A program made the translations under genes and the position numbers. Below, in pieces: positions 1 to 64,000 of a stretch of 64,000 nucleotides of DNA. The DNA comes from Aggregatilinea lenta (GTDB lineage Bacteria; Chloroflexota; Anaerolineae; Aggregatilineales; Aggregatilineaceae). The stretch is taken from the NCBI RefSeq assembly GCF_003569045.1, contig NZ_BFCB01000003.1, positions 496,001 through 560,000 of the forward strand, written 5' to 3'. Every line of letters starts with the position of its first letter. Position 1 is the first letter of the stretch. A model generated the notes under the pieces. That model did no database searches and was not told where the DNA came from. It saw only the letters and a list, made by a program, of their open reading frames with translations.

Positions 1-1110
1 GTGCTGATGCCTACTTCCGAGCCGGATGAGTCATGGCGCAGGCTGAGCATCCGCAACAGCAGCAGCGGCGGCGCATCGGTGCTGCGCATGTGGATGGAAC
101 AGCTCGGTTACGACGTACGCGAGCTGACGACGGTCGATCGCCTGTCGGGGGACGTGGACGCGATGTTCATGCTCAACCCCGCGCAACCCTATTCGCCGGA
201 CGAGGCCGAGGCGCTGTACGACTGGGTAGCAGCGGGGCATATGCTGCTCGTCGTCGGCACCGAGGACGACGCGGTCAACTCGGTCCTGATGCCGTTTGAC
301 GTGTCGCTGACCTCGATCGAGTGGTTCGACAGCACCCTGTCGCTCGCCAGCCCGACGCTGACCACGCCGCCGTTCGATCACGTCGCGGTGGGCTACGCAA
401 GCACGATCAAAAGCGCGCGCACGGATCTGGTCGTGCACATCATGGCGGAGGGCCAGCCCGTGCTGGCCTCGCTGGGCGTGGGCGGCGGCATAGTGTGGAT
501 TTCGGGTATCTCGACGCCCTTCACGAACAGCGGGCTGCGTGACGAGTCGAGTGCGCGACTGGTGGCGAACCTGCTGCTGCGCCTGCCCGACGGCGCGACC
601 GTGGCATTTGACGAATCCGACATCGACTCTGATACTGAATCCGGTGTCGAATCCGAGCGGGAAGTCGCCGCGCCGAGGAGCCTCGAACACTGGATGATCT
701 CGTCTCCCGGCGGCTGGAGCATCCTGTTGGCCGGAGCGCTGGTGATGGGCTACCTGCTGCTGCGCGGTCGCCGGTTCGGGCGCATCGTCCCGGTGGAGGG
801 GCAGCAGTTACGGCGCGAGCCGACCGAATACGTGCGGGCAATCGCCAACCTGATGCGCCGCACCCGCCAGCGTGACGTGGCGCTGCGGCACTATCGCGGC
901 GAGCTGCGCCGCGCGCTGGCGAAACGTTATGTGATCGATCCGGGCCTGAGCGACGCGGCGTTTGTGCGCGTGCTGGCCGACCGCGATCCCACGCTGGACG
1001 TGGACGCGCTGGCGGACCTGCTGCGGCGGCTGTCGGCGCGGAACGCGAGCGAGCACGATCTGGTATCCCTGGCGATGGCCGTTGACGACTGGATAGGAGA
1101 GGGACGGTGA
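1..1110 (+). CDS. DUF4350 domain-containing protein, 5' end probably outside the window
   Basis: The reading frame is open from base 1, with a GTG there, but the usual N-terminal membrane helix of DUF4350 proteins is missing, so the gene probably begins upstream. Residues 20-200 resemble the family's GATase-like fold (N-S-S-S-G-G near the start, then a D-W-V-A-A-G loop). One membrane helix lies near residues 238-256, followed by a basic cytoplasmic tail. The stop overlaps the start of the MoxR gene by 4 bases, so the two are translationally coupled. DUF4350, MoxR and DUF58 genes are often found together; the biochemical role is unknown, with envelope or stress functions usually suggested. Confidence 0.8.
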
Positions 1111-2063
1111 GTGTGGAAGAGCTGCAATCGCTGGTGACCACGCTGCGCGGCGAGGCGTCGCGCGTGCTGGTGGGCCAGGAGGACGCGGTAGAGCACCTGA
1201 TCATCGCGCTGTTCACCGGCGGCCACGTGCTGCTGGAAGGCGTGCCCGGCACGGCCAAAACCCTGCTGGCAAAGACCCTGGCACACCTGATCGAGGCCGA
1301 CTATGGGCGCATCCAGTTCACGCCGGACCTGATGCCCTCGGACGTGGTCGGCACGATCGTGTACGACATCCAGTCCAGCCGGTTCAACCTCAAGCGCGGG
1401 CCGATCTTCACGCAGATCCTGCTGGCGGACGAGATCAACCGCGCCCCGGCCAAGACGCAAGCCGCCCTGTTGGAAGCGATGGAGGAGCGGCAGGTGACCA
1501 TCGAGGGCCAGACGCAGATGCTGCCCCAGCCGTTCATGGTGATCGCCACACAGAACCCAGTCGAGATGGACGGCACGTACCCGCTGCCCGAAGCGCAGCT
1601 TGACCGCTTCCTGTTCAAGGTGAAGATCGGCTACCTGCCGCAGGACGACGAAGTCGAGGTACTGCGGCGCTATCACCAGGGCTTCGATGCGCACAATCTG
1701 GCGGGGGCGGGACTGTCGCCCGTGATCCGGCCGGCAGACATCGACGCGGCGCGGCAGATGATCAACACCGTGCGCGTGGAGGACGGCGTGCTCGGTTACA
1801 TCACCGCGATCATTCGCGCCACGCGCACCAGCCCGGATCTGGCGCTGGGCGCAAGCACGCGCGCGGGCGTCGCGCTGCTGCTGGCTGCCAAGACGCGCGC
1901 CGCGCTCTACGGGCGCGACTACGTGTTCCCCGACGACGTGAAGGCGCTCGTTCCGCCGGCGCTGCGGCACCGCGTCGTGCTGCGGCCCGAAGCGGAGATC
2001 GAAGGGCTGGACCCGGACGCGGTGTTCCGCCGCCTGCTGGCCCAGTTGGAGGTTCCGCGCTAA
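1107..2063 (+). CDS. MoxR-family AAA+ ATPase
   Basis: This is a complete 318-residue AAA+ ATPase of the MoxR/RavA branch. Walker A is GVPGTAKT at residues 45-52 and Walker B is LLADEINR near residue 108. It is followed by the typical E-E-R-Q-V-T insert, the sensor 1 stretch A-T-Q-N-P and a C-terminal lid domain. MoxR ATPases act as chaperones that help assemble or activate partner proteins, often ones with a von Willebrand A domain. The next gene encodes such a DUF58 partner 2 bases downstream, and the gene overlaps DUF4350 upstream, so all three form one operon. The family assignment is firm; the client protein is inferred. Confidence 0.95.
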
Positions 2064-2065
2064 TC

Positions 2066-3403
2066 ATGCCTACCCCTCGCGCGCTGGCCTTCGCGCTGGT
2101 GATCCCGGCGCTGCTGCTGGCCGGGACGTGGCAACCCGTGCTCGTCCCGCTGGCGGGCGCGTACGCCGTGGGCCTGCTGGTCCTGCTGGCCGGGGATTGG
2201 CTCGCCGCGAGCGGCGCGGGACAGTTCCGTGTGGCGCGGCAGCACGATTCCAAGCTGTCGCTCGGCGCGGAGAACCGCGTCACGGTGCGTGTGACCTCGC
2301 GGGCGAAGCGTCCGGTCGCGCTGGCCGTACAGGACGAGCCGCCACTGCCGTTTGCGGGCGAGGAAGCCTCGCTGATGCACGCCGATCTGCTCCCGCTCGA
2401 AACGCACGATTTCACCTATACCGTGCGCCCGCTGAAGCGCGGCGATTACCGGTTCGGCGACGTCAACCTGCGCTGGAACAGTCCGCTGGGGCTGGTCGTG
2501 CGGCAGGCGCGTTTTCCCGCCGCCGGACCGGTCAAGGTCTACCCGAACCTGCACGAGATCCGTAAGTACGAGCTGCTGGCCCGCCGCGATCAACTGGCCG
2601 AAATGGGGCTGCGCGGGGTGCGGCTGCGCGGCGAAGGGACCATGTTCGAGAGCCTGCGCGAGTACACGCCGGACGACCCGTACCGCCGCATCAACTGGAA
2701 GGCGACCGCGCGCCGCGCTCGCCCGATCAGCATGGAGTACGAGCCGGAGCGCAGCCAGCGCGTGGTGATCGCCGTGGACGTGGGGCGCATGATGCGCAGC
2801 CCGATTCACGTGCACGATCCCGGCAACCCGGCGTGGAACATGGCGAAGGTCGATTTTGTGATCAACAGCGTGCTGCTGTTCAGCTACGTGGCGACGTTGA
2901 AGGGCGATCAGGTCGGGCTGCTGGTGTTTGCCGACCGCGTGAAGTCGTTCATCCCGCCGCGCGCGGGTCCGGCGCACTTCCAGAAGCTGCTGGAAGCGAT
3001 GTACGCGCTGGAAAGCGAGCCGGTCGAGGCGGATTATGGGCGGGCGCTGATGACGCTCGGCGCGCAGAACAAAAAGCGCTCGCTGGTGGTGGTATTCACC
3101 GATCTCAGCGGCGCGCGTGCCTCCGAAGCGCTGGCGCGCTACGTGCCCAGCTTACTGCCGCGCCACCTGCCGCTGCTGGTCACCATCCGCGACCCGGCGC
3201 TGGACCAGGAGGCCGGGCAGCAGCCGTCCAACTCCGACAGCGTGTACCGGCGCATGGTAGCCGAGCAGCTCATAACCGAACGCCGCCTGCTGCTCGACCG
3301 GCTCCAGCGCCAGGGCGTGCTGACGCTCGACGTCTCCGCCGAGCACATGACGATGGCGGTGGTCAACCGCTACTTACAAGTCAAGGCCAGATCGTTGGCG
3401 TAG
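2066..3403 (+). CDS. DUF58 domain-containing protein (vWA-like MoxR partner)
   Basis: 445 residues. Two membrane helices lie in the first 50 residues. A beta-rich segment follows, then the DUF58 core around residues 200-215 (Y-T-P-D-D-P-Y-R-R-I-N-W-K-A-T-A-R), then a von Willebrand A-like domain starting near I-A-V-D-V-G. The metal-site motif appears degenerate, because D-V-G-R-M replaces D-x-S-x-S. The start lies 2 bases after the MoxR stop. DUF58 proteins are routinely coupled to MoxR ATPases. The 3' end overlaps the convergent RDD gene by 23 bases. Substrate or role is unknown. Confidence 0.9.
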   Translation: MPTPRALAFALVIPALLLAGTWQPVLVPLAGAYAVGLLVLLAGDWLAASGAGQFRVARQHDSKLSLGAENRVTVRVTSRAKRPVALAVQDEPPLPFAGEEASLMHADLLPLETHDFTYTVRPLKRGDYRFGDVNLRWNSPLGLVVRQARFPAAGPVKVYPNLHEIRKYELLARRDQLAEMGLRGVRLRGEGTMFESLREYTPDDPYRRINWKATARRARPISMEYEPERSQRVVIAVDVGRMMRSPIHVHDPGNPAWNMAKVDFVINSVLLFSYVATLKGDQVGLLVFADRVKSFIPPRAGPAHFQKLLEAMYALESEPVEADYGRALMTLGAQNKKRSLVVVFTDLSGARASEALARYVPSLLPRHLPLLVTIRDPALDQEAGQQPSNSDSVYRRMVAEQLITERRLLLDRLQRQGVLTLDVSAEHMTMAVVNRYLQVKARSLA

Positions 3404-4205
3404 GCGGCGGGGTGTCGGAAGGCCGTTCGGCCCGCTCGTAGGCGCGCATGATCTGTTCCAGGAATTCTTCGGCGCGGTGCAGGTAAAGGTACTGAGCCGA
3501 GTTGGGATCCCAGATGTCCATTTTGGTCGCCAGCTTGCGCGTAATGTCGATGGCGATGGGTTCCCGCCCGCTGATGCTGTCACGGCGCTGGAGGTAGTTG
3601 AGCACCATCATCCGGTCCTGGTCCGTCAGCCGGGAGACGTCGATCGCGTCGGGGATCGGGTCGGTGGGGCGCACGTGCAGGTAGTCGAAGTGGTGCGCCG
3701 CGCGCAGCGTATAGACCGTTTCCTGTGGCTGCTCGCGCACGACCAGGGTGCCCGCCGCCAGGTCGCCCAGCCGCTGCGAGTGCCGCGACGCGAACATCAC
3801 GATCATGCCGACGCCGTAGAACGCGGGCAGGAAGTCGAACAGGCGCACAAGGTTGCGCACGATCAGGCCGCTGGCGGTCAGCGGCATACCGTTGGCCTGC
3901 ACCACGCGGATCTTGAACAGGCGCTTGCCGGGAGTCTGGCCGTTCCAGATCGCCTCGAAGATCAGGTGGTAGAACATGAACAGGGCGAAGATCACCAGCA
4001 GCACGAAGGCGACCGCCACATAGGTATCGTCCGGCGTGTCGAAGGGAATGTCGGAGAGCAGCCAGAGCAGCACGAAGATCGTGATGCCGACCAGCAGGTA
4101 ATCGACGATTGCGGCCAGCGAGCGGCTGCCGAACCCGGCGACCGGCGTTTCGAGCAGCACGTTTTCGGGCGTATCGATCTGAAGTTGCGGATCCAGTGAC
4201 GACAT
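3381..4205 (-). CDS. RDD family membrane protein
   Basis: 274 residues. Residues 25-165 form the RDD domain, with three to four hydrophobic helices, the R-S-L-A-A-I-V-D-Y motif at the first helix, and a G-Q-T-P-G-K-R-L loop typical of the family. The final ~110 residues are a soluble charged tail that most RDD proteins lack. RDD proteins have been proposed as ion antiporters in some bacteria, but the function here is unknown. It is convergent with DUF58 (23-base overlap) and divergent from the SpoIIM-like gene, so a short shared promoter region of about 40 bases separates the two starts. RDD, SpoIIM-like, MoxR and DUF58 genes recur together in many genomes. Confidence 0.92.
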   Translation of the reverse strand: MSSLDPQLQIDTPENVLLETPVAGFGSRSLAAIVDYLLVGITIFVLLWLLSDIPFDTPDDTYVAVAFVLLVIFALFMFYHLIFEAIWNGQTPGKRLFKIRVVQANGMPLTASGLIVRNLVRLFDFLPAFYGVGMIVMFASRHSQRLGDLAAGTLVVREQPQETVYTLRAAHHFDYLHVRPTDPIPDAIDVSRLTDQDRMMVLNYLQRRDSISGREPIAIDITRKLATKMDIWDPNSAQYLYLHRAEEFLEQIMRAYERAERPSDTPPPTPTIWP

Positions 4206-4245
4206 AACGAATGCCTCTATGAGTTTAAGTGGAAAGTATAAGGGT

Positions 4246-5211
4246 ATGACAGTTAACGATTTTATCAGACTTCGCGAAAACGACTGGGACCGCCTGCAAG
4301 CGCTGGTCCAGCGGCACCAGGGGCATGCCGCGCTTTCCCCGGCGGAGATTCACGAGCTGGACCGGCTGTACCGCGCCGCGATTTCCGACCTGGCGCAAGC
4401 TCAACGTGATTATCCCGGCCAGCGCGTGACCGCGTTTCTGAATCAACTGCTGACCCAGGCGCACACCCTGATTTACCGCCGCGAGGCGACCGACTTTTTC
4501 TCCATCCGGCGCGCCATTACGCGCACCATTCCCGACGCGTTCCAGCGGACGGCAGCCTTCACGCTGGTGGCGGTGCTGTTGTTTTTCGTCCCGGCCCTGG
4601 TGGGCTTCCAGCTTGCCCGGCACGATCCGTCGGTGGCCGGGCCGCTGGGCCTGTCGAGCACGCGCGCCGCCCTGGAAGATCAGGCGATGTGGACCGATAT
4701 CCCGGTCGAGCAGCGGCCCTATGCCTCGGCGTTCATCATGACCAACAATATCCGCGTGGCGCTGCTGGCGTTCGGCGGCGGGATGGCGCTGGGGCTGTTC
4801 AGCGTGTACCTGCTGGCGATGAACGGACTGATCCTGGGGGCGGTGTTCGGGCTGGCGGTGCATTACGGGTTGGGCGGCGAACTGCTCAATTTCGTGTTCG
4901 CGCATGGCGTGCTGGAACTGAGCGTGATTTGTATTGCAGGCGGGGCGGGGTTGCAGCTCGGCTGGGCGTTGATCCATCCGGGACGGTATGCGCGCCGGGA
5001 CGCGGTCATGCTGGCGGCGCAGCGCGCGGCTCCCCTGGCGGTGGTCGGGATCGTGATGCTGATAGTCGCCGGGACCATCGAGGGCTTCCTGTCTCCCTCG
5101 GACGCGCCGTTTGCGATCAAAGTGCTGGTCGGGCTGACCAGCGGCGCGCTGTTCTACGCGTACCTGCTGTACCCGCGCCGCACGGGGCGACCTGCCCGCC
5201 AGGGCACATGA
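4246..5211 (+). CDS. Stage II sporulation protein M-like (SpoIIM/DUF95) membrane protein
   Basis: The family's usual N-terminus (D-F-I-R-L-R-E-x-x-W-x-R-L) begins at ATG 4246, with GGAAAG 9 bases upstream. An ATG at 4219 in the same frame has no ribosome binding site and would add nine residues. A soluble helical domain (residues 1-95) is followed by five to six membrane helices, including the conserved N-N-I-R-V-A-L-L-A-F-G-G-G segment and the H-G-V-L-E-L-S motif. SpoIIM acts in engulfment in endospore formers, but this subfamily is widespread in non-sporulating bacteria next to MoxR, DUF58 and RDD genes, as here. No sporulation role is implied. Confidence 0.9.
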   Translation: MTVNDFIRLRENDWDRLQALVQRHQGHAALSPAEIHELDRLYRAAISDLAQAQRDYPGQRVTAFLNQLLTQAHTLIYRREATDFFSIRRAITRTIPDAFQRTAAFTLVAVLLFFVPALVGFQLARHDPSVAGPLGLSSTRAALEDQAMWTDIPVEQRPYASAFIMTNNIRVALLAFGGGMALGLFSVYLLAMNGLILGAVFGLAVHYGLGGELLNFVFAHGVLELSVICIAGGAGLQLGWALIHPGRYARRDAVMLAAQRAAPLAVVGIVMLIVAGTIEGFLSPSDAPFAIKVLVGLTSGALFYAYLLYPRRTGRPARQGT

Positions 5212-5235
5212 GCCGGTTTCTCGCTCGCGCAACGT

Positions 5236-6447
5236 CTAGCCCGTCGTCGGCACGCTCGATTGCAGGATCTGCACGCTGTCCAGTGCGATCACCGTGCCCT
5301 CGCTGGCGGCATTCTTGCGGCCCGTGTTGCGAATCGTGAGCGTGTGAATGCTGTACGGCAGGCCGCTGACGGCAACCGTCTGGCCGAAGGTCCCGTTTTC
5401 CGCGTAGGTATCGACCTCGCCCCATACCACGCCGTCAACCGAAATTTCGAAGATGCCGAAGTTGGAGAAGGCGACGTACTGGATGACCGCGTCCGTTCCC
5501 GCGAACACGAGTTCCACCGACGCGCCGGTATCCGCCGTGTAATGGTAGCTGCCGCCCGATCCCGCCACCGAGGCCATCTGAATCCAGTTACCGGTCGTGT
5601 AGTGCAATTCCGAGCTGCCGTCCTCGTAGGTGCCCGGCCCCATGACCGTGAGGCCCGGCGTCGGCGTGACGTCGAGGACCGGCGTGGGCGTCGCGGTCGG
5701 CGTTGCGTCCACGATTGTGGCGGTTGCTTCGGGCGCGACCTCCGTCGCCGCCTCTGTGGCACCCTGGGTCTCCGCAGGCGCGGGCGTGGTCGGCATCGCA
5801 TAGAGCGTCGGGGTGGGGGCCGCCGGGGTGCTGATCGTGTGTTCCGGCAGGTTGTCCAGCGCGTTTCCCGCCGCGTACGGCGAGACGTACATCAGCAGGT
5901 CCATCGTCAGGGTGCCCTGCTGGCCGCTGTCCACCAGCGACACGTTGGAGAAGACGAGACTCGGCGCGGAGGATTCCTTGATGCTCACCATGAACTGCAT
6001 CAGGTACGAGATCTTGCCGGACACTTCGAGGCTGAACGTGCGCACGTTGTAGGCGATTGTTTCGACGACTTCGGCGGGCGGCTGAAGCTCCAGCTTGACG
6101 ATCTCGACCTGGCTGTCTTTGGCATAAGAGTAGAGCTTGTCGAGCATGCTGTCGGCCTGGGCTGACGTGAGGAACACGCCCGAGGCCGTGGCGAGCCGGT
6201 TGTCGAGGCCGATCATCTGCGCTTGAAGGACCTGTTCTTCGTCCTGCCGGGCGGCGGCAGTTGCCGTCACCGCGACGTCGTTGGCCGCGATCTGGGTCTG
6301 CATCTCGCCGTGCGACTGCCATCTGGGCAGGACGGTCGTCACGCCAAACGCGACCAGGCCCACCAGGATCGCCGCGGCGAGCAAGAGCGGAAGCAGGTTG
6401 ACCAGTTTGCCCCCCAGCGAAAAGGAGGTTTCTTCGAACGTATTCAT
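5236..6447 (-). CDS. PilO-like protein with C-terminal lectin-like domain
   Basis: 403 residues. A short cytoplasmic tail and one membrane helix (about residues 17-40) are followed by a coiled coil and a ferredoxin-like domain up to about residue 200, the plan of PilO alignment proteins of type IV pili. A Thr/Pro/Ala-rich linker (about 205-262) leads to a beta-rich domain (about 265-400) that resembles a galactose-binding or jelly-roll carbohydrate-binding module. Ordinary PilO is about 200 residues and ends before such a linker. The start overlaps the stop of the PilN-like gene by 4 bases, so they are coupled. It is the last gene of the minus-strand archaellum train. The PilO call rests on architecture and neighbour, not strong motif identity. 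Confidence 0.6.
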   Translation of the reverse strand: MNTFEETSFSLGGKLVNLLPLLLAAAILVGLVAFGVTTVLPRWQSHGEMQTQIAANDVAVTATAAARQDEEQVLQAQMIGLDNRLATASGVFLTSAQADSMLDKLYSYAKDSQVEIVKLELQPPAEVVETIAYNVRTFSLEVSGKISYLMQFMVSIKESSAPSLVFSNVSLVDSGQQGTLTMDLLMYVSPYAAGNALDNLPEHTISTPAAPTPTLYAMPTTPAPAETQGATEAATEVAPEATATIVDATPTATPTPVLDVTPTPGLTVMGPGTYEDGSSELHYTTGNWIQMASVAGSGGSYHYTADTGASVELVFAGTDAVIQYVAFSNFGIFEISVDGVVWGEVDTYAENGTFGQTVAVSGLPYSIHTLTIRNTGRKNAASEGTVIALDSVQILQSSVPTTG

Positions 6448-7103
6448 GAGTCTCCGGATTTCAATTCGGCGAGTGCCACAAACTCGATGTACCGCACGCC
6501 CGGATTCGGATTTGCCAGGGTGAAGCGGGAGACACGCGGCTGAGGGGTGGCCGTCGTCTCGGCGGCAGGCGCTGCCGTTGCCTCGGGCGCCGTGGTCACG
6601 GCCAGCGACTGCACGCTGACGCGTGTAAACAGGCCGGAGCTTTCCAGGCGGTTCACGTAGGAGATCACGGTCGGTTCGGTCCAGGCCCGGCCACTGAGCA
6701 TAATCTGCTGGCCGGTTTGCGACACGTCGAGCAGGATCATGTAGTTCTCGTTGTAGTTGCCCAGGCTCGCCATCACCACCGGCCAGATGACCTGATTGTT
6801 GGTCAGACTGGTCTGCACGGTGTCGATGGCGCTGGCATCCTCCAGCTTTTGGGACAGGGTGGCGCTGAGCGAGCGTTCCGCTGCCGATTCGGGCGGCGCG
6901 TTTTCCAGCAGCGACTGGCTGGTGGCAAGCTCGGCGCTGAGCGTCTCATTGCTCTGCGCGATCGTGGTCGATAGCAGGACGAGCGGCACGAACAGCGCGC
7001 CGATGCTGAGCACGACCAGCCACCTGATCACCGTGCTAAGGCGGCTGCCCTGGACCACTTCTTCTTCGACTTCGCCGTCGAGTACTGGGGCGGGTAGCGT
7101 CAC
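6444..7103 (-). CDS. PilN-like pilus assembly protein
   Basis: 219 residues. A cytoplasmic N-terminus of about 25 residues is followed by one membrane helix (V-I-R-W-L-V-V-L-S-I-G-A-L-F-V-P), a coiled-coil stretch and a ferredoxin-like C-terminal fold (I-L-L-D-V-S-Q..I-M-L-S-G-R-A.....I-S-Y-V-N-R-L-E-S-S-G-L-F), a pattern seen in PilN/GspL-type proteins. The tail contains an Ala/Thr-rich stretch. It is followed with a 4-base overlap by the PilO-like gene and preceded 9 bases upstream by the prepilin peptidase. PilN and PilO form a periplasmic alignment complex in type IVa pili. No PilM or PilP is seen here, and a PilN/PilO pair beside archaellum genes is unusual. Confidence 0.65.
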   Translation of the reverse strand: MTLPAPVLDGEVEEEVVQGSRLSTVIRWLVVLSIGALFVPLVLLSTTIAQSNETLSAELATSQSLLENAPPESAAERSLSATLSQKLEDASAIDTVQTSLTNNQVIWPVVMASLGNYNENYMILLDVSQTGQQIMLSGRAWTEPTVISYVNRLESSGLFTRVSVQSLAVTTAPEATAAPAAETTATPQPRVSRFTLANPNPGVRYIEFVALAELKSGDS

Positions 7104-7112
7104 GACTACTCC

Positions 7113-7751
7113 TCACGCCACGAATGGCGGGCTAATCAACACGGCAAGAATCGCGCCCAGGCACAAAAAAGGTGCGTATGCAATCCGGGTCTTAAGCTGG
7201 GCGCGCCGGGTCAGCAGCCAAAAGGCGATGAGCACGCCCGCCGAACCGGTGCCCAGGAGCAGCGCCCACAACACGCCCGGAAAGCCAAAGGCGACGCCGA
7301 TAAAGGTCGCCAGCTTGACGTCTCCGCCACCCAGCTCGCCCGGTCGCAGCCATGCGGTCAGGAAAAACATGGAACCTGCCAGCACGCCTCCTAGCAGTAT
7401 ATTTAAGGCGTGTTCTGGCACAAGTAGCGCGTGGGCCGCAATCGCGGCGACGATAGCCGGATAGATGAGCACATTCAGGATCAGGCGGTAGCGCCAGTCG
7501 ATCAGCGCGACCAGCAGCAAAAAGACGATCAGGACCGCGTAGGCGGTGCTTTCGGCGGTGAGGCCAAAGCGGTTCCACAGGTACGCGAACACCAGCCCGG
7601 TCGCCAGCGCCGCAAGCGCGCACAGGCTGCGCGGGATGCGATCCACGCGTGGTGCGGGAGCCGGGGTGGACGCGAAGCGCGGCAGGATGTCGGTTGCCCA
7701 ACAGGCCAGCGCTCCCGCGGCGGCTCCGATCAGAATGAATAAGACGCTCAT
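7113..7751 (-). CDS. A24-family prepilin peptidase (short, archaeal FlaK/TadV-like form)
   Basis: 212 residues, almost entirely membrane helices. The two aspartates of the aspartyl protease are present: D85 in L-I-D-W-R-Y-R and D144 in G-G-G-D-V-K-L. The N-terminal methylase domain with its cysteine motif, found in bacterial PilD, is absent, so this is the minimal peptidase type also used by archaea and Tad systems. It would cleave class III signal peptides such as that of the archaellin at 17060-17635. It sits in the same train as the archaellum genes, which supports dedication to this machine. The stop lies 9 bases before the PilN-like gene. Confidence 0.9.
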   Translation of the reverse strand: MSVLFILIGAAAGALACWATDILPRFASTPAPAPRVDRIPRSLCALAALATGLVFAYLWNRFGLTAESTAYAVLIVFLLLVALIDWRYRLILNVLIYPAIVAAIAAHALLVPEHALNILLGGVLAGSMFFLTAWLRPGELGGGDVKLATFIGVAFGFPGVLWALLLGTGSAGVLIAFWLLTRRAQLKTRIAYAPFLCLGAILAVLISPPFVA

Positions 7752-7889
7752 GTGTGCCTCGAACCACGGCTAACGATGTCGCGGCGTGCAGATAGAGACC
7801 GGACCGGGACGGCGCAGGGCCGCGGCGGCGCAGGGCGGTTCCGGCAGTGCAGCAACCAAATCCTATCCGCTAACCCGCGCATTGGCTAT

Positions 7890-9584
7890 TCAGGAGACGC
7901 GCAGCGTGGCCGGGAGCATGACCACGAACTCTGCGCCGGATTCTTCCAGGTTGCGCGCATGGATCGTGCCCCGGTGCGCCTCGACCGTCGTCCGCACAAA
8001 TTCCAGCCCCAGGCCGATGCCCGCGCCGGCCTGTAAGGACTTCTTGCGGCGGAAGACCTTGTCGAACAGGTGTGGCAGGTCGTCCTCCGGGATGCCCGGC
8101 CCCGTGTCGCAGACCCGGATCAGAATCTCGTTGGCGGCGAAGCCGAGCGTCACCGAAATGTGCGCGCCGAGCGGCGAATATTTGACCGCATTGTCGATCA
8201 GGTGGAAGACGCTGTGATACAGGTGCGCGCCGTTGCCGTAGATCGAGTAGGGGGTGCCGACGAGCTGCATTTGCAGCACCTGGAGCTTGTCGTCCGCCGC
8301 CGGGCGCTGATCGTTGGCGGCTTGCGTGACGATTTCGACCAGATCGCACGGGTTGTGATTGCTGCTGTGCGTCTCGGTGAGCTGCGTCACGGCCAGAAGC
8401 TGCTCCAGCAGGTGATGCACATCGTTGCTGGACGAGGTGATATTGTCCGCCAGGTACAGGATGTCTTCATCCTGCTTGCTGTAGGTGTTCAGCAGGCCCG
8501 CGTAGCCCAGGATGGAGTTCAGCAGCGGCTTGACGTCGTAGGCCAGCGCATAGTTGAGCGCCGTCACGATCTTGGCGTAGCGCGTCAGCGCGCTGCTGGT
8601 GGACTGGAACAGCCGCGCGTTTTGCACGCCGATGGCCGTGAAGTCCGCGATGGCGGTCACGATTTCTTTGTCGCGGGCAGAGAAGCGCTGCCCCTTCTGG
8701 TGATGCGCCGCCGTCAGCACGCCGAACGTCACGCCGCCCAGTGTAATCGGCACGCACATCAGCGCCTCGACCAGATAGCCGGTCTTCATCTTGACCTGAA
8801 CGTCCCCGGCCTCGCGGTGCACGTTTAGCGGCGTGCCGGTCTGGATCACCTGCCCGACCAGCGAATCGGCCACGGACAGGCGCATGGCGTCCGGCTCTCC
8901 GTTTTCCAGGCCGCAGCCTACCTCCAGGCACAGGTCGCCGTTCTGTTCATCGACCAGCCAGATGGCGGCCTCGCTCACCGACGTCAGCGACATGGTGAGC
9001 TGCACGGCCTGGTTCAGCACGTCTTTCATTTCGAGCTGGGAGCTGATGACCTTCAGCGCGCGCAGCAGCGTGCCGACGACGTTCGCCTCTTCGGGCTTTT
9101 GCACCTGCGCGGCAGGCCGGTCCACGATGCGCACGATGAATTCCAGCTTGCCCAGCATCAGCAGGTCGCCATTGGACAGACTGTAGGGCGTGTTGACGCC
9201 AATCGAGCGCCCGTTCAGCCATGTGCCGTTGGTGCTGCCCAGGTCCACGATGTACAGCCGCGATTCAGTTGGGCGCAGCATCGCGTGACGGCGCGAGACT
9301 CCCAGCTCATCGGCGTCGTAGGGATCGAGCGACACGATGTCAGGCGATTCATCACCGCGTCCCAGCACGATCTCGTCGTTGACGTCCAGCCCGAAGCGGC
9401 GCTTGGGGTCGTAGGCGAGGTCGAAGCTGATGCGCCAGATGGGGTCGGTGCCTTCGCCAAAGGGAACGTCGTGCGGAACCGGGCGGTACTCGATGCTGGG
9501 CTTGGACAGGTGCAGATTCCACAACCGTTCCTGGCGAAGCTCGGTAGTAACCTGACGAACGACCTTATCGGATGGGCTTTCCAT
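7890..9584 (-). CDS. FHA-GAF protein with histidine-kinase-like ATPase domain lacking the phospho-acceptor His
   Basis: About 564 residues from ATG 9584, chosen because GAGGA lies 8 bases upstream; an ATG at 9599 would overlap the preceding gene by 14 bases. An FHA domain (about 68-150) shows L-G-R-G, V-S-R-R-H and L-G-S-T-N-G-T-W-L-N-G, the phosphothreonine-binding residues. A GAF domain follows (about 175-325). A HATPase_c domain has H-L-I-D-N-A-V-K-Y-S-P, D-T-G-P-G-I-P and G-I-G-L-G. In the dimerisation helix the usual S-H-D-L-R-T-P-L-N-S-I-L-G-Y is A-Y-D-V-K-P-L-L-N-S-I-L-G-Y, so Tyr349 replaces the phospho-acceptor His. It lies inside the archaellum train, so a regulatory or switch role is inferred. 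Confidence 0.88.
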   Translation of the reverse strand: MESPSDKVVRQVTTELRQERLWNLHLSKPSIEYRPVPHDVPFGEGTDPIWRISFDLAYDPKRRFGLDVNDEIVLGRGDESPDIVSLDPYDADELGVSRRHAMLRPTESRLYIVDLGSTNGTWLNGRSIGVNTPYSLSNGDLLMLGKLEFIVRIVDRPAAQVQKPEEANVVGTLLRALKVISSQLEMKDVLNQAVQLTMSLTSVSEAAIWLVDEQNGDLCLEVGCGLENGEPDAMRLSVADSLVGQVIQTGTPLNVHREAGDVQVKMKTGYLVEALMCVPITLGGVTFGVLTAAHHQKGQRFSARDKEIVTAIADFTAIGVQNARLFQSTSSALTRYAKIVTALNYALAYDVKPLLNSILGYAGLLNTYSKQDEDILYLADNITSSSNDVHHLLEQLLAVTQLTETHSSNHNPCDLVEIVTQAANDQRPAADDKLQVLQMQLVGTPYSIYGNGAHLYHSVFHLIDNAVKYSPLGAHISVTLGFAANEILIRVCDTGPGIPEDDLPHLFDKVFRRKKSLQAGAGIGLGLEFVRTTVEAHRGTIHARNLEESGAEFVVMLPATLRVS

Positions 9585-9585
9585 G

Positions 9586-10128
9586 TCAGTGTTCCTCATC
9601 TGCCACAGCTAGCGTCTGTGAGTTCAGGAGGGCTGTGATTTGATCGGCAAAGACGACAAGTTCTGATGTCTCGACAGTGGACAGGTTTTCGAGCAAGGCA
9701 GCATACGGACTGTCGGTGTTTTCGTCGTCAAACACGCTGGTAAGCAGATCCTGCATGGCTGCCGTGATCTCTTCACCTTCTTCCTGCTCGTCTTCCTCGC
9801 CGCTGGCGTCGCTTTGGGGCGCGAGCTTACCGTCCGGCCCCTTGAACTCCCGGATGCCTGCCTGGGAGCTGCCATCGGCCTTGTTGTCCCCCGCTTCGGA
9901 CGAGGTCTGCGGCGCTGTCGCGGCCCGTTCGGCCTCCTGCGCGGCGGCCAGCGCTCTGGCTTCGGCGCGATGTGCGGCCAGAGCCGCGCGCTGCGCTTTG
10001 CGATGGGCTGCGGCTTTACGTAGGTTCGTGACCAGCCCCAGCAGCAGCGCGATGACCAGCGGCGCAAGGGCAGCGCCGATCGCCAACAGAATCATTTTCT
10101 CTTCGAGTATTATGTCCATAATCGACAT
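9586..10128 (-). CDS. Single-helix membrane protein with coiled coil, possible ArlX-like scaffold
   Basis: About 180 residues from ATG 10128, which has GGAGAG at good spacing; a GTG at 10149 is in frame but lies upstream of that site. One membrane helix (M-I-L-L-A-I-G-A-A-L-A-P-L-V-I-A-L-L-L-G) is followed by a basic, Ala-rich coiled coil (R-K-A-A-A-H-R-K-A-Q-R), an acidic disordered stretch and a short C-terminal helical part. I do not recognise a family. Its place right after ArlJ, its size and its one-helix-plus-coiled-coil plan recall crenarchaeal ArlX, which forms a cytoplasmic ring around the motor, but this is a comparison of architecture only. It is followed immediately by the FHA gene. 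Confidence 0.55.
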   Translation of the reverse strand: MSIMDIILEEKMILLAIGAALAPLVIALLLGLVTNLRKAAAHRKAQRAALAAHRAEARALAAAQEAERAATAPQTSSEAGDNKADGSSQAGIREFKGPDGKLAPQSDASGEEDEQEEGEEITAAMQDLLTSVFDDENTDSPYAALLENLSTVETSELVVFADQITALLNSQTLAVADEEH

Positions 10129-10172
10129 TATGATCTCTCCTTCCGGCACTGTTCCCGCTTGCCGGACTTGCC

Positions 10173-11660
10173 TTACATCGTCAGGATGCCTCCAACGAGC
10201 GACGGCACGACGAGAAAGCAGATACCTGAGATGAAGATAGTCAGCGCGAGATAAAGTGCGCCTTTGAGTCTGAACCCGCCATCGCTGAGGATCGTCGCGG
10301 TAGCGCCGATCACGGCCAGTAGCAAAATCATGACGGTTGTGATGAGATTCAGGAATTGAAGCTCACCGGGCGAAAACGATGCCATCGCCATGTTCATGGA
10401 GGCCTGCCCCTGGTTCGCCCCTTCGCCGGTCGGCATCAGCTCGGTGATCACCTCGGCAAAGTTGAACACGATCGACAACACGAAGACCATAATACCTGCG
10501 ATCACGCCCTGCATGACCGTGGACAGGCCAGCAAACGTGCTGGCGACCAGGCGGCGCTTGGCGCGCAGCTGCGTGGTCTTGGCCGTGAACAGCGAGCACA
10601 GGAAGCCGACCCGTTCCGGGTCGCCGCCCATCTTGATCCCGCCGTAGAAAATGTCGGTAACTTCGCTAATCAGCTTGCTGCCGGATTCGACGCCGAACTT
10701 CTTCCAGCAGACTTCCGGCTCGACCAGGGCTTGCAGGCGCGTGCTCAGCCGGACGATGTCCGGTTCCAGCGTCGGAAACGAGCTGAGGTCGATCACGGTC
10801 AGCGCCTGTTTCATGGTCGTGCCGGTCGAGGTTGCCATGCTGCCTGCGGAGCGCAGGAAGGTGCTGAACTCCTCGTCTTTCTTGGTGGTCTTCTTGTCGC
10901 TGATGAAGCCGATCACGCCCACCGGAACGAGTAGTGCCGCGATCATGACCAGGATCCAGCCGATGGGCACCCCGGCCAGATTGAGCACGGCGGCCCCGGC
11001 GAACGCCAGCGGCCCCAGCATGCGGATCAAGCTGAGGGCGCGGCGCTGCTCTGCCGAGCCTTCCGACGCTTTGACGGTCATAGTTTCCTGGGGTGCGGAG
11101 CGCCAGATAATCCACGCGCCGAAGGCGGCAATGACGACGCCGGTGCCAATCAGCATGGTCATGACTTTGGAGTCCATCGAATAAATCATGGACGAGATGA
11201 CCTGGATGATGACGATGAGCGCGACCGAGATGGTGATCGACGTGAAGGCGTTGGTCCACTGTTTCATCGCCTCCAGATTGCGCTCGTACTTGTTTTCGTA
11301 GTCCGCTGACTGCACGTTTGCTTCGCGCACCAGGAACTCGGCCATTGGCTCGCCGGAGCGCAGGGCGTCGGAGAACCGGAGCAGGAAGCTGCGCATGTTT
11401 TCCGACTTGGCCTGCACGCCGATCCGGCGGCACGCTTCGGGATAGTCGTAGCGGAACTCGTCGACCAGGGTATTGATCGCCTCGAAATACTCGGCTGCAG
11501 TCGAATGCGACTGGGCCGCCACTTCGAACGTCTTACTGCGCGACAGGCCCGCAGCCGCCATCGCCGACATGTATGTCATCTGGTAGAACAGATCGAACGG
11601 CGGAACCGGCTTAAAGGAGGTTTTGTCGCCGTGCTTCACAGAGGATTTGGAAGAACTCAT
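10173..11660 (-). CDS. arlJ: Archaellum assembly platform protein ArlJ/FlaJ-like (T2SS F family)
   Basis: 495 residues. A cytoplasmic N-terminus is followed by a T2SSF-type helical domain (about 30-150), paired membrane helices (about 158-215), two more helices near 235-275, a second cytoplasmic T2SSF domain (about 285-400) and C-terminal helices (about 400-490). This long two-domain plan matches archaeal FlaJ better than the shorter TadB or TadC. The platform anchors the ATPase and threads subunits into the filament. The 5' end overlaps the ArlI gene by 50 bases, and ArlI-ArlJ adjacency is invariant in archaella. A TadC-type or other archaeal-like pilus platform is the alternative, but ArlH and the archaellin point to an archaellum. 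Confidence 0.87.
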   Translation of the reverse strand: MSSSKSSVKHGDKTSFKPVPPFDLFYQMTYMSAMAAAGLSRSKTFEVAAQSHSTAAEYFEAINTLVDEFRYDYPEACRRIGVQAKSENMRSFLLRFSDALRSGEPMAEFLVREANVQSADYENKYERNLEAMKQWTNAFTSITISVALIVIIQVISSMIYSMDSKVMTMLIGTGVVIAAFGAWIIWRSAPQETMTVKASEGSAEQRRALSLIRMLGPLAFAGAAVLNLAGVPIGWILVMIAALLVPVGVIGFISDKKTTKKDEEFSTFLRSAGSMATSTGTTMKQALTVIDLSSFPTLEPDIVRLSTRLQALVEPEVCWKKFGVESGSKLISEVTDIFYGGIKMGGDPERVGFLCSLFTAKTTQLRAKRRLVASTFAGLSTVMQGVIAGIMVFVLSIVFNFAEVITELMPTGEGANQGQASMNMAMASFSPGELQFLNLITTVMILLLAVIGATATILSDGGFRLKGALYLALTIFISGICFLVVPSLVGGILTM

Positions 11661-13308
11661 TGAAATCCCTTACCCCCTTTTCTTTGTGGAGTTTTTCAAA
11701 GATTCGGGCGCGCCGCTTGACTTCATCGTAGATTGACTTTCGCTTGTGCGGCGGGATGCCGCGCTTAATGGCGATCACCTGCTCCAGCAGGTAGCTATTC
11801 ATGTAGCCGGGAAACTCAAATGTGTCGGTGGTGGGGTTCCAGCGGAAGGCTTCCAGAAATGAGAACGACTCGCTGACCGGGTCGTAGCCGATGATCTCGT
11901 TGACGCTGAGCACGCGGCGAGCCATTTTGCCGTTGTTCAGGCGCACGGCCTGCTGGATGACGGCCAGGTGCAGGTTGTCGATATAGGTCTTGGGGATGTT
12001 GATCGGCTCACCGGTGAGGCGCTGGATCAGCTTTTCGACCGAGTCCGCGTGGAACGTGGACATCACGCCGTGGCCGGTCTGCATGGCCTGGAACGCGACG
12101 ACTGCCTCAAGAGAACGGATTTCGCCGACGATGATGCGGTCGGGGCGCTGGCGGAGGGCCGCTTTGAGCAGCTCGAACATGCCGACCTCGCCGCCCTTGT
12201 TCTCCGCGCCCATGCTGCGCGTCACTTCCTGCACCCAGTTCTTGTGCGGGACGTGGACTTCGGGCGTGTCCTCGATGGTGACGATCTTTGCGTCGGGCTT
12301 CATAAACGTGTTGATGGCGTTGAGCAGCGTCGTCTTACCGGACGCCGTCGCCCCTACCACGAACAGGTTCAGCCCTTCTTCCAGCATCAGCGACAGGTAC
12401 GCCGCGATCATGTAATTGAGCGATCCGAACTCGATCAGCTCTAAGACGCTGATGGGCGTCCCGCTAAATTTACGGATGGTGAAGTTGCTGCCGCGCTTGG
12501 AGATCTCGCGCCCGTAAACGATGTTGATACGCGAGCCGTCGGGCAGGACGGCGTCCACCAGTGGGTTGCGCACCGTCACCGGGTGCTTGATCCACTCGCC
12601 CAGCCAGACCGCGAACTCGTCCACTTCGTCGTGTGTGGTGAACACAATCGTCGACTGCACGCTCTTGAAGATCTTGTGCTCGATGAAGATATGGCCGACG
12701 CCGCTGCAGCTGATGTCTTCGATGAACGGGTCGAGCAGCAGGGGTTGCAGCACGCCCAGCCCGACCTTGTCGCGCAGGATGCGGTAGCGCAGCCCTTCAA
12801 GCTCTTCGGGCGTGACGTAGATTTTGTCCGCTGCGCGGCGCGACCCGTTCGACGGACGGCGCTGCGTGGTGCAGAAGTGGTCAACGAGCTGGAGCAGCAG
12901 TTGGCGCTTTTCTTCTTTGTCTTCCAGCCGCCCGATCTCTTCCGCCCAGCCGATCAGCTTCTCATCGACCTGACTGGTGAGATGATCGACGTCCACGACG
13001 GTGGTCGGCTCGATCGGAATGTAGTGGTTACGCGCGCCGGTGGCGTCCGGGTAAATGTGGACATACAGCCCTTCCATAATGGGGTAGATCAGGTTGTAGA
13101 CTTCCATCTGCCCCATGGCGCGGCTGGGCTTGGGGAAGTACTTCGGCATGCCGATCTCGTCGAGCGGGACCTGGCGCAGATACTCGGCCAAAAATGGCGA
13201 CTGATCGCAGGCCAGCCGCAGGTCCTTGGGCAGCCGCGTGATGAAGTCCCCCGTGACCCGCGAGGCGGTTTGCTGGTCGTACGCAAAAGGTAAGGTCGTG
13301 TGCGCCAT
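11611..13308 (-). CDS. arlI: Archaellum motor ATPase ArlI/FlaI-like
   Basis: 565 residues. An N-terminal domain of about 200 residues is followed by the secretion-superfamily ATPase core. Walker A is GATASGKTT near residue 318, the Asp box is I-V-T-I-E-D-T-P-E, Walker B is D-R-I-I-V-G-E-I-R, and the His box is H-G-V-M-S-T-F-H-A-D-S. R-I-N-I-V-Y and D-I-S-C-S-G are typical of the archaeal FlaI/GspE-2 branch. FlaI hexamers power both filament assembly and rotation. The gene starts 9 bases after the ArlH stop and overlaps ArlJ. The secretion-ATPase assignment is certain; the archaellum assignment comes from the adjacent ArlH and archaellin genes. Confidence 0.9.
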   Translation of the reverse strand: MAHTTLPFAYDQQTASRVTGDFITRLPKDLRLACDQSPFLAEYLRQVPLDEIGMPKYFPKPSRAMGQMEVYNLIYPIMEGLYVHIYPDATGARNHYIPIEPTTVVDVDHLTSQVDEKLIGWAEEIGRLEDKEEKRQLLLQLVDHFCTTQRRPSNGSRRAADKIYVTPEELEGLRYRILRDKVGLGVLQPLLLDPFIEDISCSGVGHIFIEHKIFKSVQSTIVFTTHDEVDEFAVWLGEWIKHPVTVRNPLVDAVLPDGSRINIVYGREISKRGSNFTIRKFSGTPISVLELIEFGSLNYMIAAYLSLMLEEGLNLFVVGATASGKTTLLNAINTFMKPDAKIVTIEDTPEVHVPHKNWVQEVTRSMGAENKGGEVGMFELLKAALRQRPDRIIVGEIRSLEAVVAFQAMQTGHGVMSTFHADSVEKLIQRLTGEPINIPKTYIDNLHLAVIQQAVRLNNGKMARRVLSVNEIIGYDPVSESFSFLEAFRWNPTTDTFEFPGYMNSYLLEQVIAIKRGIPPHKRKSIYDEVKRRARIFEKLHKEKGVRDFNEFFQILCEARRQNLL

Positions 13309-13317
13309 GAAAACCCG

Positions 13318-14034
13318 TTAGCCTCTCGCCTTGCTGATGGGGATCACGCGCATGCCCCAGCCCGGTTCGACTTCGAAACCTACAATCGCGCCGGTGCTGC
13401 TGGCTGCACCCCGGATCTTGGCGACCTGCAGCAGCTTGACGAGCCGCTGCCCGTCCTGCTCGGAGCGAAGCTGAAGATGCGCATCGCACATCGAACGGAT
13501 CGAGTTGATGTGCTCCGGGTCGATGGCGTCGGAGTGGAGCACGATGATCACCGTGACGCCCTCCGCCGACAGACGCTTGCACCCTTCGAAGAAGCGCATG
13601 GTGTGCTTGTTGTTAGTGGAGCGGATGATGGCGGACGTGAACGAGTCGATCACGATGACGTCCCGCGATTTTTCGTGCTGCATGGCCTGGAGCAGGGCGG
13701 TGGGAGCCAGGTCGCCCAGGGAGGACAGCTCGATCGGGTAGATGCGCAGCACGCCCAGCAGCAGGTGGTCGAGCACGTCCAGGTCAATGCTTTGCATTTG
13801 CTTGACCAGACTCTTGACCGTGTTTTCGCTGGTGAACACGGCGGCGCTGAAGCCGTCTTGCAGCGATCCCCAGACAATTTGCTGGGACAGCACGGACTTG
13901 CCCGACCCCGATCCACCTTCGATCAGGACCAGGGAATTGACCGGCAGGCCGCCACCCATCTTGCTGTCGAGTTCTTCATTACCCGACGAGATGACTGACT
14001 TTTTGACCTTGGGCGTGGTGTCACTGGCTGTCAT
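13318..14034 (-). CDS. arlH: Archaellum RecA-like ATP-binding protein ArlH/FlaH-like
   Basis: 238 residues with a KaiC/RecA-like fold. Walker A is EGGSGSGKS at residues 39-47, and the Walker B strand reads D-V-I-V-I-D-S-F-T near residue 120. N-S-L-V-L-I-E-G before the P-loop is close to archaeal FlaH. ArlH binds ATP, interacts with ArlI and forms a ring under the archaellum motor. It has no counterpart in type IV pili or Tad systems, so it is the most discriminating marker in the cluster. It lies between the ArlF-like gene (12 bases) and ArlI (9 bases). Other KaiC-like ATPases resemble it, but the position immediately before ArlI makes ArlH the best reading. Confidence 0.9.
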   Translation of the reverse strand: MTASDTTPKVKKSVISSGNEELDSKMGGGLPVNSLVLIEGGSGSGKSVLSQQIVWGSLQDGFSAAVFTSENTVKSLVKQMQSIDLDVLDHLLLGVLRIYPIELSSLGDLAPTALLQAMQHEKSRDVIVIDSFTSAIIRSTNNKHTMRFFEGCKRLSAEGVTVIIVLHSDAIDPEHINSIRSMCDAHLQLRSEQDGQRLVKLLQVAKIRGAASSTGAIVGFEVEPGWGMRVIPISKARG

Positions 14035-14046
14035 TGCACAATCCTT

Positions 14047-15213
14047 CTATCCCAGGCTGGGCGTGATGGCGAGCGTATACGTGCCGATACGGGTCTCGCC
14101 ATCGGTGATGTTGAACGAAAAGCTGTCCGTCTCTTCGCCGGTCCGAGTATAGATCAGCCTGCCTGCGTCGATATCGGCCTGAGTGAACGTATTCAGGTTC
14201 AGGTACCCCTGTTCCGGCTCGGTCGAGACGGTGTAGGTCAGTTCGTCCGGCGTATTGTCCGGGTCGTCGGCTTGCAGCCACGCCGACGTGATCGTGCCGG
14301 CGTTTTCGCTGCCCACCGGGAAGTCCGTGGGAATGGGCGTGAAGGCCGGTGGCTCGCTAATCGTGATGGTGAAGACCTGATTTTCGACCGTGTCCTGACC
14401 ATCCGTGACGCTGAAGGTAAAGGAGCCGTCGCCGCTGCCGGTATGCGTATAGACGACCGTGCCCGCGTCGATGTCTGCCTGGGTGAACATTTCCACACTG
14501 AGCGTGCCCTGCAAACTGCTCGTATCGGTGACGGTGAATACCAGCTCGTCGGGCGTTTCGTCGTCGGCGGCGCTGAGCTGCTCGCTGGCGATCGTCTTGC
14601 GCCCCAGCGGTGCGACGATCAGCGGGGTGGTGGTTACAACGGGCGGCTTGTTCGCTTGAAAATTAACCGTAATGCCCACGCTGTTGGTGGTCGCCAGCGC
14701 GATCTCAATCGGCGATCCCTGCGCGGCGGCTGGCGCAACCTTGATCCACAGCACCAGCTCTTCTCCGGGGTTCCACACGCCGGGATCGACCGCTTCGTCG
14801 GCCTGGTCGGAGGCGTCCAGATACAGCCGGGCCGACCACGATTGCAGCGCGAGCAAATCCTGCGCGACTTCGGGATCGGCGCTCAGATTGACGTTGGCGT
14901 CGAGCGGGACGTACTGCAGGCGAAGGTTCCCGGCGTCCGCGCCCGTGTAGCGCACGACCACGTCCCAGTGCTCAAAATCCGCGAGCCGCACGCTGCCGCT
15001 GTTGCGCAGCACAACCTGGAAGATCGTCCGGTTGCGACTCGTGTGCGCGTCGACCAGCGCGATCGCGGTGTGCATCTGATCGGCCAGCCGGTCGTTCATC
15101 TCGCTCTGGGCCTGACTCAGCACATCCTGCGACGACAGCGACGCATTCGTGAGGCTCAAGACGCCGAAGAGCAGAATGAAGATGACGACTAGGGCCGAAA
15201 GGACGTTTTCCAT
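14047..15213 (-). CDS. ArlF-like archaellum stator protein with two C-terminal CSPG/cadherin-like repeats
   Basis: 388 residues. A class III-like hydrophobic N-terminus (M-E-N-V-L-S-A-L-V-V-I-F-I-L-L-F-G) anchors the protein. Residues 30-185 form a beta-sandwich domain like that of archaeal FlaF/FlaG proteins (F-Q-V-V-L-R-N-S-G-S is typical). Two repeats follow, about 193-285 and 293-386, each carrying F-T-Q-A-D-I-D-A-G-x-x-x-Y-T-x-T-G and a final F-S-V-T-D-G or F-N-I-T-D-G, as in chondroitin-sulfate-proteoglycan (CSPG) or cadherin-like repeats. Archaeal ArlF is about 150 residues and has no such repeats. It follows the ArlG-like gene by 3 bases. The added repeats would lie outside the membrane, perhaps contacting the bacterial wall. 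Confidence 0.72.
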   Translation of the reverse strand: MENVLSALVVIFILLFGVLSLTNASLSSQDVLSQAQSEMNDRLADQMHTAIALVDAHTSRNRTIFQVVLRNSGSVRLADFEHWDVVVRYTGADAGNLRLQYVPLDANVNLSADPEVAQDLLALQSWSARLYLDASDQADEAVDPGVWNPGEELVLWIKVAPAAAQGSPIEIALATTNSVGITVNFQANKPPVVTTTPLIVAPLGRKTIASEQLSAADDETPDELVFTVTDTSSLQGTLSVEMFTQADIDAGTVVYTHTGSGDGSFTFSVTDGQDTVENQVFTITISEPPAFTPIPTDFPVGSENAGTITSAWLQADDPDNTPDELTYTVSTEPEQGYLNLNTFTQADIDAGRLIYTRTGEETDSFSFNITDGETRIGTYTLAITPSLG

Positions 15214-15216
15214 GCC

Positions 15217-15726
15217 TTACAGGCTCCAAAAATACTCGCTAGAAACCCCATTGGGTGTGATGACCTTGAGAAACTGCTGCCCGGCCTGCAGGGGTGCCTG
15301 GTGAATGGTGATCATAATCGTCGAGGTGGGTTCCCAGTCGGTCGCGTTGATGACGATGGCGTCCCAATAGGTGCCGGTGGTCGATTCGCCGGCGTTCGGG
15401 ATGCGCTGGAAGTTACCCTGCGGGCCGAAGAAAACGTCCAGCCGACCGATACCCCCCGCCGGGATGCGCGTATCCCCGACGTTCTTGACCCACACGAAGG
15501 CTTCGAGCGTGCCGTTGCCGTTGGTGTCCTGCGCGGCCCCATTGTCCCACTCGGCCACGGCGTGAATGACTGAAATCTGGCTGCGAAGCCGCTCGTTCTC
15601 CCGGTCGGCCATGCTGGCCATCGCGTCGCCGCCCTCGACGATCGCCGGATAGGCAACGTTGAACAGCATGACGACCATGACCATGCTGACCACGATAAGC
15701 ATCGCCGTGGTGATAGCCTTATCCAT
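15217..15726 (-). CDS. ArlG-like (FlaG/FlaF family) archaellum stator protein
   Basis: 169 residues. The N-terminus M-D-K-A-I-T-T-A-M-L-I-V-V-S-M-V-M-V-V is a single pilin-like helix close to those of archaeal FlaG proteins. A beta-sandwich domain follows, with F-V-W-V-K-N-V-G-D-T-R-I marking the family's strand pair. In archaea ArlG forms a short periplasmic filament capped by ArlF, together acting as stator. The start overlaps the stop of the scaffold gene by 8 bases, and the ArlF-like gene follows after 3 bases. Which of the two neighbouring proteins corresponds to ArlF and which to ArlG is my inference from size and N-terminal sequence. Confidence 0.75.
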   Translation of the reverse strand: MDKAITTAMLIVVSMVMVVMLFNVAYPAIVEGGDAMASMADRENERLRSQISVIHAVAEWDNGAAQDTNGNGTLEAFVWVKNVGDTRIPAGGIGRLDVFFGPQGNFQRIPNAGESTTGTYWDAIVINATDWEPTSTIMITIHQAPLQAGQQFLKVITPNGVSSEYFWSL

Positions 15727-16816
15727 TCCGGTCGCTCCATTCCGACGACGCGCCCGACTCGCGGATGCCTGCGATGAGGCGCGCGATGAGGCGCGGCGTC
15801 ACGCCCTCTTCGTTTTCCTGCCTGGGGGACGTGTCAAATTCGATCGGGTTGGCTTGCGCGGACGAGTGCTCGCTGCTTTCGCTGCCTTCGGCCACGATGA
15901 TCGTCACGAGCTGGAGCAGCGTATCTTTAACGTGCTCCGAGATGCGTTTTTCCTGCGCGTAACGCTTGATCAAGGTGCGGGCGTGGTCCGGTCCCAGGGC
16001 GTTGACGCGCTTGATCGTCCATTCCTGGAGCTGCGTCAGCGTCGCCCAGTCGGCTTCGGTGACCGGCGTGCCCTCGTCGAGACTGGGCGGCAGGTCGTCG
16101 TCAACGATGAAGGGCCGTGCGCCAGGACCCACCGGAGTCAGCGGCTCGCGCGCTTCAAACGGCGTGGTTGGTTCCACATGCTTAGGAGCTGTCAAAGGCG
16201 GGATCAAGAAGCCGTCAGGATCGGTCTTCCAGGCGGCAGCGCCGTCCGATCTCGATGCACTGTCGCCAGGACTCCGCAGCGGAATCGCCGGTTCCAGGTC
16301 CGAATAGCGCGGCTGGGCGGGCAGTTCCGGCTCCGAGTAACGCGGCTGGACTTGCAGCGCCGGTTCCGAATAGCGCCGTTGGACCGATAGCTCCGGCTCC
16401 GAGTAGCGCGGCTGCGGTATCACTTCCGGTTCTGCGTAGCGGGGCCGCGACGGCAGCTCCGGTTCGGTACGCCGGGGCGGCGGGGGCAGCTCTGGCTCCA
16501 TGTAGCGCGTGCTGCTTGCGGGCGACGTAATGGCGTCGAGTGACACTTTGCGAATGACGGCGGGCGTTGGCAGATCCGGCTCTTGCAGGTCCGCTGGCTC
16601 GACGATGGGCGCCGGTTGGGCGGGCACGGTGACGACGGGCGCGGCGGGCTGGGAAATCGGAGAGGATCTCTCCGGGATGGCGGCGTTTTCTGTGCGCAAG
16701 GCAGGATATTTGTTGGTAAGGAGATGCTCCTGAATATCCAACAGGGACGCCTGGATTTGATTCTTGAGAATTTGTACTTCTTCTTCTAGCATCTGAACAC
16801 GGTGTTCCAGGTCCAT
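15719..16816 (-). CDS. ArlC/D/E-type cytoplasmic scaffold with internal 11-residue repeats
   Basis: 365 residues, soluble. An N-terminal coiled coil (about 3-35: E-H-R-V-Q-M-L-E-E-E-V-Q-I-L-K-N-Q) is followed by a Pro-rich disordered part. Within it, residues about 104-181 hold seven copies of an 11-residue repeat (R-Y-S-E-P-E-L-P-x-Q-P). A compact helical C-terminal domain (about 256-308) has L-T-Q-L-Q-E-W-T-I-K-R-V and I-S-E-H-V-K-D-T-L-L-Q-L, resembling the archaeal FlaD/E domain. In euryarchaea ArlC/D/E link the motor to chemotaxis. It starts the accessory block after the archaellin and overlaps the ArlG-like gene by 8 bases. The FlaD/E match is recognised by pattern and should be checked by profile. 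Confidence 0.7.
   Translation of the reverse strand: MDLEHRVQMLEEEVQILKNQIQASLLDIQEHLLTNKYPALRTENAAIPERSSPISQPAAPVVTVPAQPAPIVEPADLQEPDLPTPAVIRKVSLDAITSPASSTRYMEPELPPPPRRTEPELPSRPRYAEPEVIPQPRYSEPELSVQRRYSEPALQVQPRYSEPELPAQPRYSDLEPAIPLRSPGDSASRSDGAAAWKTDPDGFLIPPLTAPKHVEPTTPFEAREPLTPVGPGARPFIVDDDLPPSLDEGTPVTEADWATLTQLQEWTIKRVNALGPDHARTLIKRYAQEKRISEHVKDTLLQLVTIIVAEGSESSEHSSAQANPIEFDTSPRQENEEGVTPRLIARLIAGIRESGASSEWSDRNG
16273..16507 (-). repeat. Tandem ~33-bp coding repeats in the scaffold gene
   Basis: Seven in-frame degenerate copies of a 33-bp unit encode the 11-residue motif R-Y-x-E-P-E-L-P-x-Q-P. On the plus strand the recurring core is TCCGAGTAGCGC or TCCGAATAGCGC. The array keeps the reading frame and lies between the coiled coil and the C-terminal helical domain, so it probably sets a flexible linker length. 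Confidence 0.85.
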
Positions 16817-16857
16817 CGCCTTACTTCCTTTGGTCGCACCGCTATCCCGGAGATATG

Positions 16858-16900
16858 AAAAATCGCCCCACCGGCACGGCCAAGTTCGGGTGGGGCGATT
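16858..16900 (-). terminator. Rho-independent-type terminator downstream of the archaellin gene
   Basis: A perfect 12-bp stem pairs bases 16861-16872 (AATCGCCCCACC) with 16889-16900 around a 16-base loop. On the minus strand the stem is followed by a run of five T that partly overlaps it. It lies 160 bases after the archaellin stop and before the scaffold gene. It would make most transcripts end after the archaellin while some read through to the machinery genes. Confidence 0.8.
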
Positions 16901-17059
16901 GTCCTTCAGCTCTATTCAGAGCGTTAAGACCGTGATGAAATGAATTGTAGGCTTGGCCGTGCCTATGTATGGAATTTGTTTTTCTTAAGCTGCTATACCG
17001 GGATTGGATGGGGGTGACCGGCTGGTTGGGACCGGTCACCTTGAGGTACCGTCGGTTAA

Positions 17060-17635
17060 CTACCGGAGTTCCATCACCGCGTCAAGCGCTGCGGGTGTCG
17101 TGCGGGTGATGTTGAGCACAGCTCCCGACGGGGGCTTTACTTCCAGGGTGAACTCGGCGTTGGGGCCGGGGGCGGTGGTCGGGGCCGCGCTGACGTCTGT
17201 CAGGTCCACGGTGATTTCCGCCAGTTCGCCATCTTCAAGCATGGCATCTTCGTCGCCACGGTTGACGAGGAACTTGGCGGCCCAGGCTGCGGTGATTGAC
17301 TCGTCGTCGTCACGGTAGCTGATGACCACACTGGAGGTACCGTCGCCCAAATCAATCGCGTCGCCGCCCGAGGCCAGGGCCACGGTAAAGACGACTTTAG
17401 TCACCTTATCGCTTGCCGAGTTGGCGATGACAGCGCCCTTGACGGCCATTGAGGACTGCACGTTTTCGAGACCGGAGTAAATGGCGGCCTCACCCTTTTC
17501 GGTCGAGGACGACCCGGCGGACAGGATGGTAAAAGCGAACACGGACGCGACAACTACAAATGCGATCAGGATGATGGCGGTTTCCAGGGCGGTCTGGCCG
17601 CTCTCGTCGTTGTGAAGGGCCTTGAAGTTGAACAT
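17060..17635 (-). CDS. arlB: Archaellin (FlaB/ArlB-like major filament subunit)
   Basis: 191 residues from ATG 17635, preceded by AGAGGAGA 7 bases upstream; an in-frame start at 17686 lacks such a site and would put 17 extra residues before the signal peptide. The N-terminus is a class III signal peptide with a probable cut D-E-S-G / Q-T-A-L-E, Glu at +5, then T-A-I-I-L-I-A-F-V-V-V-A-S-V-F-A-F. That hydrophobic segment is strikingly close to crenarchaeal archaellins (T-A-I-I-L-I-A-F). K-G-E-A-A-I-Y-S-G-L-E after it is also typical. The rest is a beta-rich outer domain. It is the first gene of the minus-strand train and has its own terminator, as expected for the most abundant product. A bacterial type IV pilin would not carry this helix. 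Confidence 0.93.
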   Translation of the reverse strand: MFNFKALHNDESGQTALETAIILIAFVVVASVFAFTILSAGSSSTEKGEAAIYSGLENVQSSMAVKGAVIANSASDKVTKVVFTVALASGGDAIDLGDGTSSVVISYRDDDESITAAWAAKFLVNRGDEDAMLEDGELAEITVDLTDVSAAPTTAPGPNAEFTLEVKPPSGAVLNITRTTPAALDAVMELR

Positions 17636-18067
17636 GATTAATCTCCTCTGATTTGGCTTGCACACGGTAGTGTTTGCTGCACTCACTGTTAGATTATGGC
17701 GGAAGAATTAAATAGGAATTAAAAATTTGCTGTAGTGTTCTCTATTTCACAAAACGTTCACAATTTTTAGACAATCTTCAGTCTCGCATACGCTCCAAAA
17801 ACCGTCGTTCAGCGCCATTCGCCCAGCACGATGCGCCGGTTATGCCCGATCTTGAGGGGAAAAAGACGCGGTAGCCTGCCCAACATTTGGAATCTGTTGT
17901 CGGGGGCACATTGTCCGGGCAATTTGGCTTACTTGAACACCCCGTTAATTTTTTATCTATTTTTGATCCATGAATTAACACGTCGACGGGCGGTAGGGAT
18001 GATAGAGTACTGGCGCTGCACTTCATTTTTATGGCGCTTAGGCATGCCCGTAGGCGGCGCGGTCCTC
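17636..18067. other. Intergenic region upstream of the archaellin gene
   Basis: Divergent region between the archaellin and the LacI-type regulator. The ~140 bases next to the archaellin are AT-rich, unlike the rest of the window, and hold its strong ribosome binding site (17638-17647). I could not pick a convincing -35/-10 pair for the archaellin. The remaining part, about 17780-18067, shows no recognisable gene or RNA motif; a minus-strand 82-codon frame at 17778-18026 has no coding features. Confidence 0.6.
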
Positions 18068-18117
18068 TTGACAGACCCCTATTTCTGTGCTAACTTGGCG
18101 ATATGTTATCGTTAACA
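18068..18117 (+). promoter_or_regulatory. Promoter and operator of the LacI-type regulator gene
   Basis: TTGACA at 18068-18073, a 17-base spacer and TAACTT at 18091-18096 form a good housekeeping promoter. Just downstream is the near-palindrome TGTTATCGTTAACA at 18104-18117, with a central CG as in LacI-family operators. Two related copies lie in front of the sugar importer at 24266-24293. This implies autoregulation. Confidence 0.8.
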
Positions 18118-18191
18118 CAAATATTGGCTTATTAACCTCGGGCAGCGAATGGCGTGTCACCGTTCGTGCGGGGGTGGGTTCGAGGCCCTCT

Positions 18192-19202
18192 ATGAGTACT
18201 ATTGCAGACGTTGCTCGCCGGGCAGGCGTTTCAAAAATGACCGTATCACGAGTCATTAACGACTCAGGATACATCAGTCAGGAGACGCGGGAACGCGTCG
18301 AGCAGGCCATCGCCGAACTGGGATATATTCCAAACGCCCTCGCCCGCAGCCTGCGCTTCAAGCAAACCCGCACCATCGCGCTCATCCTCACCGACATCAC
18401 CAACCCCTACTTCACAACCATCGCGCGCGGGGTCGAAGACGTGGCGAGCGAGCAAGGCTTCAGCGTTATTTTCTGCAACACGGACGAATCCGACCGCGAA
18501 GAAGCCGAATATGTCAACGTCCTGCTGCAAAAGCAGGTCGACGGGCTGCTGTTGGTCCCGACCTCGTCCACGGAGGAGGCCATCGCGCCCATCCGCGAAC
18601 AGGGGCTGCCGTTCGTGCTGCTGGACCGCTACATCCCCGGTGTGCTGGTGGACAGCGTGCGCGGCGATTCGCTCCAGGGCGCCTACCGGATGATGCAGTA
18701 CCTGTTGGGCCTGGGCCACCGGCGGATCGCCGTGCTCAGCGGTCCGGCGGACGTCACGACCTCCATTGACCGCATGGAGGGCGCGCGGCGGGCGCTGTAC
18801 GATGCCGGGCTGGCGCTCGACCCGGCGCAGGTATATTACGGGCCGTTTTCGCTGGAGGGGGGCTACGTCATGGCGACGCAGGCCCTGGCTGCCGACCCGC
18901 GCCCCACGGCGGTCTACGCGATGAACAACTTCATCGCCATGAGCACGCTGCGTGCCGCGCGCGAGATCGGCCTGCGTGTGCCGGAAGATCTGTCGGTGGT
19001 GACGTTCGACGATCTGCCTGCGGCGTTCGTAGCGGAGCCGTTCCTGACCGTGACTGAGCAGCCCGCCTACGAAATGGGTCAGCAGGCGACGGCGCTGCTG
19101 CTCGACCGGCTGTCGAACAAAGGCTCAGCGGAGCCGGTGGAGATCATCCTGCCGACCCAGCTGATCGTGCGTAAGTCGAGCGGACCGGTTCCGGCGACTT
19201 AA
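18192..19202 (+). CDS. LacI-family transcriptional regulator
   Basis: 336 residues from ATG 18192, chosen because the helix-turn-helix begins right at M-S-T-I-A-D-V-A-R-R-A-G-V-S; an upstream in-frame start would add 35 unrelated residues. The N-terminal HTH and hinge (residues 1-60, with A-L-A-R-S-L at the hinge helix) are followed by a periplasmic-binding-protein-like sugar-binding domain (I-A-L-I-L-T-D-I-T-N-P-Y-F, then D-D-L-P-A-A-F). It probably represses its own promoter (18068) and the importer promoter (24241), which share a 14-bp operator. Three sugar-metabolism genes follow in the same direction with short gaps. Confidence 0.95.
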   Translation: MSTIADVARRAGVSKMTVSRVINDSGYISQETRERVEQAIAELGYIPNALARSLRFKQTRTIALILTDITNPYFTTIARGVEDVASEQGFSVIFCNTDESDREEAEYVNVLLQKQVDGLLLVPTSSTEEAIAPIREQGLPFVLLDRYIPGVLVDSVRGDSLQGAYRMMQYLLGLGHRRIAVLSGPADVTTSIDRMEGARRALYDAGLALDPAQVYYGPFSLEGGYVMATQALAADPRPTAVYAMNNFIAMSTLRAAREIGLRVPEDLSVVTFDDLPAAFVAEPFLTVTEQPAYEMGQQATALLLDRLSNKGSAEPVEIILPTQLIVRKSSGPVPAT

Positions 19203-19273
19203 CGCGGATCCCGCCGCCTTTTAAAGTGAACCGAACTGAATGCGTCCCGCTTTAATAGTTAAGGAGCCGTTTT

Positions 19274-20323
19274 ATGTCCGAAGCATCTTCCTCCCGCCCC
19301 TTTGCGGTTGCCAGTGATGGCGTCGATCCGAGCCAGGTTCCCCACCGCACGCTGCACACTGGCGCGACCATACCCGCCATCGGACTGGGCACGTTCGGCT
19401 CGGACCGGTTCTCCGGCGAGGACATCGCCCAGGCCGTTCTGGGCGCGATCGAAGTCGGATACCGGCACATCGACTGCGCGGCGATCTACGGCAACGAACA
19501 CCTCATCGGCGAGTCGCTGCGGACGGCAATGGCAGGTGGCATCGCGCGCGAAGATCTATGGATTACGTCGAAGGTGTGGAACGACATGCACGGCGAGGGC
19601 GACGTGCTGCGCTCGTGCGAAAAGTCGCTGAAGGATTTGCAGCTCGACACCCTCGACCTGTTCCTGGTGCACTGGCCGTTCCCCAACTTCCATGCGGTTG
19701 GCGTGGACGTGGACTCGCGCGATCCCAACGCCAAGCCGTACATCCACGAGAACTATATGAAGACGTGGCGGCAGATGGAAGATCTGGTGACGCGCGGGCT
19801 GGTGCGGCACATCGGCACGTCGAACATGACCGTGCCCAAGCTGAAACTGGTCCTGCGCGACGCGGAAATTAAGCCCGCCTGCAACGAGATGGAGCTGCAC
19901 CCACACTTCCAGCAGCCGGAGCTGTTTAAGTTCGTGGTGGACAACGGCATCGTGCCGATCGGCTTTTCGCCCATTGGCTCGCCGTCACGCCCGGACCGCG
20001 ACCGCACCGACGGCGACACGGTGGACATCGAAGATCCGGTGATCGTCAAGATCGCGCAGGATCACGGCGTGCACCCGGCGGTGATCTGCATCAAGTGGGG
20101 CGTCCAGCGCGGCCAGGTTCCGATCCCCTTCTCGATCTACCGCCACGAGTACCTGAGCAACCTGCGCAGCGCGGCGGAAGATCCGCTCTCGGCGGAGGAA
20201 ATGGGGGCGATTGCCGGGATCGACCGCAACTGCCGCCTGATCAAGGGCCAGGTGTTCCTGTGGAAAGACAACCAATCCTGGGAAGACCTGTGGGACCCGA
20301 CCGGCGAGATCACCCCGGCCTGA
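19274..20323 (+). CDS. Aldo/keto reductase
   Basis: 349 residues, NADPH-dependent AKR fold. Markers are I-P-A-I-G-L-G-T-F near the start, the catalytic tetrad in H-I-D-C-A-A-I-Y-G-N (Asp, Tyr), I-T-S-K-V-W (Lys) and L-V-H-W-P-F (His), and a late P-I-P-F-S-I-Y segment that departs from the usual I-P-K-S NADPH loop. GGAG lies 8 bases before ATG 19274. AKRs of this type interconvert aldoses and polyols. With the kinase, dehydrogenase and PfkB kinase that follow, it may reduce a sugar to a polyol or handle a side product; the substrate is not determined by sequence. Confidence 0.9.
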   Translation: MSEASSSRPFAVASDGVDPSQVPHRTLHTGATIPAIGLGTFGSDRFSGEDIAQAVLGAIEVGYRHIDCAAIYGNEHLIGESLRTAMAGGIAREDLWITSKVWNDMHGEGDVLRSCEKSLKDLQLDTLDLFLVHWPFPNFHAVGVDVDSRDPNAKPYIHENYMKTWRQMEDLVTRGLVRHIGTSNMTVPKLKLVLRDAEIKPACNEMELHPHFQQPELFKFVVDNGIVPIGFSPIGSPSRPDRDRTDGDTVDIEDPVIVKIAQDHGVHPAVICIKWGVQRGQVPIPFSIYRHEYLSNLRSAAEDPLSAEEMGAIAGIDRNCRLIKGQVFLWKDNQSWEDLWDPTGEITPA

Positions 20324-20370
20324 CGCGCCCTTGCTGCGCAGTAGCTGCCAGTCAGATCGAGGGGTGATCC

Positions 20371-21933
20371 GTGGCGCATCGTTATCTCATAACCATTGAC
20401 GTAGGCACATCCAGCACCAAAACCGCGCTGTGGGACGAAGCGGGCCGCACACTGGCCGAGTCCTCGTCTGCTTACCCGCTGCGCCGCCCCGATCCGCTGT
20501 GGGCCGAGATCGACGGCACGACGTGGTGGGCAGCGGTGTGCGCCACCGTGCGCGATGTGATCGCGGCAGGGGGCATCGATCCGCGCGATGTGGCGGGCAT
20601 CGGCGTGGACGGGGTGAGCTGGACGTTGATTCCGGTCGATCACGGCGGGCAGCCGCTCGCCCCGGCCATGATCTGGCTCGACCGGCGCGCGGGCGAGGAA
20701 ACGGCGTGGCTCAACGCGCTGCCCGACGCGGCGCGGCTGGTCGATCTGGACGCGAACCCGCTCGACGCGGCCTACACCACGCCCAAGTTGCTGTGGCTGA
20801 AGGCGCACCGCCCGGACGTGTTCGATGCGGCGTACCGCTTTCTCGACGCGACCGGCTTCATTGTCGGGCGCTTCACCGGGGAATTCGTGTGTGATACGAC
20901 GCAGGCGTACGGCTACCACTTCTTCGACATGCGCCGCGACGCCTGGGATCCCTGGGCCGCCGAGCGGATCGGTGTGCCGCTGGAGAAAATGCCGCGTCTG
21001 TGCCCCAGCACGGAGGTCGTGGGGGCGGTGACGGCCAAAGCGGCGGCGGAGACCGGGCTGGTCGCCGGGATTCCAGTGATCGCGGGCTGCCTGGATGCGG
21101 CGTCCGGCGCGCTGGGCGCGGGCGTGACGCGCCTGGGACAGACCAACGAGCAGGGCGGGCAGGCGGGCGGCATGGCCGTGAGCCTGGATCGCGTCGTGGT
21201 CGAGCCGCGCCTGATCTTCTCGCACCACGTCGTGCCGGGGCAGTACATCTTGCAGGCGGGCACCGTTGGCGGCGGATCGCTCGGCTGGTTCCGCGACACG
21301 CTCGGCCAGGTAGAGTCCAGTGTAAGCGCGCTGCTGGGGAGCAGCCCGTTCGAGTTGTTCAGCCAGCAGGTGGAGGTGGCCCCGGCGGGCGCACACGGCC
21401 TGATCTTTCTGCCGTACATGGCGGGCGAGCGCACGCCGCTGTGGAGCAGCGTGGCGCGCGGCGTGTTTTTCGGCCTGTCCTACACGACCACGCGCGCAGA
21501 TCTGCTGCGGGCGATCATGGAGGGCTGCGCTTTCGCCGTGTACGACAACTTGCAGATCGCGGAGGAGCACGGCGTCAGCGTGGCGGAATACCTGGGATCG
21601 GGCGGGGCGACGCAGAGCGCCGTCTGGTGCCAGATCAAGGCGGACGTGTATGGCCGCCCGTTCATCGTGGCGCGGCGCGCGGACGGCGGCGAGGGCGGGC
21701 ACAGCCTGGGTCTCTACGCGCTGACGGCGTTTGGCGTGGGGCTGGCGGATGACATCGGCGCGTGCGTGGAGCGACTGCTGCCGCAGCGGCAGGTTTTCGA
21801 GCCGTCGCCGGAGCGCCACGCGATGTACGAGGACTTGTTCGGGGTCTACCGCAGTGTTTCCCGTAAGGCATTGGACGATTTCGAGCGCCTGGACGCCGTC
21901 GCGCGCAAGCACAAGCTCGCGGGCCAAGTGTAA
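20371..21933 (+). CDS. FGGY-family carbohydrate kinase (xylulokinase-like)
   Basis: 520 residues starting with GTG after GAGGGG. The N-terminal FGGY domain has T-I-D-V-G-T-S-S-T-K-T-A-L, and the catalytic Asp is likely in G-I-G-V-D-G-V-S-W-T. The C-terminal FGGY domain has Y-M-A-G-E-R-T-P-L-W and L-G-S-G-G-A-T-Q-S, which bind ATP. FGGY kinases phosphorylate ketoses or polyols such as xylulose, ribulose, glycerol or tagatose. The gene lies between the aldo/keto reductase (47 bases) and a zinc dehydrogenase (33 bases) of the galactitol-phosphate dehydrogenase type, which suggests a polyol or hexulose substrate. Confidence 0.93.
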   Translation: MAHRYLITIDVGTSSTKTALWDEAGRTLAESSSAYPLRRPDPLWAEIDGTTWWAAVCATVRDVIAAGGIDPRDVAGIGVDGVSWTLIPVDHGGQPLAPAMIWLDRRAGEETAWLNALPDAARLVDLDANPLDAAYTTPKLLWLKAHRPDVFDAAYRFLDATGFIVGRFTGEFVCDTTQAYGYHFFDMRRDAWDPWAAERIGVPLEKMPRLCPSTEVVGAVTAKAAAETGLVAGIPVIAGCLDAASGALGAGVTRLGQTNEQGGQAGGMAVSLDRVVVEPRLIFSHHVVPGQYILQAGTVGGGSLGWFRDTLGQVESSVSALLGSSPFELFSQQVEVAPAGAHGLIFLPYMAGERTPLWSSVARGVFFGLSYTTTRADLLRAIMEGCAFAVYDNLQIAEEHGVSVAEYLGSGGATQSAVWCQIKADVYGRPFIVARRADGGEGGHSLGLYALTAFGVGLADDIGACVERLLPQRQVFEPSPERHAMYEDLFGVYRSVSRKALDDFERLDAVARKHKLAGQV

Positions 21934-21966
21934 CGGGCGGACGTGATAAGGACACAGTGAGCGACG

Positions 21967-23010
21967 ATGAAAGCAGCCATTCTCGAAAATAAGGGTGTGA
22001 TGACCTACCAGGACGCGCCCATGCCGGAGCCGGGGCCGGGGCACGTCTTGATGCAAGTGAAGGCCGCCTCGATTTGCGGCTCCGATATCAAGCGCTTCGC
22101 GGAAGGTCACCGGATGTACCCGCTGATTCTCGGCCACGAAGTTGCGGGGATCATCAGCGCTGTGGGCGAGGACGTCGATCCGGGGCTGGTCGGGCAGCAC
22201 GCCGCGATCATCCCGGTCGTGCCGTGCTTCGAGTGCGAGGAATGCGAGCGCGGCTATTATTCGGCCTGCCACAGCTATTCGTTCATCGGGTCGCGGCAGG
22301 CTGGTGGGTTCGCGGACTACGTCGAGATCCCGGCGCGCAACGCGCTGATCGTGCCCGACGACCTGCCGTTCGAGAAGGCGGCGCTCATCGAGCCGTCCAC
22401 CGTGGCGCGGCACATGCTCGATCTGGGAAACTTCCAGCCGGGCCAGTCGGCGGTCGTATTTGGTGCAGGCTCCATCGGCCTGATGACGGTCCAGTGGCTG
22501 CGCATTCTGGGCGCGAGCCTGATCGTCTGCACGGATATCAGCGACGCCAACCTGGAGACGGCGCGCAAGCTGGGCGCGCACGTCACGCTCAACCCGAAGT
22601 CGGTGGACGTACCGGGCGAGATCCGCAAGCTGGCCGGGGATGGGGTGGACGCCGCGTTCGAGGCGTCGGGATCGCCGCAGGCCCTGCTGCAAACGATTGA
22701 GGTTGTGCGCCCGCGCGGCGTGGTGGTGCTGGGCGGTAACCAGCCCGCCGACGCCACGTTCCCGTCGTCGTTCATCGAGAACATGATGCGCAAAGAGTTA
22801 AGTCTGGTCGGCTGCTTCATGTCCTATTCCGCGCCGTTCCCCGGCCATGAATGGACCGACACGGTGGACGCTCTGCGCAGCGGCGCGCTGGACATGGACA
22901 CCATGATCTCGCACCACTTCCCGCTGTCCGACGCGCCGGACGTCTTCGCGCGGATCGCGTCGCACGAGCTGGCGCACCGCAAAATCATCCTGCTGCCGGA
23001 AGAAGTGTAA
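21967..23010 (+). CDS. Zinc-dependent polyol (phosphate) dehydrogenase, MDR family
   Basis: 347 residues of the medium-chain dehydrogenase family. Catalytic zinc ligands are C37 (S-I-C-G-S-D) and H57/E58 (G-H-E). The structural zinc site is complete: C87, C90, C93 and C101. The NAD-binding loop is V-F-G-A-G-S-I-G-L, and an Asp (C-T-D-I-S-D) after the second strand suggests NAD preference. Overall it looks like galactitol-1-phosphate 5-dehydrogenase or sorbitol dehydrogenase. Together with the upstream FGGY kinase and downstream PfkB kinase it fits a route polyol, polyol phosphate, ketose phosphate, ketose bisphosphate. The exact sugar is inferred, not shown. Confidence 0.9.
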   Translation: MKAAILENKGVMTYQDAPMPEPGPGHVLMQVKAASICGSDIKRFAEGHRMYPLILGHEVAGIISAVGEDVDPGLVGQHAAIIPVVPCFECEECERGYYSACHSYSFIGSRQAGGFADYVEIPARNALIVPDDLPFEKAALIEPSTVARHMLDLGNFQPGQSAVVFGAGSIGLMTVQWLRILGASLIVCTDISDANLETARKLGAHVTLNPKSVDVPGEIRKLAGDGVDAAFEASGSPQALLQTIEVVRPRGVVVLGGNQPADATFPSSFIENMMRKELSLVGCFMSYSAPFPGHEWTDTVDALRSGALDMDTMISHHFPLSDAPDVFARIASHELAHRKIILLPEEV

Positions 23011-23040
23011 GCGAATGGTAGTGGTAATGTAGGGGCAATT

Positions 23041-23165
23041 CATGAGGCGGTCCCCATCCCCTGACCCCTTCCCTCACGCAAGCGGAGGGAAGGGGAATAA
23101 CATGTTGGGGCGCATCACAATACGCCCTATCGGGCGGAGCAAGCCCCGCCCCTACGGAATGACAC
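23041..23165. repeat. GC-rich palindromic intergenic repeats
   Basis: The gap between the dehydrogenase and PfkB genes holds two dispersed units: CTTCCCTC...GAGGGAAG (about 23069-23095), and a GGGGCGcaTcacaaTACGCCC-type unit followed by GGGCGGAGCAAGCCCCGCCC (23106-23151). Similar units occur near 28.5, 28.8, 33.7, 45.3, 60.9 and 63.4 kb, always outside genes. Confidence 0.7.
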
Positions 23166-23214
23166 CTGATGCTGTATCCCTCCCGCGCGGGAGGGTATCA
23201 CGATTGAGGAACCG

Positions 23215-24144
23215 ATGATCTTATGCGTCAACCCGAACGCGGCAATCGATAAAACCGTCATCGTTCGGTCTTTCCAACTGGACGAGATTCACCGCCCGGA
23301 GCAGGTCATGGCGTTTCCCGGCGGCAAGGGCTGCAACGTCGCGCGCGCCCTGAACACGCTGGGCGAGCAGCCGGTCGTCACGGGTTGGATCGGCGGCGGG
23401 GCGGGGCAATTTATCGAAAGCGGCCTGCACCGTGAAGGCATCGCGACGGCGTTCATCGAAACCGATTTCGAATCGCGCACCTGCCTGTCGATCCTCGATC
23501 CGGACCGCAACACGTTGACCGAGATCTACGAAAAGGGTGAGCCGGTTCCGCCAGAACAGGTCGAAGCGCTGAAGATCCGCTTCCGCGAAGTCGTGGGGAC
23601 GTGCGCGGCGGTGACGTTTTCGGGCAGTTTGCCAGCGGGCGTACCCGTCGACTTTTACGCACAGTTGATCGCCATCGCGCGCGAGGCGGGCGTGTTGGCC
23701 ATGCTCGACAGCAGCGGCGAAGCGCTGCGGCTGGGGGTCGCCGCCGGGCCGGACCTGATCAAGCCGAATAAAAAAGAGTTCAACGACCTGGCGCAGCGCG
23801 CGCTGGTCAGCCTGAACGATTACGCGGCAGCGGCGTCGGACATCTCGGCGCGCTGTGGCGCGGTGGTCGTGCTCTCGCTGGGGCCGGACGGCGCGCTGGC
23901 GGCACGCGGCAGCCACGTGCTGCACGCCCGTCCGCCGCAGGTGGACGCCAAAAGCGCGGTGGGGTCGGGCGACTGCATGCTGGCGGGCCTGACGTATGGC
24001 CTGACGCATGGCTTCGGGCTGGAGGACGCGCTGCGCTACGGCGTGGCGGCGGGCACGGCCAACACGCTGCGACTGGGCGCAGGTAATTTCACGCTGGAAG
24101 ACTTCGAGCGCATTCGCCCCGGCGTGACGATTGTTCGCTATTGA
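23215..24144 (+). CDS. PfkB-family 1-phosphofructokinase/tagatose-6-phosphate kinase-like
   Basis: 309 residues, ribokinase fold. The first PfkB signature is G-G-K-G-C-N-V-A-R-A-L and the second is D-A-K-S-A-V-G-S-G-D-C-M-L-A-G, with the catalytic Asp in G-S-G-D near residue 251. L-C-V-N-P-N-A-A-I-D-K-T at the start and the substrate-loop F-P-G-G-K-G are those of the FruK/LacC subgroup, which phosphorylates ketohexose phosphates to bisphosphates. It probably completes the pathway of the preceding dehydrogenase and kinase. No class II aldolase is present in the window. Confidence 0.93.
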   Translation: MILCVNPNAAIDKTVIVRSFQLDEIHRPEQVMAFPGGKGCNVARALNTLGEQPVVTGWIGGGAGQFIESGLHREGIATAFIETDFESRTCLSILDPDRNTLTEIYEKGEPVPPEQVEALKIRFREVVGTCAAVTFSGSLPAGVPVDFYAQLIAIAREAGVLAMLDSSGEALRLGVAAGPDLIKPNKKEFNDLAQRALVSLNDYAAAASDISARCGAVVVLSLGPDGALAARGSHVLHARPPQVDAKSAVGSGDCMLAGLTYGLTHGFGLEDALRYGVAAGTANTLRLGAGNFTLEDFERIRPGVTIVRY

Positions 24145-24240
24145 AGCCGTAAACTGGCATCATAGGTGAAATGCAGTGCGTTTGGGTAGATACGGGTGGA
24201 TAGGGTTCTGCGCACCGCCGCGAGACAGCGCGCAGGGTAT
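24145..24240. other. Intergenic spacer before the importer promoter
   Basis: No gene or structured element is visible here. Together with the promoter, the MITE and the leader it makes up the 433-base gap between the PfkB kinase and the importer ATPase. Confidence 0.5.
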
Positions 24241-24293
24241 TTGACATCCGTGCAGACCTATGCTATGTTACCGTTACCATGTTATCGGTATCA
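24241..24293 (+). promoter_or_regulatory. Promoter with tandem LacI-type operators before the sugar importer
   Basis: TTGACA at 24241-24246 is followed after 17 bases by TATGTT at 24264-24269. Two adjacent 14-bp sites, TGTTACCGTTACCA (24266-24279) and TGTTATCGGTATCA (24280-24293), each differ by two bases from the site in front of the LacI gene (18104-18117). The first overlaps the -10, as expected for repression. Confidence 0.8.
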
Positions 24294-24373
24294 GGCAGTG
24301 GCCGGTCAAAAGTCCGGGATCATTTTTGAGTTTGGCGTTTCCCGCCGCCCATGTTGACGGCGGATAACACTTA

Positions 24374-24494
24374 GAGCGTGTACGGAAACCTACATCTCCC
24401 GGCCCCTTCTCCCTCAGGGAGAAGAGGGGCAGGACAGCCGCAGGCGCTTGTCGTGAGTATTGAGAAGGGGAGTAAAGCGGCTTTCCATATGCGC
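24374..24494. mobile_element. MITE-like element, copy A
   Basis: This 121-base copy starts GAGCGTGTACGG and ends in a decayed inverted repeat (CCATATGCGCCC). It is flanked by TTA on both sides (24371-24373 and 24495-24497), a likely target duplication. Internally it has the hairpin CCCTTCTCCCTCAGGGAGAAG. It lies in the 5' leader of the sugar importer, between promoter and first gene. Copies B and C are at 43902 and 54523. Confidence 0.8.
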
Positions 24495-24577
24495 CCTTAA
24501 AACCAGCGGCGTTCGAGATCGCTTTTGCGACCGGAGCCGGATCGTCAACAGAATTCTTGTTTGTAAAAGGAACTCTT

Positions 24578-26122
24578 ATGGCCGAACCTTTAGTGATTAT
24601 GGAAGGTATCGAAAAGACCTTTCCTGGCGTGCACGCACTGTCTGAGTGTAAGTTCGAGCTGACGCCCGGCGAAGTGCACGCGCTGGTCGGGGAGAACGGC
24701 GCCGGAAAATCGACGCTGATGAAGATCCTCTCCGGCGTTTACTCCAAGGACTCTGGCCGGGTCCTGGTCCGAGGCAAAGAGGTCGAGATCCACAACCCCC
24801 GGTCCGCCCAGAACCTGGGCATCTGCATGATCCATCAGGAACTCAACCTGATGCCCCACCTCACCATTGCCCAGAACATCTTCATTGGTCGCGAGCCGCG
24901 TCTGGGCCTGCCCTTTATGCTTGACGAAAAGCAGATTAACGAGCAAACGCGCGAGCTGTTGGGTCGCCTGCACCTCAAGCTCGACCCGCGCACCAAGGTG
25001 TCTGACCTGACTGTCGCCACGCAGCAGATGGTCGAAATCGCCAAGGCGCTGTCGTTCAATTCCGACGTGCTGATCATGGACGAGCCGACGGCGGCACTGA
25101 CGGAATCGGAGATCGACGAGCTGTTCCGCATCATCGGGCAGCTGCGCGCGCACGGCGTGGGCATCGTCTACATCAGCCACCGCCTCGAAGAGTTGGCGCG
25201 CATCGCGGATCGTGTGACGGTCATGCGCGACGGTCGCTACATCGACACGGTGGGCATCGACAAGGTCACGATTGACCAGATCATTAGCATGATGGTCGGG
25301 CGCACGATTTACGAGTCCGCGCCGCAAGTTCCTGAAGACGCCAGCGAAGACGTGGTACTTGAGGTGCGCGACCTCAACCGGGGCCGGGCGCTGATCGACA
25401 TCAACTTCCAGATCAAGCGCGGCGAAATCGTTGGCTTCGCGGGCCTGATGGGCGCGGGGCGCACGGAAGTGGCGCGCGCGATCTTCGGCGCAGACTCCGT
25501 CGACTCCGGCGAGGTATACGTTGAGGGCAAGAAGGTCAACATCCACCACCCGCGTGACGCCGTCCGGCACGGCATCGGGTACCTGTCCGAAGACCGCAAA
25601 CGATATGGCCTGACGCTGGACATGGATGTGGAAACGAACGTCGTGCTGGCGTCGCTCAGAAAGTTCCTGGAGTGGACCGGCGTAGTGAATCGCTCGAAGA
25701 TTCACGCGGTCGCCGCGCATTATGTGGATGCGTTGTCGATCAAGACGCCCAGCCTGCAGCAGAAAGTCAAGAATTTGTCCGGCGGCAACCAGCAGAAGCT
25801 GGTCATTGCCAAGTGGCTGACCGCCGACACGCAGATTTTGATCTTCGACGAGCCGACGCGCGGCATCGACGTGGGCGCGAAGAGTGAAATTTATAAGCTA
25901 CTCAACGATTTGGCGCGGCAGGGGAAGTCCATTATCATGATTTCATCGGAGTTGCCGGAAATCCTGCGCATGAGCCACCGCGTGATCGTCATGTGTGAGG
26001 GGCGCATCACCGGCGAGCTGCCTATCGGCGAAGCAACTCAAGAAAAAATCATGCAATTTGCCACCCAGCGCGGTGGCATCGTGCATACCGATGAGTCCAC
26101 CCCTTTGAAAGTTTCAGCATAG
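24578..26122 (+). CDS. Sugar ABC transporter ATP-binding protein (RbsA/MglA type, two ATPase domains)
   Basis: 514 residues from ATG 24578, with AAAAGGA 6 bases upstream; an earlier in-frame ATG at 24557 precedes that site. The N-terminal ATPase has Walker [10 protein letters not shown] (38-46) and Walker B V-L-I-M-D-E-P-T. The C-terminal half has the usual degenerate Walker A G-L-M-G-A-G-R-T, the signature L-S-G-G-N-Q-Q-K-L and Walker B I-L-I-F-D-E-P-T. This duplicated form serves CUT2 importers for monosaccharides. It is followed 10 bases later by the permease and then by the binding protein. The promoter and operators 280-340 bases upstream suggest control by the LacI protein at 18192. Confidence 0.96.
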
Positions 26123-26132
26123 GACATAAAAA

Positions 26133-27134
26133 ATGGATATTTCTGTCGCACCCAAACCACCTGTTTCGCGCTCGCTCGTCCGCTCCGATGCTACGCGGCG
26201 GCTGCTGGCGTTCGGGGCGCTGATTGTGCTGGTCGTGGCGTTTTCGCTGGCGTCTGAGAACTTCTTTACATTCAACAACATCAAGGGCATCCTGCTGGCG
26301 ACCTCGGTAAACGGCATCCTGGCGATCGGCGTGACGTTCGTGATTATCACCGGCGGCATCGACCTGTCCATCGGCACGGTGATGACGTTTTCGAGCGTGA
26401 TGGCCGGGGTGATCATCACCAACGAGGGCCTGCCGGTCCCGCTGGGCGTCGCGGTCGGCGTCGGGACCGGCGCGCTGTGCGGCCTGATCAACGGCATCGT
26501 TATCGCGCGGATGAAGGTGCCGCCCTTCATCACCACCCTGGGCATGATGTACATTGCCAAGGGCCTGGCGCTGATCATCTCGGAGCTGCGCCCGATTTAT
26601 TTCAACAGCGCGCCCGTGTTCCGTGACATTGCCATGGGGTCGCTGCTGGGAGAAGTGGTGCCGGAGTTCGACATCCCCAACGCAGTCCTGGTGATGTTCG
26701 GCGCGGCGCTGCTGGCCGGGTTCATCCTGACGAGCACGATCCTGGGCCGCTATACCTTCTCGCTGGGCAGCAACGAAGAAGCCACGCGCCTTTCGGGTGT
26801 GAATGCGGCCCTCTGGAAGACCGCCGTGTATACTGTGTGCGGCGCGTTTGCCGGATTGGGCGGCGTCGTGATGGCTGCTCGCCTGAATTCCGCGCAGCCC
26901 GCGCTGGGACAGGGCTACGAGCTGGACGCCATCGCCGCCGTGGTGATTGGTGGCACGTCCCTCAGCGGCGGTGAGGGGACCATTATGGGCACGATCATCG
27001 GCGCGTTCGTGATGAGCGTGCTGGTGAACGGCCTGCGCATCATGTCGGTTCCCCAGGAGTGGCAGACGGTTGTCACGGGCGCGATTCTGGTCGGCGCGGT
27101 CTATATGGACATCATCCGCCGCCGCGGCTCGTAG
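26133..27134 (+). CDS. Sugar ABC transporter permease (RbsC type)
   Basis: 333 residues with about ten membrane helices, BPD_transp_2 family. Typical motifs are F-V-I-I-T-G-G-I-D-L-S-I-G-T-V and V-V-I-G-G-T-S-L-S-G-G-E-G-T-I-M-G-T, the conserved cytoplasmic loop that contacts the ATPase. AGGA lies 8 bases before the ATG. It forms the membrane channel of the CUT2 importer with the adjacent ATPase, probably as a homodimer. Confidence 0.95.
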   Translation: MDISVAPKPPVSRSLVRSDATRRLLAFGALIVLVVAFSLASENFFTFNNIKGILLATSVNGILAIGVTFVIITGGIDLSIGTVMTFSSVMAGVIITNEGLPVPLGVAVGVGTGALCGLINGIVIARMKVPPFITTLGMMYIAKGLALIISELRPIYFNSAPVFRDIAMGSLLGEVVPEFDIPNAVLVMFGAALLAGFILTSTILGRYTFSLGSNEEATRLSGVNAALWKTAVYTVCGAFAGLGGVVMAARLNSAQPALGQGYELDAIAAVVIGGTSLSGGEGTIMGTIIGAFVMSVLVNGLRIMSVPQEWQTVVTGAILVGAVYMDIIRRRGS

Positions 27135-27148
27135 AAAAAATCCGTCGG

Positions 27149-27184
27149 GCGCTCCGGTTAACTTAATGCCGGTTAGTTGAGCGC
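27149..27184 (+). promoter_or_regulatory. Intercistronic hairpin between permease and binding-protein genes
   Basis: GCGCTC (27149-27154) pairs with GAGCGC (27179-27184). Between them CCGGTTA occurs twice as a direct repeat. No T-run follows. It lies in the 224-base gap before the binding-protein gene and may be a processing or stability element that allows higher expression of the binding protein. Confidence 0.4.
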
Positions 27185-27358
27185 TAGAAGCTGCGTATCA
27201 CGGTGAAAGGAGGGATCTGGGGCGTCATTGAACACGCCGAAGCAGCAGACTCAGCACTCGCCGTTCGAAGGTCCGGGCAGTCAACGAAGGACCCTAGTGA
27301 AGCAGAGCACACCAACGCTCGTTTTTGGACCGAAATAAACAACTAAGGGAGATTTGGC

Positions 27359-28402
27359 ATGAAATCTACGAAACTGTTTTCTATTCTGTTCGCCCTGATG
27401 CTTGCCCTGACGGTGTCCGTGGGCGTTGTGTATCCGCAAGGCCCGGATGAGACGCCCGCTGCGACGGAAGAGCCGGAAGCCGAACGTGTCCCGTACTGCA
27501 CGGAAGAAGTTCGCGCCGAGCTTGAAGCGCAGGACATCTACATCCCCGTGATCTCGAAGGGCTTCCAGCACCAGTTCTGGCAGGCCGTGAAGCAGGGTGC
27601 TGAGATGGCTGCGGAAGACTGCGGCGTGACCATCACCTTCGAAGGCCCGGAGACCGAGGCCATGGTCGACAAGCAGCTGGAAATGCTGCAGACCGCCCTG
27701 GACAAGGAACCGGATGCGATTGCGTTCGCCGCCCTGGACAGCCAGGCGGCCATCCCGCTGCTGGAGCGCGCCCAGGAAGAGGGCATCCCGGTGGTTGGTT
27801 TCGACTCCGGCGTTGACAGCGACATCCCCGTGACGACCGCTGCGACGGACAACGTGGCTGCTGCCGCGCTGGCCGCTGACATGATGGTCGAACTCATCGG
27901 TGGCGAAGGCCAGGTTGCGGTGATCGCTCACGACCAGACCAGCCGCACCGGTATCGACCGCGTGGACGGCTTCAAGAACCGTATCGAAGAAGAGTATCCC
28001 GACGTCGAGATCGTGGACATCCAGTACGGTGCGGGTGACCAGCTCAAGTCGACCGACCTGGCGAACGCCATCATCCTGGCGCACCCGGATCTGAAGGGCT
28101 TCTTCGGCGCGAACGAAGGCTCGATCATCGGCGTGCTGAACGCGGTGGCCGAACAGGGTAAGGAAGGCGAACTGGTCGTGATCGGTTACGACTCCGGCGT
28201 GCAGCAGATGGACGCGATCCGCGCTGGCACAGAAGCGGGCGCGATCACCCAGGACCCGATCGGCATCGGCTACTACGCAGTTGAAGCGGCAATCATGGCG
28301 CTGCAGGGCGAGGAACTGCCCGAAATCATCGACACCGGCTTCCACTGGTACGATGCCAGCAACATCGATGACGAAGCTATCGCGGCGCTGCTCTACGAAT
28401 AA
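27359..28402 (+). CDS. Sugar ABC transporter substrate-binding protein (RbsB-like)
   Basis: 347 residues. A signal peptide covers about residues 1-28 (K-S-T-K-L-F-S-I-L-F-A-L-M-L-A-L), without a lipobox cysteine. The mature part is a type I periplasmic binding protein: I-Y-I-P-V-I-S-K-G-F-Q-H-Q-F-W near the start, D-A-I-A-F-A-A-L-D-S, V-V-G-F-D-S-G-V-D and V-V-I-G-Y-D-S-G fit ribose/galactose-type proteins. AGGGAG lies about 9 bases before the ATG. It completes the CUT2 importer, and a strong terminator follows at 28465. The ligand cannot be read from sequence; the nearby pathway suggests a hexose or polyol. Confidence 0.95.
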   Translation: MKSTKLFSILFALMLALTVSVGVVYPQGPDETPAATEEPEAERVPYCTEEVRAELEAQDIYIPVISKGFQHQFWQAVKQGAEMAAEDCGVTITFEGPETEAMVDKQLEMLQTALDKEPDAIAFAALDSQAAIPLLERAQEEGIPVVGFDSGVDSDIPVTTAATDNVAAAALAADMMVELIGGEGQVAVIAHDQTSRTGIDRVDGFKNRIEEEYPDVEIVDIQYGAGDQLKSTDLANAIILAHPDLKGFFGANEGSIIGVLNAVAEQGKEGELVVIGYDSGVQQMDAIRAGTEAGAITQDPIGIGYYAVEAAIMALQGEELPEIIDTGFHWYDASNIDDEAIAALLYE

Positions 28403-28464
28403 GCGTCGATCTGTCTGACGTCTCAGACAACTGCGCTCCGGCGACCTGACCGGGGCATTCAACA

Positions 28465-28503
28465 CACGGCCTCCCGAAGTACTGGGAGGCCGTGGCGTTT
28501 TTT
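28465..28503 (+). terminator. Terminator of the sugar importer operon
   Basis: A perfect 11-bp stem (CACGGCCTCCC, 28465-28475, with 28484-28494) and an 8-base loop are followed by GCG and six T. Confidence 0.93.
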
Positions 28504-28880
28504 GTATGATCGGTTGATGTGGGGGAAAAACGTAGGGGCGGCGCTATGCCCATTTATAAAATAATCCGGTGATCGTCGCGACCTCACCCCCGGCCCCTCT
28601 CCAGTCTATACATCGGGGCTGGAGAGGGGAGACAAGCATCAACCGTACATCCGTAGGGCCGGGGCAGGCCCCGCCCGTTGAGAGAAAAGCCGGGTAGAGC
28701 TTGCTCTACCCCTACGGATCGCGCGTCGTGGCCCTGGTGACTCACAGCAAATGTTCTTGTGGCCCGTATTCGCATCGTTAACTTGGTGCACATGGGGCGT
28801 ATCGCAATACGCCCCTACTTTGCTCTGTTGGGTGGACAAGTCGTGAATTGCCCCTACAGATCGCGTTTTTTGCCGTCCCA
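28504..28880. repeat. Intergenic block of dispersed GC-rich palindromes
   Basis: This gene-free stretch carries several palindromic units. CCCCTCTCCAG (28594-28604) pairs with 28619-28629 and is preceded by ACCTCACCCCCGG. A GGGGCAGGCCCCGCCC unit and GGGTAGAGCTTGCTCTACCC lie around 28659-28720. GGGGCGTATCGCAATACGCCCC is at 28794-28815. The same unit types recur in other gaps of the window. No coding potential is visible. Confidence 0.75.
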
Positions 28881-29969
28881 CTACACCGTCGGGCTGGGGC
28901 CGCGACGCAGGTCCTGCCACGGACCGCCGTCGGCGAAGCGTTGCGGCTCAAGCACCTTCGGGCGCGGATCTTCCGCCTGGTCGAGCTGGAGCACCATCCA
29001 GCGGGGGTAAGGCACGCCGGGGTCGGAGACGGCGTTCAGGTCGCGGAAGTCCTCGTCGGTCAGCTTGAGGTCGGCGGCCTTGATGTTGTCGTCCAGGTGT
29101 TCCAGGCGGCGCGCGGCGACTAGCACGCTGCTGATGGCGGGCTGGGCCATCGTCCACGCGATGGCGACGCGGGCCGGAGTTGCGTCATGGCGGGCGGCGA
29201 TGGCGTGCAGGGCGTCCACCACGTTGTAGCCCAATTCTTTGTCGAACGGTACGAACTGGCCCGCCTCGGCGAAGCGTGTATCGTCCGGCGGGGGCTGGTT
29301 GCGGCTGTATTTGCCCGCCAGGAAGCCGCCCGCGAGCGTGCTCCACACCAGGATGCCCATGCCCGTATACTGTGCGAAGTCCATCCATTCGTATTCCAAC
29401 CCGCGCCCGACCAGGCTGTAATACATCTGGGCGGTGACGAACTTTTCGAGATGCTGTTCGCGTTGGATGCCGAGCGCCATCGCGGCCTGCCACGCCATGT
29501 AGTTGCTCAGACCGATGTAGCGCACCTTGCCCTGACGGACCAGATCGTCGAGCGCGCGCAGCGACTCTTCGAGCGGCGTGTTGGAGTCCCAGCCGTGTAA
29601 CTGGTAGAGGTCGACGTGGTCGGTTTGCAGGCGGCGCAGGCTGGCCTCGATTTCGCGCATGAGGTTGACGCGCGTCGCGCCGCTGTGGTTGAAGTCGGTG
29701 TCGCTCATCGGCAGGCGCGCTTTGGTCGCCAGCACGATGTCGTCGCGGATGCCCTTGATCGCGTTGCCGATCAGCGTTTCGCTCTCGCCCCGGCTGTAGA
29801 CGTCGGCGGTGTCGATGAAGTTGATGCCCCGGTCCAGAGCGAACTTGATCATCTCGTTGGTAGCTTGCTGGTCGAGGCGACCCACGTTCATGGCCTCGCC
29901 AAACTGCATCGTACCCAGCCCCAGGGCGCTGACGATCAGCCCTGAACTGCCCAGCCTTCGGTATTCCAT
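28881..29969 (-). CDS. Aldo/keto reductase (YajO/Tas-like)
   Basis: 362 residues. [11 protein letters not shown][10 protein letters not shown] opens the protein. The tetrad residues lie in [16 protein letters not shown] (Asp, Tyr), V-L-A-T-K-A-R (Lys) and L-Y-Q-L-H-G-W-D (His). It is a different subgroup from the aldo/keto reductase at 19274, closer to the shaker-beta-like AKRs. It appears monocistronic, with no link to neighbours beyond strand. The substrate is unknown. Confidence 0.93.
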
Positions 29970-30056
29970 TGTGTCTATCCCTTCGGTCCTAAAAAGGTAA
30001 ATGACCTGCTGCCTACTGTAAACCTGTCAGGGGGAATGCACAAACACCCGACGCGC

Positions 30057-30500
30057 TCAGGCTTCTGCGCGTACAAAGGCCGCGAGCTGCGCCAACTCCT
30101 TCCGGTAGATGCGGCGCGTGACGACCGGCGTGATCCAGCGTTCCAGCGCGGACCCGCCGGGGCTGTCGGTGGCGATGGTCACGCGGGCCTGCTCGCCGCT
30201 GCCCGCCGGCTCCACGGTGAAGGTCGTGACGACGCCCGCCTCGGCGTCCGTTTCGACCAGCACGCGGCCCGGTTCCGGCTCGCTGACCGTCATGTGATAG
30301 CGGCGCCTGGCGCCCATCACGCTCATGTGCACCTGGATCACCGTGCCCGCACCCTGACCGCCCTGTTCGAGCACGAGCGCCGTAAAGTAGGGCTTGGGCA
30401 GGATCGCCGGATGCCCCACGCGGTAATCGGCCAGGATCGCATAAATCGTCTCCGGACGCGCCGGAATAATAGCGGACACCTCGACATGAATTGTACTCAT
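30057..30500 (-). CDS. SRPBCC family protein
   Basis: 147 residues of the START/Bet v1-like (SRPBCC) superfamily. It begins S-T-I-H-V-E-V-S-A-I-I-P-A-R-P-E-T-I-Y-A-I-L-A-D-Y, the usual first strand and helix of polyketide cyclase/dehydrase-like proteins, and alternates strands to a C-terminal helix. AAAGGAG lies about 8 bases upstream of the ATG. These proteins bind hydrophobic ligands; the ligand here is unknown. Confidence 0.88.
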   Translation of the reverse strand: MSTIHVEVSAIIPARPETIYAILADYRVGHPAILPKPYFTALVLEQGGQGAGTVIQVHMSVMGARRRYHMTVSEPEPGRVLVETDAEAGVVTTFTVEPAGSGEQARVTIATDSPGGSALERWITPVVTRRIYRKELAQLAAFVRAEA

Positions 30501-30614
30501 ACACCTCGCTCCTTTTGCCTGCTCTCCTGCCCGGTGTGGCTGAATCCGGGCATCACACCTGATGGCTTATGTATACAACGGATCGGGATAAATGAGCGAG
30601 TGGCGCGGGAACGC

Positions 30615-30650
30615 AAAACCTCCCGGCTCTGAGGGGGAAGAGCCGGGAGG
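30615..30650 (-). terminator. Terminator downstream of the DoxX gene
   Basis: A perfect 12-bp stem (CCTCCCGGCTCT, 30619-30630, with 30639-30650) has an 8-base loop. On the minus strand it is followed by TTTT. It lies 30 bases after the DoxX stop. Confidence 0.85.
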
Positions 30651-30679
30651 CTGAGACCTGCGAAACGCAGAGTTTGTGC

Positions 30680-31270
30680 TTAGCTGGCCGAACTTTCGGA
30701 CGGCGTCTTGCGCAGGTTCCGTGCCCGGTCGAGCAGCGTGCGGTAGTTGAAGACCGCGTAGTCCACGCCGATGTAGCCCGCGACGCGCCAGGCGATGATC
30801 AGCGCCAGAGCGACGACGAACAGCATGGGGTTGGTGCTAGCGGACCCGGCCATCATGTAGTTCCAGTTCATCACTGCGCCGAAGAAGGCCGCGATGCCCA
30901 CGAACGCCCCGATGATGAGCGCGATGCCGACCAGCAGCTCGCCGTATACGACGAACTTGGCGAACCAGGTGTAGGCGTTGGCATCGAGCAGGCCCTGGAG
31001 GAATGAACGGTACCAGTCGAAGGCGATCGGCGCGCGACCTGTTTCAGGAATGGCGACGGCGCCAGTCCAGTATCCCTTCAGCGCAAGGCCAGTCTGCGTC
31101 CAGGCGGGGTCGCTGATCTTGTGCTGGGCGGCTTCAATCCACTGCCAGCCGAGCCACACGCGGATGGGCAGCCACAGCAGGGCGGCGAAACGGTTGGTGA
31201 ACAACTGCTGGAACAGCGATGGCGCTTCGAGAGTGGTCGTGCCGCGACGAGAAGCGGTAATGGTAGCCAT
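30680..31270 (-). CDS. DoxX family membrane protein
   Basis: 196 residues with four membrane helices. R-V-W-L-G-W-Q-W-I-E-A-A-Q-H-K-I and the last-helix segment A-W-R-V-A-G-Y-I-G-V-D-Y are typical of DoxX-like quinol-oxidase-associated proteins; G-E-L-L-V-G-I-A-L-I-I-G-A-F is the conserved central helix. GGAGG precedes the ATG. The gene has its own terminator (30615) and seems monocistronic. DoxX homologues take part in thiosulfate oxidation or redox stress in some organisms; no function can be assigned here. Confidence 0.92.
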   Translation of the reverse strand: MATITASRRGTTTLEAPSLFQQLFTNRFAALLWLPIRVWLGWQWIEAAQHKISDPAWTQTGLALKGYWTGAVAIPETGRAPIAFDWYRSFLQGLLDANAYTWFAKFVVYGELLVGIALIIGAFVGIAAFFGAVMNWNYMMAGSASTNPMLFVVALALIIAWRVAGYIGVDYAVFNYRTLLDRARNLRKTPSESSAS

Positions 31271-31440
31271 GATCCTGTGTTCCTCCGTGAAAAGACGAGT
31301 GTCGTCTGAATGTCTGTGAGCCGGTGCCTAAGCTTCATTGATGACACCAGTATAGAACGTCGGAGGAAGCTCTTGTAGCGGGGAAAACCCGGTTGCTTAA
31401 GGGAGAATGTCAGGGTTTCCCTGACCGTAACGGATGCGGC

Positions 31441-32139
31441 TTATTCCTCGTCCAACAGGCCGCGTGCCAGGGCGTCGCGCACGAGCTGCGCGCGCGTGCT
31501 GAGGCCGAGCTTTTCCATGCCACGCGCCCGGTACGTCTCAACTGTTTTCACGCTCAGCGCCAGCCGGTCGGCGATTTCGGCGTTGGTGTAGCCGAGCGCC
31601 ACCAGCCGCAGCACGTCCGCCTCGCGCCTGGAGAGCGTGTCCCACGGGTTGCTGCCGTTCTCTACCGGGCTGCTGGCCGGTTCGTTGGCTTCCAAATTGA
31701 GCAGCTTTTCCATCATCGCGGAGTGCACGTAGACTTCGCCGCGCATCACGGCGCGGATGGCGTTGAGCAGCTCGCTGTCCACCGCCTTTTTGAGCACGTA
31801 TCCGGCAGCGCCCAGCGCCAACGCCTGCCGCAGATAGCTCTCGTCGTCGTGCATGGTCAGCACCAGCACGCGGCTGTCCGGTACGACTTCCTTGATCGTG
31901 CGCAGTACTTCCAGCCCGCCCAGGCCCGGCATCGACAGATCGAGCAGGATCAGGTCGGGCCGCAGATCCTCCGCCAGGGCCAGGGCGCGTGCGCCGTTCG
32001 CGGCTTCGCCCACCACGTTCAGATCGGGCTGGGCGTCGAGCAGCAGCTTGAGGCCCGCCCGCAGGATCGCGTGGTCGTCGGCCAGCAGAATGCGCGTGGC
32101 GCCGGCCTGACTATGAGTGTTCATGTTGGTGGTTGCCAT
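31441..32139 (-). CDS. NarL/FixJ-type response regulator
   Basis: 232 residues. The receiver domain (about 15-130) has the acidic pair D21/D22, the phospho-acceptor D67 in L-I-L-L-D-L-S-M-P-G, and the Thr and Lys of T-M-H-D-D and V-L-K-K-A. The LuxR-type helix-turn-helix (about 165-225) reads L-S-R-R-E-A-D-V-L-R-L-V-A-L-G-Y-T-N-A-E-I-A. It overlaps the 3' end of the sensor kinase gene by 29 bases, so the pair is coupled. An ATG at 32124 is an alternative start. Confidence 0.96.
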   Translation of the reverse strand: MATTNMNTHSQAGATRILLADDHAILRAGLKLLLDAQPDLNVVGEAANGARALALAEDLRPDLILLDLSMPGLGGLEVLRTIKEVVPDSRVLVLTMHDDESYLRQALALGAAGYVLKKAVDSELLNAIRAVMRGEVYVHSAMMEKLLNLEANEPASSPVENGSNPWDTLSRREADVLRLVALGYTNAEIADRLALSVKTVETYRARGMEKLGLSTRAQLVRDALARGLLDEE

Positions 32140-33631
32140 GCTCGGATGGTTCTTGCGTGGGAGAAAAGGCCGGGATCTCGATAAATAGGCTCGTGCCGTG
32201 CCCCGGCTCGGACTCGATCTTCAGCGTGCCCCCCAGCAGCTCGGCCCGCTCGCGGATGCCGTACAGGCCCAGGTGCTCGCGGCTGCCCTGCGCCATAACG
32301 TCGGCGGACATGCCGATGCCGTCGTCCTCGACGATGACCAGCGCCTTCGTGTCACGCCGGTCGATGATAACGCTGACCGTCTGGGCCTGGGCATGGCGCG
32401 CGACGTTGGTCAGCGCTTCCTGCACGATGCGGTAGATGGTCGTTTCGACTTCGGGCGCGATGCGCTGGCCGTCGATGCCGTGAATGGTGAGGTCGATTGT
32501 CAGGCGGTAGCGGTCGCGGAAATCGCTCACGACGCGCTTGAGTGCCGCCGCCAGTCCCAGGTCATCCAGCACGTTGGGGCGGAGCTGCCACGCCAGACCA
32601 TGCACCTCTTCCAGGACGCCGCTGACGACCTGGCGCAGATCCTCGGTGTGGTGATGCAGATCGTGGCCACCAGACTGTTCCAGGGCGTGCAGGCCGACCA
32701 GCAGCGAGGTCAGCGACTGGCTGGTGCTGTCGTGCAGCTCGCGCGCGATGCGCCGCCGCTCCTCTTCCTGCGCGGCGATTACGCGGCTGACGTACTGCGC
32801 GCGCAGCTCATCCCGCTCGGCGCGTTCTTGTTCGGCCTGGACCAGCGCGGCGGACATGGTGTTGAAGGCGACCGACAGGCGCCCGATCTCGTCGTCCGCC
32901 CAGGGCGTGACGCGCTGGCTCAGGTCACCGCTGGCGACGGCCTGTGTCGCCTCGACCAGATTGCTGATCGGGCGGGTGATGATCCAGGTCAGGAACACTG
33001 CCGCCAGGATGCCCGCCAGCGACATGACGAGGCTGGTGATGATGAGCTGGCGCGTGACAGTCGTCACCGCCGCCTGCATCTTCTCGTCCGATAGGCCGAC
33101 GCGCACGGTCACCGTGGAGCCGTCCGCGAGTGGGAAGCTCTCCGCCACGTCCAGCACGTGCGCGTCGCCCACGTCGCGCCAGACGGACGCGTGGTGAGCG
33201 CCTGGGGCGGGTGGGGTCGCGTTCAGCGCGCTGGCGGGCACGCTGCCGGTGCTGCCCAGCAGCGTCCTATCCGCAGCCGTGACGAACAGGTAGGCGATGT
33301 CTGTGTTGTGGCGCTCGTCGGAGTAATGTTCCTGTGTTTCGTTGACCAGGAAGCCGAGGTCGGCGGTTTGCCCCGCGTTGATCAGGTTTTCCGCGCTGCT
33401 CGCTACGTGGGAGGTGATCGAGATGGCCTGCGTTTCAAGCTCGTCGTGCAGGATGCCGGTCATCGAGTGGCGCACCTGGATCGTCACGAACGCGCTGAGC
33501 AGGATCACCGTGCCCAGCACGATGCCGAGCACTTTGGTGCGCACGCTGACCGCGCCGACAATCGCCCAGAATCGTTGGAAGGTGGTCGATTGCAGCAGGT
33601 TGTCGATGGGCCGCGAGGCGTTCTGTCTCAC
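32111..33631 (-). CDS. NarL-type sensor histidine kinase with HAMP domain
   Basis: 506 residues. One membrane helix near residues 33-52, an extracytoplasmic sensor of about 140 residues, a second helix near 195-215, then a HAMP domain (I-I-T-R-P-I-S-N-L-V-E-A-T). The HisKA_3 helix has the phospho-acceptor His in R-R-I-A-R-E-L-H-D-S-T-S-Q-S-L near residue 295. The ATPase domain has E-A-L-T-N-V-A-R-H-A and V-E-D-D-G-I-G-M. It pairs with the overlapping response regulator. The signal sensed is unknown; the sensor domain shows no cysteine or heme motif. Confidence 0.95.
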   Translation of the reverse strand: MRQNASRPIDNLLQSTTFQRFWAIVGAVSVRTKVLGIVLGTVILLSAFVTIQVRHSMTGILHDELETQAISITSHVASSAENLINAGQTADLGFLVNETQEHYSDERHNTDIAYLFVTAADRTLLGSTGSVPASALNATPPAPGAHHASVWRDVGDAHVLDVAESFPLADGSTVTVRVGLSDEKMQAAVTTVTRQLIITSLVMSLAGILAAVFLTWIITRPISNLVEATQAVASGDLSQRVTPWADDEIGRLSVAFNTMSAALVQAEQERAERDELRAQYVSRVIAAQEEERRRIARELHDSTSQSLTSLLVGLHALEQSGGHDLHHHTEDLRQVVSGVLEEVHGLAWQLRPNVLDDLGLAAALKRVVSDFRDRYRLTIDLTIHGIDGQRIAPEVETTIYRIVQEALTNVARHAQAQTVSVIIDRRDTKALVIVEDDGIGMSADVMAQGSREHLGLYGIRERAELLGGTLKIESEPGHGTSLFIEIPAFSPTQEPSEHGNHQHEHS

Positions 33632-33962
33632 GAGGAGCCGCGATTCTCGTCCGAGGGCGCGCCGCTGGCTGCGCCAAGTTTAAGCTAACGTCATCTTTTT
33701 AATTCTACCGGCTTGGCATCCGCGCTGCCAGAAGGGGCGTATGCCATACGCCCCTACAGAAGTCATTTATCGAAAGAAGCTGGCACTGGGGCCGGGGCGC
33801 AGTTCACCTCACCCCTTAACGCCCGCCCCTTTTCCCCTCTCCAATCTGGTTGGAGAGGGGGCAGGGGTGAGGTGCTTTTTGCTAAATCGTTGCGATGAAT
33901 CACTTAATCTCGCCCGGTTGTGTTCGTGACCTCGCTCCAATGGGACCGAAGGGTGAGGTGCT
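33632..33962. repeat. Intergenic block with palindromic repeats
   Basis: AGGGGCGTATGCCATACGCCCCT lies at 33733-33755. A nested hairpin follows: CACCTCACCCC (33805-33815) with GGGGTGAGGTG (33864-33874), enclosing CCCCTCTCCAA (33834-33844) with TTGGAGAGGGG (33850-33860), and then CTTTTTG. The T-run is on the plus strand, so it would not stop the minus-strand genes on either side. No gene is visible. Confidence 0.75.
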
Positions 33963-35252
33963 CTACGCTTCCAGGTCCGCGATGAGCTGCTGGCCCTGCT
34001 TCATCACGTCCGCGAGACCGGCCTGGTCGGTGAGGAACAGCGACGCCATGTCCTCGACGGCGGTCTGCGCCTCGGCGACGCGCGGGTGGAACGGGCGGGC
34101 GGCCAGAGCGTTGGCTTCGCTGTAGCGGCCCATCGCCTCGACGATGACGTTGGGCTTGTCCGCGAAGTAGTCCAGGATCGAGGTGCGCGGCATGACAAAC
34201 CACGACTGACCCTCGGCCAGCTTGGGCGCGTTTTCGGGCGAGGTCAGGAACTTGATCAGTTCCTGCGCGCCGTCGGGGTTGGGCGCGGACGCCGGGAGTG
34301 AGAAGCCCCAGCCGCCCCACCAGCTCTTGCTGCCCGCTGCGCCCGCCGGGGGCAGCTCGATCGCCATCTTGGATGCGTCGAACCACTCGGTGTTGGCTTC
34401 GGCGACGCTCTGGAAGAACGGCCACTGGCGCATGAAGGCGACCTTGTCGCCCATGTACAGCTCGTTCTGGGCCGTGTAGTCCTGGTTGAGCGCCGTCTCC
34501 GGGAAGATCTTATGCGTGTGGATCATGTCGTAGAGGAACTGGAAGGCGTCGGCGGTGCCCTCGTCGAAGTCGAAGACGCTGCCGCCCGACTGCGCCGCGA
34601 GGTACGCACAGAAGACGTAGAGCAGGCCGGGTTTCACCAGGCCGTCGGTCGTGCCCCAAACGCCGGTCGAGGAGTCGGTGAATTCCTTGCCGATCTCGAC
34701 CATCTCATCCCAGGTCGTCGGGCTGCTGACGTTCTTTTCGTCCAGCCAGTCCTTGCGGGTGAAGAAGTAGCCCACGGCGAACTCGTGCGGGACTCGGTAG
34801 CGCTGGCCGTCGTAGCTCAGGAACGTCTCGATCTGGCCCTGCATGCTCTCCGGGAAGTCGTCCCAGGTTTCCTGCGGGATGATGTCGTCCAGCGGCATGA
34901 TCCACCCGGCGCGGATGAACGTGGGGGAGCTTTCGTCCGCGTCGCTGATGACGTCTACGGGACTGTTGCCCGCCGCGAACGCGGTGCTGTACTTGGTCAG
35001 CATGTCGTTGCCGCTGACCGGACCACCTTCGAGCTTGACTGTCAGGCCGGTGGCCGATTCGAACTCCGGCAGGATGGCCTTGATCGCGTCGTGTGCGAAT
35101 TCCTGAATGGCGAGCACGACCTCGTCCTGCGCATGTACGACGTTCGGCGCGAAGATGCCCTGCTGCGCGATCTTGCCGCCGCCGACGGCTCCGGCGATAG
35201 CCAGGCTGGTCCCTTTAATAAACGTACGGCGAGAAAAACCCTTCTTAGCCAT
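33963..35252 (-). CDS. Extracellular sugar-binding protein of a CUT1 ABC importer, Tat-exported
   Basis: 429 residues from ATG 35252, which follows AGGAGAGG; the open frame extends upstream but has no ribosome binding site there. A twin-arginine signal opens the protein (K-K-G-F-S-R-R-T-F-I-K-G, then a hydrophobic stretch to V-V-H-A-Q). The mature part is a family 1 extracellular solute-binding protein (V-D-V-I-S-D-A-D-E-S-S-P-T, N-Q-D-Y-T-A-Q-N-E-L, S-W-W-G-G-W-G-F-S-L). No permease is next to it on this strand; the likely partners are the divergent permeases at 39822 and 41808. The ligand is unknown, possibly a mannose-containing oligosaccharide, judging by the GH38 gene. Confidence 0.93.
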   Translation of the reverse strand: MAKKGFSRRTFIKGTSLAIAGAVGGGKIAQQGIFAPNVVHAQDEVVLAIQEFAHDAIKAILPEFESATGLTVKLEGGPVSGNDMLTKYSTAFAAGNSPVDVISDADESSPTFIRAGWIMPLDDIIPQETWDDFPESMQGQIETFLSYDGQRYRVPHEFAVGYFFTRKDWLDEKNVSSPTTWDEMVEIGKEFTDSSTGVWGTTDGLVKPGLLYVFCAYLAAQSGGSVFDFDEGTADAFQFLYDMIHTHKIFPETALNQDYTAQNELYMGDKVAFMRQWPFFQSVAEANTEWFDASKMAIELPPAGAAGSKSWWGGWGFSLPASAPNPDGAQELIKFLTSPENAPKLAEGQSWFVMPRTSILDYFADKPNVIVEAMGRYSEANALAARPFHPRVAEAQTAVEDMASLFLTDQAGLADVMKQGQQLIADLEA

Positions 35253-35491
35253 GTGTTGCCTCTCCTGATGTCTAATTTTTCTTAAGTATTGTCCGGCGCG
35301 AGCAATAGGGTGTGGAACCGGCTCACTCGATGGCTGCCCAGGGGCCGGGCCGGAGGCCATCTGAGCGTAAGGAACGGGTCTATACGGTCGATCAATTTGG
35401 AACTGCTCTTGCGTGCTCAGTACCTCCCATACTCTACCACGGGGTCAAACAGTGTCAGACCGCTGTTGGTTCCAGCGACCCTGGAATACGT
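35253..35491. promoter_or_regulatory. Region upstream of the Tat-exported binding protein, weak operator candidate
   Basis: A GTCTATAC core at 35378-35385 matches the operator core seen elsewhere in this region, but its flanks (GG on both sides) do not match the TT/AA extension, so it may be chance. No convincing -35/-10 pair was found. Confidence 0.3.
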
Positions 35492-36667
35492 TTATGAAGC
35501 GTACAGGCAGCGCCGTGCCTCGTCGGCAAAGGCGGCGATCAGGTCCGGGTCGGCGTCGAAGAAATGATCGGACGGGCTGAGAATGTAGCCGCCATGCGGC
35601 CCGGCCTGCTCGAAGCAGCGGCGGACCTCGGCGCGGGTTTCTTCGGGCGTACAGCCCTGGAAGTAATGCCCCTGGTCGAACCCGCCGATCATGCACACGC
35701 GGTCCCCGATGCGCTGCTTGGCCTCGGCCAGCCGCATATCGCCGCCCATGTTGGGCGGGGTGAACGTCTCCATCGCGTCGGGACCCATGTCCGCGATGCG
35801 CTCCAGAATGGGCATCATGCCGCCGCAGGTATGGTAGACGATGCGCTGCCCGACGCTGTGAGCCAGTTCGATCAGCTCCTTGTCGTACGGCGCGACGAAC
35901 TCGTCAAACAGCTTGGGCGAGATCACGGTCGAGGACGCCGCACCGCCGCCCAGTTCCAGCAGGTCGTAATGCGCGCCTTTCAGTGAGCGGATGAACGTCT
36001 TTTTGCGCTCCTGAAGGATGCCGATCAGCGCGTGAATCCATTCCGGATCGTCGTACGTCTCGTAGATGATGCGCTCCGTGCCGATCAGTTCCACCGCATC
36101 CTGCCAGCAGCCCGGCTGCCCGTAGATGTCGAAGTAGCAGATGTGGCCGCGCACCAGCCCGCGCTCGCCAAATGACTCCGCGCGGCGGTTGACCGCTTCC
36201 ACGTCGCAGGTCGGGTGCGTGACGAACTCCGCGATCAGGTCGATATCGTTCTTCTCTTTGACCAGCGGCTCGACCACCCAATCGGTGTACTCGTTGCCTT
36301 GCAGCACCATCGACAGCGTGCCCTTGGGCGTGACGAAGTGGTAGCGCGTGGTACGGTATTCCTGGCCGGGGATTGGCTCCGGCTCGATGCGCCAGTTGTC
36401 CGACACGACGCGGTGCGTGTGGTCCAGCGGGTGAATGAACGTCTGGTTAGGGTCGAAGTACTCGCCCTTGCTGGCGTCGGCTTTGTAGGGCACGGTCCAC
36501 AGCAGCGCGTCCAACCCGTAGCGGTCGTAAAACTCCGGGTATGTGATGCCGTCCAGATACTTGTCGAGGAAGTACAACATGACGTGATGCGTCGTCGCCG
36601 GAAGGCGATCCGGCACGCCGCCTGTGAGGGCGGTCAGCATGCGTTGGCGTGACGTCATCTCGGCCAT
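35492..36667 (-). CDS. Uroporphyrinogen decarboxylase/MtaA-like protein 1
   Basis: 391 residues with the UroD TIM-barrel fold. M-T-S-R-Q-R-M-L-T-A-L-x-G-x-x-P-D-R-L-P opens it as in the MtaA/CmuA branch. H-T-C-G-G near residue 277 matches the H-x-C-G zinc motif of corrinoid methyltransferases, which true UroD lacks. M-I-G-G-F-D-Q-G and E-E-T-R-A-E-V-R follow. MtaA-type enzymes move methyl groups between a corrinoid protein and a thiol, but no corrinoid protein is encoded nearby, so the reaction is unknown. It lies 15 bases downstream of the GH38 gene, in one operon. Three more paralogs lie at 42715, 48167 and 49351. Confidence 0.85.
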   Translation of the reverse strand: MAEMTSRQRMLTALTGGVPDRLPATTHHVMLYFLDKYLDGITYPEFYDRYGLDALLWTVPYKADASKGEYFDPNQTFIHPLDHTHRVVSDNWRIEPEPIPGQEYRTTRYHFVTPKGTLSMVLQGNEYTDWVVEPLVKEKNDIDLIAEFVTHPTCDVEAVNRRAESFGERGLVRGHICYFDIYGQPGCWQDAVELIGTERIIYETYDDPEWIHALIGILQERKKTFIRSLKGAHYDLLELGGGAASSTVISPKLFDEFVAPYDKELIELAHSVGQRIVYHTCGGMMPILERIADMGPDAMETFTPPNMGGDMRLAEAKQRIGDRVCMIGGFDQGHYFQGCTPEETRAEVRRCFEQAGPHGGYILSPSDHFFDADPDLIAAFADEARRCLYAS

Positions 36668-36682
36668 CGATGCATTTCCCTC

Positions 36683-39397
36683 CTACGCCGGAACGAATTC
36701 CAGCGTGATCACCTCGCCGCCGCGCGCCTGAACGTGTACGCGGCCTTCCGTCAACTCGAGCATTTCCTGACGCTCTCCGGCCATCGTGGTGCGGTACGCT
36801 TCCGCGACGGGCACACGCACGGTGACAGCGCCCTCGACCGGCTCGCGCGTGATGTTGTAGCAGCGCACGATCAGCGTATCCCGCTCGCTGCGGCACGCGG
36901 CGCTGAGCACCAGCGCGGGCGGATCGATCTGCACGAGGCTGAACGACGCGGGCAGCGACCCGCCGCGCGGCCAGGGGATCGCCGTGACACGCGCCGGGTC
37001 GTCGCGCGTGATGTTCATGTCGTGCAGCTCCAGGCCGGAGTGCGTGTCGGCGCGGCGGCCCAATACCGGCGCGTTGTAGTTCTGCGCGGCCTGGAACACC
37101 GCGCGCCAATCGCCCGCGTGGGGCAGAATCGCGTAATCGTAGGCGTAGGGGCCGAGGCACTGCGCGCCCGGCGTGGGGACCAGCGGCCCGGCGGCGATGC
37201 GCCGCACCCACAGGTCGTCGCGCGAGAGCCAGCCGACCGCGCGCAGCAGCGTCAGCGCGATGGTCCCGTCTTCGGTCACTTCGACCGAGGGCAGGCCCTG
37301 GTTCAGAATCGCCAGCCCGCGCGTGCCATCACTCAGGTCGGTAAAGGTGCGCTGGTGCATCAATGCCGTGGGATCTTCCACCCAGCCGGTCGAATCGGGC
37401 AGCTTGAGGTCGCGCGCGGCGACCATGAACGACTCGTCCACGTGCGCCTGTGCGACGTGCAGCCCGGTCGGGAAGTTCACCGTCAGCTTGTGGTCGCGCG
37501 CCCGGTTATCGATTGTGGTGTGGATGAACACGCCCGGCTGTCCCGCGTAGAGCCGAATCTCGCTGACGATGGGCAGCGGGACCGTTTCCCCGGCGCGGTG
37601 CGTGCGGTCGTCCGTCAGGCCGACGGGCAGATCCAGCGTGCGCTCGATGCGAAACGCGGCGCGGCACGGCCCCGCCTCGATGCGGGTGATCGCCGCGTTC
37701 GCGCCCACGGTCGAAATCGTCTGGCTGTGTTCGGGCAGGGGGCAGAAGCTGTACTCGTCGCCCGTGTCTTCCACGTCGAAGAAGTGATGCAGGCCGGTGT
37801 AGGTTTGGCCGGTCTGCTTGTCCAGCAGATTCAGGCTTCCGTCCGGTTGGATGGCGACGGCCAGGAAGCTGTTTTCCATGCCGCGCTCGTAGCTTTCCAG
37901 GTCCGTACCGGGCGCGGCGGCTCCGGCGGCGGGTTGTGCGAACAGGCTCGTATAGCCCATCGCGGGCAGATCGGCGGGCAGCAGCACGCGGACCACGCGC
38001 TTGCGGTTGGCCTTGAGCACTTCCATCCAGAAGCGCTCCTGGTCTTCGATCACCTGATGCGGCACGATCGCGCCGTCCGGCGTGACGATCCGGAACGCGT
38101 CGGCAACAGGATCGTCGTATTCGAACGCAATCGTGGCTTCGACAACTTCGCGGCGCGGCCAGCCGAGCGGATTGAACAGCAGCACCGGCACGCCATCCTG
38201 CGCGCTCATATCCGCCTGCCGCGCGATCTGGCGCACGCTGTCACGCACCAGGATCTCGGCCACCTGCCGTGACTGGCTGAAGCGGTGGGCCATCTCGTGG
38301 TGTACCTCGTCGATACCGCTGCCGTACATGTCGTCGTGTGGGTGGTTGAGCAGCAGCCATTTCCAGGCGTGCGCGACGAGGCCGGGCGTGCCTTCGGGAA
38401 TGTCCGCGCCCGAAAGCCACGCCAGCGCGGTGAGCGGCTCCATGTAGCGTTCGAGCAGCGTTTCGCCCGCGTGGTTGGCCTGCTTGAGGTGGATGCGCGT
38501 GGAATAAACGCCCTGCAAAATCTCCGAATAGCGGCCCCAACGGAACTCGCCCTCGAACGTGGGTAAATCCGCCCCTGCGTCCCGCACAGCGGCGAGGTGT
38601 TCCGCCAGCGTGCCGTGGTGGATCGTCGTGTCGACCAGGGCCGCGTTCGCGCGGCGGATCACTTCCGGCATGCGCGGCTCGGCCTCGGCGTGGTCGATGC
38701 CGTTCATGAGCAAAATCGTGCCGGTGTTGGTCATCGGCTTCAACTTGTCGATGGCCTTCTCAATCTTCGCCTGCGCCAGATCCCGGTTGAACGACATCTG
38801 CGAGGTGTCGCCCCAGTGCACGCCGTAGCCCAGGTTGGTGACGTTGTGGTAGCCCCACGGCATCAGCACGGCGGTCACCTGCGATCCGTCCGGCGCGCGC
38901 CACTCGAACTCGGTGCCCAGGCGGTCGCCTTCCGTGCCCATGCCGCGCCAGAAGAATGCATTGTCCAGCCCGAAGCCGCGCAGGATCTGCGGAAGCTGCG
39001 CGATATGTCCAAAACCGTCCGGCACGTAGCCGATGGGCATCACGCCGCCGTAGGGTTCGCCCATTTTGTGGCCGAGCGCCAGATTGCGGATCAGCGCTTC
39101 GGGGCTGACCAGAAATTCGTCGGCCAGCACGTACCACGGCCCGACCTGGATGCGGCCCGATTGGCAGTAGGCGTGCAGGCGCGGGGCCTGTTCGGGGCGG
39201 ATTTCGAGATAGTCTTCCAAAACGCTCATCTGGCCGTCAAGCATGAACACCCGGAAGTCGGGATCGTCGTCGAGTGTATTCAGCAGGCGGTCGATGAGGC
39301 GGACGAGGCGGGCGCGGAATTCTTGGAAGGTGACGTACCAGGCGCGGTCCCAATGGGTGTGGCTGACAAGCGTGGCGCGGTAGGAGGGCGGCACCAT
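36683..39397 (-). CDS. GH38 family alpha-mannosidase
   Basis: 904 residues. The N-terminal GH38 catalytic domain shows S-H-T-H-W-D (D17, metal ligand region) and Y-V-P-D-G-F-G-H, where D127 fits the nucleophile of the D-x-F-G-H motif. A three-helix middle domain (about 290-400, with the metal-binding H-D-D-M-Y-G-S-G) and a long beta-sandwich C-terminus follow, the usual GH38 plan at normal length. No signal peptide is visible, so it is likely cytoplasmic and acts on imported oligosaccharides. It is the first gene of a minus-strand operon with the UroD-like gene. A promoter with an operator lies about 150 bases upstream (39543-39582). Confidence 0.94.
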   Translation of the reverse strand: MVPPSYRATLVSHTHWDRAWYVTFQEFRARLVRLIDRLLNTLDDDPDFRVFMLDGQMSVLEDYLEIRPEQAPRLHAYCQSGRIQVGPWYVLADEFLVSPEALIRNLALGHKMGEPYGGVMPIGYVPDGFGHIAQLPQILRGFGLDNAFFWRGMGTEGDRLGTEFEWRAPDGSQVTAVLMPWGYHNVTNLGYGVHWGDTSQMSFNRDLAQAKIEKAIDKLKPMTNTGTILLMNGIDHAEAEPRMPEVIRRANAALVDTTIHHGTLAEHLAAVRDAGADLPTFEGEFRWGRYSEILQGVYSTRIHLKQANHAGETLLERYMEPLTALAWLSGADIPEGTPGLVAHAWKWLLLNHPHDDMYGSGIDEVHHEMAHRFSQSRQVAEILVRDSVRQIARQADMSAQDGVPVLLFNPLGWPRREVVEATIAFEYDDPVADAFRIVTPDGAIVPHQVIEDQERFWMEVLKANRKRVVRVLLPADLPAMGYTSLFAQPAAGAAAPGTDLESYERGMENSFLAVAIQPDGSLNLLDKQTGQTYTGLHHFFDVEDTGDEYSFCPLPEHSQTISTVGANAAITRIEAGPCRAAFRIERTLDLPVGLTDDRTHRAGETVPLPIVSEIRLYAGQPGVFIHTTIDNRARDHKLTVNFPTGLHVAQAHVDESFMVAARDLKLPDSTGWVEDPTALMHQRTFTDLSDGTRGLAILNQGLPSVEVTEDGTIALTLLRAVGWLSRDDLWVRRIAAGPLVPTPGAQCLGPYAYDYAILPHAGDWRAVFQAAQNYNAPVLGRRADTHSGLELHDMNITRDDPARVTAIPWPRGGSLPASFSLVQIDPPALVLSAACRSERDTLIVRCYNITREPVEGAVTVRVPVAEAYRTTMAGERQEMLELTEGRVHVQARGGEVITLEFVPA

Positions 39398-39542
39398 GAG
39401 AGAGACCTTTCAGGCTCTAAGTAACCCCGCGTGGCTGCCGGTGCGCCGCCGAAACTCCGTGTGGCGCCGGGGAAAAGCGCAGCCGCCGGGCTGAATAAAC
39501 AGGTCAAAGGCTGTCTATAAGAATAAACTCAGGTGCAACTTA
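39398..39542. other. Leader of the GH38 operon
   Basis: No gene is visible. A degenerate operator-like sequence, CTGTCTATAAGA (39511-39522), lies here; it breaks the last position of the GT-N-TA-N-AC core and is doubtful. Confidence 0.4.
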
Positions 39543-39582
39543 TTGTATAGACAAATTTAGACTAATTCTCAGGACTTGTCAA
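39543..39582 (-). promoter_or_regulatory. Promoter and operator of the GH38/UroD-like operon
   Basis: On the minus strand TTGACA (39582-39577) is followed after 17 bases by TAAATT (39559-39554). The operator TTGTATAGACAA (39543-39554) directly abuts the -10. The GT-N-TA-N-AC core is the consensus for HutC-type GntR regulators, matching the GntR/LacI hybrid at 52960. Confidence 0.82.
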
Positions 39583-39639
39583 GCAAACGGACGCATAGAG
39601 GCGGTCATACCCTAGAGAAACGCGATCTATTGGCGTTTG

Positions 39640-39683
39640 TTGACAGAACTGGCAGATCCTCGCATAATGAAATGTATATACAA
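39640..39683 (+). promoter_or_regulatory. Promoter and operator of the permease operon
   Basis: TTGACA (39640-39645), a 17-base spacer and CATAAT (39663-39668) are followed 3 bases later by ATGTATATACAA (39672-39683). The arrangement mirrors the divergent promoter at 39543-39582. Confidence 0.82.
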
Positions 39684-39821
39684 TTTCGACAGTAGATGAG
39701 CATTCGGCTCGTATGTACTTAAACGCGCGCTCCTCGCCGCACTCCGGTGCCATCTATTCCGCCCAACCGGGCGAGGCGTGGTCTTTCGTGCCTTTGCCCG
39801 TCCGAAAAAGGATTTTCTTTA

Positions 39822-41792
39822 ATGCTTGAATGGCTCGATTCTTCCGTCCTGACTCTGTTTGGGGCCGCCATCACGCGGTTCTGGGTGGCTGCTGCGCTGC
39901 TGGCCCTCGTCCCGGCGTGGTGGGCGCGGCGTAAAAATTTCAGCGCCGGGATGGGTTATCTGGTCGCAGTGGCCCTGCCGATCGCAGCCAGCGAGATCGT
40001 GCGCACGCTGATCCCCGACGCCAACCAAACGTTTGAGCGCGGCCAGACGCCGAGCGCGTCGTATACGGTCTGGTCCGATGCGGCGTTCCGCGCGGATCTG
40101 GGCCTCGTGTTGCTCTCAATCGTGCTGATCCTCGTCGCAGCGAGGCTAATCGACTGGCTGCGGCAGGACGAGCGCGCGGAATCGCCGCGCCGCTGGCGGC
40201 TGAGCGCAACGGGCAGCGCCGTCGTGCTGGCGATCCCGCTGGTGGCGTGGATCTGGGCGGCGGGCAAGCTGCTGTTCCAGGCGAGCTACGGCGCAATTGC
40301 GCTGCCGCTGGTCGGGTTCGTGGCGCTGGTGGTGATCGCGGGGCTGCTGGCGGTCCGGCTGGACGGCTGGCGGCGCAGCGCCGGTCTGCTGGCGCTGAGC
40401 CTGATCGTCGTGCTGGCGCAGGTGTGGTTCAACAGCACGCGCGGCCCTGCCTCCATGTTCGAGTCGAACGGGTCCGTGCCGTTCTTCCTGCCGCTGATTC
40501 CGGTCGGGCTGGGGATGTTCGCTGCGCCGGGACTGGCCTCCACATGGCGCAAGGGCGACGTACTGGCGCTCGGCTGGCAGTTGGGCGCGCTGGCCTGGAT
40601 GGTAGCAGCGGTCGGCTGGCTGGTGCGCTTCCTGGGCTTCTACGACTTCCAGAACTCGTTTGCGTTCGGCCTGGGCACGGTGCTCAACGCGCCGGTGCGT
40701 GTGCTGTCCGGGCTGAGCGCGATTTATTACGACCGCGTGCCGCGCGAGATCGCGGGTGACGCGAATGCTGCAAACATGGCGACGTGGGAATCGTCGCTGG
40801 TTGTGCTGGTAGGCGTGCTGGCCCTAGTGTGGATCATGTGGCGTACGGCGTCCCTGCCCGCTCGAACGCAGCCGCGCACACTGTCCGCCACGGTCGAGCG
40901 CGCCCGTCACCCGCAGTTTACGCTCAGCCAGCGGCGCTACATCCTGGCCTTCGCGCTAATTCTGCCTGCGCTGGCGCTGCGCACCTTCACCACCTTTTAC
41001 CCGTTCTTGCAGACGGTGGCGCTCAGCGTGCAGAAGTACAACCCCGCCTTTCCCCCGCGCGAATACGTCGCGTTGCGCAACTTCGAGCGGCTCTCGACCG
41101 ACCTCGTCGTGCGCGAAAGCCTGGAATTCACCATCCTGTTCGTGTTCGTCTCGACCTTCTTCCAGGTGGTGCTGGGGCTGGCGATCGCGCACCTGCTCAA
41201 CGCCAACTTCAACCTGCGCGGCTTTGCGCGCACGGTCAGCCTGATCCCGTGGGCGGTGCCGATGGTCGTCGCCGCGATCGGCTTCCGCTGGATGTTCGAC
41301 GACCAGTTCGGCATGATCCCGGACCTGCTGCGCCGCCTGTTCAGTTACCAGGGCACGTGGCTGGTGGACCCGGAGCACGCGCGTATGGCGGTAACGTTCG
41401 TCAATGTGTGGAAGAGCACGCCGTTCGCAGCACTGCTGCTGCTGGCCGGGCTGCAAGGTGTCTCGGAGGATCTGTATGAGGCGGCGAAGGTGGACGGCGC
41501 GAACTGGATCGACGCGCTGCGCTTCATCACCGTGCCGATGCTGATGCCGATCATCGTCACGATCAGTATGTTCCTGCTGGTGTGGCAGCTCGCCGCATTC
41601 GACCTGCCGTTTGCCATGACGGGCGGCGGGCCGGGCTTCTCGACCACGGTGCTCGCACAGAAAATTTACCTGGAAATTAACTCGCTGAATTACAGTTACG
41701 CGGCGGCGGTCAGCATTGCGCTGGTGGTCGTCGTGACGGTGATCGGCGGTTTGGGACTGGTCGCGCTGCGCCGGTCGGAAGTTTCAGCCTAG
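39822..41792 (+). CDS. CUT1 ABC transporter permease (MalF-like) with long N-terminal membrane extension
   Basis: 656 residues from ATG 39822 (AAGGA upstream); an in-frame start at 39747 would add 25 unlikely residues. The last ~290 residues are an ordinary MalF/UgpA-type permease with six helices and the EAA loop E-A-A-K-V-D-G-A-N-W-I-D-A-L. The first ~370 residues add about nine further hydrophobic helices unrelated to the transport core (for example A-V-V-L-A-I-P-L-V-A-W-I-W). MalF of enteric bacteria has a few extra helices, but not so many. The start lies behind a regulated promoter (39640), and the MalG-like gene follows after 15 bases. The importer probably works with the binding protein at 33963; its ATPase must be elsewhere. 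Confidence 0.9.
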   Translation: MLEWLDSSVLTLFGAAITRFWVAAALLALVPAWWARRKNFSAGMGYLVAVALPIAASEIVRTLIPDANQTFERGQTPSASYTVWSDAAFRADLGLVLLSIVLILVAARLIDWLRQDERAESPRRWRLSATGSAVVLAIPLVAWIWAAGKLLFQASYGAIALPLVGFVALVVIAGLLAVRLDGWRRSAGLLALSLIVVLAQVWFNSTRGPASMFESNGSVPFFLPLIPVGLGMFAAPGLASTWRKGDVLALGWQLGALAWMVAAVGWLVRFLGFYDFQNSFAFGLGTVLNAPVRVLSGLSAIYYDRVPREIAGDANAANMATWESSLVVLVGVLALVWIMWRTASLPARTQPRTLSATVERARHPQFTLSQRRYILAFALILPALALRTFTTFYPFLQTVALSVQKYNPAFPPREYVALRNFERLSTDLVVRESLEFTILFVFVSTFFQVVLGLAIAHLLNANFNLRGFARTVSLIPWAVPMVVAAIGFRWMFDDQFGMIPDLLRRLFSYQGTWLVDPEHARMAVTFVNVWKSTPFAALLLLAGLQGVSEDLYEAAKVDGANWIDALRFITVPMLMPIIVTISMFLLVWQLAAFDLPFAMTGGGPGFSTTVLAQKIYLEINSLNYSYAAAVSIALVVVVTVIGGLGLVALRRSEVSA

Positions 41793-41807
41793 GAGGGCGG
41801 CGCAACC

Positions 41808-42701
41808 ATGACGACACATTCACTCAGCGGACGCGCGGAAGAGATGGGGCGCGAACAGCGAGCCTGGCTCGAACGTCACAGCAACGCGATCGCGATTTAC
41901 ATCGCGCTGGCTGTGTTCGTGGTGTTCATCTGCTTCCCGTTTTACTACATCGTGATGTCTTCCATCACGCCGCGCACGGACCTGTTCAACATCCCGCCGT
42001 CCTACTGGCCCAGCAGCCCCACGCTGGAAAACTACCGCAACATGATCGACTCGGTGCCGTTTTTGACCTACCTGCGCAACTCGCTGATCTTCGCGGTGGG
42101 GTCGTCGCTGGTGTCGGTCATCGCCAGCGCGATGGCGGCCTATGCCCTGGCGCGCATCAAGTTCCCCGGCAGCAACGTCGTCTATATGCTGCTGGTGCTG
42201 TCCAGCGCGCTGCCACAGATCGCCGTGCTGGTCCCCATGTTCGAGACGTTCCAGAGCTTTAACCTGATCAACACGCACCAGGGCCTGATCATCCTGATGA
42301 GCAGCCTGATGCTGCCGTTCTCGATCCTGATCCTGGTGTCGTTCATCATGCAGATCCCGGTCGAGATCGAAGAGGCGGCGCTGATCGACGGGGCGAACAT
42401 CGTGCAGGTGCTGACGCGCATGATGGTCCCGCTGCTGCTGCCCGCGCTCTCGACCATGACGGTGATCAACTTCATCATTAGCTGGAACGAGCTGCTCTAT
42501 CCGCTGGTGTTCGCGCAGCGCGACGTGACCAAGACGCTCAGCGTGGCCCTGGTCGAGTTGTCGTCGGACGCCTCGACCTACACGCGCCCGTGGGACATGC
42601 TCAGCGCGCTCAGTGTGTTCATGGTGATCCCGGTGCTGTTCCTGGTGTTGATCGGCCAGCGCATGATCATCGCCGGGCTGTCGCGCGGGGCGGTGAAGTA
42701 G
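41808..42701 (+). CDS. CUT1 ABC transporter permease (MalG-like)
   Basis: 297 residues, six membrane helices. The EAA loop is E-E-A-A-L-I-D-G-A-N-I-V-Q-V-L-T, and N-Y-R-N-M-I-D and F-P-F-Y-Y-I-V-M-S-S are typical of the N-terminal part. AGGAGG lies upstream of the ATG. It pairs with the MalF-like permease 15 bases upstream. Unlike the MalG-type protein at 58877 it has no large insertion. A UroD-like gene follows after 13 bases in the same operon. Confidence 0.95.
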   Translation: MTTHSLSGRAEEMGREQRAWLERHSNAIAIYIALAVFVVFICFPFYYIVMSSITPRTDLFNIPPSYWPSSPTLENYRNMIDSVPFLTYLRNSLIFAVGSSLVSVIASAMAAYALARIKFPGSNVVYMLLVLSSALPQIAVLVPMFETFQSFNLINTHQGLIILMSSLMLPFSILILVSFIMQIPVEIEEAALIDGANIVQVLTRMMVPLLLPALSTMTVINFIISWNELLYPLVFAQRDVTKTLSVALVELSSDASTYTRPWDMLSALSVFMVIPVLFLVLIGQRMIIAGLSRGAVK

Positions 42702-42714
42702 GGGGCGAGACGAC

Positions 42715-43791
42715 GTGACGACCGGCAGCATGACCTCCCGCCAGCGTGTGCTGGCCGCGTTTGCGCACCAGGAGCCAGACCACGTGCCCGCGTGGCTGGG
42801 CGCGTCGCCCGCGTTCCGCGTCAAGGCGATCCATACATTGGATCTGCCCGACGACGAGAGCCTGTCCCGCTTTGTGGGGGACGATTTCCGCCGCGTCTAC
42901 GCGCGCTACGCCGGGCCGGACGAGTACGCGCCGGACGTGAACCTGCCGCCGGGCGTGACGTACCGCTCCGTATTTGGCATTCTGCGCCACGGCTACGAGG
43001 GCGGGCAGCCGCTGTCGCATCCGCTGGCGGAGGCCGAAACCGTGGCCGAGGTGGACGCCTACCCCTGGCCCGATCCGGCCTGGATGGACGTGTCGCAGAT
43101 CCGCACGGACGCGCTGCGTTACGGCGGGCAATATGCCATGCTTGGCGGAGAATGGGCCCCGTTCTGGCACGACGCGATCGACTTGCTGGGCATGGAAAAC
43201 CTGCTGATGAAAATGTTCGACGCGCCGGAGGTGGTCGAAGCGGTGCTGGCGCATACCGCCGCCTTTTATGCCGCCGTCAGCGAGCGTACTTTCGAGGCCG
43301 CTGGAGATGCCATCGACATCTTTTTTATCGGCAACGACTTCGGTTCGCGCAATGGCCCTTTGATCGGCGTGAAGCAGTTCGAGCGGTTTTTGCTGCCGCC
43401 GCTGCGCTCCCTCATCGACCTGGGACACCGGTATAATATGAAAGTGCTGATGCACTGCTGCGGGGGCTTTGCTCCGCTGATCCCGTCGATGATCAACGCC
43501 GGGCTGGATGGGCTTCAGGCGCTCCAGCCGAACTGCCGCGGCATGGACCCGGCGGCGCTCAAGGCCGAGTTTGGCCGCGACCTGCTGCTGATGGGCGCGA
43601 TCAACACGCAGCTTCTGATCGAGGGCACGCCGGAGCAGGCGCGCGCCGAGACACGCCGTATCCTTGAGATCATGATGCCCGGCGGCGGCTACGTGGCATG
43701 CCCCAGCCATGACTACGTGCTGGCGGAGACACCGGTCGAGAACATCACCGCCGTGTATGAAACGATCCGCGAAGGTGGGAGTTATCATTAG
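42715..43791 (+). CDS. Uroporphyrinogen decarboxylase/MtaA-like protein 2
   Basis: 358 residues. GTG 42715 follows a GGGGGCGAG stretch; an ATG at 42730 would give M-T-S-R-Q-R-V-L-A-A-F, which aligns with the start of paralog 1, so either is possible. H-C-C-G-G near residue 246 is the zinc motif, and G-A-I-N-T-Q-L-L-I-E-G-T-P-E-Q is the usual late segment. The N-terminal part (E-P-D-H-V-P-A-W-L-G) fits the MtaA/CmuA branch. It ends the permease operon, and no terminator with a T-run is evident. Confidence 0.85.
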   Translation: MTTGSMTSRQRVLAAFAHQEPDHVPAWLGASPAFRVKAIHTLDLPDDESLSRFVGDDFRRVYARYAGPDEYAPDVNLPPGVTYRSVFGILRHGYEGGQPLSHPLAEAETVAEVDAYPWPDPAWMDVSQIRTDALRYGGQYAMLGGEWAPFWHDAIDLLGMENLLMKMFDAPEVVEAVLAHTAAFYAAVSERTFEAAGDAIDIFFIGNDFGSRNGPLIGVKQFERFLLPPLRSLIDLGHRYNMKVLMHCCGGFAPLIPSMINAGLDGLQALQPNCRGMDPAALKAEFGRDLLLMGAINTQLLIEGTPEQARAETRRILEIMMPGGGYVACPSHDYVLAETPVENITAVYETIREGGSYH

Positions 43792-43901
43792 GGGCCAGGG
43801 GTGGAACACAGCCAGTGGGGGCGACGGGGTGGGGTGTCGTCTTTTTTTCGGGCCATAATTTATAAGAATGAAAGCATCAATAACGCGGATTTAGAGACTT
43901 A
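43792..43901. other. Intergenic spacer upstream of MITE copy B
   Basis: No gene is seen. An AT-rich stretch (43855-43890) lies just before the MITE. Together with the MITE and the following 86 bases it makes a 319-base gap before the diiron operon. No operator of the regional type is present. Confidence 0.5.
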
Positions 43902-44024
43902 GAGCGTGTACGGGAACCCTCATCCCCCGGCCCCTTCTCCCTCAGGGAGAAGGGGAGCAAGGCAGCGGAAGGCGCTTGCGGTGAGTAACGCGAAGGGGTG
44001 TGACGCCGCTTTCCATACACGCTC
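43902..44024. mobile_element. MITE-like element, copy B
   Basis: A 123-base copy bounded by GAGCGTGTACGG and CCATACACGCTC, which form terminal inverted repeats, with TTA duplicated on both sides (43899-43901 and 44025-44027). The internal hairpin CCCCTTCTCCCTCAGGGAGA is conserved with copies A and C. It lies just upstream of the diiron operon. Confidence 0.88.
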
Positions 44025-44110
44025 TTAGGACTTCCCACCCGTCCGGATGGGCGCACGCAACCGATCGCACGGGTCACACACAGCACATCACAAGCAGAGG
44101 AGACAGGATC

Positions 44111-45328
44111 ATGGAGCCGCAAGCGGGTCATATTACGATTGAGCAAAACGTCGAGATTTTGAAACGCTATGCTTACCTGGAGCGCGCGTGCATGCGCACG
44201 CTGGCTGGCTGGCTGCCGGGTGTGCCGGAATGGGAAGCGAAGAACCTGTTCGGGCTGCACATCTGGGAAAGCGCGGATGCCGCCAACGAGCTGCGCGATC
44301 GCCTGAAGGAGTTGCGCAACTACCAGCCGGAGCGGAATCTCAGCCCCACGCTGGAACAGATCTTCAAGGAGTTGGATTACGCGCAGAACACGGCAGAAGT
44401 GATTGCCACGGTCTATCTCGTGGTGAAGAAGGCGCTGCTTGACGCCTATCGCACCCACCCGGACGTGACGTGGTCGGAGTTCGACAATCCCACGGTGAAG
44501 GTGACCGAAAAGCTGATTCCCCAGACCGAGCAGCAGGTGCGCTGGGCCGAGGCGTTCTTCGCGACGATCAAAGCGGACTATTCCGGTTGGGAAGCGTGGC
44601 AGGCAACCATCGCCGGGCTGCTGGAGGCGGACGGCGGCGTCACCGGGACCGGCGCGAAGCACGAGCCGCAGCAGCGCCCAGCGGGCGAGCGTCCGCTGCT
44701 GCTGCCGTGGGCGACGTGCCAGCGCATGCCGGATTGGCCGATCTTCGACCCGGAGGCGGACCTTCAGCCGGACCGCGAGCTTGCGCCGGAAGAACACCGC
44801 ATCTGGCGCTTTAAGCACTACGTCAACGAGATGACCGCCTCGGAGACGCTCGGCTCGATTCTGTGGATGACGCCGGAGATGGAATGGGAGTTCCAGCACA
44901 ACATCTCGCGCCACCTATGGGACGAGATCCGGCACAGCCAGCTTGGCCAGACGCGCGTGCAGCAGTTGGGCCTGAAGGTCGAGGATGTGCCGCAGGTCGT
45001 CCAGATCTACAACGTCATGATGACGCTGCCTGCCGTGGATCAGTACGCGCTGCTGACGACGGTCATCGAGCCGAACGGCATGCCGGAGAAGCGCGCCAAC
45101 CGCGAGCACTGGGAAGAGATGGACGACGAGATCTCGGCGGCGGCGGTCAGCTATGACTGGAGCGACGAAAACTTCCACGTGCGCTGGGGCCAGAAGTGGA
45201 CGCCCGTGCTGCTGGAAACGTACCACTACGACGAATCGCCCGCGCAGATCAAGGAGCGCATGGAAGCCTGGCTGGTGGAGAACACGCCGGTCAAGATGCA
45301 GCAGAAGCACGCGCACGGCGAGTATTAG
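44111..45328 (+). CDS. Ferritin-like diiron protein 1
   Basis: 405 residues from ATG 44111 (AGAGGAGA upstream). I recognise the fold rather than a named family. A complete set of diiron ligands can be proposed: E240 (H-Y-V-N-E), E272/H275 (W-D-E-I-R-H-S), E320 (T-T-V-I-E-P-N-G) and E353/H356 (W-S-D-E-N-F-H-V). This E, E-x-x-H, E, E-x-x-H pattern is that of class I reductase R2, bacterial monooxygenase and AurF-type proteins. An N-terminal helical domain also has E-R-A-C-M-R-T-L. It is paralogous to the next gene and co-directional with a ferredoxin and an isomerase-like gene. An oxygenase or oxidase role is inferred. Confidence 0.8.
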   Translation: MEPQAGHITIEQNVEILKRYAYLERACMRTLAGWLPGVPEWEAKNLFGLHIWESADAANELRDRLKELRNYQPERNLSPTLEQIFKELDYAQNTAEVIATVYLVVKKALLDAYRTHPDVTWSEFDNPTVKVTEKLIPQTEQQVRWAEAFFATIKADYSGWEAWQATIAGLLEADGGVTGTGAKHEPQQRPAGERPLLLPWATCQRMPDWPIFDPEADLQPDRELAPEEHRIWRFKHYVNEMTASETLGSILWMTPEMEWEFQHNISRHLWDEIRHSQLGQTRVQQLGLKVEDVPQVVQIYNVMMTLPAVDQYALLTTVIEPNGMPEKRANREHWEEMDDEISAAAVSYDWSDENFHVRWGQKWTPVLLETYHYDESPAQIKERMEAWLVENTPVKMQQKHAHGEY

Positions 45329-45345
45329 ACCCGCAATTTTGTTTC

Positions 45346-45375
45346 TCCGTAGGGGCGGGCTTGCCCCGCCCGCAG
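45346..45375. repeat. GC-rich palindrome between the two diiron genes
   Basis: GTAGGGGCGGGCTTGCCCCGCCCGC belongs to the same palindrome family as those near 23.1, 28.7 and 63.5 kb. It has no T-run. Confidence 0.6.
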
Positions 45376-45455
45376 TCAGGCGGACGCATACCGGCCCCTG
45401 CGGAGCCATTCCCCAACAACAGAAAAGAGTTACGCTGCGGAGGCACGAAACTATC

Positions 45456-46871
45456 ATGGCAAAAGCGTTACCGACCTCAACCAAAATGAACGAGCAGGCG
45501 CGCGTGGACAGCGCCTCGCAGATTTTGAAGCGTTTTTACGTAGCAGAGCGCACGCTGATGCGCACGCTCGGCGCGTGGTTCGTCGCCACCAGCCAGTGGG
45601 ACCTGAAGCGGCAGCTCAGCGCGGACATGTGGCGGACCGCCCAGCACGCCGACGCCCTGCGCACGCGTGTTCTGGAACTGCGTTACCCACGGCGCGACGT
45701 GGATCGCAAGTACGATACTGATGTGCTGGCGCTGATGGCAGAGGTCGCCAAAGCCGCCGACACGCAGGAGTTCATCGCGGGCGTGTATGATGTCGTGATC
45801 CCGGCGCTGGTGCAGGGCTACGAGGCGTATATTGCACGTACAGACTGGTTGGACGACGCGCCAACCGTGTACCGCGTCCAGCACATCCTGGTCGATAAAC
45901 AGACCGAGATCGCCGCCATGCGGACCCTGCGCGAGCAGGTCTACGGCGCGGGCGAACCGGCACGCGTCGAGCAGTGGCGCGACTACCTGCGCCTGTACCT
46001 GGACAGCATCGGCGGCTTCGACGGCCTGGGCGAGGTGAGCACCCCGCCGGAATCGCACCCCTGCGCCGGACGTCCCGCGTTCGACGTGCCGCGCACCGTC
46101 GAGCGCGATCCACGCTGGCGGCCTGTGCTGTTCCACCTGCCGCACGAGAACAAGTACGACGCGGCGGGCCGTGAGGCCTGGAAGCGCATCGAGGCGCTGG
46201 ATAAGCGTGTAGCGATGCAGGTGTGGTCCGCGATCAGCCACTTCAACGAGATCTGGGCGGCGGAAGTGCCTGCCTCGGTGATGTGGGATCTCGATACTGA
46301 GCCGTGGGCCTTCTACATGGACCTGGCACGCTGGGCATGGGACGAGACGCGCCACAGCACGATGGGCTGGCGCGTGCTGGAAGGTTGGGGCTGGGATGTG
46401 CCGGATCTCGTGCCGTGGGCCAATGCGCTCTACAACTCGACCGGCAGCACGCCCGCGCGGCAGCGGCTGGCGCTGCTGCACTTCTACGAAGAAGGCCTGC
46501 TGCGCTCCGGCACGAAGCAGATCGAGCTGAAGATCCTCGAATCCGCGCAGGATGATAACAGTTCGATGGACATGGACTACGACTGGGCCGACGAAGCGAT
46601 CCACGTCAATTACGGTTATACGTGGCTCAAGCATTTGCTGGGCGACGACAAGGCCGGGCGCGAGGAGCTTCAGCGCCTGACCGATGAGGCGCGCGCCAAA
46701 CACGCCGACTTCGTGCTGGCGCACAAGGACGATCCGGACGTCTCGCTTGCGCCGTACTTCGAGCGGCTGTACCCGGTTGTGCAGGCCATGATGACGGACA
46801 TCCCGGACGACGGGCTGGATATCGTCTGGGCGCCAGTCGCCGCCGACGAAGAGGTCCTCAAGGAGCTGTAA
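45456..46871 (+). CDS. Ferritin-like diiron protein 2
   Basis: 471 residues from ATG 45456 (GGAGG about 13 bases upstream). It aligns with the preceding protein over its length: Q-I-L-K-R-F-Y-V-A-E-R-T-L-M-R-T-L at the N-terminus, then E265 (H-F-N-E), E297/H300 (W-D-E-T-R-H-S), E345 (H-F-Y-E-E) and E380/H383 (A-D-E-A-I-H-V). All six ligands are kept in both paralogs, so neither appears to be a dead subunit. The ferredoxin gene starts 4 bases after the stop. The pair could form a hetero-oligomeric oxygenase. A manganese/iron cofactor is also possible. Confidence 0.8.
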   Translation: MAKALPTSTKMNEQARVDSASQILKRFYVAERTLMRTLGAWFVATSQWDLKRQLSADMWRTAQHADALRTRVLELRYPRRDVDRKYDTDVLALMAEVAKAADTQEFIAGVYDVVIPALVQGYEAYIARTDWLDDAPTVYRVQHILVDKQTEIAAMRTLREQVYGAGEPARVEQWRDYLRLYLDSIGGFDGLGEVSTPPESHPCAGRPAFDVPRTVERDPRWRPVLFHLPHENKYDAAGREAWKRIEALDKRVAMQVWSAISHFNEIWAAEVPASVMWDLDTEPWAFYMDLARWAWDETRHSTMGWRVLEGWGWDVPDLVPWANALYNSTGSTPARQRLALLHFYEEGLLRSGTKQIELKILESAQDDNSSMDMDYDWADEAIHVNYGYTWLKHLLGDDKAGREELQRLTDEARAKHADFVLAHKDDPDVSLAPYFERLYPVVQAMMTDIPDDGLDIVWAPVAADEEVLKEL

Positions 46872-46875
46872 TCGC

Positions 46876-47148
46876 GTGCCACTCGTAACCTTAGTGCAAA
46901 CGGGCGTGAGCTTCGAAGCCGAAGACGACGAGACGATCATGGAAGCGGCGGAACGGGCCGGGATCTTCATGGTCCATAGTTGCCTGAGCGGGACCTGCCG
47001 CTCGTGCATGACGCGCGTGATCAGTGGCATCGTCGAGCACGACCCGGAGTATATCGACGACCTCAACATCGACGACTACGAAGTCGAAGAGGGCTACCGG
47101 CTGCTGTGCAGCGCCTTCGCCCGGACGGACGTCGAACTGGATAAGTAA
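46876..47148 (+). CDS. Plant-type [2Fe-2S] ferredoxin
   Basis: 90 residues starting with GTG, with AGGAG 10 bases upstream. The cluster ligands are arranged C-x4-C-x2-C (H-S-C-L-S-G-T-C-R-S-C) with a distal C in L-L-C-S-A-F, as in plant-type and xylene-monooxygenase-type ferredoxins. The C-terminal stretch is acidic. It lies 4 bases after a diiron gene and 23 bases before a TIM-barrel gene. It most likely supplies electrons to the diiron proteins. No dedicated reductase is encoded nearby. Confidence 0.93.
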   Translation: MPLVTLVQTGVSFEAEDDETIMEAAERAGIFMVHSCLSGTCRSCMTRVISGIVEHDPEYIDDLNIDDYEVEEGYRLLCSAFARTDVELDK

Positions 47149-47171
47149 AGGCACTGCCGGGAGGGCGGCCC

Positions 47172-47963
47172 ATGAAGCTGATGATTTTTCGCGCGTTTTG
47201 GGGCATGACCGGATCGATTGCCGAGCAGATCGACCGCATCGCGGCGGCAGGTTACGACGGCGTCGAAGGCGCGCCGCCGGACCCCGCCGAGATGCCGCGC
47301 GCCGAATTCCTCGATCGTCTGCGCCAGCACAATCTCGCGCTGATCCTGGGCGCGCAGGTGGACACGCGCGACCAGATCGAGCCGGTGTTGATGAAGCTGG
47401 CGGAGTATGGCCCGCTGAAGATCGACCTGCACAGCGGGCGCGACGCACTGTCGCGTGACGACGGCTGCGCCTACTTCGAAGAGGCGCAGCGCGTCGAGCG
47501 CTCGATTGGTATCCCCGTTGGGCACGAAACGCACCGGGGGCGGATGTTCTTTTCGCCCTGGGACACGGCGTTTTATCTGCACACGTTTCAGGACTTGAAG
47601 ATCGTCGCGGACTACAGCCACTGGGTCAATGTCTGCGAGCGGCTGCCGGTCGACCAGACCGATGCGATGGATCTGGCGAACCAGCGCGCGATCCACGTGC
47701 ACGGGCGCGTCGGGTATGAGCAGGGACCGCAGGTGCCCGATCCCGCCGCGCCCGAATATGCCGGTCACCTGGCGTGGCACGAGCAGCAGTGGCAGGCGAT
47801 CAAGGCGCTCCGCCAGCAGGCGGGCGACGAGGTGTTCACCTTCACGCCGGAATACGGCCCGCCGCGCTACCTGCATACGCTACCCTACACCGATGCACCC
47901 GTCGCGGACCTGTGGCAGGTGTGCCTGTGGGCCGCGAATCGCGCCCGTCACACCCTGGTCTGA
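47172..47963 (+). CDS. Xylose-isomerase-like TIM-barrel protein (sugar phosphate isomerase/epimerase family)
   Basis: 263 residues; GGGAGG precedes the ATG. Metal ligands expected for this family are visible in order: Glu in G-H-E-T-H-R, Asp in V-A-D-Y-S-H-W, His in H-V-H-G-R and Glu in F-T-P-E-Y-G-P-P. The family includes isomerases, epimerases and endonuclease IV; the sugar-processing branch fits best. It ends the diiron operon, so its substrate may be what the diiron proteins make or use. A GGGCGGG/CCCGCCC hairpin follows at 48030-48051. Confidence 0.88.
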   Translation: MKLMIFRAFWGMTGSIAEQIDRIAAAGYDGVEGAPPDPAEMPRAEFLDRLRQHNLALILGAQVDTRDQIEPVLMKLAEYGPLKIDLHSGRDALSRDDGCAYFEEAQRVERSIGIPVGHETHRGRMFFSPWDTAFYLHTFQDLKIVADYSHWVNVCERLPVDQTDAMDLANQRAIHVHGRVGYEQGPQVPDPAAPEYAGHLAWHEQQWQAIKALRQQAGDEVFTFTPEYGPPRYLHTLPYTDAPVADLWQVCLWAANRARHTLV

Positions 47964-48029
47964 CAGACTTACCCCGCTTGCCGCCATACCCTCGCCGATG
48001 TCTCCCGGCAAGTCGAAATGTTCATCGTA

Positions 48030-48051
48030 GGGCGGGCTGTTCGACCCGCCC
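48030..48051 (+). terminator. Hairpin after the diiron operon
   Basis: GGGCGGG (48030-48036) pairs with CCCGCCC (48045-48051) around 8 bases. There is no T-run, so it is a weak terminator candidate or simply one of the dispersed palindromes. Confidence 0.4.
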
Positions 48052-48086
48052 CGGAGCGTTGATACCCAAATTGCTTTTGCGTAAAT

Positions 48087-48132
48087 ATGTCTAGACGAGA
48101 CGGGGAATTCTTGCGTTATAATGTCTATACAA
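48087..48132 (+). promoter_or_regulatory. Promoter with two operators before the UroD-like/GH31 operon
   Basis: A perfect TATAAT lies at 48117-48122; the -35 is poor. The operator ATGTCTATACAA (48121-48132) overlaps the -10, and a second site, ATGTCTAGACGA (48087-48098), covers the -35 position. Both keep the GT-N-TA-N-AC core of the regional operator. Confidence 0.78.
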
Positions 48133-48166
48133 GTGCTTTGGCTTTTGTACATTAAGAGAGACTCTT

Positions 48167-49321
48167 ATGGCAGATGTGATCGAAATTGCGGTTCCGTTTG
48201 ACGAGATCGAAGCGCGCCGCGAGCGCGTGGAAAAAGCGAAGCGGTTCGAAACACCCGACCGCGTCCCCGTTATTCCCGCCGTGGCGCATCGCGTCATGAT
48301 TCCCCGGACCGGCATCTCCTTTGGCGACTACTACCGCGACCCGGAAACGATGCTGCGCGCGCAGATCCTGGGGCAGAAGTGGCTGCTGGAAAATGTCCGC
48401 ACCGATGCGTACAGCATCACGGGCGCGTGGGCGGGGGCCTGGACCGACTTCCAGAACACGTTCGAGGCGGGTAGCCTGGGTGTGGAGATCCACTTCCCCG
48501 ACGACGACATCCCCTGGGTGGGCGAAGGCTGGGTGAAGGCCGAGACCGACCTGAAAACGCTGGAAGCCATCGACTACGTGCACACCGGCATCAACGCGCG
48601 GCAGGTCGAGTTCCGCCGCCGCATGATCGAGGTCGCGGACAAGTATCCGGTGCGCTTCCAAGGCGGCCCCGTGTTTTACCCCGGCGCGAATCCGTGGCTG
48701 ACCAACACCAGCGACGGCCCGTTCGGCGTGACGGGCGACGTGATGGGTCAGGTGGAGGCATTCACTGCCGTCTATGAGCGGCCTGACTTTTTGCGCGAGG
48801 TGATGCGTATCGTCACCGTCAAGATGATCGAGTGGCTCGATTTCTGCGTGCAGGAAATGCAGCTGGAGCATCCCGTCAATTTCTCGTGGACGGATGACCT
48901 GGCTGTGTCGCTCTCGGCGGATAGCTTCCGCGAGTTCGCGCTGCCGTTCAACCAGCAGATGCGCTTCCACTTCGACGGGCGCGCCAGCCTGCACATGTGC
49001 GGGCGCTCCGATCACCTGCTGGAAATCTTCCGCGATGACCTGAAGATCGACGAGTTCCAGGGCTTTGGCTACCAGGTGAATCTCGACCGGGTGGCGGAGG
49101 TGATGGGCGGGCGCGTGGTGCTGATCGGCAATGTGAACCCCATGCTGATCCAGAGCGGCACGCCGGAGGATGTGCGCCAGGCGACGCGTACCGTGATCGA
49201 GAAGCTGAAAGACACGCGCGGGCTGATCATCCAGGACGGCAGCAACATCCCGCCGGATGCGCCGCTGGAAAATGTGAACGCGATGATGGAAGCCGCCGAG
49301 TTGTACGGGCGGTACGCGTAA
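48167..49321 (+). CDS. Uroporphyrinogen decarboxylase/MtaA-like protein 3
   Basis: 384 residues. The zinc-type motif is H-M-C-G-R near residue 276, followed by L-I-G-N-V-N-P-M-L-I-Q-S-G-T-P-E-D-V, the standard late segment of the UroD/MtaA superfamily. E-T-P-D-R-V-P-V-I-P is at the N-terminus. It is the first gene after a regulated promoter (48087-48132) and is followed 29 bases later by paralog 4 and then the GH31 gene. The reaction is unknown; see the notes on the four paralogs. Confidence 0.86.
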   Translation: MADVIEIAVPFDEIEARRERVEKAKRFETPDRVPVIPAVAHRVMIPRTGISFGDYYRDPETMLRAQILGQKWLLENVRTDAYSITGAWAGAWTDFQNTFEAGSLGVEIHFPDDDIPWVGEGWVKAETDLKTLEAIDYVHTGINARQVEFRRRMIEVADKYPVRFQGGPVFYPGANPWLTNTSDGPFGVTGDVMGQVEAFTAVYERPDFLREVMRIVTVKMIEWLDFCVQEMQLEHPVNFSWTDDLAVSLSADSFREFALPFNQQMRFHFDGRASLHMCGRSDHLLEIFRDDLKIDEFQGFGYQVNLDRVAEVMGGRVVLIGNVNPMLIQSGTPEDVRQATRTVIEKLKDTRGLIIQDGSNIPPDAPLENVNAMMEAAELYGRYA

Positions 49322-49350
49322 TTTCCTGCTCCTAAGAGAGCGCCTACAGG

Positions 49351-50508
49351 ATGGACGATTCAATGATCATGTTGGACGACGCGACGCTGGACCGCATCAA
49401 CCGCAACAAAGCGTTTATGACCCGCGTGTGGAACCTCGAAAACGACGAGCGCCCCGGCTTCATCATCGGCTATGTGGGGCCGCGCATGAAGGGCGGCACG
49501 CCCGTGCCCAGCGCGATTTTCTCGACCGACGGGCCGGACTCCGTGCGCGACCGCCTGCTGGACCCGGAAAAATTCTTGCAGGCGCAGCTCACCGAGATGC
49601 GCGCGCAGCTCCAGTTCAAAGGCGACTACGTGCCCTCCCTGTGCCCGGCGATCGGCGTGGTGGGCATTCCGTCCGCGTTCGGGGGCGAGGTGATCTGGTG
49701 GGAGCGCGATCTGCCCGCCGTGCGCCCTTCCATCGGCGACGATCCGATGCAGGTCTACGACCTCCCCAAGCCCTCGATCCGTGACGGCGAGCTGGGTCGT
49801 ATCCTCGACTACACGCGTTACTTCGCGGAACAGACCGGCGGCCAGATCCCGATCCGCCTGGGCGATTTTCAGGGGCCGCTGGACGCCGCCGCGCTGATCT
49901 TTGGGCACAACAATTTTCTGATGGCGATGCTGACCAATCCCGACGAGGTGCATCACCTCATGGGCATGGTCACGGACCTGATGATCGAGGTCATCCACGC
50001 GCAGCGCGACGCGGCGCACGCGTACGGCGCGGAGTTCGTACCGAGCCTGCACCAGCCCTGGCTGCCGGATGGCCTCGCGGTGAGCGTTTCGAATGACGAA
50101 TGCGTGATGATGTCCACTGAGATGCACGCGGAATTCCACGTGCCCTACCTGAACCGGCTGTCCGAGGAATTCGGCGGCATCTATCACCACTCGTGCGGCA
50201 AATGGTCGCACCAGTTCCCCAGCCTGGAAGCGATCCACAACCTGCGCGGGCTGGAGTTCGGTGCGAGCGAGGCGACCTACGAGCCGGTGCTGGAACACTT
50301 TAACGGCAAGGTCTTCACGTCCTGCCGGATCGGGTTGCAGCGCGACATGAAGTTCGACGGCATGGCCGACTTCGTGCGCAAGGTGATGGGCAAAGCCAAA
50401 ACCACGCGCGGCTTCTTCATCAATGTGGACGTGACCAACGGCATCGTGGGCGACGACTGGCCCGAAACGGACCTGGACGAGATTTACAACCTCATCGGAG
50501 CGAATTGA
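49351..50508 (+). CDS. Uroporphyrinogen decarboxylase/MtaA-like protein 4 (divergent)
   Basis: 385 residues. The sequence is more distant than the other three but keeps the fold. H-H-S-C-G-K near residue 279 supplies the H-x-C-G motif, and L-P-D-G-L-A-V-S-V-S-N-D-E-C precedes it as in the superfamily. G-D-F-Q-G-P-L-D-A-A is a substrate-pocket-like loop. An ATG at 49363 is an alternative start with AGGA at better spacing. The stop lies 2 bases before the GH31 start. It may bind a different partner from its paralogs. Confidence 0.75.
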   Translation: MDDSMIMLDDATLDRINRNKAFMTRVWNLENDERPGFIIGYVGPRMKGGTPVPSAIFSTDGPDSVRDRLLDPEKFLQAQLTEMRAQLQFKGDYVPSLCPAIGVVGIPSAFGGEVIWWERDLPAVRPSIGDDPMQVYDLPKPSIRDGELGRILDYTRYFAEQTGGQIPIRLGDFQGPLDAAALIFGHNNFLMAMLTNPDEVHHLMGMVTDLMIEVIHAQRDAAHAYGAEFVPSLHQPWLPDGLAVSVSNDECVMMSTEMHAEFHVPYLNRLSEEFGGIYHHSCGKWSHQFPSLEAIHNLRGLEFGASEATYEPVLEHFNGKVFTSCRIGLQRDMKFDGMADFVRKVMGKAKTTRGFFINVDVTNGIVGDDWPETDLDEIYNLIGAN

Positions 50509-50510
50509 CG

Positions 50511-52892
50511 ATGGCGAACGTGCTGCCTCATAACGCCCCGCAGGGCTTTGACTGGGTGACCCGGCTCGAAAGTTGGGGTCTGGATGGTGGCGTGCTGCGG
50601 CTGGCGGTCGGCACGGCAGCGGGTGCGCAGGCGGTGCTGACGTTCCAGGCGCTGACGCCTGCGATCTGGCATTTCACATTCGTCCCACCGGACACCCAGG
50701 CCGATCCCCCTACGCCCATCATGATCATGGACAAGACGCCGGGCGTGGCCTTATCCGTCGAGCAGACAGAGGCAGGTATCGTCGTGCGAGGCCCGGCGTT
50801 GTCGCTCGTCATCGACCGCGATCCGTGGATGCTGCGCTGGCTGGACGCGGACGGGCGCGATATCGCGCGTGAAAATCCATCCGATATCGACGGACTGGGC
50901 CGCCCCTTCGTGCTGCCGCTGGGCTATGTGCGCGGCGCGGATGGCGTGACGACCGTGACCGAGTCGCTGCACCTGCGGCCCGACGAGCACCTGTTCGGCC
51001 TGGGCGAAAAGTTCACGCCGCTGGACAAGGTGCAGCAGCGCATCGTTACCTGGACGCAGGACGCGTTCGGCTCCACCAGCGAGCGCTCGCACAAGAATAT
51101 CCCGTTCCTGATCAGCACGCGCGGCTACGGCCTGCTGCTCGATACCGGCGCGCGCGTGGCGTGGGATCTGGGCAACGTCTCGTGCCAGTCCTTCACCATG
51201 ACGCTGGACGTGCCCACGCTGGATGGATACCTGATCTACGGCCCGACGCCCGCCGAGATTCTGGACCGTTACACCGCCCTGACCGGGCGCGCGCCGCTGC
51301 CGCCCAAGTGGTCGTTCGGGTTGTGGATGTCGGGCGCGGGCACGTACCGCGACCGCGCGGCGATTGAGGCGCTGGTCGCCGGGCTGGACGAGCACGATAT
51401 CCCGGCGGACGTGATCCACGTCGATACGTGGTGGCTGCGCTGGCGGCAGTACTGCGATTTTCGCTGGGACGAAGACGCGTTCCCAGACGTCAAAGGCTTT
51501 ACCGACGCGCTGCACGCGCAGGGTTATCACCTGACGGTGTGGGAGCATCCGTATATCTCGGTGGAGAGCGACCTGTTCGAGGTCGGGGAGCGCGAGGGTT
51601 ACTTCCTCACACGGCCTGACGGCTCGGTATACGTGATCGACTACGGGCTGTCGCTGGCTCCCAGGCCAGACGGCACCGTGCGCGTAGCCACGCCCGAAAC
51701 GTCATGGAACGCGCCCGTGGCGATCATCGACATGACCAACCCGGACGCGGTGCGCTGGTTCCAGGACCTGCACCGGCCCGCGATTGCCAGCGGCATCGAC
51801 GCGTTCAAAACTGACTTTGGCGAGGATATCCCCGAAGACGCGGTGTTCTTCAACGGACAGACGGGCCGCACCATGCACAACCTCTACCCGCTGCTGTATA
51901 ACCAGGCGGTGACCGAAGTGACGCGCCAGGAGCGGGGCTACGACCTCGTGTGGGCGCGGTCGGGCACGGCGGGCAGCCAACGCTTCCCGGTGTGCTGGTC
52001 CGGCGACCCGGCGGCGGATTTCGACAGTCTGGCGTGTACGGTGCGCGGCGGCCTGTCGATCGGCCTGTCCGGCGTGCCGTTCTGGAGCCACGACATCGGC
52101 GGTTACCGGGGTATGCCGTCGCCGCGCCTGTTCGTGCGCTGGGCGCAGTTCGGCTTGATGTGCTCGCACAGCCGCATGCACGGCGACAGCCCGCGCGAGC
52201 CGTGGTATTTTGGACCGGAAGCGACGGACATCGTGCGGCGCTACGTGAAATTGCGCTACGCGCTGTTTCCCTACCTGTACAGCCTCGCGCACGAGGCGCA
52301 CCGCACCGGCCTGCCGGTGATTCGCGCGATGCCGCTGGCCTTCCCCGGCGATCCGAACGCAGTCGGCAAAGACCTGCAATACATGCTCGGCCCGTCGCTG
52401 CTGGTCGCGCCCGTGGTGGACGACTCTGACGCGCGGGCCGTTTATCTGCCCGCCGGAACGTGGATCGACTACTGGACGGGGAAGCCGTTCGACGGCCCGG
52501 CCAACATCACGGTTGACGCGCCGCTGGATACCCTGCCGCTGTTCGTTCGGGGTGGGGCGGTGATCCCGATGATGGGTCCGGTCACACGTATCCCCGAAGG
52601 CCGGATCGACCCGCTGATTGTGGTGGTCTATCCGCACGGCAGCAGTGCGTACATGCTGCTCGAAGACGACGGCGAAACGGCGCTGCGCTATGAGGAACAC
52701 GACGGCGCACGCATTTTAACCCTGCGCACCGAACAGCCGCGTGCGGTGATCGTGCGGCCCGTAGGCTTTGGACCACTGCGTGAGGTTCGTGCGGTGGACA
52801 ACGGCCAGCCGGTCGAGATCGAGCTGCACCTGCACCAGGGCGGGATCGAGTTCCGGCTGGAGGGCGTGCGAGAGGCGGAGATCCGGCTGTAG
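50511..52892 (+). CDS. GH31 family alpha-glycosidase, alpha-xylosidase-like
   Basis: 793 residues from ATG 50511, with GGAG 10 bases upstream; TTG 50505 in the same frame is less likely. An N-terminal beta-sandwich is followed by the (beta/alpha)8 barrel. The nucleophile Asp lies in A-F-K-T-D-F-G-E near residue 434, and the acid/base Asp in W-S-G-D-P-A-A-D near 498. K-T-D-F-G-E and C-D-F-R-W-D resemble the YicI alpha-xylosidase branch rather than sulfoquinovosidases. No signal peptide is seen, so it is probably cytoplasmic. It is coupled to the UroD-like gene upstream and converges with the regulator gene. Confidence 0.92.
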   Translation: MANVLPHNAPQGFDWVTRLESWGLDGGVLRLAVGTAAGAQAVLTFQALTPAIWHFTFVPPDTQADPPTPIMIMDKTPGVALSVEQTEAGIVVRGPALSLVIDRDPWMLRWLDADGRDIARENPSDIDGLGRPFVLPLGYVRGADGVTTVTESLHLRPDEHLFGLGEKFTPLDKVQQRIVTWTQDAFGSTSERSHKNIPFLISTRGYGLLLDTGARVAWDLGNVSCQSFTMTLDVPTLDGYLIYGPTPAEILDRYTALTGRAPLPPKWSFGLWMSGAGTYRDRAAIEALVAGLDEHDIPADVIHVDTWWLRWRQYCDFRWDEDAFPDVKGFTDALHAQGYHLTVWEHPYISVESDLFEVGEREGYFLTRPDGSVYVIDYGLSLAPRPDGTVRVATPETSWNAPVAIIDMTNPDAVRWFQDLHRPAIASGIDAFKTDFGEDIPEDAVFFNGQTGRTMHNLYPLLYNQAVTEVTRQERGYDLVWARSGTAGSQRFPVCWSGDPAADFDSLACTVRGGLSIGLSGVPFWSHDIGGYRGMPSPRLFVRWAQFGLMCSHSRMHGDSPREPWYFGPEATDIVRRYVKLRYALFPYLYSLAHEAHRTGLPVIRAMPLAFPGDPNAVGKDLQYMLGPSLLVAPVVDDSDARAVYLPAGTWIDYWTGKPFDGPANITVDAPLDTLPLFVRGGAVIPMMGPVTRIPEGRIDPLIVVVYPHGSSAYMLLEDDGETALRYEEHDGARILTLRTEQPRAVIVRPVGFGPLREVRAVDNGQPVEIELHLHQGGIEFRLEGVREAEIRL

Positions 52893-52959
52893 GTAGGTGC
52901 AAACGAGGCGTTGTGGGGCGGCACGCGACCTGTTTGGGGCCGAGCCGTCCCGGTTTGTT

Positions 52960-54087
52960 CTAGAGGACGGCGCTGTCGAGGGCGGCTTCGTCGATTTCCG
53001 CGCCGCAGGACTGGCGGATGATCAGGCGCGTGGGCAGGATGAGCTGCTGCCAGGTGGTCGCCGTGCCGTTAATGCGCCGCACCAGCGCCTCGACGGCCTG
53101 ATAGCCCATCTCCTGCGCAGGCTGTTCGATGGTCGTCAGCGGCACGTCCAGGTGCATGGTGAAGTCCAGGTTGTCGAAGCCCACCACGGCCAGGTCGTCA
53201 GGGATGCGCAGGCCCAGCTCGCGGGCGGACTTGTACACGGCCAGCGCGAGCTGGTCGTTGACGGCAAACACGGCGCTGAGTTGTGGCGTGTCTGAGAGGA
53301 ACTCGCGCAGCGGCTCGACCGCCACGCTGGGGTAGCCCTCGACCTCGCACATGAGAGCCGGGTCGTAGGGCAGCCCGGCTTCGATGAGGGCCTGCCGGTA
53401 GCCTGCTGCCCGCTGTTCCAGGCTGACCGACGGGTCGCGCCACGACACCAGGCCGATGTGCGTGTGACCCAGGCCGATGAGATGTTGCATGGCGCGCAGC
53501 GCGCCGCCAAACTGGTCCGACATGACGTAATCGGTGGACAGGCCGCGCAGGTAGCGGTCGACCAGCACCAGCGGGTAGCTCGACCGCACAAGCTGTTCGA
53601 CGACGTCCGTCTTTAACGAATTGACGGGGTAGAGGATGATCCCGGCCATCTGCTGGCTGACCAGATCCTCCAGAACTTTGTTCTGGCGGTCCAGGTTGTT
53701 TTCGGCGTGCTTGAAGGTGATCGACAGATCGTGCTCGGTGGCGGCGCGCTCCGCGCCGAGCAGAATCGTGGAGACGAACGAGTCCCGCACGTAGGGCACC
53801 ACCAGCCCGATCTGGCTGCCCGTCAGCCCGGTGTCCGCGACCTGCAGCTCTCCCCAGGTGATGAACGTGCCGCGACCCTGCTCGCGCCGGACGAATCCTT
53901 CGACTTCGAGTTTGGCGAGCGCCTGCCGAATCGTGCCACGCGCCACGCCGAACTCGACGCACAGGTCCGGCTCGGCAGCGAGGCTCGACCCCGGCGCAAA
54001 CTTGCCGTTGAGGATCTGGCGCATCAAGATTTCGCTCACCTGCAAATAGAGCGGAATGCCAATGTCGCGTTGGAGGGGAGCGTTCAT
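52960..54087 (-). CDS. GntR/LacI hybrid transcriptional regulator (AraR-like)
   Basis: About 375 residues from ATG 54087, with GAGG 5 bases upstream; GTG 54093 is in frame. The N-terminus is a GntR-type winged helix (about 12-78: Y-L-Q-V-S-E-I-L-M-R-Q-I, then A-R-G-T-I-R-Q-A-L-A-K-L and G-R-G-T-F-I). The C-terminus is a LacI-type sugar-binding domain (I-G-L-V-V-P-Y-V-R-D, V-A-V-V-G-F-D-N-L-D). This AraR-like architecture usually represses sugar genes. The probable operator, GT-N-TA-N-AC flanked by TT and AA, lies at its own promoter (54288) and at the promoters near 39.5, 48.1 and 54.4 kb. Which sugar relieves repression is unknown. Confidence 0.94.
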   Translation of the reverse strand: MNAPLQRDIGIPLYLQVSEILMRQILNGKFAPGSSLAAEPDLCVEFGVARGTIRQALAKLEVEGFVRREQGRGTFITWGELQVADTGLTGSQIGLVVPYVRDSFVSTILLGAERAATEHDLSITFKHAENNLDRQNKVLEDLVSQQMAGIILYPVNSLKTDVVEQLVRSSYPLVLVDRYLRGLSTDYVMSDQFGGALRAMQHLIGLGHTHIGLVSWRDPSVSLEQRAAGYRQALIEAGLPYDPALMCEVEGYPSVAVEPLREFLSDTPQLSAVFAVNDQLALAVYKSARELGLRIPDDLAVVGFDNLDFTMHLDVPLTTIEQPAQEMGYQAVEALVRRINGTATTWQQLILPTRLIIRQSCGAEIDEAALDSAVL

Positions 54088-54287
54088 GGGCACCTCGTTA
54101 TCGGGTCACGTCGAATAAGCGTCATAAATAACTATTAATACAATCGCCCGTCACCCATCCTATTCTGCGAGAAATTAGGCAAATGTCAAGTGCAATCAGT
54201 AATAGCAATGTTACGCATCGCCTTACGGATCAGAATCGTGGGCCTGTCCGCCGGGCGCGAGCGTATTATATAGCTTCCATGCCGCGA
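54088..54287. other. Leader of the regulator gene
   Basis: No gene is visible in these 200 AT-rich bases between the regulator start and its operator. The ribosome binding site is the only recognised element. Confidence 0.5.
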
Positions 54288-54331
54288 TTGTCTATACAAA
54301 TTATTGTGTGCCAATTTTAGATGCTTGTCAA
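54288..54331 (-). promoter_or_regulatory. Autoregulated promoter of the GntR/LacI hybrid gene
   Basis: On the minus strand TTGACA (54331-54326) is followed after 17 bases by CACAAT (54308-54303). TTGTCTATACAA, the best match to the operator consensus, lies 3 bases further on (54288-54299). Confidence 0.8.
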
Positions 54332-54431
54332 ATATCGTCCCTTTGAGCGCGCCGATCGACCGGAACGCGTGTTGATCGACGTGTTGTATATTTATTAGAG
54401 AGCTAGCAAGGGTATTGACCTGCCATTAATC

Positions 54432-54506
54432 TTGACTGAAGCGCCAAGTTGTCATATATTTGATCCAAAGATGTATAAACAAGTTTGCCCCTGGATGTCT
54501 AAACAA
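54432..54506 (+). promoter_or_regulatory. Promoter with two operators before the putative glycosidase/importer operon
   Basis: TTGACT (54432-54437), a 17-base spacer and TATATT (54455-54460) form the promoter. ATGTATAAACAA (54471-54482) and ATGTCTAAACAA (54495-54506) follow, 24 bases apart, so they lie on nearly the same face of the helix. Confidence 0.8.
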
Positions 54507-54522
54507 ATCGGGCCGATTCTGA

Positions 54523-54639
54523 GAGCGTATCCGGAAACCCCTCATCCCCCGGCCCCTTCTCCCTCAGGGAGAAGGGGCGCAGGACAGCGGCAGGCACCTG
54601 TCGTGAGAAGGGGAGTAAAGCCGCTTTCCATACACGCTC
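54523..54639. mobile_element. MITE-like element, copy C
   Basis: A 117-base copy bounded by GAGCGTATCCGG and CCATACACGCTC, with TGA duplicated on both sides (54520-54522 and 54640-54642). The internal hairpin is shared with copies A and B. It lies between the regulated promoter and the next gene, so it is part of the 5' leader. Confidence 0.88.
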
Positions 54640-54694
54640 TGAAACATAGGCCCGCAGACCTGTGCCGGACCACAGCACACGAGTAGGACAGGGC

Positions 54695-56284
54695 ATGCAC
54701 TTTTATAGTTTTGATATGAAAGATCCGGTTTTTGACCTGGGGATGGCGCACCTGAGCGTACAGGTGATCACCCTGGAGAATATTTACGGCCTCGATCCGT
54801 CTCGCTGTCAGGTGACGGACGAGGGCGGCGTGTGGCGCGTACGCTGCGATCAACTGCGGTGGGCGGGCGGCCAGCACACCGCTCCCGGCGAAGTGGAGCT
54901 GGTCGTGCAGCGCGAGTCGCCGGACCGCCTGCGGGTGAGCGTCCACGCCAGCGCGCCCCACAAGATCCGCGCCGTGAAAGTGCTCCTGCGCGACCTGCCG
55001 CCGCTGCAATACCTCGACCTGCTCGACCGTCTGCAATCCGTGCCCGGCGACGGCGTGATTATGCGTTACCCCAACCAGTTCCAGATACCGCTGCTTATCG
55101 CCACGGACGGCGCGCGCACGATCGGCGTGCGGGCCGAGGATCCGCAAGCACGGGCCAAGCGCTTCGCGCTGTACGCCGAGCGTATGGGGCCGCTGGCGGG
55201 CCGCTGGACGCTGGAGCTGATCCACGAGGAAGACGCGCGCTATTTTGCCCCTTCGCTCGACACGCCGGACTGGATCGTCGCGCGCGGCGTGACGCCGGAC
55301 GCGTTTCGCGCCGAGCAGCTCGCTTACAGTGAGGCGGCGCTGGGACTCGTGCCCTGGGAGCGGCGGGTCGACGTGCCGGACTGGGCGCGCGACCTGCGGC
55401 TGTGCCTGACGCTGCACGGCATGCACTGGTCTGGCTATACCTTCAATACCTACGAGGACATGCGGCGTATCGTGGACTTCGCGTGCGAGCGCATCGACGG
55501 ACGGCAGGTGCTGGTCTACCTGCCCGGATGGGAAGGCCGCTACTACTGGCAGTATGGCGAGTACCGTCCCGAGCCGCTGCTGGGCGGTGAGGCGGGCTTT
55601 GCGCGGCTGTGCGAGACTGCCGCCGCGTTTGGCGCGCACGTCATGCCGATGTTCGGCGGCAACTGCGCCAACGCCTGGGCGACCAACTTCCACGCCTTTG
55701 GCCCCTCCTCTCACATGAAGACCGCGACGCGCAACGTGTTCCACGGCAACCAGCCCGACTGGGACCTGAGCCGCACGCACGATACAGGCTGGCAGGCGTG
55801 GTTGCATCCCGGCGCGCCCGCGTGGCAGCACGAGCTGAGCACGCAAGTCACGACGCTGGCGGATCGCTTCGGCTTCGACAGCGTATTTCTGGACACGGTC
55901 GAGATCTGGATCAACGACCCCGACTTCAACATGCGCGAAGGTTATCGCCAGCTGGTCGACGGGCTGCGCGCGGCCCGACCGGGACTGCTGGTGGCCGGGG
56001 AAGACTGGTGGGACGGCCTGCTGAGCATCTTTCCCCTGTTCCAGCGCTCCGGCTATTTGCGGCAGATGCCGGAATGGGTCGGGCGTTACGCGCGCCTGTT
56101 CGGCCACATCTGCGAAGGCGATCCCAGCCGGGGCAGCACCGGCGTCTTCGAATCGGGCTATGCATCCTACGCGCCGATGCCCGACCGCGCGCCTTACCTG
56201 GCGACGATCGCGTTCGTGGACGGCACGCTGGACGCGGCGCGCGCCGAAGTCGAGCGCGTCCTGAGCACGTTACAAGCCAGTTAG
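54695..56284 (+). CDS. Putative glycoside hydrolase-like TIM-barrel protein
   Basis: 529 residues from ATG 54695, with AGGA about 9 bases upstream. The N-terminal 230 residues are beta-rich. A probable TIM barrel follows: L-T-L-H-G-M-H-W-S-G-Y, L-V-Y-L-P-G-W-E-G-R-Y-Y-W-Q-Y, H-V-M-P-M-F-G-G-N. The strand ends F-D-S-V-F-L-D-T-V-E-I-W and L-L-V-A-G-E-D-W-W-D carry Asp and Glu residues suited to be nucleophile and acid. This plan resembles GH36-, GH13- or DUF6259-like hydrolases, but I cannot name the family. No signal peptide. It is the first gene of a regulated operon with a CUT1 importer. Confidence 0.6.
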   Translation: MHFYSFDMKDPVFDLGMAHLSVQVITLENIYGLDPSRCQVTDEGGVWRVRCDQLRWAGGQHTAPGEVELVVQRESPDRLRVSVHASAPHKIRAVKVLLRDLPPLQYLDLLDRLQSVPGDGVIMRYPNQFQIPLLIATDGARTIGVRAEDPQARAKRFALYAERMGPLAGRWTLELIHEEDARYFAPSLDTPDWIVARGVTPDAFRAEQLAYSEAALGLVPWERRVDVPDWARDLRLCLTLHGMHWSGYTFNTYEDMRRIVDFACERIDGRQVLVYLPGWEGRYYWQYGEYRPEPLLGGEAGFARLCETAAAFGAHVMPMFGGNCANAWATNFHAFGPSSHMKTATRNVFHGNQPDWDLSRTHDTGWQAWLHPGAPAWQHELSTQVTTLADRFGFDSVFLDTVEIWINDPDFNMREGYRQLVDGLRAARPGLLVAGEDWWDGLLSIFPLFQRSGYLRQMPEWVGRYARLFGHICEGDPSRGSTGVFESGYASYAPMPDRAPYLATIAFVDGTLDAARAEVERVLSTLQAS

Positions 56285-56440
56285 CGCGGCGACTGGACAG
56301 CCGCAGCCACACTAACGACAGGTTGCCGGATCGTGTTGAGCCACTGAAAGGAGGATCGCCCGGTTCCATCACTGTTCGAGCCCAGGGAACACCCCAAAGA
56401 AGAAACTCGTTTGAGCAAGAGAATTTAGTCGGAGGATTCC

Positions 56441-57793
56441 ATGTACGCACGGAAATGGTCACTGATCTACCTCAGCGTGGTGGTGATCGTTGTCCTGTTG
56501 GTGGGTGTCGCGTCGACGGGCTTCACCAGCCGGTCCGCTTACGCCCAGGACGCGGTCAAGATCACGCTCGGCTCGTGGGACGATGAAAACGGCAACGTGC
56601 GCCACCAGGCGGCGGTTGACGATTTCATGGCCGAAAACCCCGGCATCGAGGTCGAAATTCTCCCCAACCCCGGTGGCGACTGGCACAGCAAGGTTCTGAC
56701 GTGGATCGCCGCCGGTGAGCTGCCCGACGTCTACATGGCCGACTCCAGCTACGTCCCGCTGTACGTCGAGTCGGGCGGGCTGGAAAACCTGCGCCCCTTC
56801 ATCGAGGGCGAAAACGGCTTTGACCCCAGCGAAGTCTTCTATGAGAGTGTGTACGAAAACGGCTTCTACCAGGGCGATCCCTACGTGCTGGCGAAGGACT
56901 ACAGCACCGTGGCGATCTACGCCAACAAGAGCCTGTTCGATGCCGCCGGTATCGCGCTGCCCGAAGAAGGCTGGACCTATGACGACCTGCTCGACGTTGC
57001 CATGCAACTGACGGTGGACGCCAATGGCAACAACGCCGCCAGCCCGGACTTCGATCCGGAGGACATCGTGCAGTACGGCATGGATAACCGTGGCCCGTGG
57101 TGGCGCAGCTTCCAGAGCACGGTGTACTCCTTTGGCTCGCACACCATCGCCGACGACGGCAGCACCTTCGACGGCTACATCAACAGCCCCGAAGCCATTG
57201 CCGCCCTGCAATGGATGAGCGATGCGATCAACGTCTACCACGTCTCGCCGACCTCGGACTGGATCTCGGCGCTGCCCAGCGGCGTGATGCCGCTCTTCCT
57301 CGACGGCCAGATCGCAATGGTGTTCGCGATGGGGCCGTGGTATCAGGACATGCTCGAAGAGCAGCCCGGCTTCGAATACGCGATCCTGCCGATGCCGACC
57401 GGCCCCGGTGGGCATCACGGCGCGGTGTGCTGGGCCGGGTTCGGCATGGCGCCGACCAGCGAGCACCCCGACGAAGCATGGCTGCTGCTGAAGGCGCTCG
57501 GCACGGAAATCGGCCAGCGCCAGTACAGCGAGCACGCGCTGTCTTCGATGCCCGCCATGATGGAAGGCAAGACCGACGATCCGTTCTGGTCAACCTTCAT
57601 CAAGGAAGTCGACTACCTCGATTCGTTGGACGACCTGAAGAGTCCTTACTACCTCCAGTGTATCGGCGACCCGGCCTTCACCGCTGTGATCTTTGGTGCT
57701 GACGGGGCCGACATGGATATCGAGGACTACATGAACAATACGGTCGTGCCGGAGCTGGACGAATGCCTCCAGACTGCGGCAGGCGCTGAGTAG
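56441..57793 (+). CDS. Extracellular sugar-binding protein of a second CUT1 ABC importer
   Basis: 450 residues; GGAGG lies upstream of the ATG. A Sec signal peptide (about 1-35, ending A-Y-A-Q) lacks a lipobox cysteine. The mature protein is a family 1 solute-binding protein: I-T-L-G-S-W-D-D-E-N-G-N, G-E-L-P-D-V-Y-M-A-D and Y-A-N-K-S-L-F-D-A-A-G-I are family landmarks. It lies between the putative hydrolase (156 bases) and two permeases, with a hairpin at 57816-57842. Unlike the binding protein at 33963 it uses Sec, not Tat. Confidence 0.95.
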   Translation: MYARKWSLIYLSVVVIVVLLVGVASTGFTSRSAYAQDAVKITLGSWDDENGNVRHQAAVDDFMAENPGIEVEILPNPGGDWHSKVLTWIAAGELPDVYMADSSYVPLYVESGGLENLRPFIEGENGFDPSEVFYESVYENGFYQGDPYVLAKDYSTVAIYANKSLFDAAGIALPEEGWTYDDLLDVAMQLTVDANGNNAASPDFDPEDIVQYGMDNRGPWWRSFQSTVYSFGSHTIADDGSTFDGYINSPEAIAALQWMSDAINVYHVSPTSDWISALPSGVMPLFLDGQIAMVFAMGPWYQDMLEEQPGFEYAILPMPTGPGGHHGAVCWAGFGMAPTSEHPDEAWLLLKALGTEIGQRQYSEHALSSMPAMMEGKTDDPFWSTFIKEVDYLDSLDDLKSPYYLQCIGDPAFTAVIFGADGADMDIEDYMNNTVVPELDECLQTAAGAE

Positions 57794-57815
57794 CCTTCTC
57801 CGCTAGACGCAATGG

Positions 57816-57842
57816 ACCGGGGGCGCTGCGAGTGCCCCCGGT
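57816..57842 (+). terminator. Hairpin between binding-protein and permease genes
   Basis: ACCGGGGGC (57816-57824) pairs with GCCCCCGGT (57834-57842), followed by TTC only. It probably stabilises or partly terminates the binding-protein transcript, giving more of it than of the permeases. Confidence 0.65.
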
Positions 57843-57949
57843 TTCAGTCGTTAAGCGATCCTGAGCGAGCAATTCAGCTCCGCCGCCCGGCAGCCTGGGG
57901 CATGGTGGGGCGCTGCGGGGGCGGTGGGTGGCCTGAGAAAGGCAAGTCT

Positions 57950-58873
57950 ATGAGTGTGCGGAGTGTCGCTTCGACGAGGGCGTCCCGGCTCAGCCCGGCG
58001 ACCCGTGAGGCGCTGACCTTTTATGCGCTGGTTTCTCCCTGGATCATCGGGTTTTTGGTGTTCGTCGCCTATCCCGCGCTGCGGTCGCTGTACCTGTCCT
58101 TCACGCACTATCTGGTCGGGCGCGACCCGTCCTGGGGGGGATTCGACAACTTCTCGCGTATGGCGCACGACGCCAACTTCTGGCAGTCGATGAAGGTAAC
58201 CGGGCTGTACGTGCTGGGCAGCGTACCCGGCACCACGGTGATCGCCATCGCCATCGCGATGCTGCTGGCGCAGAACATCCGGGGCGTCAGCGTGTGGCGC
58301 ACGATCTATTTCCTGCCATCGGTGGTCAGTCCGGTGGCCGTCGCGGTGCTGTGGTTTTACGTCTTCAACCCGGAATATGGCCTGATCAACACGCTGCTCG
58401 ATTACGTGGGCATCGAGGGGCCGGGCTGGATCTTCGACAAAGACTGGGCGCTGCTCACCGTCGTATTTATGAGTTGGTGGACGGTAGGCGGCCAGATTGT
58501 GATCTATCTTGCCGGGCTGAAGGGCATTCCGAAGGAGCTTTACGAGGCGGTCGCGGTGGACGGCGGCGGCCCGTGGGCCAAGTTCCGCCACATCACCATC
58601 CCCATGCTCAGCCCGACGATCTTCTTCAACGTGGTGCTGGCGCTGATCGGCGCGTTCCAGATCTTCGAGGGGCCGTGGATCCTGACGCGGGGCGGCCCGG
58701 ACGACGCGACGATGACGTATATGCTCAACCTGTACCGGCAGGCGTTCGAGTTCGGCAACTTCGGCTACGCGTCGGCGCTGGCCTGGGTGCTGTTCATCAT
58801 CATCATGGTCTTCACGCTGCTGGTGTTCCGGTCGTCGTCGGTGTGGGTCTATTACGAAGCCGAGCGGAAGTGA
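57950..58873 (+). CDS. CUT1 ABC transporter permease (MalF/UgpA-like)
   Basis: 307 residues from ATG 57950 (AAAGG upstream); the open frame begins at 57812, inside the hairpin, and is not a likely start. Six membrane helices: P-W-I-I-G-F-L-V-F-V-A-Y-P-A first, then the EAA loop E-A-V-A-V-D-G-G-G-P-W-A-K-F. Its length is ordinary for the family. The MalG-like partner starts 3 bases after the stop. Confidence 0.94.
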   Translation: MSVRSVASTRASRLSPATREALTFYALVSPWIIGFLVFVAYPALRSLYLSFTHYLVGRDPSWGGFDNFSRMAHDANFWQSMKVTGLYVLGSVPGTTVIAIAIAMLLAQNIRGVSVWRTIYFLPSVVSPVAVAVLWFYVFNPEYGLINTLLDYVGIEGPGWIFDKDWALLTVVFMSWWTVGGQIVIYLAGLKGIPKELYEAVAVDGGGPWAKFRHITIPMLSPTIFFNVVLALIGAFQIFEGPWILTRGGPDDATMTYMLNLYRQAFEFGNFGYASALAWVLFIIIMVFTLLVFRSSSVWVYYEAERK

Positions 58874-58876
58874 GCT

Positions 58877-60835
58877 ATGAAGACGATACCGGCTGAAGAA
58901 CCGCAGCGCGCCACCGCGATTGGCAAGCCGCCCTCGCTGCACCTGTCGCAGTCGACCGGCCATATTGTGGGCAAGCTGATCAGCTACGCGATCCTGGTGC
59001 TCGGCGCGCTGGTGATGATCTTTCCGCTGTTCTGGATGCTGTCGGCCAGCTTTAAGCCGGAGTGGCAGATCCTGACCACGCCGCCGATCTGGATTCCGTC
59101 CGAGTGGGAGCAGGTGAGTGCGGGCGACACGGCCAAGGAGTTCCCGCTGTGGTACGCCACCGCGCCCGACGGCAGCGAGAGCAAGGTGTTCGAGATCGGC
59201 GCGCGGCGCTACACGACCGTCGCGGACGTGACCCGGATCGAGGGCCTCGTGTCCGTGCCGGCCACCGAGCTGGGCGACCCGACACCGACGACCGTGGACG
59301 GCGTGTCGCTCAACGTGCGCGCATGGACCACCGGCGGCGAGTCGCGCCGGGTGGTTGCGCTGGCACGGGACGGCGATAACCTCGTCGTCGCACCGGTCGA
59401 GTCGCTGGCTGGACTGGCCGACCGCCGCCCGCTGGATGAGGTCAACGCGCGCGACCGTGCCAACGTCGAGTTCGACGACGTGCGCTTCACGGGTCGTGCA
59501 GCAGATGAAGAGGGCGGCGTGCTGGTCCAGGTGGGGCCGGAAACGCAGCTCGACGTGGTCGCCCCGCGCGGCGTGGCCGAGGCGGCGTTCCTCACTGCCG
59601 AAGACGCGCCCATTGAGCCCGAATTCTTCCCGATCGGCAACACGGAGCTTCAGCTTTACCATCTTAAGGATCACCCGCAAGACGAGTGGTACGTGTTGCT
59701 CAGTCTGGAAGCATGGCAGCCGATCATCGATCTGGACGAGCTGCAAACCGACAGCTTCAGCGTGTCCGCCGATCAGCTCACCGGCGAAACGACGTCGCAC
59801 GTCTTTGGCGACGTCTCGATGCCGGTCAACACGGTGGCCCTGGACGACGGCACTACGCAGGAGGTGATCGTGATCGATCACCTGGAAGATCGCGTGCTGG
59901 TGATCCCGACCGAGGGCATCGAGACCATGCGGCTGGCTCCGGTCAGCAACAACCTGGGCGACCCATTCGTGCAGCGCATCAACACCTTCCCTGTGCGCTA
60001 TATCGACGACTATGCCCAGGGCCGCGACCAGATCAGCGTGGCGCTCATCGGCGAGCGGCAGACCAAGGCGCTGGTCGCGCCGCAGGCCGCCATCGCGAAC
60101 GTGTTCGACGTGCCGGGCCGCTCGTTGGAGCGCGTGCTGCACGTCCGCCTGCGCTACGAGAACTACACCGAGGCGATGTCGAAGAACCTGGGCGGGGCGA
60201 CCTTCTTCACGTTCTTCAAAAATTCAGGCATCGTCGTGGGGCTCAACCTGATCGGCCACTACTTCTCGGTGATCCTGGTCGCCTATGCCTTCGCGCGGCT
60301 GCGCGCGCCGGGCAAGGACGTGCTGTTCATCATCCTGCTTTCGACCATGATGCTGCCCTTCCCGGTGCTGCTGATCCCGACCTACGAGATCTTCAACACG
60401 TTCGGCATGCTCAACACGCTGTGGCCGCTGTTCATCCGGTCGTTCTTCGGTAACGCCTTCCTGATCTTCCTGCTGCGCCAGTTCTTTATGAGCATCCCGC
60501 GCGAGCTGGAAGAGGCCGCCGTGATCGACGGCGCGAACACGTTGCAAGTGCTGTGGAGCGTGATCTTGCCCCTCAGCAAGCCCGCGCTGGCGACGATCGG
60601 CATCTTCACCTTCTGGTGGAACTGGAACGCGTTCCTTGAGCCGTTTGTGTACATCAACAGCGTCAAGAACTTCACGGTGTCGCTGGGTCTGGCGTTCTTC
60701 AAGGGCCAGTACGTCTACAACTTCCACTGGTTGATGGCTGCCGGAATGGTGGCGATCATTCCGATGATCTTGATCTTCTTCTTCGCCCAGCGCTACTTCA
60801 TCGAAGGTATCCAGATGTCCGGGCTGAAGGGGTAG
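58877..60835 (+). CDS. CUT1 ABC transporter permease (MalG-like) with a ~350-residue insertion
   Basis: 652 residues, against about 280 for ordinary MalG-type proteins. The first membrane helix (about 32-55) is followed by a usual start of the external loop (S-A-S-F-K-P-E-W-Q-I-L), then about 355 extra residues (75-430) rich in beta-type sequence, before the remaining five helices. These carry the EAA loop E-E-A-A-V-I-D-G-A-N-T-L-Q-V. By topology the insertion faces outward. It has no cysteine pair or known motif that I recognise. It may dock the binding protein or bind sugar itself. The reading frame is continuous, so this is not a misassembly of two genes. Confidence 0.92.
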   Translation: MKTIPAEEPQRATAIGKPPSLHLSQSTGHIVGKLISYAILVLGALVMIFPLFWMLSASFKPEWQILTTPPIWIPSEWEQVSAGDTAKEFPLWYATAPDGSESKVFEIGARRYTTVADVTRIEGLVSVPATELGDPTPTTVDGVSLNVRAWTTGGESRRVVALARDGDNLVVAPVESLAGLADRRPLDEVNARDRANVEFDDVRFTGRAADEEGGVLVQVGPETQLDVVAPRGVAEAAFLTAEDAPIEPEFFPIGNTELQLYHLKDHPQDEWYVLLSLEAWQPIIDLDELQTDSFSVSADQLTGETTSHVFGDVSMPVNTVALDDGTTQEVIVIDHLEDRVLVIPTEGIETMRLAPVSNNLGDPFVQRINTFPVRYIDDYAQGRDQISVALIGERQTKALVAPQAAIANVFDVPGRSLERVLHVRLRYENYTEAMSKNLGGATFFTFFKNSGIVVGLNLIGHYFSVILVAYAFARLRAPGKDVLFIILLSTMMLPFPVLLIPTYEIFNTFGMLNTLWPLFIRSFFGNAFLIFLLRQFFMSIPRELEEAAVIDGANTLQVLWSVILPLSKPALATIGIFTFWWNWNAFLEPFVYINSVKNFTVSLGLAFFKGQYVYNFHWLMAAGMVAIIPMILIFFFAQRYFIEGIQMSGLKG

Positions 60836-60854
60836 AATCGAGCATGGCGTTTGC

Positions 60855-61018
60855 GTAGGGGCGTATCGCAATACGCCCCTACACGAAACCCCGTATCCCC
60901 TGGCCGGGGAACGTGGCGGGTGTTTACCCGTAGGGGCAATTCATAAATTGCCAAATCCCCGGTTCTTGCGTATCTCCCCTCTCTAACTTGATTGGAGAGA
61001 GGCCGGGGGTGAGGTTTG
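60855..61018. repeat. Intergenic palindromic repeats
   Basis: A perfect 12-bp inverted repeat, GTAGGGGCGTAT/ATACGCCCCTAC, spans 60855-60882. A unit with CCCCTCTCTAA...TTGGAGAGAGG lies near 60976-61002, followed by GGGGGTGAGG. Both belong to families seen at 28.6-28.8, 33.7-33.9 and 63.4 kb. Confidence 0.75.
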
Positions 61019-61050
61019 GCGGTTCAACTTAATGGCTTGAGTGGGTGACG

Positions 61051-63390
61051 ATGGCGAAAAAACAACGTTCGGAACCGGATGTGTTGTTTGCCGGGCGTGC
61101 GCCGGGCGTGCTGGCGGTGGTGATGCTGCTGTCGGCGGTGGGACTGGCGTATGAAGTGGCGCTCACCCGGCTGTTCTCCTTGATGTTCGAATACCATTAC
61201 GTGTTTCTCATCGTGTCGATCTCCGTGGCCGGGCTGGGCGTCGGCGCAGCGCTGGCGACCCTCTTTTTGCGCCAGCGCGACACGCCGCTCGACTGGTCCG
61301 ATCTGGCGAACGGCACGCTGCTGATCGCGCTGCTGCTGGTCGGCACGATGGCCGTGCTGCTCAATCTTTCCTCGGCCAGCCTGAAGATCGTCGCGCTGAC
61401 GGCGGCGGTGCTGCCGTTCATCGGCATCGGCTTCGTCAATTCGGCGCTGTTCGCGCGCTTCGCGGAAGCGGGCGGCACGCTTTACGCGGCGGATCTGCTC
61501 GGTGGCGCGGTGGGCATTTCCGCCGTGCTGGGGCTGGTGACGTGGCTGGGCGCGTTCGTCACGCTGGGCGCGCTGGGCGTGATCTGCGCGCTGGTCGCGC
61601 TGATCCTGGCCTGGATCGGCGGCGCGCGCAGGCTGCAAGCGGGCGCGGCAGGCGCGGCGGCGGTGTTGGTCGCGCTGCTGGCGTTGAACGCCTGGGGCGA
61701 CTGGCTGGCGTTTTCGCCCGCCGATCTGGACGACACCCCGCCCGACAAAACCATGATGACCGTGCTTCAGGACCCGGCGTCGCGCATCGTGAAGACGCAG
61801 TGGAGTCCCTTCGCACGGCTCGACGTGGTCGAAACGAGCGACGAGGCCGTGCGCTACGTCTTCACCGACGCGGGCGCGGGCAGCATCATGGTCGGCTACG
61901 ACGGGGACGATCAGGACGTGGCGTGGCTGAAGAACGAGATTGCCTACCTGCCGTTCACCATCGCGCCCGAAGCAACGCAGAACGTGCTGATCCTGGGATC
62001 GGGCGCGGGCAAAGACGTGCTGATGGCGCACCTCGCCGGGGCGGCGTCGATCACGGCGGTCGAGATCAACCCGCAGATGATCGACCTCACGCGCGACTAC
62101 GGCAGCTACAACGGCGACATCTACGATCTGCCCGGCGTGCGGACCGTGGCGATGGATGGCCGCAACTTCGTGGATCGCACCGATGAACAGTTCGATCTGA
62201 TCTACGCCAATCTCGTGTACAGCCAGGCCGCCACGCCCGGCACGTCCGCGCTGGCCGAAAACTACGTCTACACGCAGGAAGCCATGCACAGCTACTGGGA
62301 GCGCCTCAGCGACGATGGGCGCATCGCGTTCGTGGCGCACCACGGCATCGAAGGCATGCGGCTGGTGGTCGGCGCGCTGCAAATGCTGCAAGACGAGGGC
62401 TACTCGCTTCAGGAGGCATTGGAGCACGTCGCGCTGGCCTCGCTGACCTACGGCGATGCGCAGGCCAAAACCAGCGTCGTGATCGTCATGCGCCAGCCGT
62501 GGTCCGGCGATCTCGTCAACCAGTTCGTGACCGCCGCGCACAACCGCCAGACGGGCGTGCTGTATATCCCGATCTACCAGGAAACGGGCTTCGACGCGCT
62601 GGAACTGGGCGCAATGACACTCGATGAGTTCATTCAAGACAATCAGGAAGAAGGCTACGACTACACCCCGACGACCGACAACTGGCCGTTTTTCTACCAA
62701 TATCAGGAGGGCCTGCCCGCGCAGGTCAGCGATCTGCTGTTCATCAGCCTGATCCTGGCGGGCGCGTACCTGTCGTGGGCGATTTTCTTCTTTGTCCGGC
62801 GCGACGGCGGCCAGTGGAAGCGCGCCGCGATCACGCCCTATTTCGCGCTGCTCGGTGCGGCGTTCCTGCTGGTCGAGACGCCGCTGATCCAGCGCTTCAA
62901 CCTGCTGCTGGGCCAGCCGTCGTCGTCGCTGATCGTCGTGATCGGCGCGCTGCTGGCGGGTGGCGGTCTGGGCAGTTTCCTCAGCAGCCGTCTGGGGCTG
63001 ATGCGCCTGCCGCGTTTCGCGCCGCTGGCGGCGTTGGGCGTGGCGGTGCTGGTCGCGCTGTCGCTGGTGGTCTATCCCGCCCTGATCGACGCGGCGCTGC
63101 CGTGGTCGTTCGGTGCACGGGTTGCCGTCACGGTGATCGCGCTGCTGCCGCTCGGCCTGTTGATGGGCGTGCCGTTCCCCAGCGGGCTGCGCGTGGCGAG
63201 CGCCGCCGATCCGCGTGGCGTGTCCGCGTTCTGGGGCGCGAACGCGATCCTGTCCGTGGTGGGCACGGCTCTGGCGATGGCGCTGGCGGTCAAGTTCGGC
63301 TTCGCCGTGACGCTGCTGACCGGCGCGGTGCTCTACGCGCTGGCGGCGCTGCTGGCCTACGTCACGTGGCCGCGCGTGCTGGCGCGGTGA
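61051..63390 (+). CDS. Membrane protein with spermidine-synthase-like domain
   Basis: 779 residues from ATG 61051; GTG 61045 is in frame. About six membrane helices (15-210) are followed by a soluble domain (about 225-560) with a nucleotide-binding loop like that of spermidine synthases (L-I-L-G-S-G-A-G-K-D-V) and the acidic strand end V-E-I-N-P-Q-M-I. Six to seven more helices close the protein. Such SpeE-like membrane fusions are common in Chloroflexota and other phyla, but many lack demonstrated polyamine activity. The key catalytic Asp of SpeE could not be placed with confidence. It seems monocistronic. Confidence 0.82.
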   Translation: MAKKQRSEPDVLFAGRAPGVLAVVMLLSAVGLAYEVALTRLFSLMFEYHYVFLIVSISVAGLGVGAALATLFLRQRDTPLDWSDLANGTLLIALLLVGTMAVLLNLSSASLKIVALTAAVLPFIGIGFVNSALFARFAEAGGTLYAADLLGGAVGISAVLGLVTWLGAFVTLGALGVICALVALILAWIGGARRLQAGAAGAAAVLVALLALNAWGDWLAFSPADLDDTPPDKTMMTVLQDPASRIVKTQWSPFARLDVVETSDEAVRYVFTDAGAGSIMVGYDGDDQDVAWLKNEIAYLPFTIAPEATQNVLILGSGAGKDVLMAHLAGAASITAVEINPQMIDLTRDYGSYNGDIYDLPGVRTVAMDGRNFVDRTDEQFDLIYANLVYSQAATPGTSALAENYVYTQEAMHSYWERLSDDGRIAFVAHHGIEGMRLVVGALQMLQDEGYSLQEALEHVALASLTYGDAQAKTSVVIVMRQPWSGDLVNQFVTAAHNRQTGVLYIPIYQETGFDALELGAMTLDEFIQDNQEEGYDYTPTTDNWPFFYQYQEGLPAQVSDLLFISLILAGAYLSWAIFFFVRRDGGQWKRAAITPYFALLGAAFLLVETPLIQRFNLLLGQPSSSLIVVIGALLAGGGLGSFLSSRLGLMRLPRFAPLAALGVAVLVALSLVVYPALIDAALPWSFGARVAVTVIALLPLGLLMGVPFPSGLRVASAADPRGVSAFWGANAILSVVGTALAMALAVKFGFAVTLLTGAVLYALAALLAYVTWPRVLAR

Positions 63391-63400
63391 GGCGGCCTGA

Positions 63401-63540
63401 ATAGACCTCACCCCCGGCCCCTCTCCAATCAAGTTGGAGAGGGGAGCAACCCATCGCGCGTTATTCGTAGAGGCGGGGCTTGCTCCGCCCGTTTCCCCTT
63501 GCCTCCGTTTGCGTGGGGGAAGGGGCCGGGGATGGGGGCA
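63401..63540. repeat. Intergenic palindromic repeats, possible terminator
   Basis: CCCCTCTCCAA (63418-63428) pairs with TTGGAGAGGGG (63434-63444), the cleanest copy of this family. GGCGGGGCTTGCTCCGCCC (63471-63489) follows. A stem after the 61051 gene could terminate it, though no T-run is present. Confidence 0.7.
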
Positions 63541-63616
63541 GTCCAAACGCCGGTGCACAAATTCGTTTCTATTCCCTTTTTATCCCTGACCTGAATCCAA
63601 AGTGAGCCAGAATACG

Positions 63617-64000
63617 ATGCGCCAATGGCAGAATGAGCTTGCAGAGGTGCTCGCCCTGGATGGCGAGTGGACGTTCCGCCTGGAAGACGAAGCCGGGCCG
63701 ATCACCGTGCCCGGCGCGTGGGAGGCGCAGGGCTACGCGCGGCGCACCGAGGGGCCCGCGTTTTACGAGCGTACGGTGACCGTCCCGGCGGCATGGGCCG
63801 GGCATCGCGTGCAGCTTCAGTTCGACGCGGTGAGCTACCACGCCGAGGTCGCAGTGAACGGGGTCGTCGTCGGCACGCATACCGGCTCGTGGACGGCGTT
63901 CGCGTTTGATGTGACCGGCGTGATTCATCCCGGCGAGACGAACACCATTGCCGTGACCGTGATCAAGCCCGGCGGCTCGTTCGGCCTGCGTGAGTCGCTG
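63617..64000 (+). CDS. GH2-like glycoside hydrolase, N-terminal part only (cut by window end)
   Basis: 128 codons from ATG 63617 to the last base, without a stop. L-D-G-E-W-T-F near the start, T-V-P-G-A-W-E, F-Y-E-R-T-V-T-V-P and Y-H-A-E-V-A-V-N-G-V-V-V-G-T-H are characteristic of the N-terminal sugar-binding domain of GH2 enzymes (beta-galactosidase, beta-mannosidase, beta-glucuronidase). The catalytic domain lies outside the window, so the specificity is unknown. Confidence 0.85.
   Translation, partial: MRQWQNELAEVLALDGEWTFRLEDEAGPITVPGAWEAQGYARRTEGPAFYERTVTVPAAWAGHRVQLQFDAVSYHAEVAVNGVVVGTHTGSWTAFAFDVTGVIHPGETNTIAVTVIKPGGSFGLRESL

Follow-up and report, generated by a model that had tools for sequence, protein, structure and literature searches.

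Tandem ferritin-like proteins with putative diiron sites and a linked ferredoxin in a glycan-use region of Aggregatilinea lenta

Closest described systems and the locus

Ferritin-like diiron enzymes carry out some of the hardest oxidations known. Cyanobacterial aldehyde-deformylating oxygenase (ADO) is a diiron protein that works with a plant-type [2Fe-2S] ferredoxin, and the hydroxylases of multicomponent monooxygenases combine diiron and metal-free paralogous bundles and take their electrons from a [2Fe-2S] protein; in toluene 4-monooxygenase, the beta chain is metal-free. A small plant-type ferredoxin also serves the ferritin-like diiron protein of the NrdB-YfaE system, YfaE being the ferredoxin of diferric-tyrosyl radical maintenance according to a title in the reference list of PMC8463856. 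For glycan use, a P450/ferredoxin system acting on 6-O-methyl-galactose has been described (PMC10033563), and in the literature we found no described role of a ferritin-like diiron enzyme in sugar catabolism. We analyzed a window of 64,000 nucleotides from the 6.2 Mb genome of the Chloroflexota bacterium A. lenta, in which open reading frames for two ferritin-like proteins (dA and dB), a ferredoxin (Fd) and a TIM-barrel protein (TIM) stand consecutively on the plus strand, among the following features:

33963-35360, minus strand: solute-binding protein of the sugar importer (SBP_bac_1, E 3e-34), grouped in relatives with dA and the permeases
36683-39397, minus strand: GH38 glycosidase (GH38N, E 2.7e-40), nearest to mannosylglycerate hydrolase, with model NF007331 far below its cut-off
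39747-41792 and 41808-42701, plus strand: two permeases of the ABC sugar importer, conserved 5' of dA in many relatives
42715-43791, plus strand: URO1, URO-D family protein (PF01208, E 3e-29) with an HxC motif
44111-45328, plus strand: dA, tandem ferritin-like protein of 405 aa
45329-45455, plus strand: dA/dB spacer of 127 bases with a strong hairpin (12-bp stem)
45456-46871, plus strand: dB, second tandem ferritin-like protein, 471 aa
46876-47148, plus strand: Fd, plant-type [2Fe-2S] ferredoxin of 90 aa with a GTG start
47172-47963, plus strand: TIM, xylose-isomerase-like TIM-barrel protein of 263 aa (AP_endonuc_2-related)
48167-49321, plus strand: URO2, URO-D family protein (PF01208, E 4.7e-33) with an HxC motif, the commonest URO-D neighbour of dA
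49351-50508, plus strand: URO3, URO-D family protein (PF01208, E 5e-17) with an HxC motif
50505-52892, plus strand: GH31 glycosidase (GH31, E 6e-90), nearest to an alpha-xylosidase model (PRK10658, 593.6 bits against a cut-off of 606)

Elsewhere in the window, an archaellum-like gene set was observed in this bacterium at 7890-16816 on the minus strand, comprising a type II/IV secretion ATPase, a T2SSF-like membrane protein and a KaiC-like ATPase, together with a weak archaeal-flagellin match and a GAF/FHA histidine kinase.

AlphaFold2 models of dA (pLDDT 94.5, pTM 0.93) and dB (pLDDT 91.9, pTM 0.91) each consisted of two four-helix bundles in tandem. ADO was the top PDB structural match of the N-terminal bundle (Z 17.3 and 17.2; rmsd 2.5 over 169 residues at Z 17.3) and shares the ferritin-like four-helix bundle; however, this best match fell on the bundle without metal ligands, at 10-14% identity and with no acyl-aldehyde context around dA and dB, and no Pfam or NCBIfam ADO model matched at E 1. 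Toluene 4-monooxygenase likewise combines diiron and metal-free bundles, and its beta chain matched the N-terminal bundle of dB (Z 17.1, rmsd 3.0 over 181), but dA and dB each join the two bundles in a single chain. In the annotated clusters, we recognised neither an effector nor a reductase component of multicomponent monooxygenases, and the sequence matches to that group comprised one weak Phenol_Hydrox match in one relative; dA and dB fall outside it. The pairing of dB with Fd resembles NrdB-YfaE, but Fd scored 28.5 bits against the YfaE model (cut-off 75), dB is not a ribonucleotide reductase subunit, and the context is catabolic. The P450 system of PMC10033563 has in common a ferredoxin-dependent oxygenase in a glycan-use locus, whereas the P450 is a haem enzyme with its own reductase, a different metal centre and no sequence relation to dA or dB. 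By analogy, the multicomponent hydroxylases, ADO and NrdB-YfaE would be work-alikes of dA and dB, which are members of none of them.

Fold, metal ligands and family of dA and dB

The N-terminal bundle of dA (residues ~10-156) has no metal site, and the C-terminal bundle (~226-370) carries the putative diiron ligands. The C-terminal helices spanned residues 226-253 (with a kink at 239-240), 259-285, 308-336 and 340-370, and E240, E272/H275, E320 and E353/H356 lay at 45-63% of the length of these four helices, predicted mid-helix positions that are as expected of a diiron layer; the ligand set of dB is E265, E297/H300, E345 and E380/H383. A sequence-only reading of this DNA had proposed that both paralogs keep a full E, E-x-x-H, E, E-x-x-H set, and had made its proposal depend on these residues clustering in a four-helix bundle. 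The first point was borne out and the second supported: over 43 diverse members, the six positions were kept in 43 (E), 42 (E), 43 (H), 42 (E), 43 (E) and 43 (H), and structure prediction placed all six ligands mid-helix on one four-helix bundle. Judged from the alignment, such conservation in 42-43 of 43 relatives is far above chance, and D271, R274, D352 and R64 (dA numbering) were likewise invariant. As modelled, dA and dB show the fold and ligand pattern of ferritin-like diiron carboxylate proteins, namely a four-helix bundle with E, ExxH, E and ExxH on its four helices. The earlier reading needs correction in that the set occurs once per protein, in the C-terminal half only.

Profile-profile comparison (hhalign) aligned the N- and C-terminal halves colinearly over 126 columns (P 0.003). 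In dA, the alignment paired E24 with E240 (obtained by extending the register three columns), S54 with E272, A57 with H275, K106 with E320, T139 with E353 and Q142 with H356; with S54, A57, K106, T139 and Q142 at ligand columns, the full site is thus confined to the C-terminal copy. A lysine stood opposite the third-helix glutamate in the N bundle of 29/43 members, and remnants of the form DxxH or ExxH persisted in this bundle of some relatives. The N bundle, a ferritin-like copy, has an eroded metal site; an active site in this bundle of dA or dB was ruled out by the half alignment together with the conservation. The structural matches of the N bundle support the fold and not the function, as helical bundles score high easily. 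The PDB structure match lists were filled mostly by the N bundle, and the absence of a family from them says nothing on the C bundle; heme-oxygenase-like dimetal oxidases (CADD, TenA) appeared among the lower rows, against the N bundle only. By sequence, no solved structure was found for dA, and the family profile gave only weak ADO or bacterioferritin matches to solved structures, with ADO chains at E 0.016 or worse.

The two proteins shared 28% identity over 385 columns (BLASTP, E 8e-36), which confirmed the suggestion that they are paralogous. In the tree of the family, they fell in separate well-supported clades; thus, dA and dB were brought together and not recently duplicated, and a recent tandem duplication was ruled out by the age and separation of these clades. 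Their C-terminal halves matched PF04305 (DUF455) at 37.7 bits (dA, E 2.1e-9) and 42.2 bits (dB, E 9e-11), both above the gathering score of 34.3 and with the ligands inside the matched stretch, and PF04305 was found in 40/43 family members at E 0.01. The match covered profile positions ~57-209 of 247 (~150 positions) and not the full domain, indicating a diverged DUF455 branch and not a canonical member. Further differences from DUF455 are the metal-free bundle in front, the dedicated ferredoxin of dB and the glycan-cluster context. Thus, the earlier statement that the system has no known family name does not stand as worded, since the family is DUF455-related above the gathering cut-off, but its sense holds in that no function was found: papers naming DUF455 or COG2833 gave none (one DUF455 match was really DUF4559), no NCBIfam model fits dA or dB, and we found no family member with a known reaction.

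Two separable modules among sugar genes

The small plant-type ferredoxin Fd is assigned from its sequence, with a Fer2 match of 54.6 bits (cut-off 21, E 1.1e-14) and the CX4CX2C motif plus a fourth cysteine, all four cysteines being kept in 8/8 Fd sequences compared. TIM matched AP_endonuc_2 at E 6.7e-5, below the cut-off, and its invariant columns E119, D147, H150, H175, H177 and E227 are possible metal ligands.

Fd lay directly 3' of dB in 16/16 testable genomes (15 relatives and the window), within a few bases or with a slight overlap where the longest open reading frame was taken; one further relative was cut by a contig end. TIM followed Fd in 11/16 genomes (10/15 relatives and the window), and one relative has a small cupin protein instead of TIM behind the ferredoxin (L068:12918-13277). 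A GH31 glycosidase came next after dB-Fd(-TIM) in several relatives, two URO-D genes intervening in the window, and dB-Fd-TIM-GH31 was often divergent from a second ABC importer. In the loci examined, Fd accompanied the dB clade only. In many relatives, dA was the last gene of an ABC importer operon and had GH38, URO-D genes and a GntR regulator as neighbours; in a 61-genome sample, a GH38 orthologue was present in 10/10 dA genomes and in 14 genomes overall (p 1e-8, a value that ignores shared ancestry).

Of all 154 genomes of the order, 17 had dB orthologues, 23 had dA orthologues and 15 had both; dA was present in 15/17 genomes with dB versus 8/137 without it (p 2e-13, again ignoring shared ancestry). 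Eight genomes had dA without dB, and two, one of them 98% complete, had dB-Fd without dA. In two genomes, the dA and dB modules, joined in the window, were ~10-16 kb apart in different operons of one cluster. These results demonstrated that dA and dB-Fd are separable modules. Of the single four-gene operon proposed from sequence, the consecutive order of the four open reading frames stood, but the strict unit did not: dA is often without dB and tracks the GH38/ABC-importer/URO-D operon. The co-occurrence search proposed with it showed dB and Fd linked in every testable genome, with dA associated with dB but separable from it. Nor does the ferredoxin overlap the pair in spacing, as had been stated; Fd begins 4 bases 3' of the dB end, and 127 bases separate dA from dB. 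The hairpin of this spacer (MFE -53.6 kcal/mol, z -3.4) is consistent with a join of two modules, and perhaps represents a mobile or REP-like small element. We saw no ferredoxin reductase in the clusters and no dedicated electron donor for dA.

When 85 thousand species genomes were scanned, 320 coding stretches proved related to dA; the 80 best of them came from Chloroflexota, Paenibacillus and Armatimonadota. Neighbours of distant relatives included ABC importers, GH4, alpha-L-fucosidase, sulfatase, Gfo/Idh/MocA proteins, SDR, aldo/keto reductases, class III aminotransferase, aldolases, FAD oxidoreductases and PhyH dioxygenases. Caldilineaceae relatives (L100, L109, L119 and similar) had a conserved cluster with a BNR-repeat protein, class III aminotransferase, amidohydrolase, aldo/keto reductase, AAC(3)-like acetyltransferase and PhyH, which suggests a specific unusual sugar. 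The assignment of the locus to a glycan-use region was upheld, as the importers and glycosidases around dA and dB are conserved in relatives. Four URO-D genes with HxC motifs (35492-36667 and URO1 to URO3) share this glycan region, in which no corrinoid protein is encoded. The same genome encodes a third diiron paralogue ~215 kb away (C3:324297-325412); a URO-D gene is close to this third paralogue as well (L026:7156-10467), so that URO-D and the diiron family recur together.

Proposed role and competing explanations

We proposed that dA and dB are probably diiron oxidases or oxygenases acting on imported sugars, dB being reduced by its own Fd. An ancestral ferritin-like (DUF455-type) bundle would have been duplicated within one chain, after which the N copy would have lost its metal site and turned structural and the C copy would have kept a carboxylate-bridged diiron site of four Glu and two His, presumably occupied by iron. 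Once reduced, this site would bind O2 and hydroxylate or dehydrogenate a sugar or glycoside that the neighbouring ABC importers may supply, before or after cleavage by GH38 or GH31. Fd, encoded right behind dB, would donate electrons to it after being reduced by a reductase whose gene lies elsewhere; dA would be fed by another donor, because it is usually without Fd. In the dB branch, TIM would probably act next, converting the oxidised sugar as an isomerase, epimerase or eliminase. The source genome encodes haem-copper oxidase subunit I (COX1), so that the organism can probably use O2; across the phylum, the association of the diiron family with COX1 was not significant (13/14 vs 240/287, p 0.7).

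A special case of this proposal, unlikely in its specific form, is that the diiron oxidase would produce a keto-glycoside and TIM would cleave or rearrange it. It would explain the placement of TIM behind Fd in most of the genomes and its invariant Glu, Asp and His residues, and there is a precedent, as a putative sugar phosphate isomerase of TIM-barrel fold is a Mn-dependent beta-eliminase on 3-keto-glycosides (PMC10628242). However, a sequence search of the PDB with TIM gave nothing below E 0.3. In the known routes, to our knowledge, the keto group comes from a dehydrogenase or a flavin oxidase and not from a diiron protein.

Oxidative O-demethylation, in which the diiron protein would hydroxylate the methoxy group of a methylated sugar and free formaldehyde, was the hypothesis raised from the sequence on account of MtaA-like genes nearby. 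A ferredoxin-fed oxygenase beside glycosidases does resemble the P450 system of PMC10033563, and the neighbourhood conserves genes related to URO-D/MtaA that have HxC motifs. Nevertheless, the URO-D neighbours scored 66.9, 58.5 and 29.3 bits against TIGR01463 (cut-off 235.4), placing them far below the MtaA/CmuA cut-offs with the HxC kept, and the label MtaA-like is not supported. No corrinoid partner was present in the window, the four B12-binding_2 genes of the genome all lying elsewhere; we recognised no gene for handling or oxidising formaldehyde in the neighbourhoods annotated, where most neighbours were named by similarity to window genes or a few Pfam scans; and GH38 and GH31 are uninformative on methyl groups. 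The hypothesis thus had no specific support, and we consider it improbable; the keto-sugar route with TIM, itself tentative, appears an equally good or better explanation.

Like the alpha and beta hydroxylase subunits of bacterial multicomponent monooxygenases, dA and dB might instead form one heteromeric oxygenase, as they co-occur, are often adjacent, and each have one metal and one metal-free bundle, which alpha and beta subunits have between them. Any such dA-dB complex is rather improbable, given the genomes with either module alone, the two in which the pair is split between operons, and the presence of both bundle types in each chain already. Least probable is a ferritin-like iron store or peroxide/O2 scavenger of rubrerythrin or bacterioferritin type, with Fd serving detoxification and an accidental glycan context, for which the bacterioferritin-type E, ExxH, E, ExxH pattern and the bacterioferritins among the weak profile and fold matches speak, but against which stand the sugar-catabolic neighbours kept within several lineages, a fused double bundle that differs from 24-mer shells, and the tracking of GH38 by dA.

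Taken together, the pairing of dB with Fd beside sugar genes suggests a class of oxidative enzymes for glycan breakdown that has not been studied. More tentatively, dA and dB may represent an O2-dependent diiron family of carbohydrate catabolism in Chloroflexota, Paenibacillus and Armatimonadota, in which catalytic and metal-free ferritin bundles are fused. If true, this would give the DUF455 branch its first function and would mean that glycosides are processed oxidatively by a non-haem diiron enzyme served by a ferredoxin of its own. If right, the fused metal-free bundle would be a natural case of a duplicated metal site turning structural, and the conserved dB-ferredoxin pair with its GH31 and TIM partners would provide a ready testable system.
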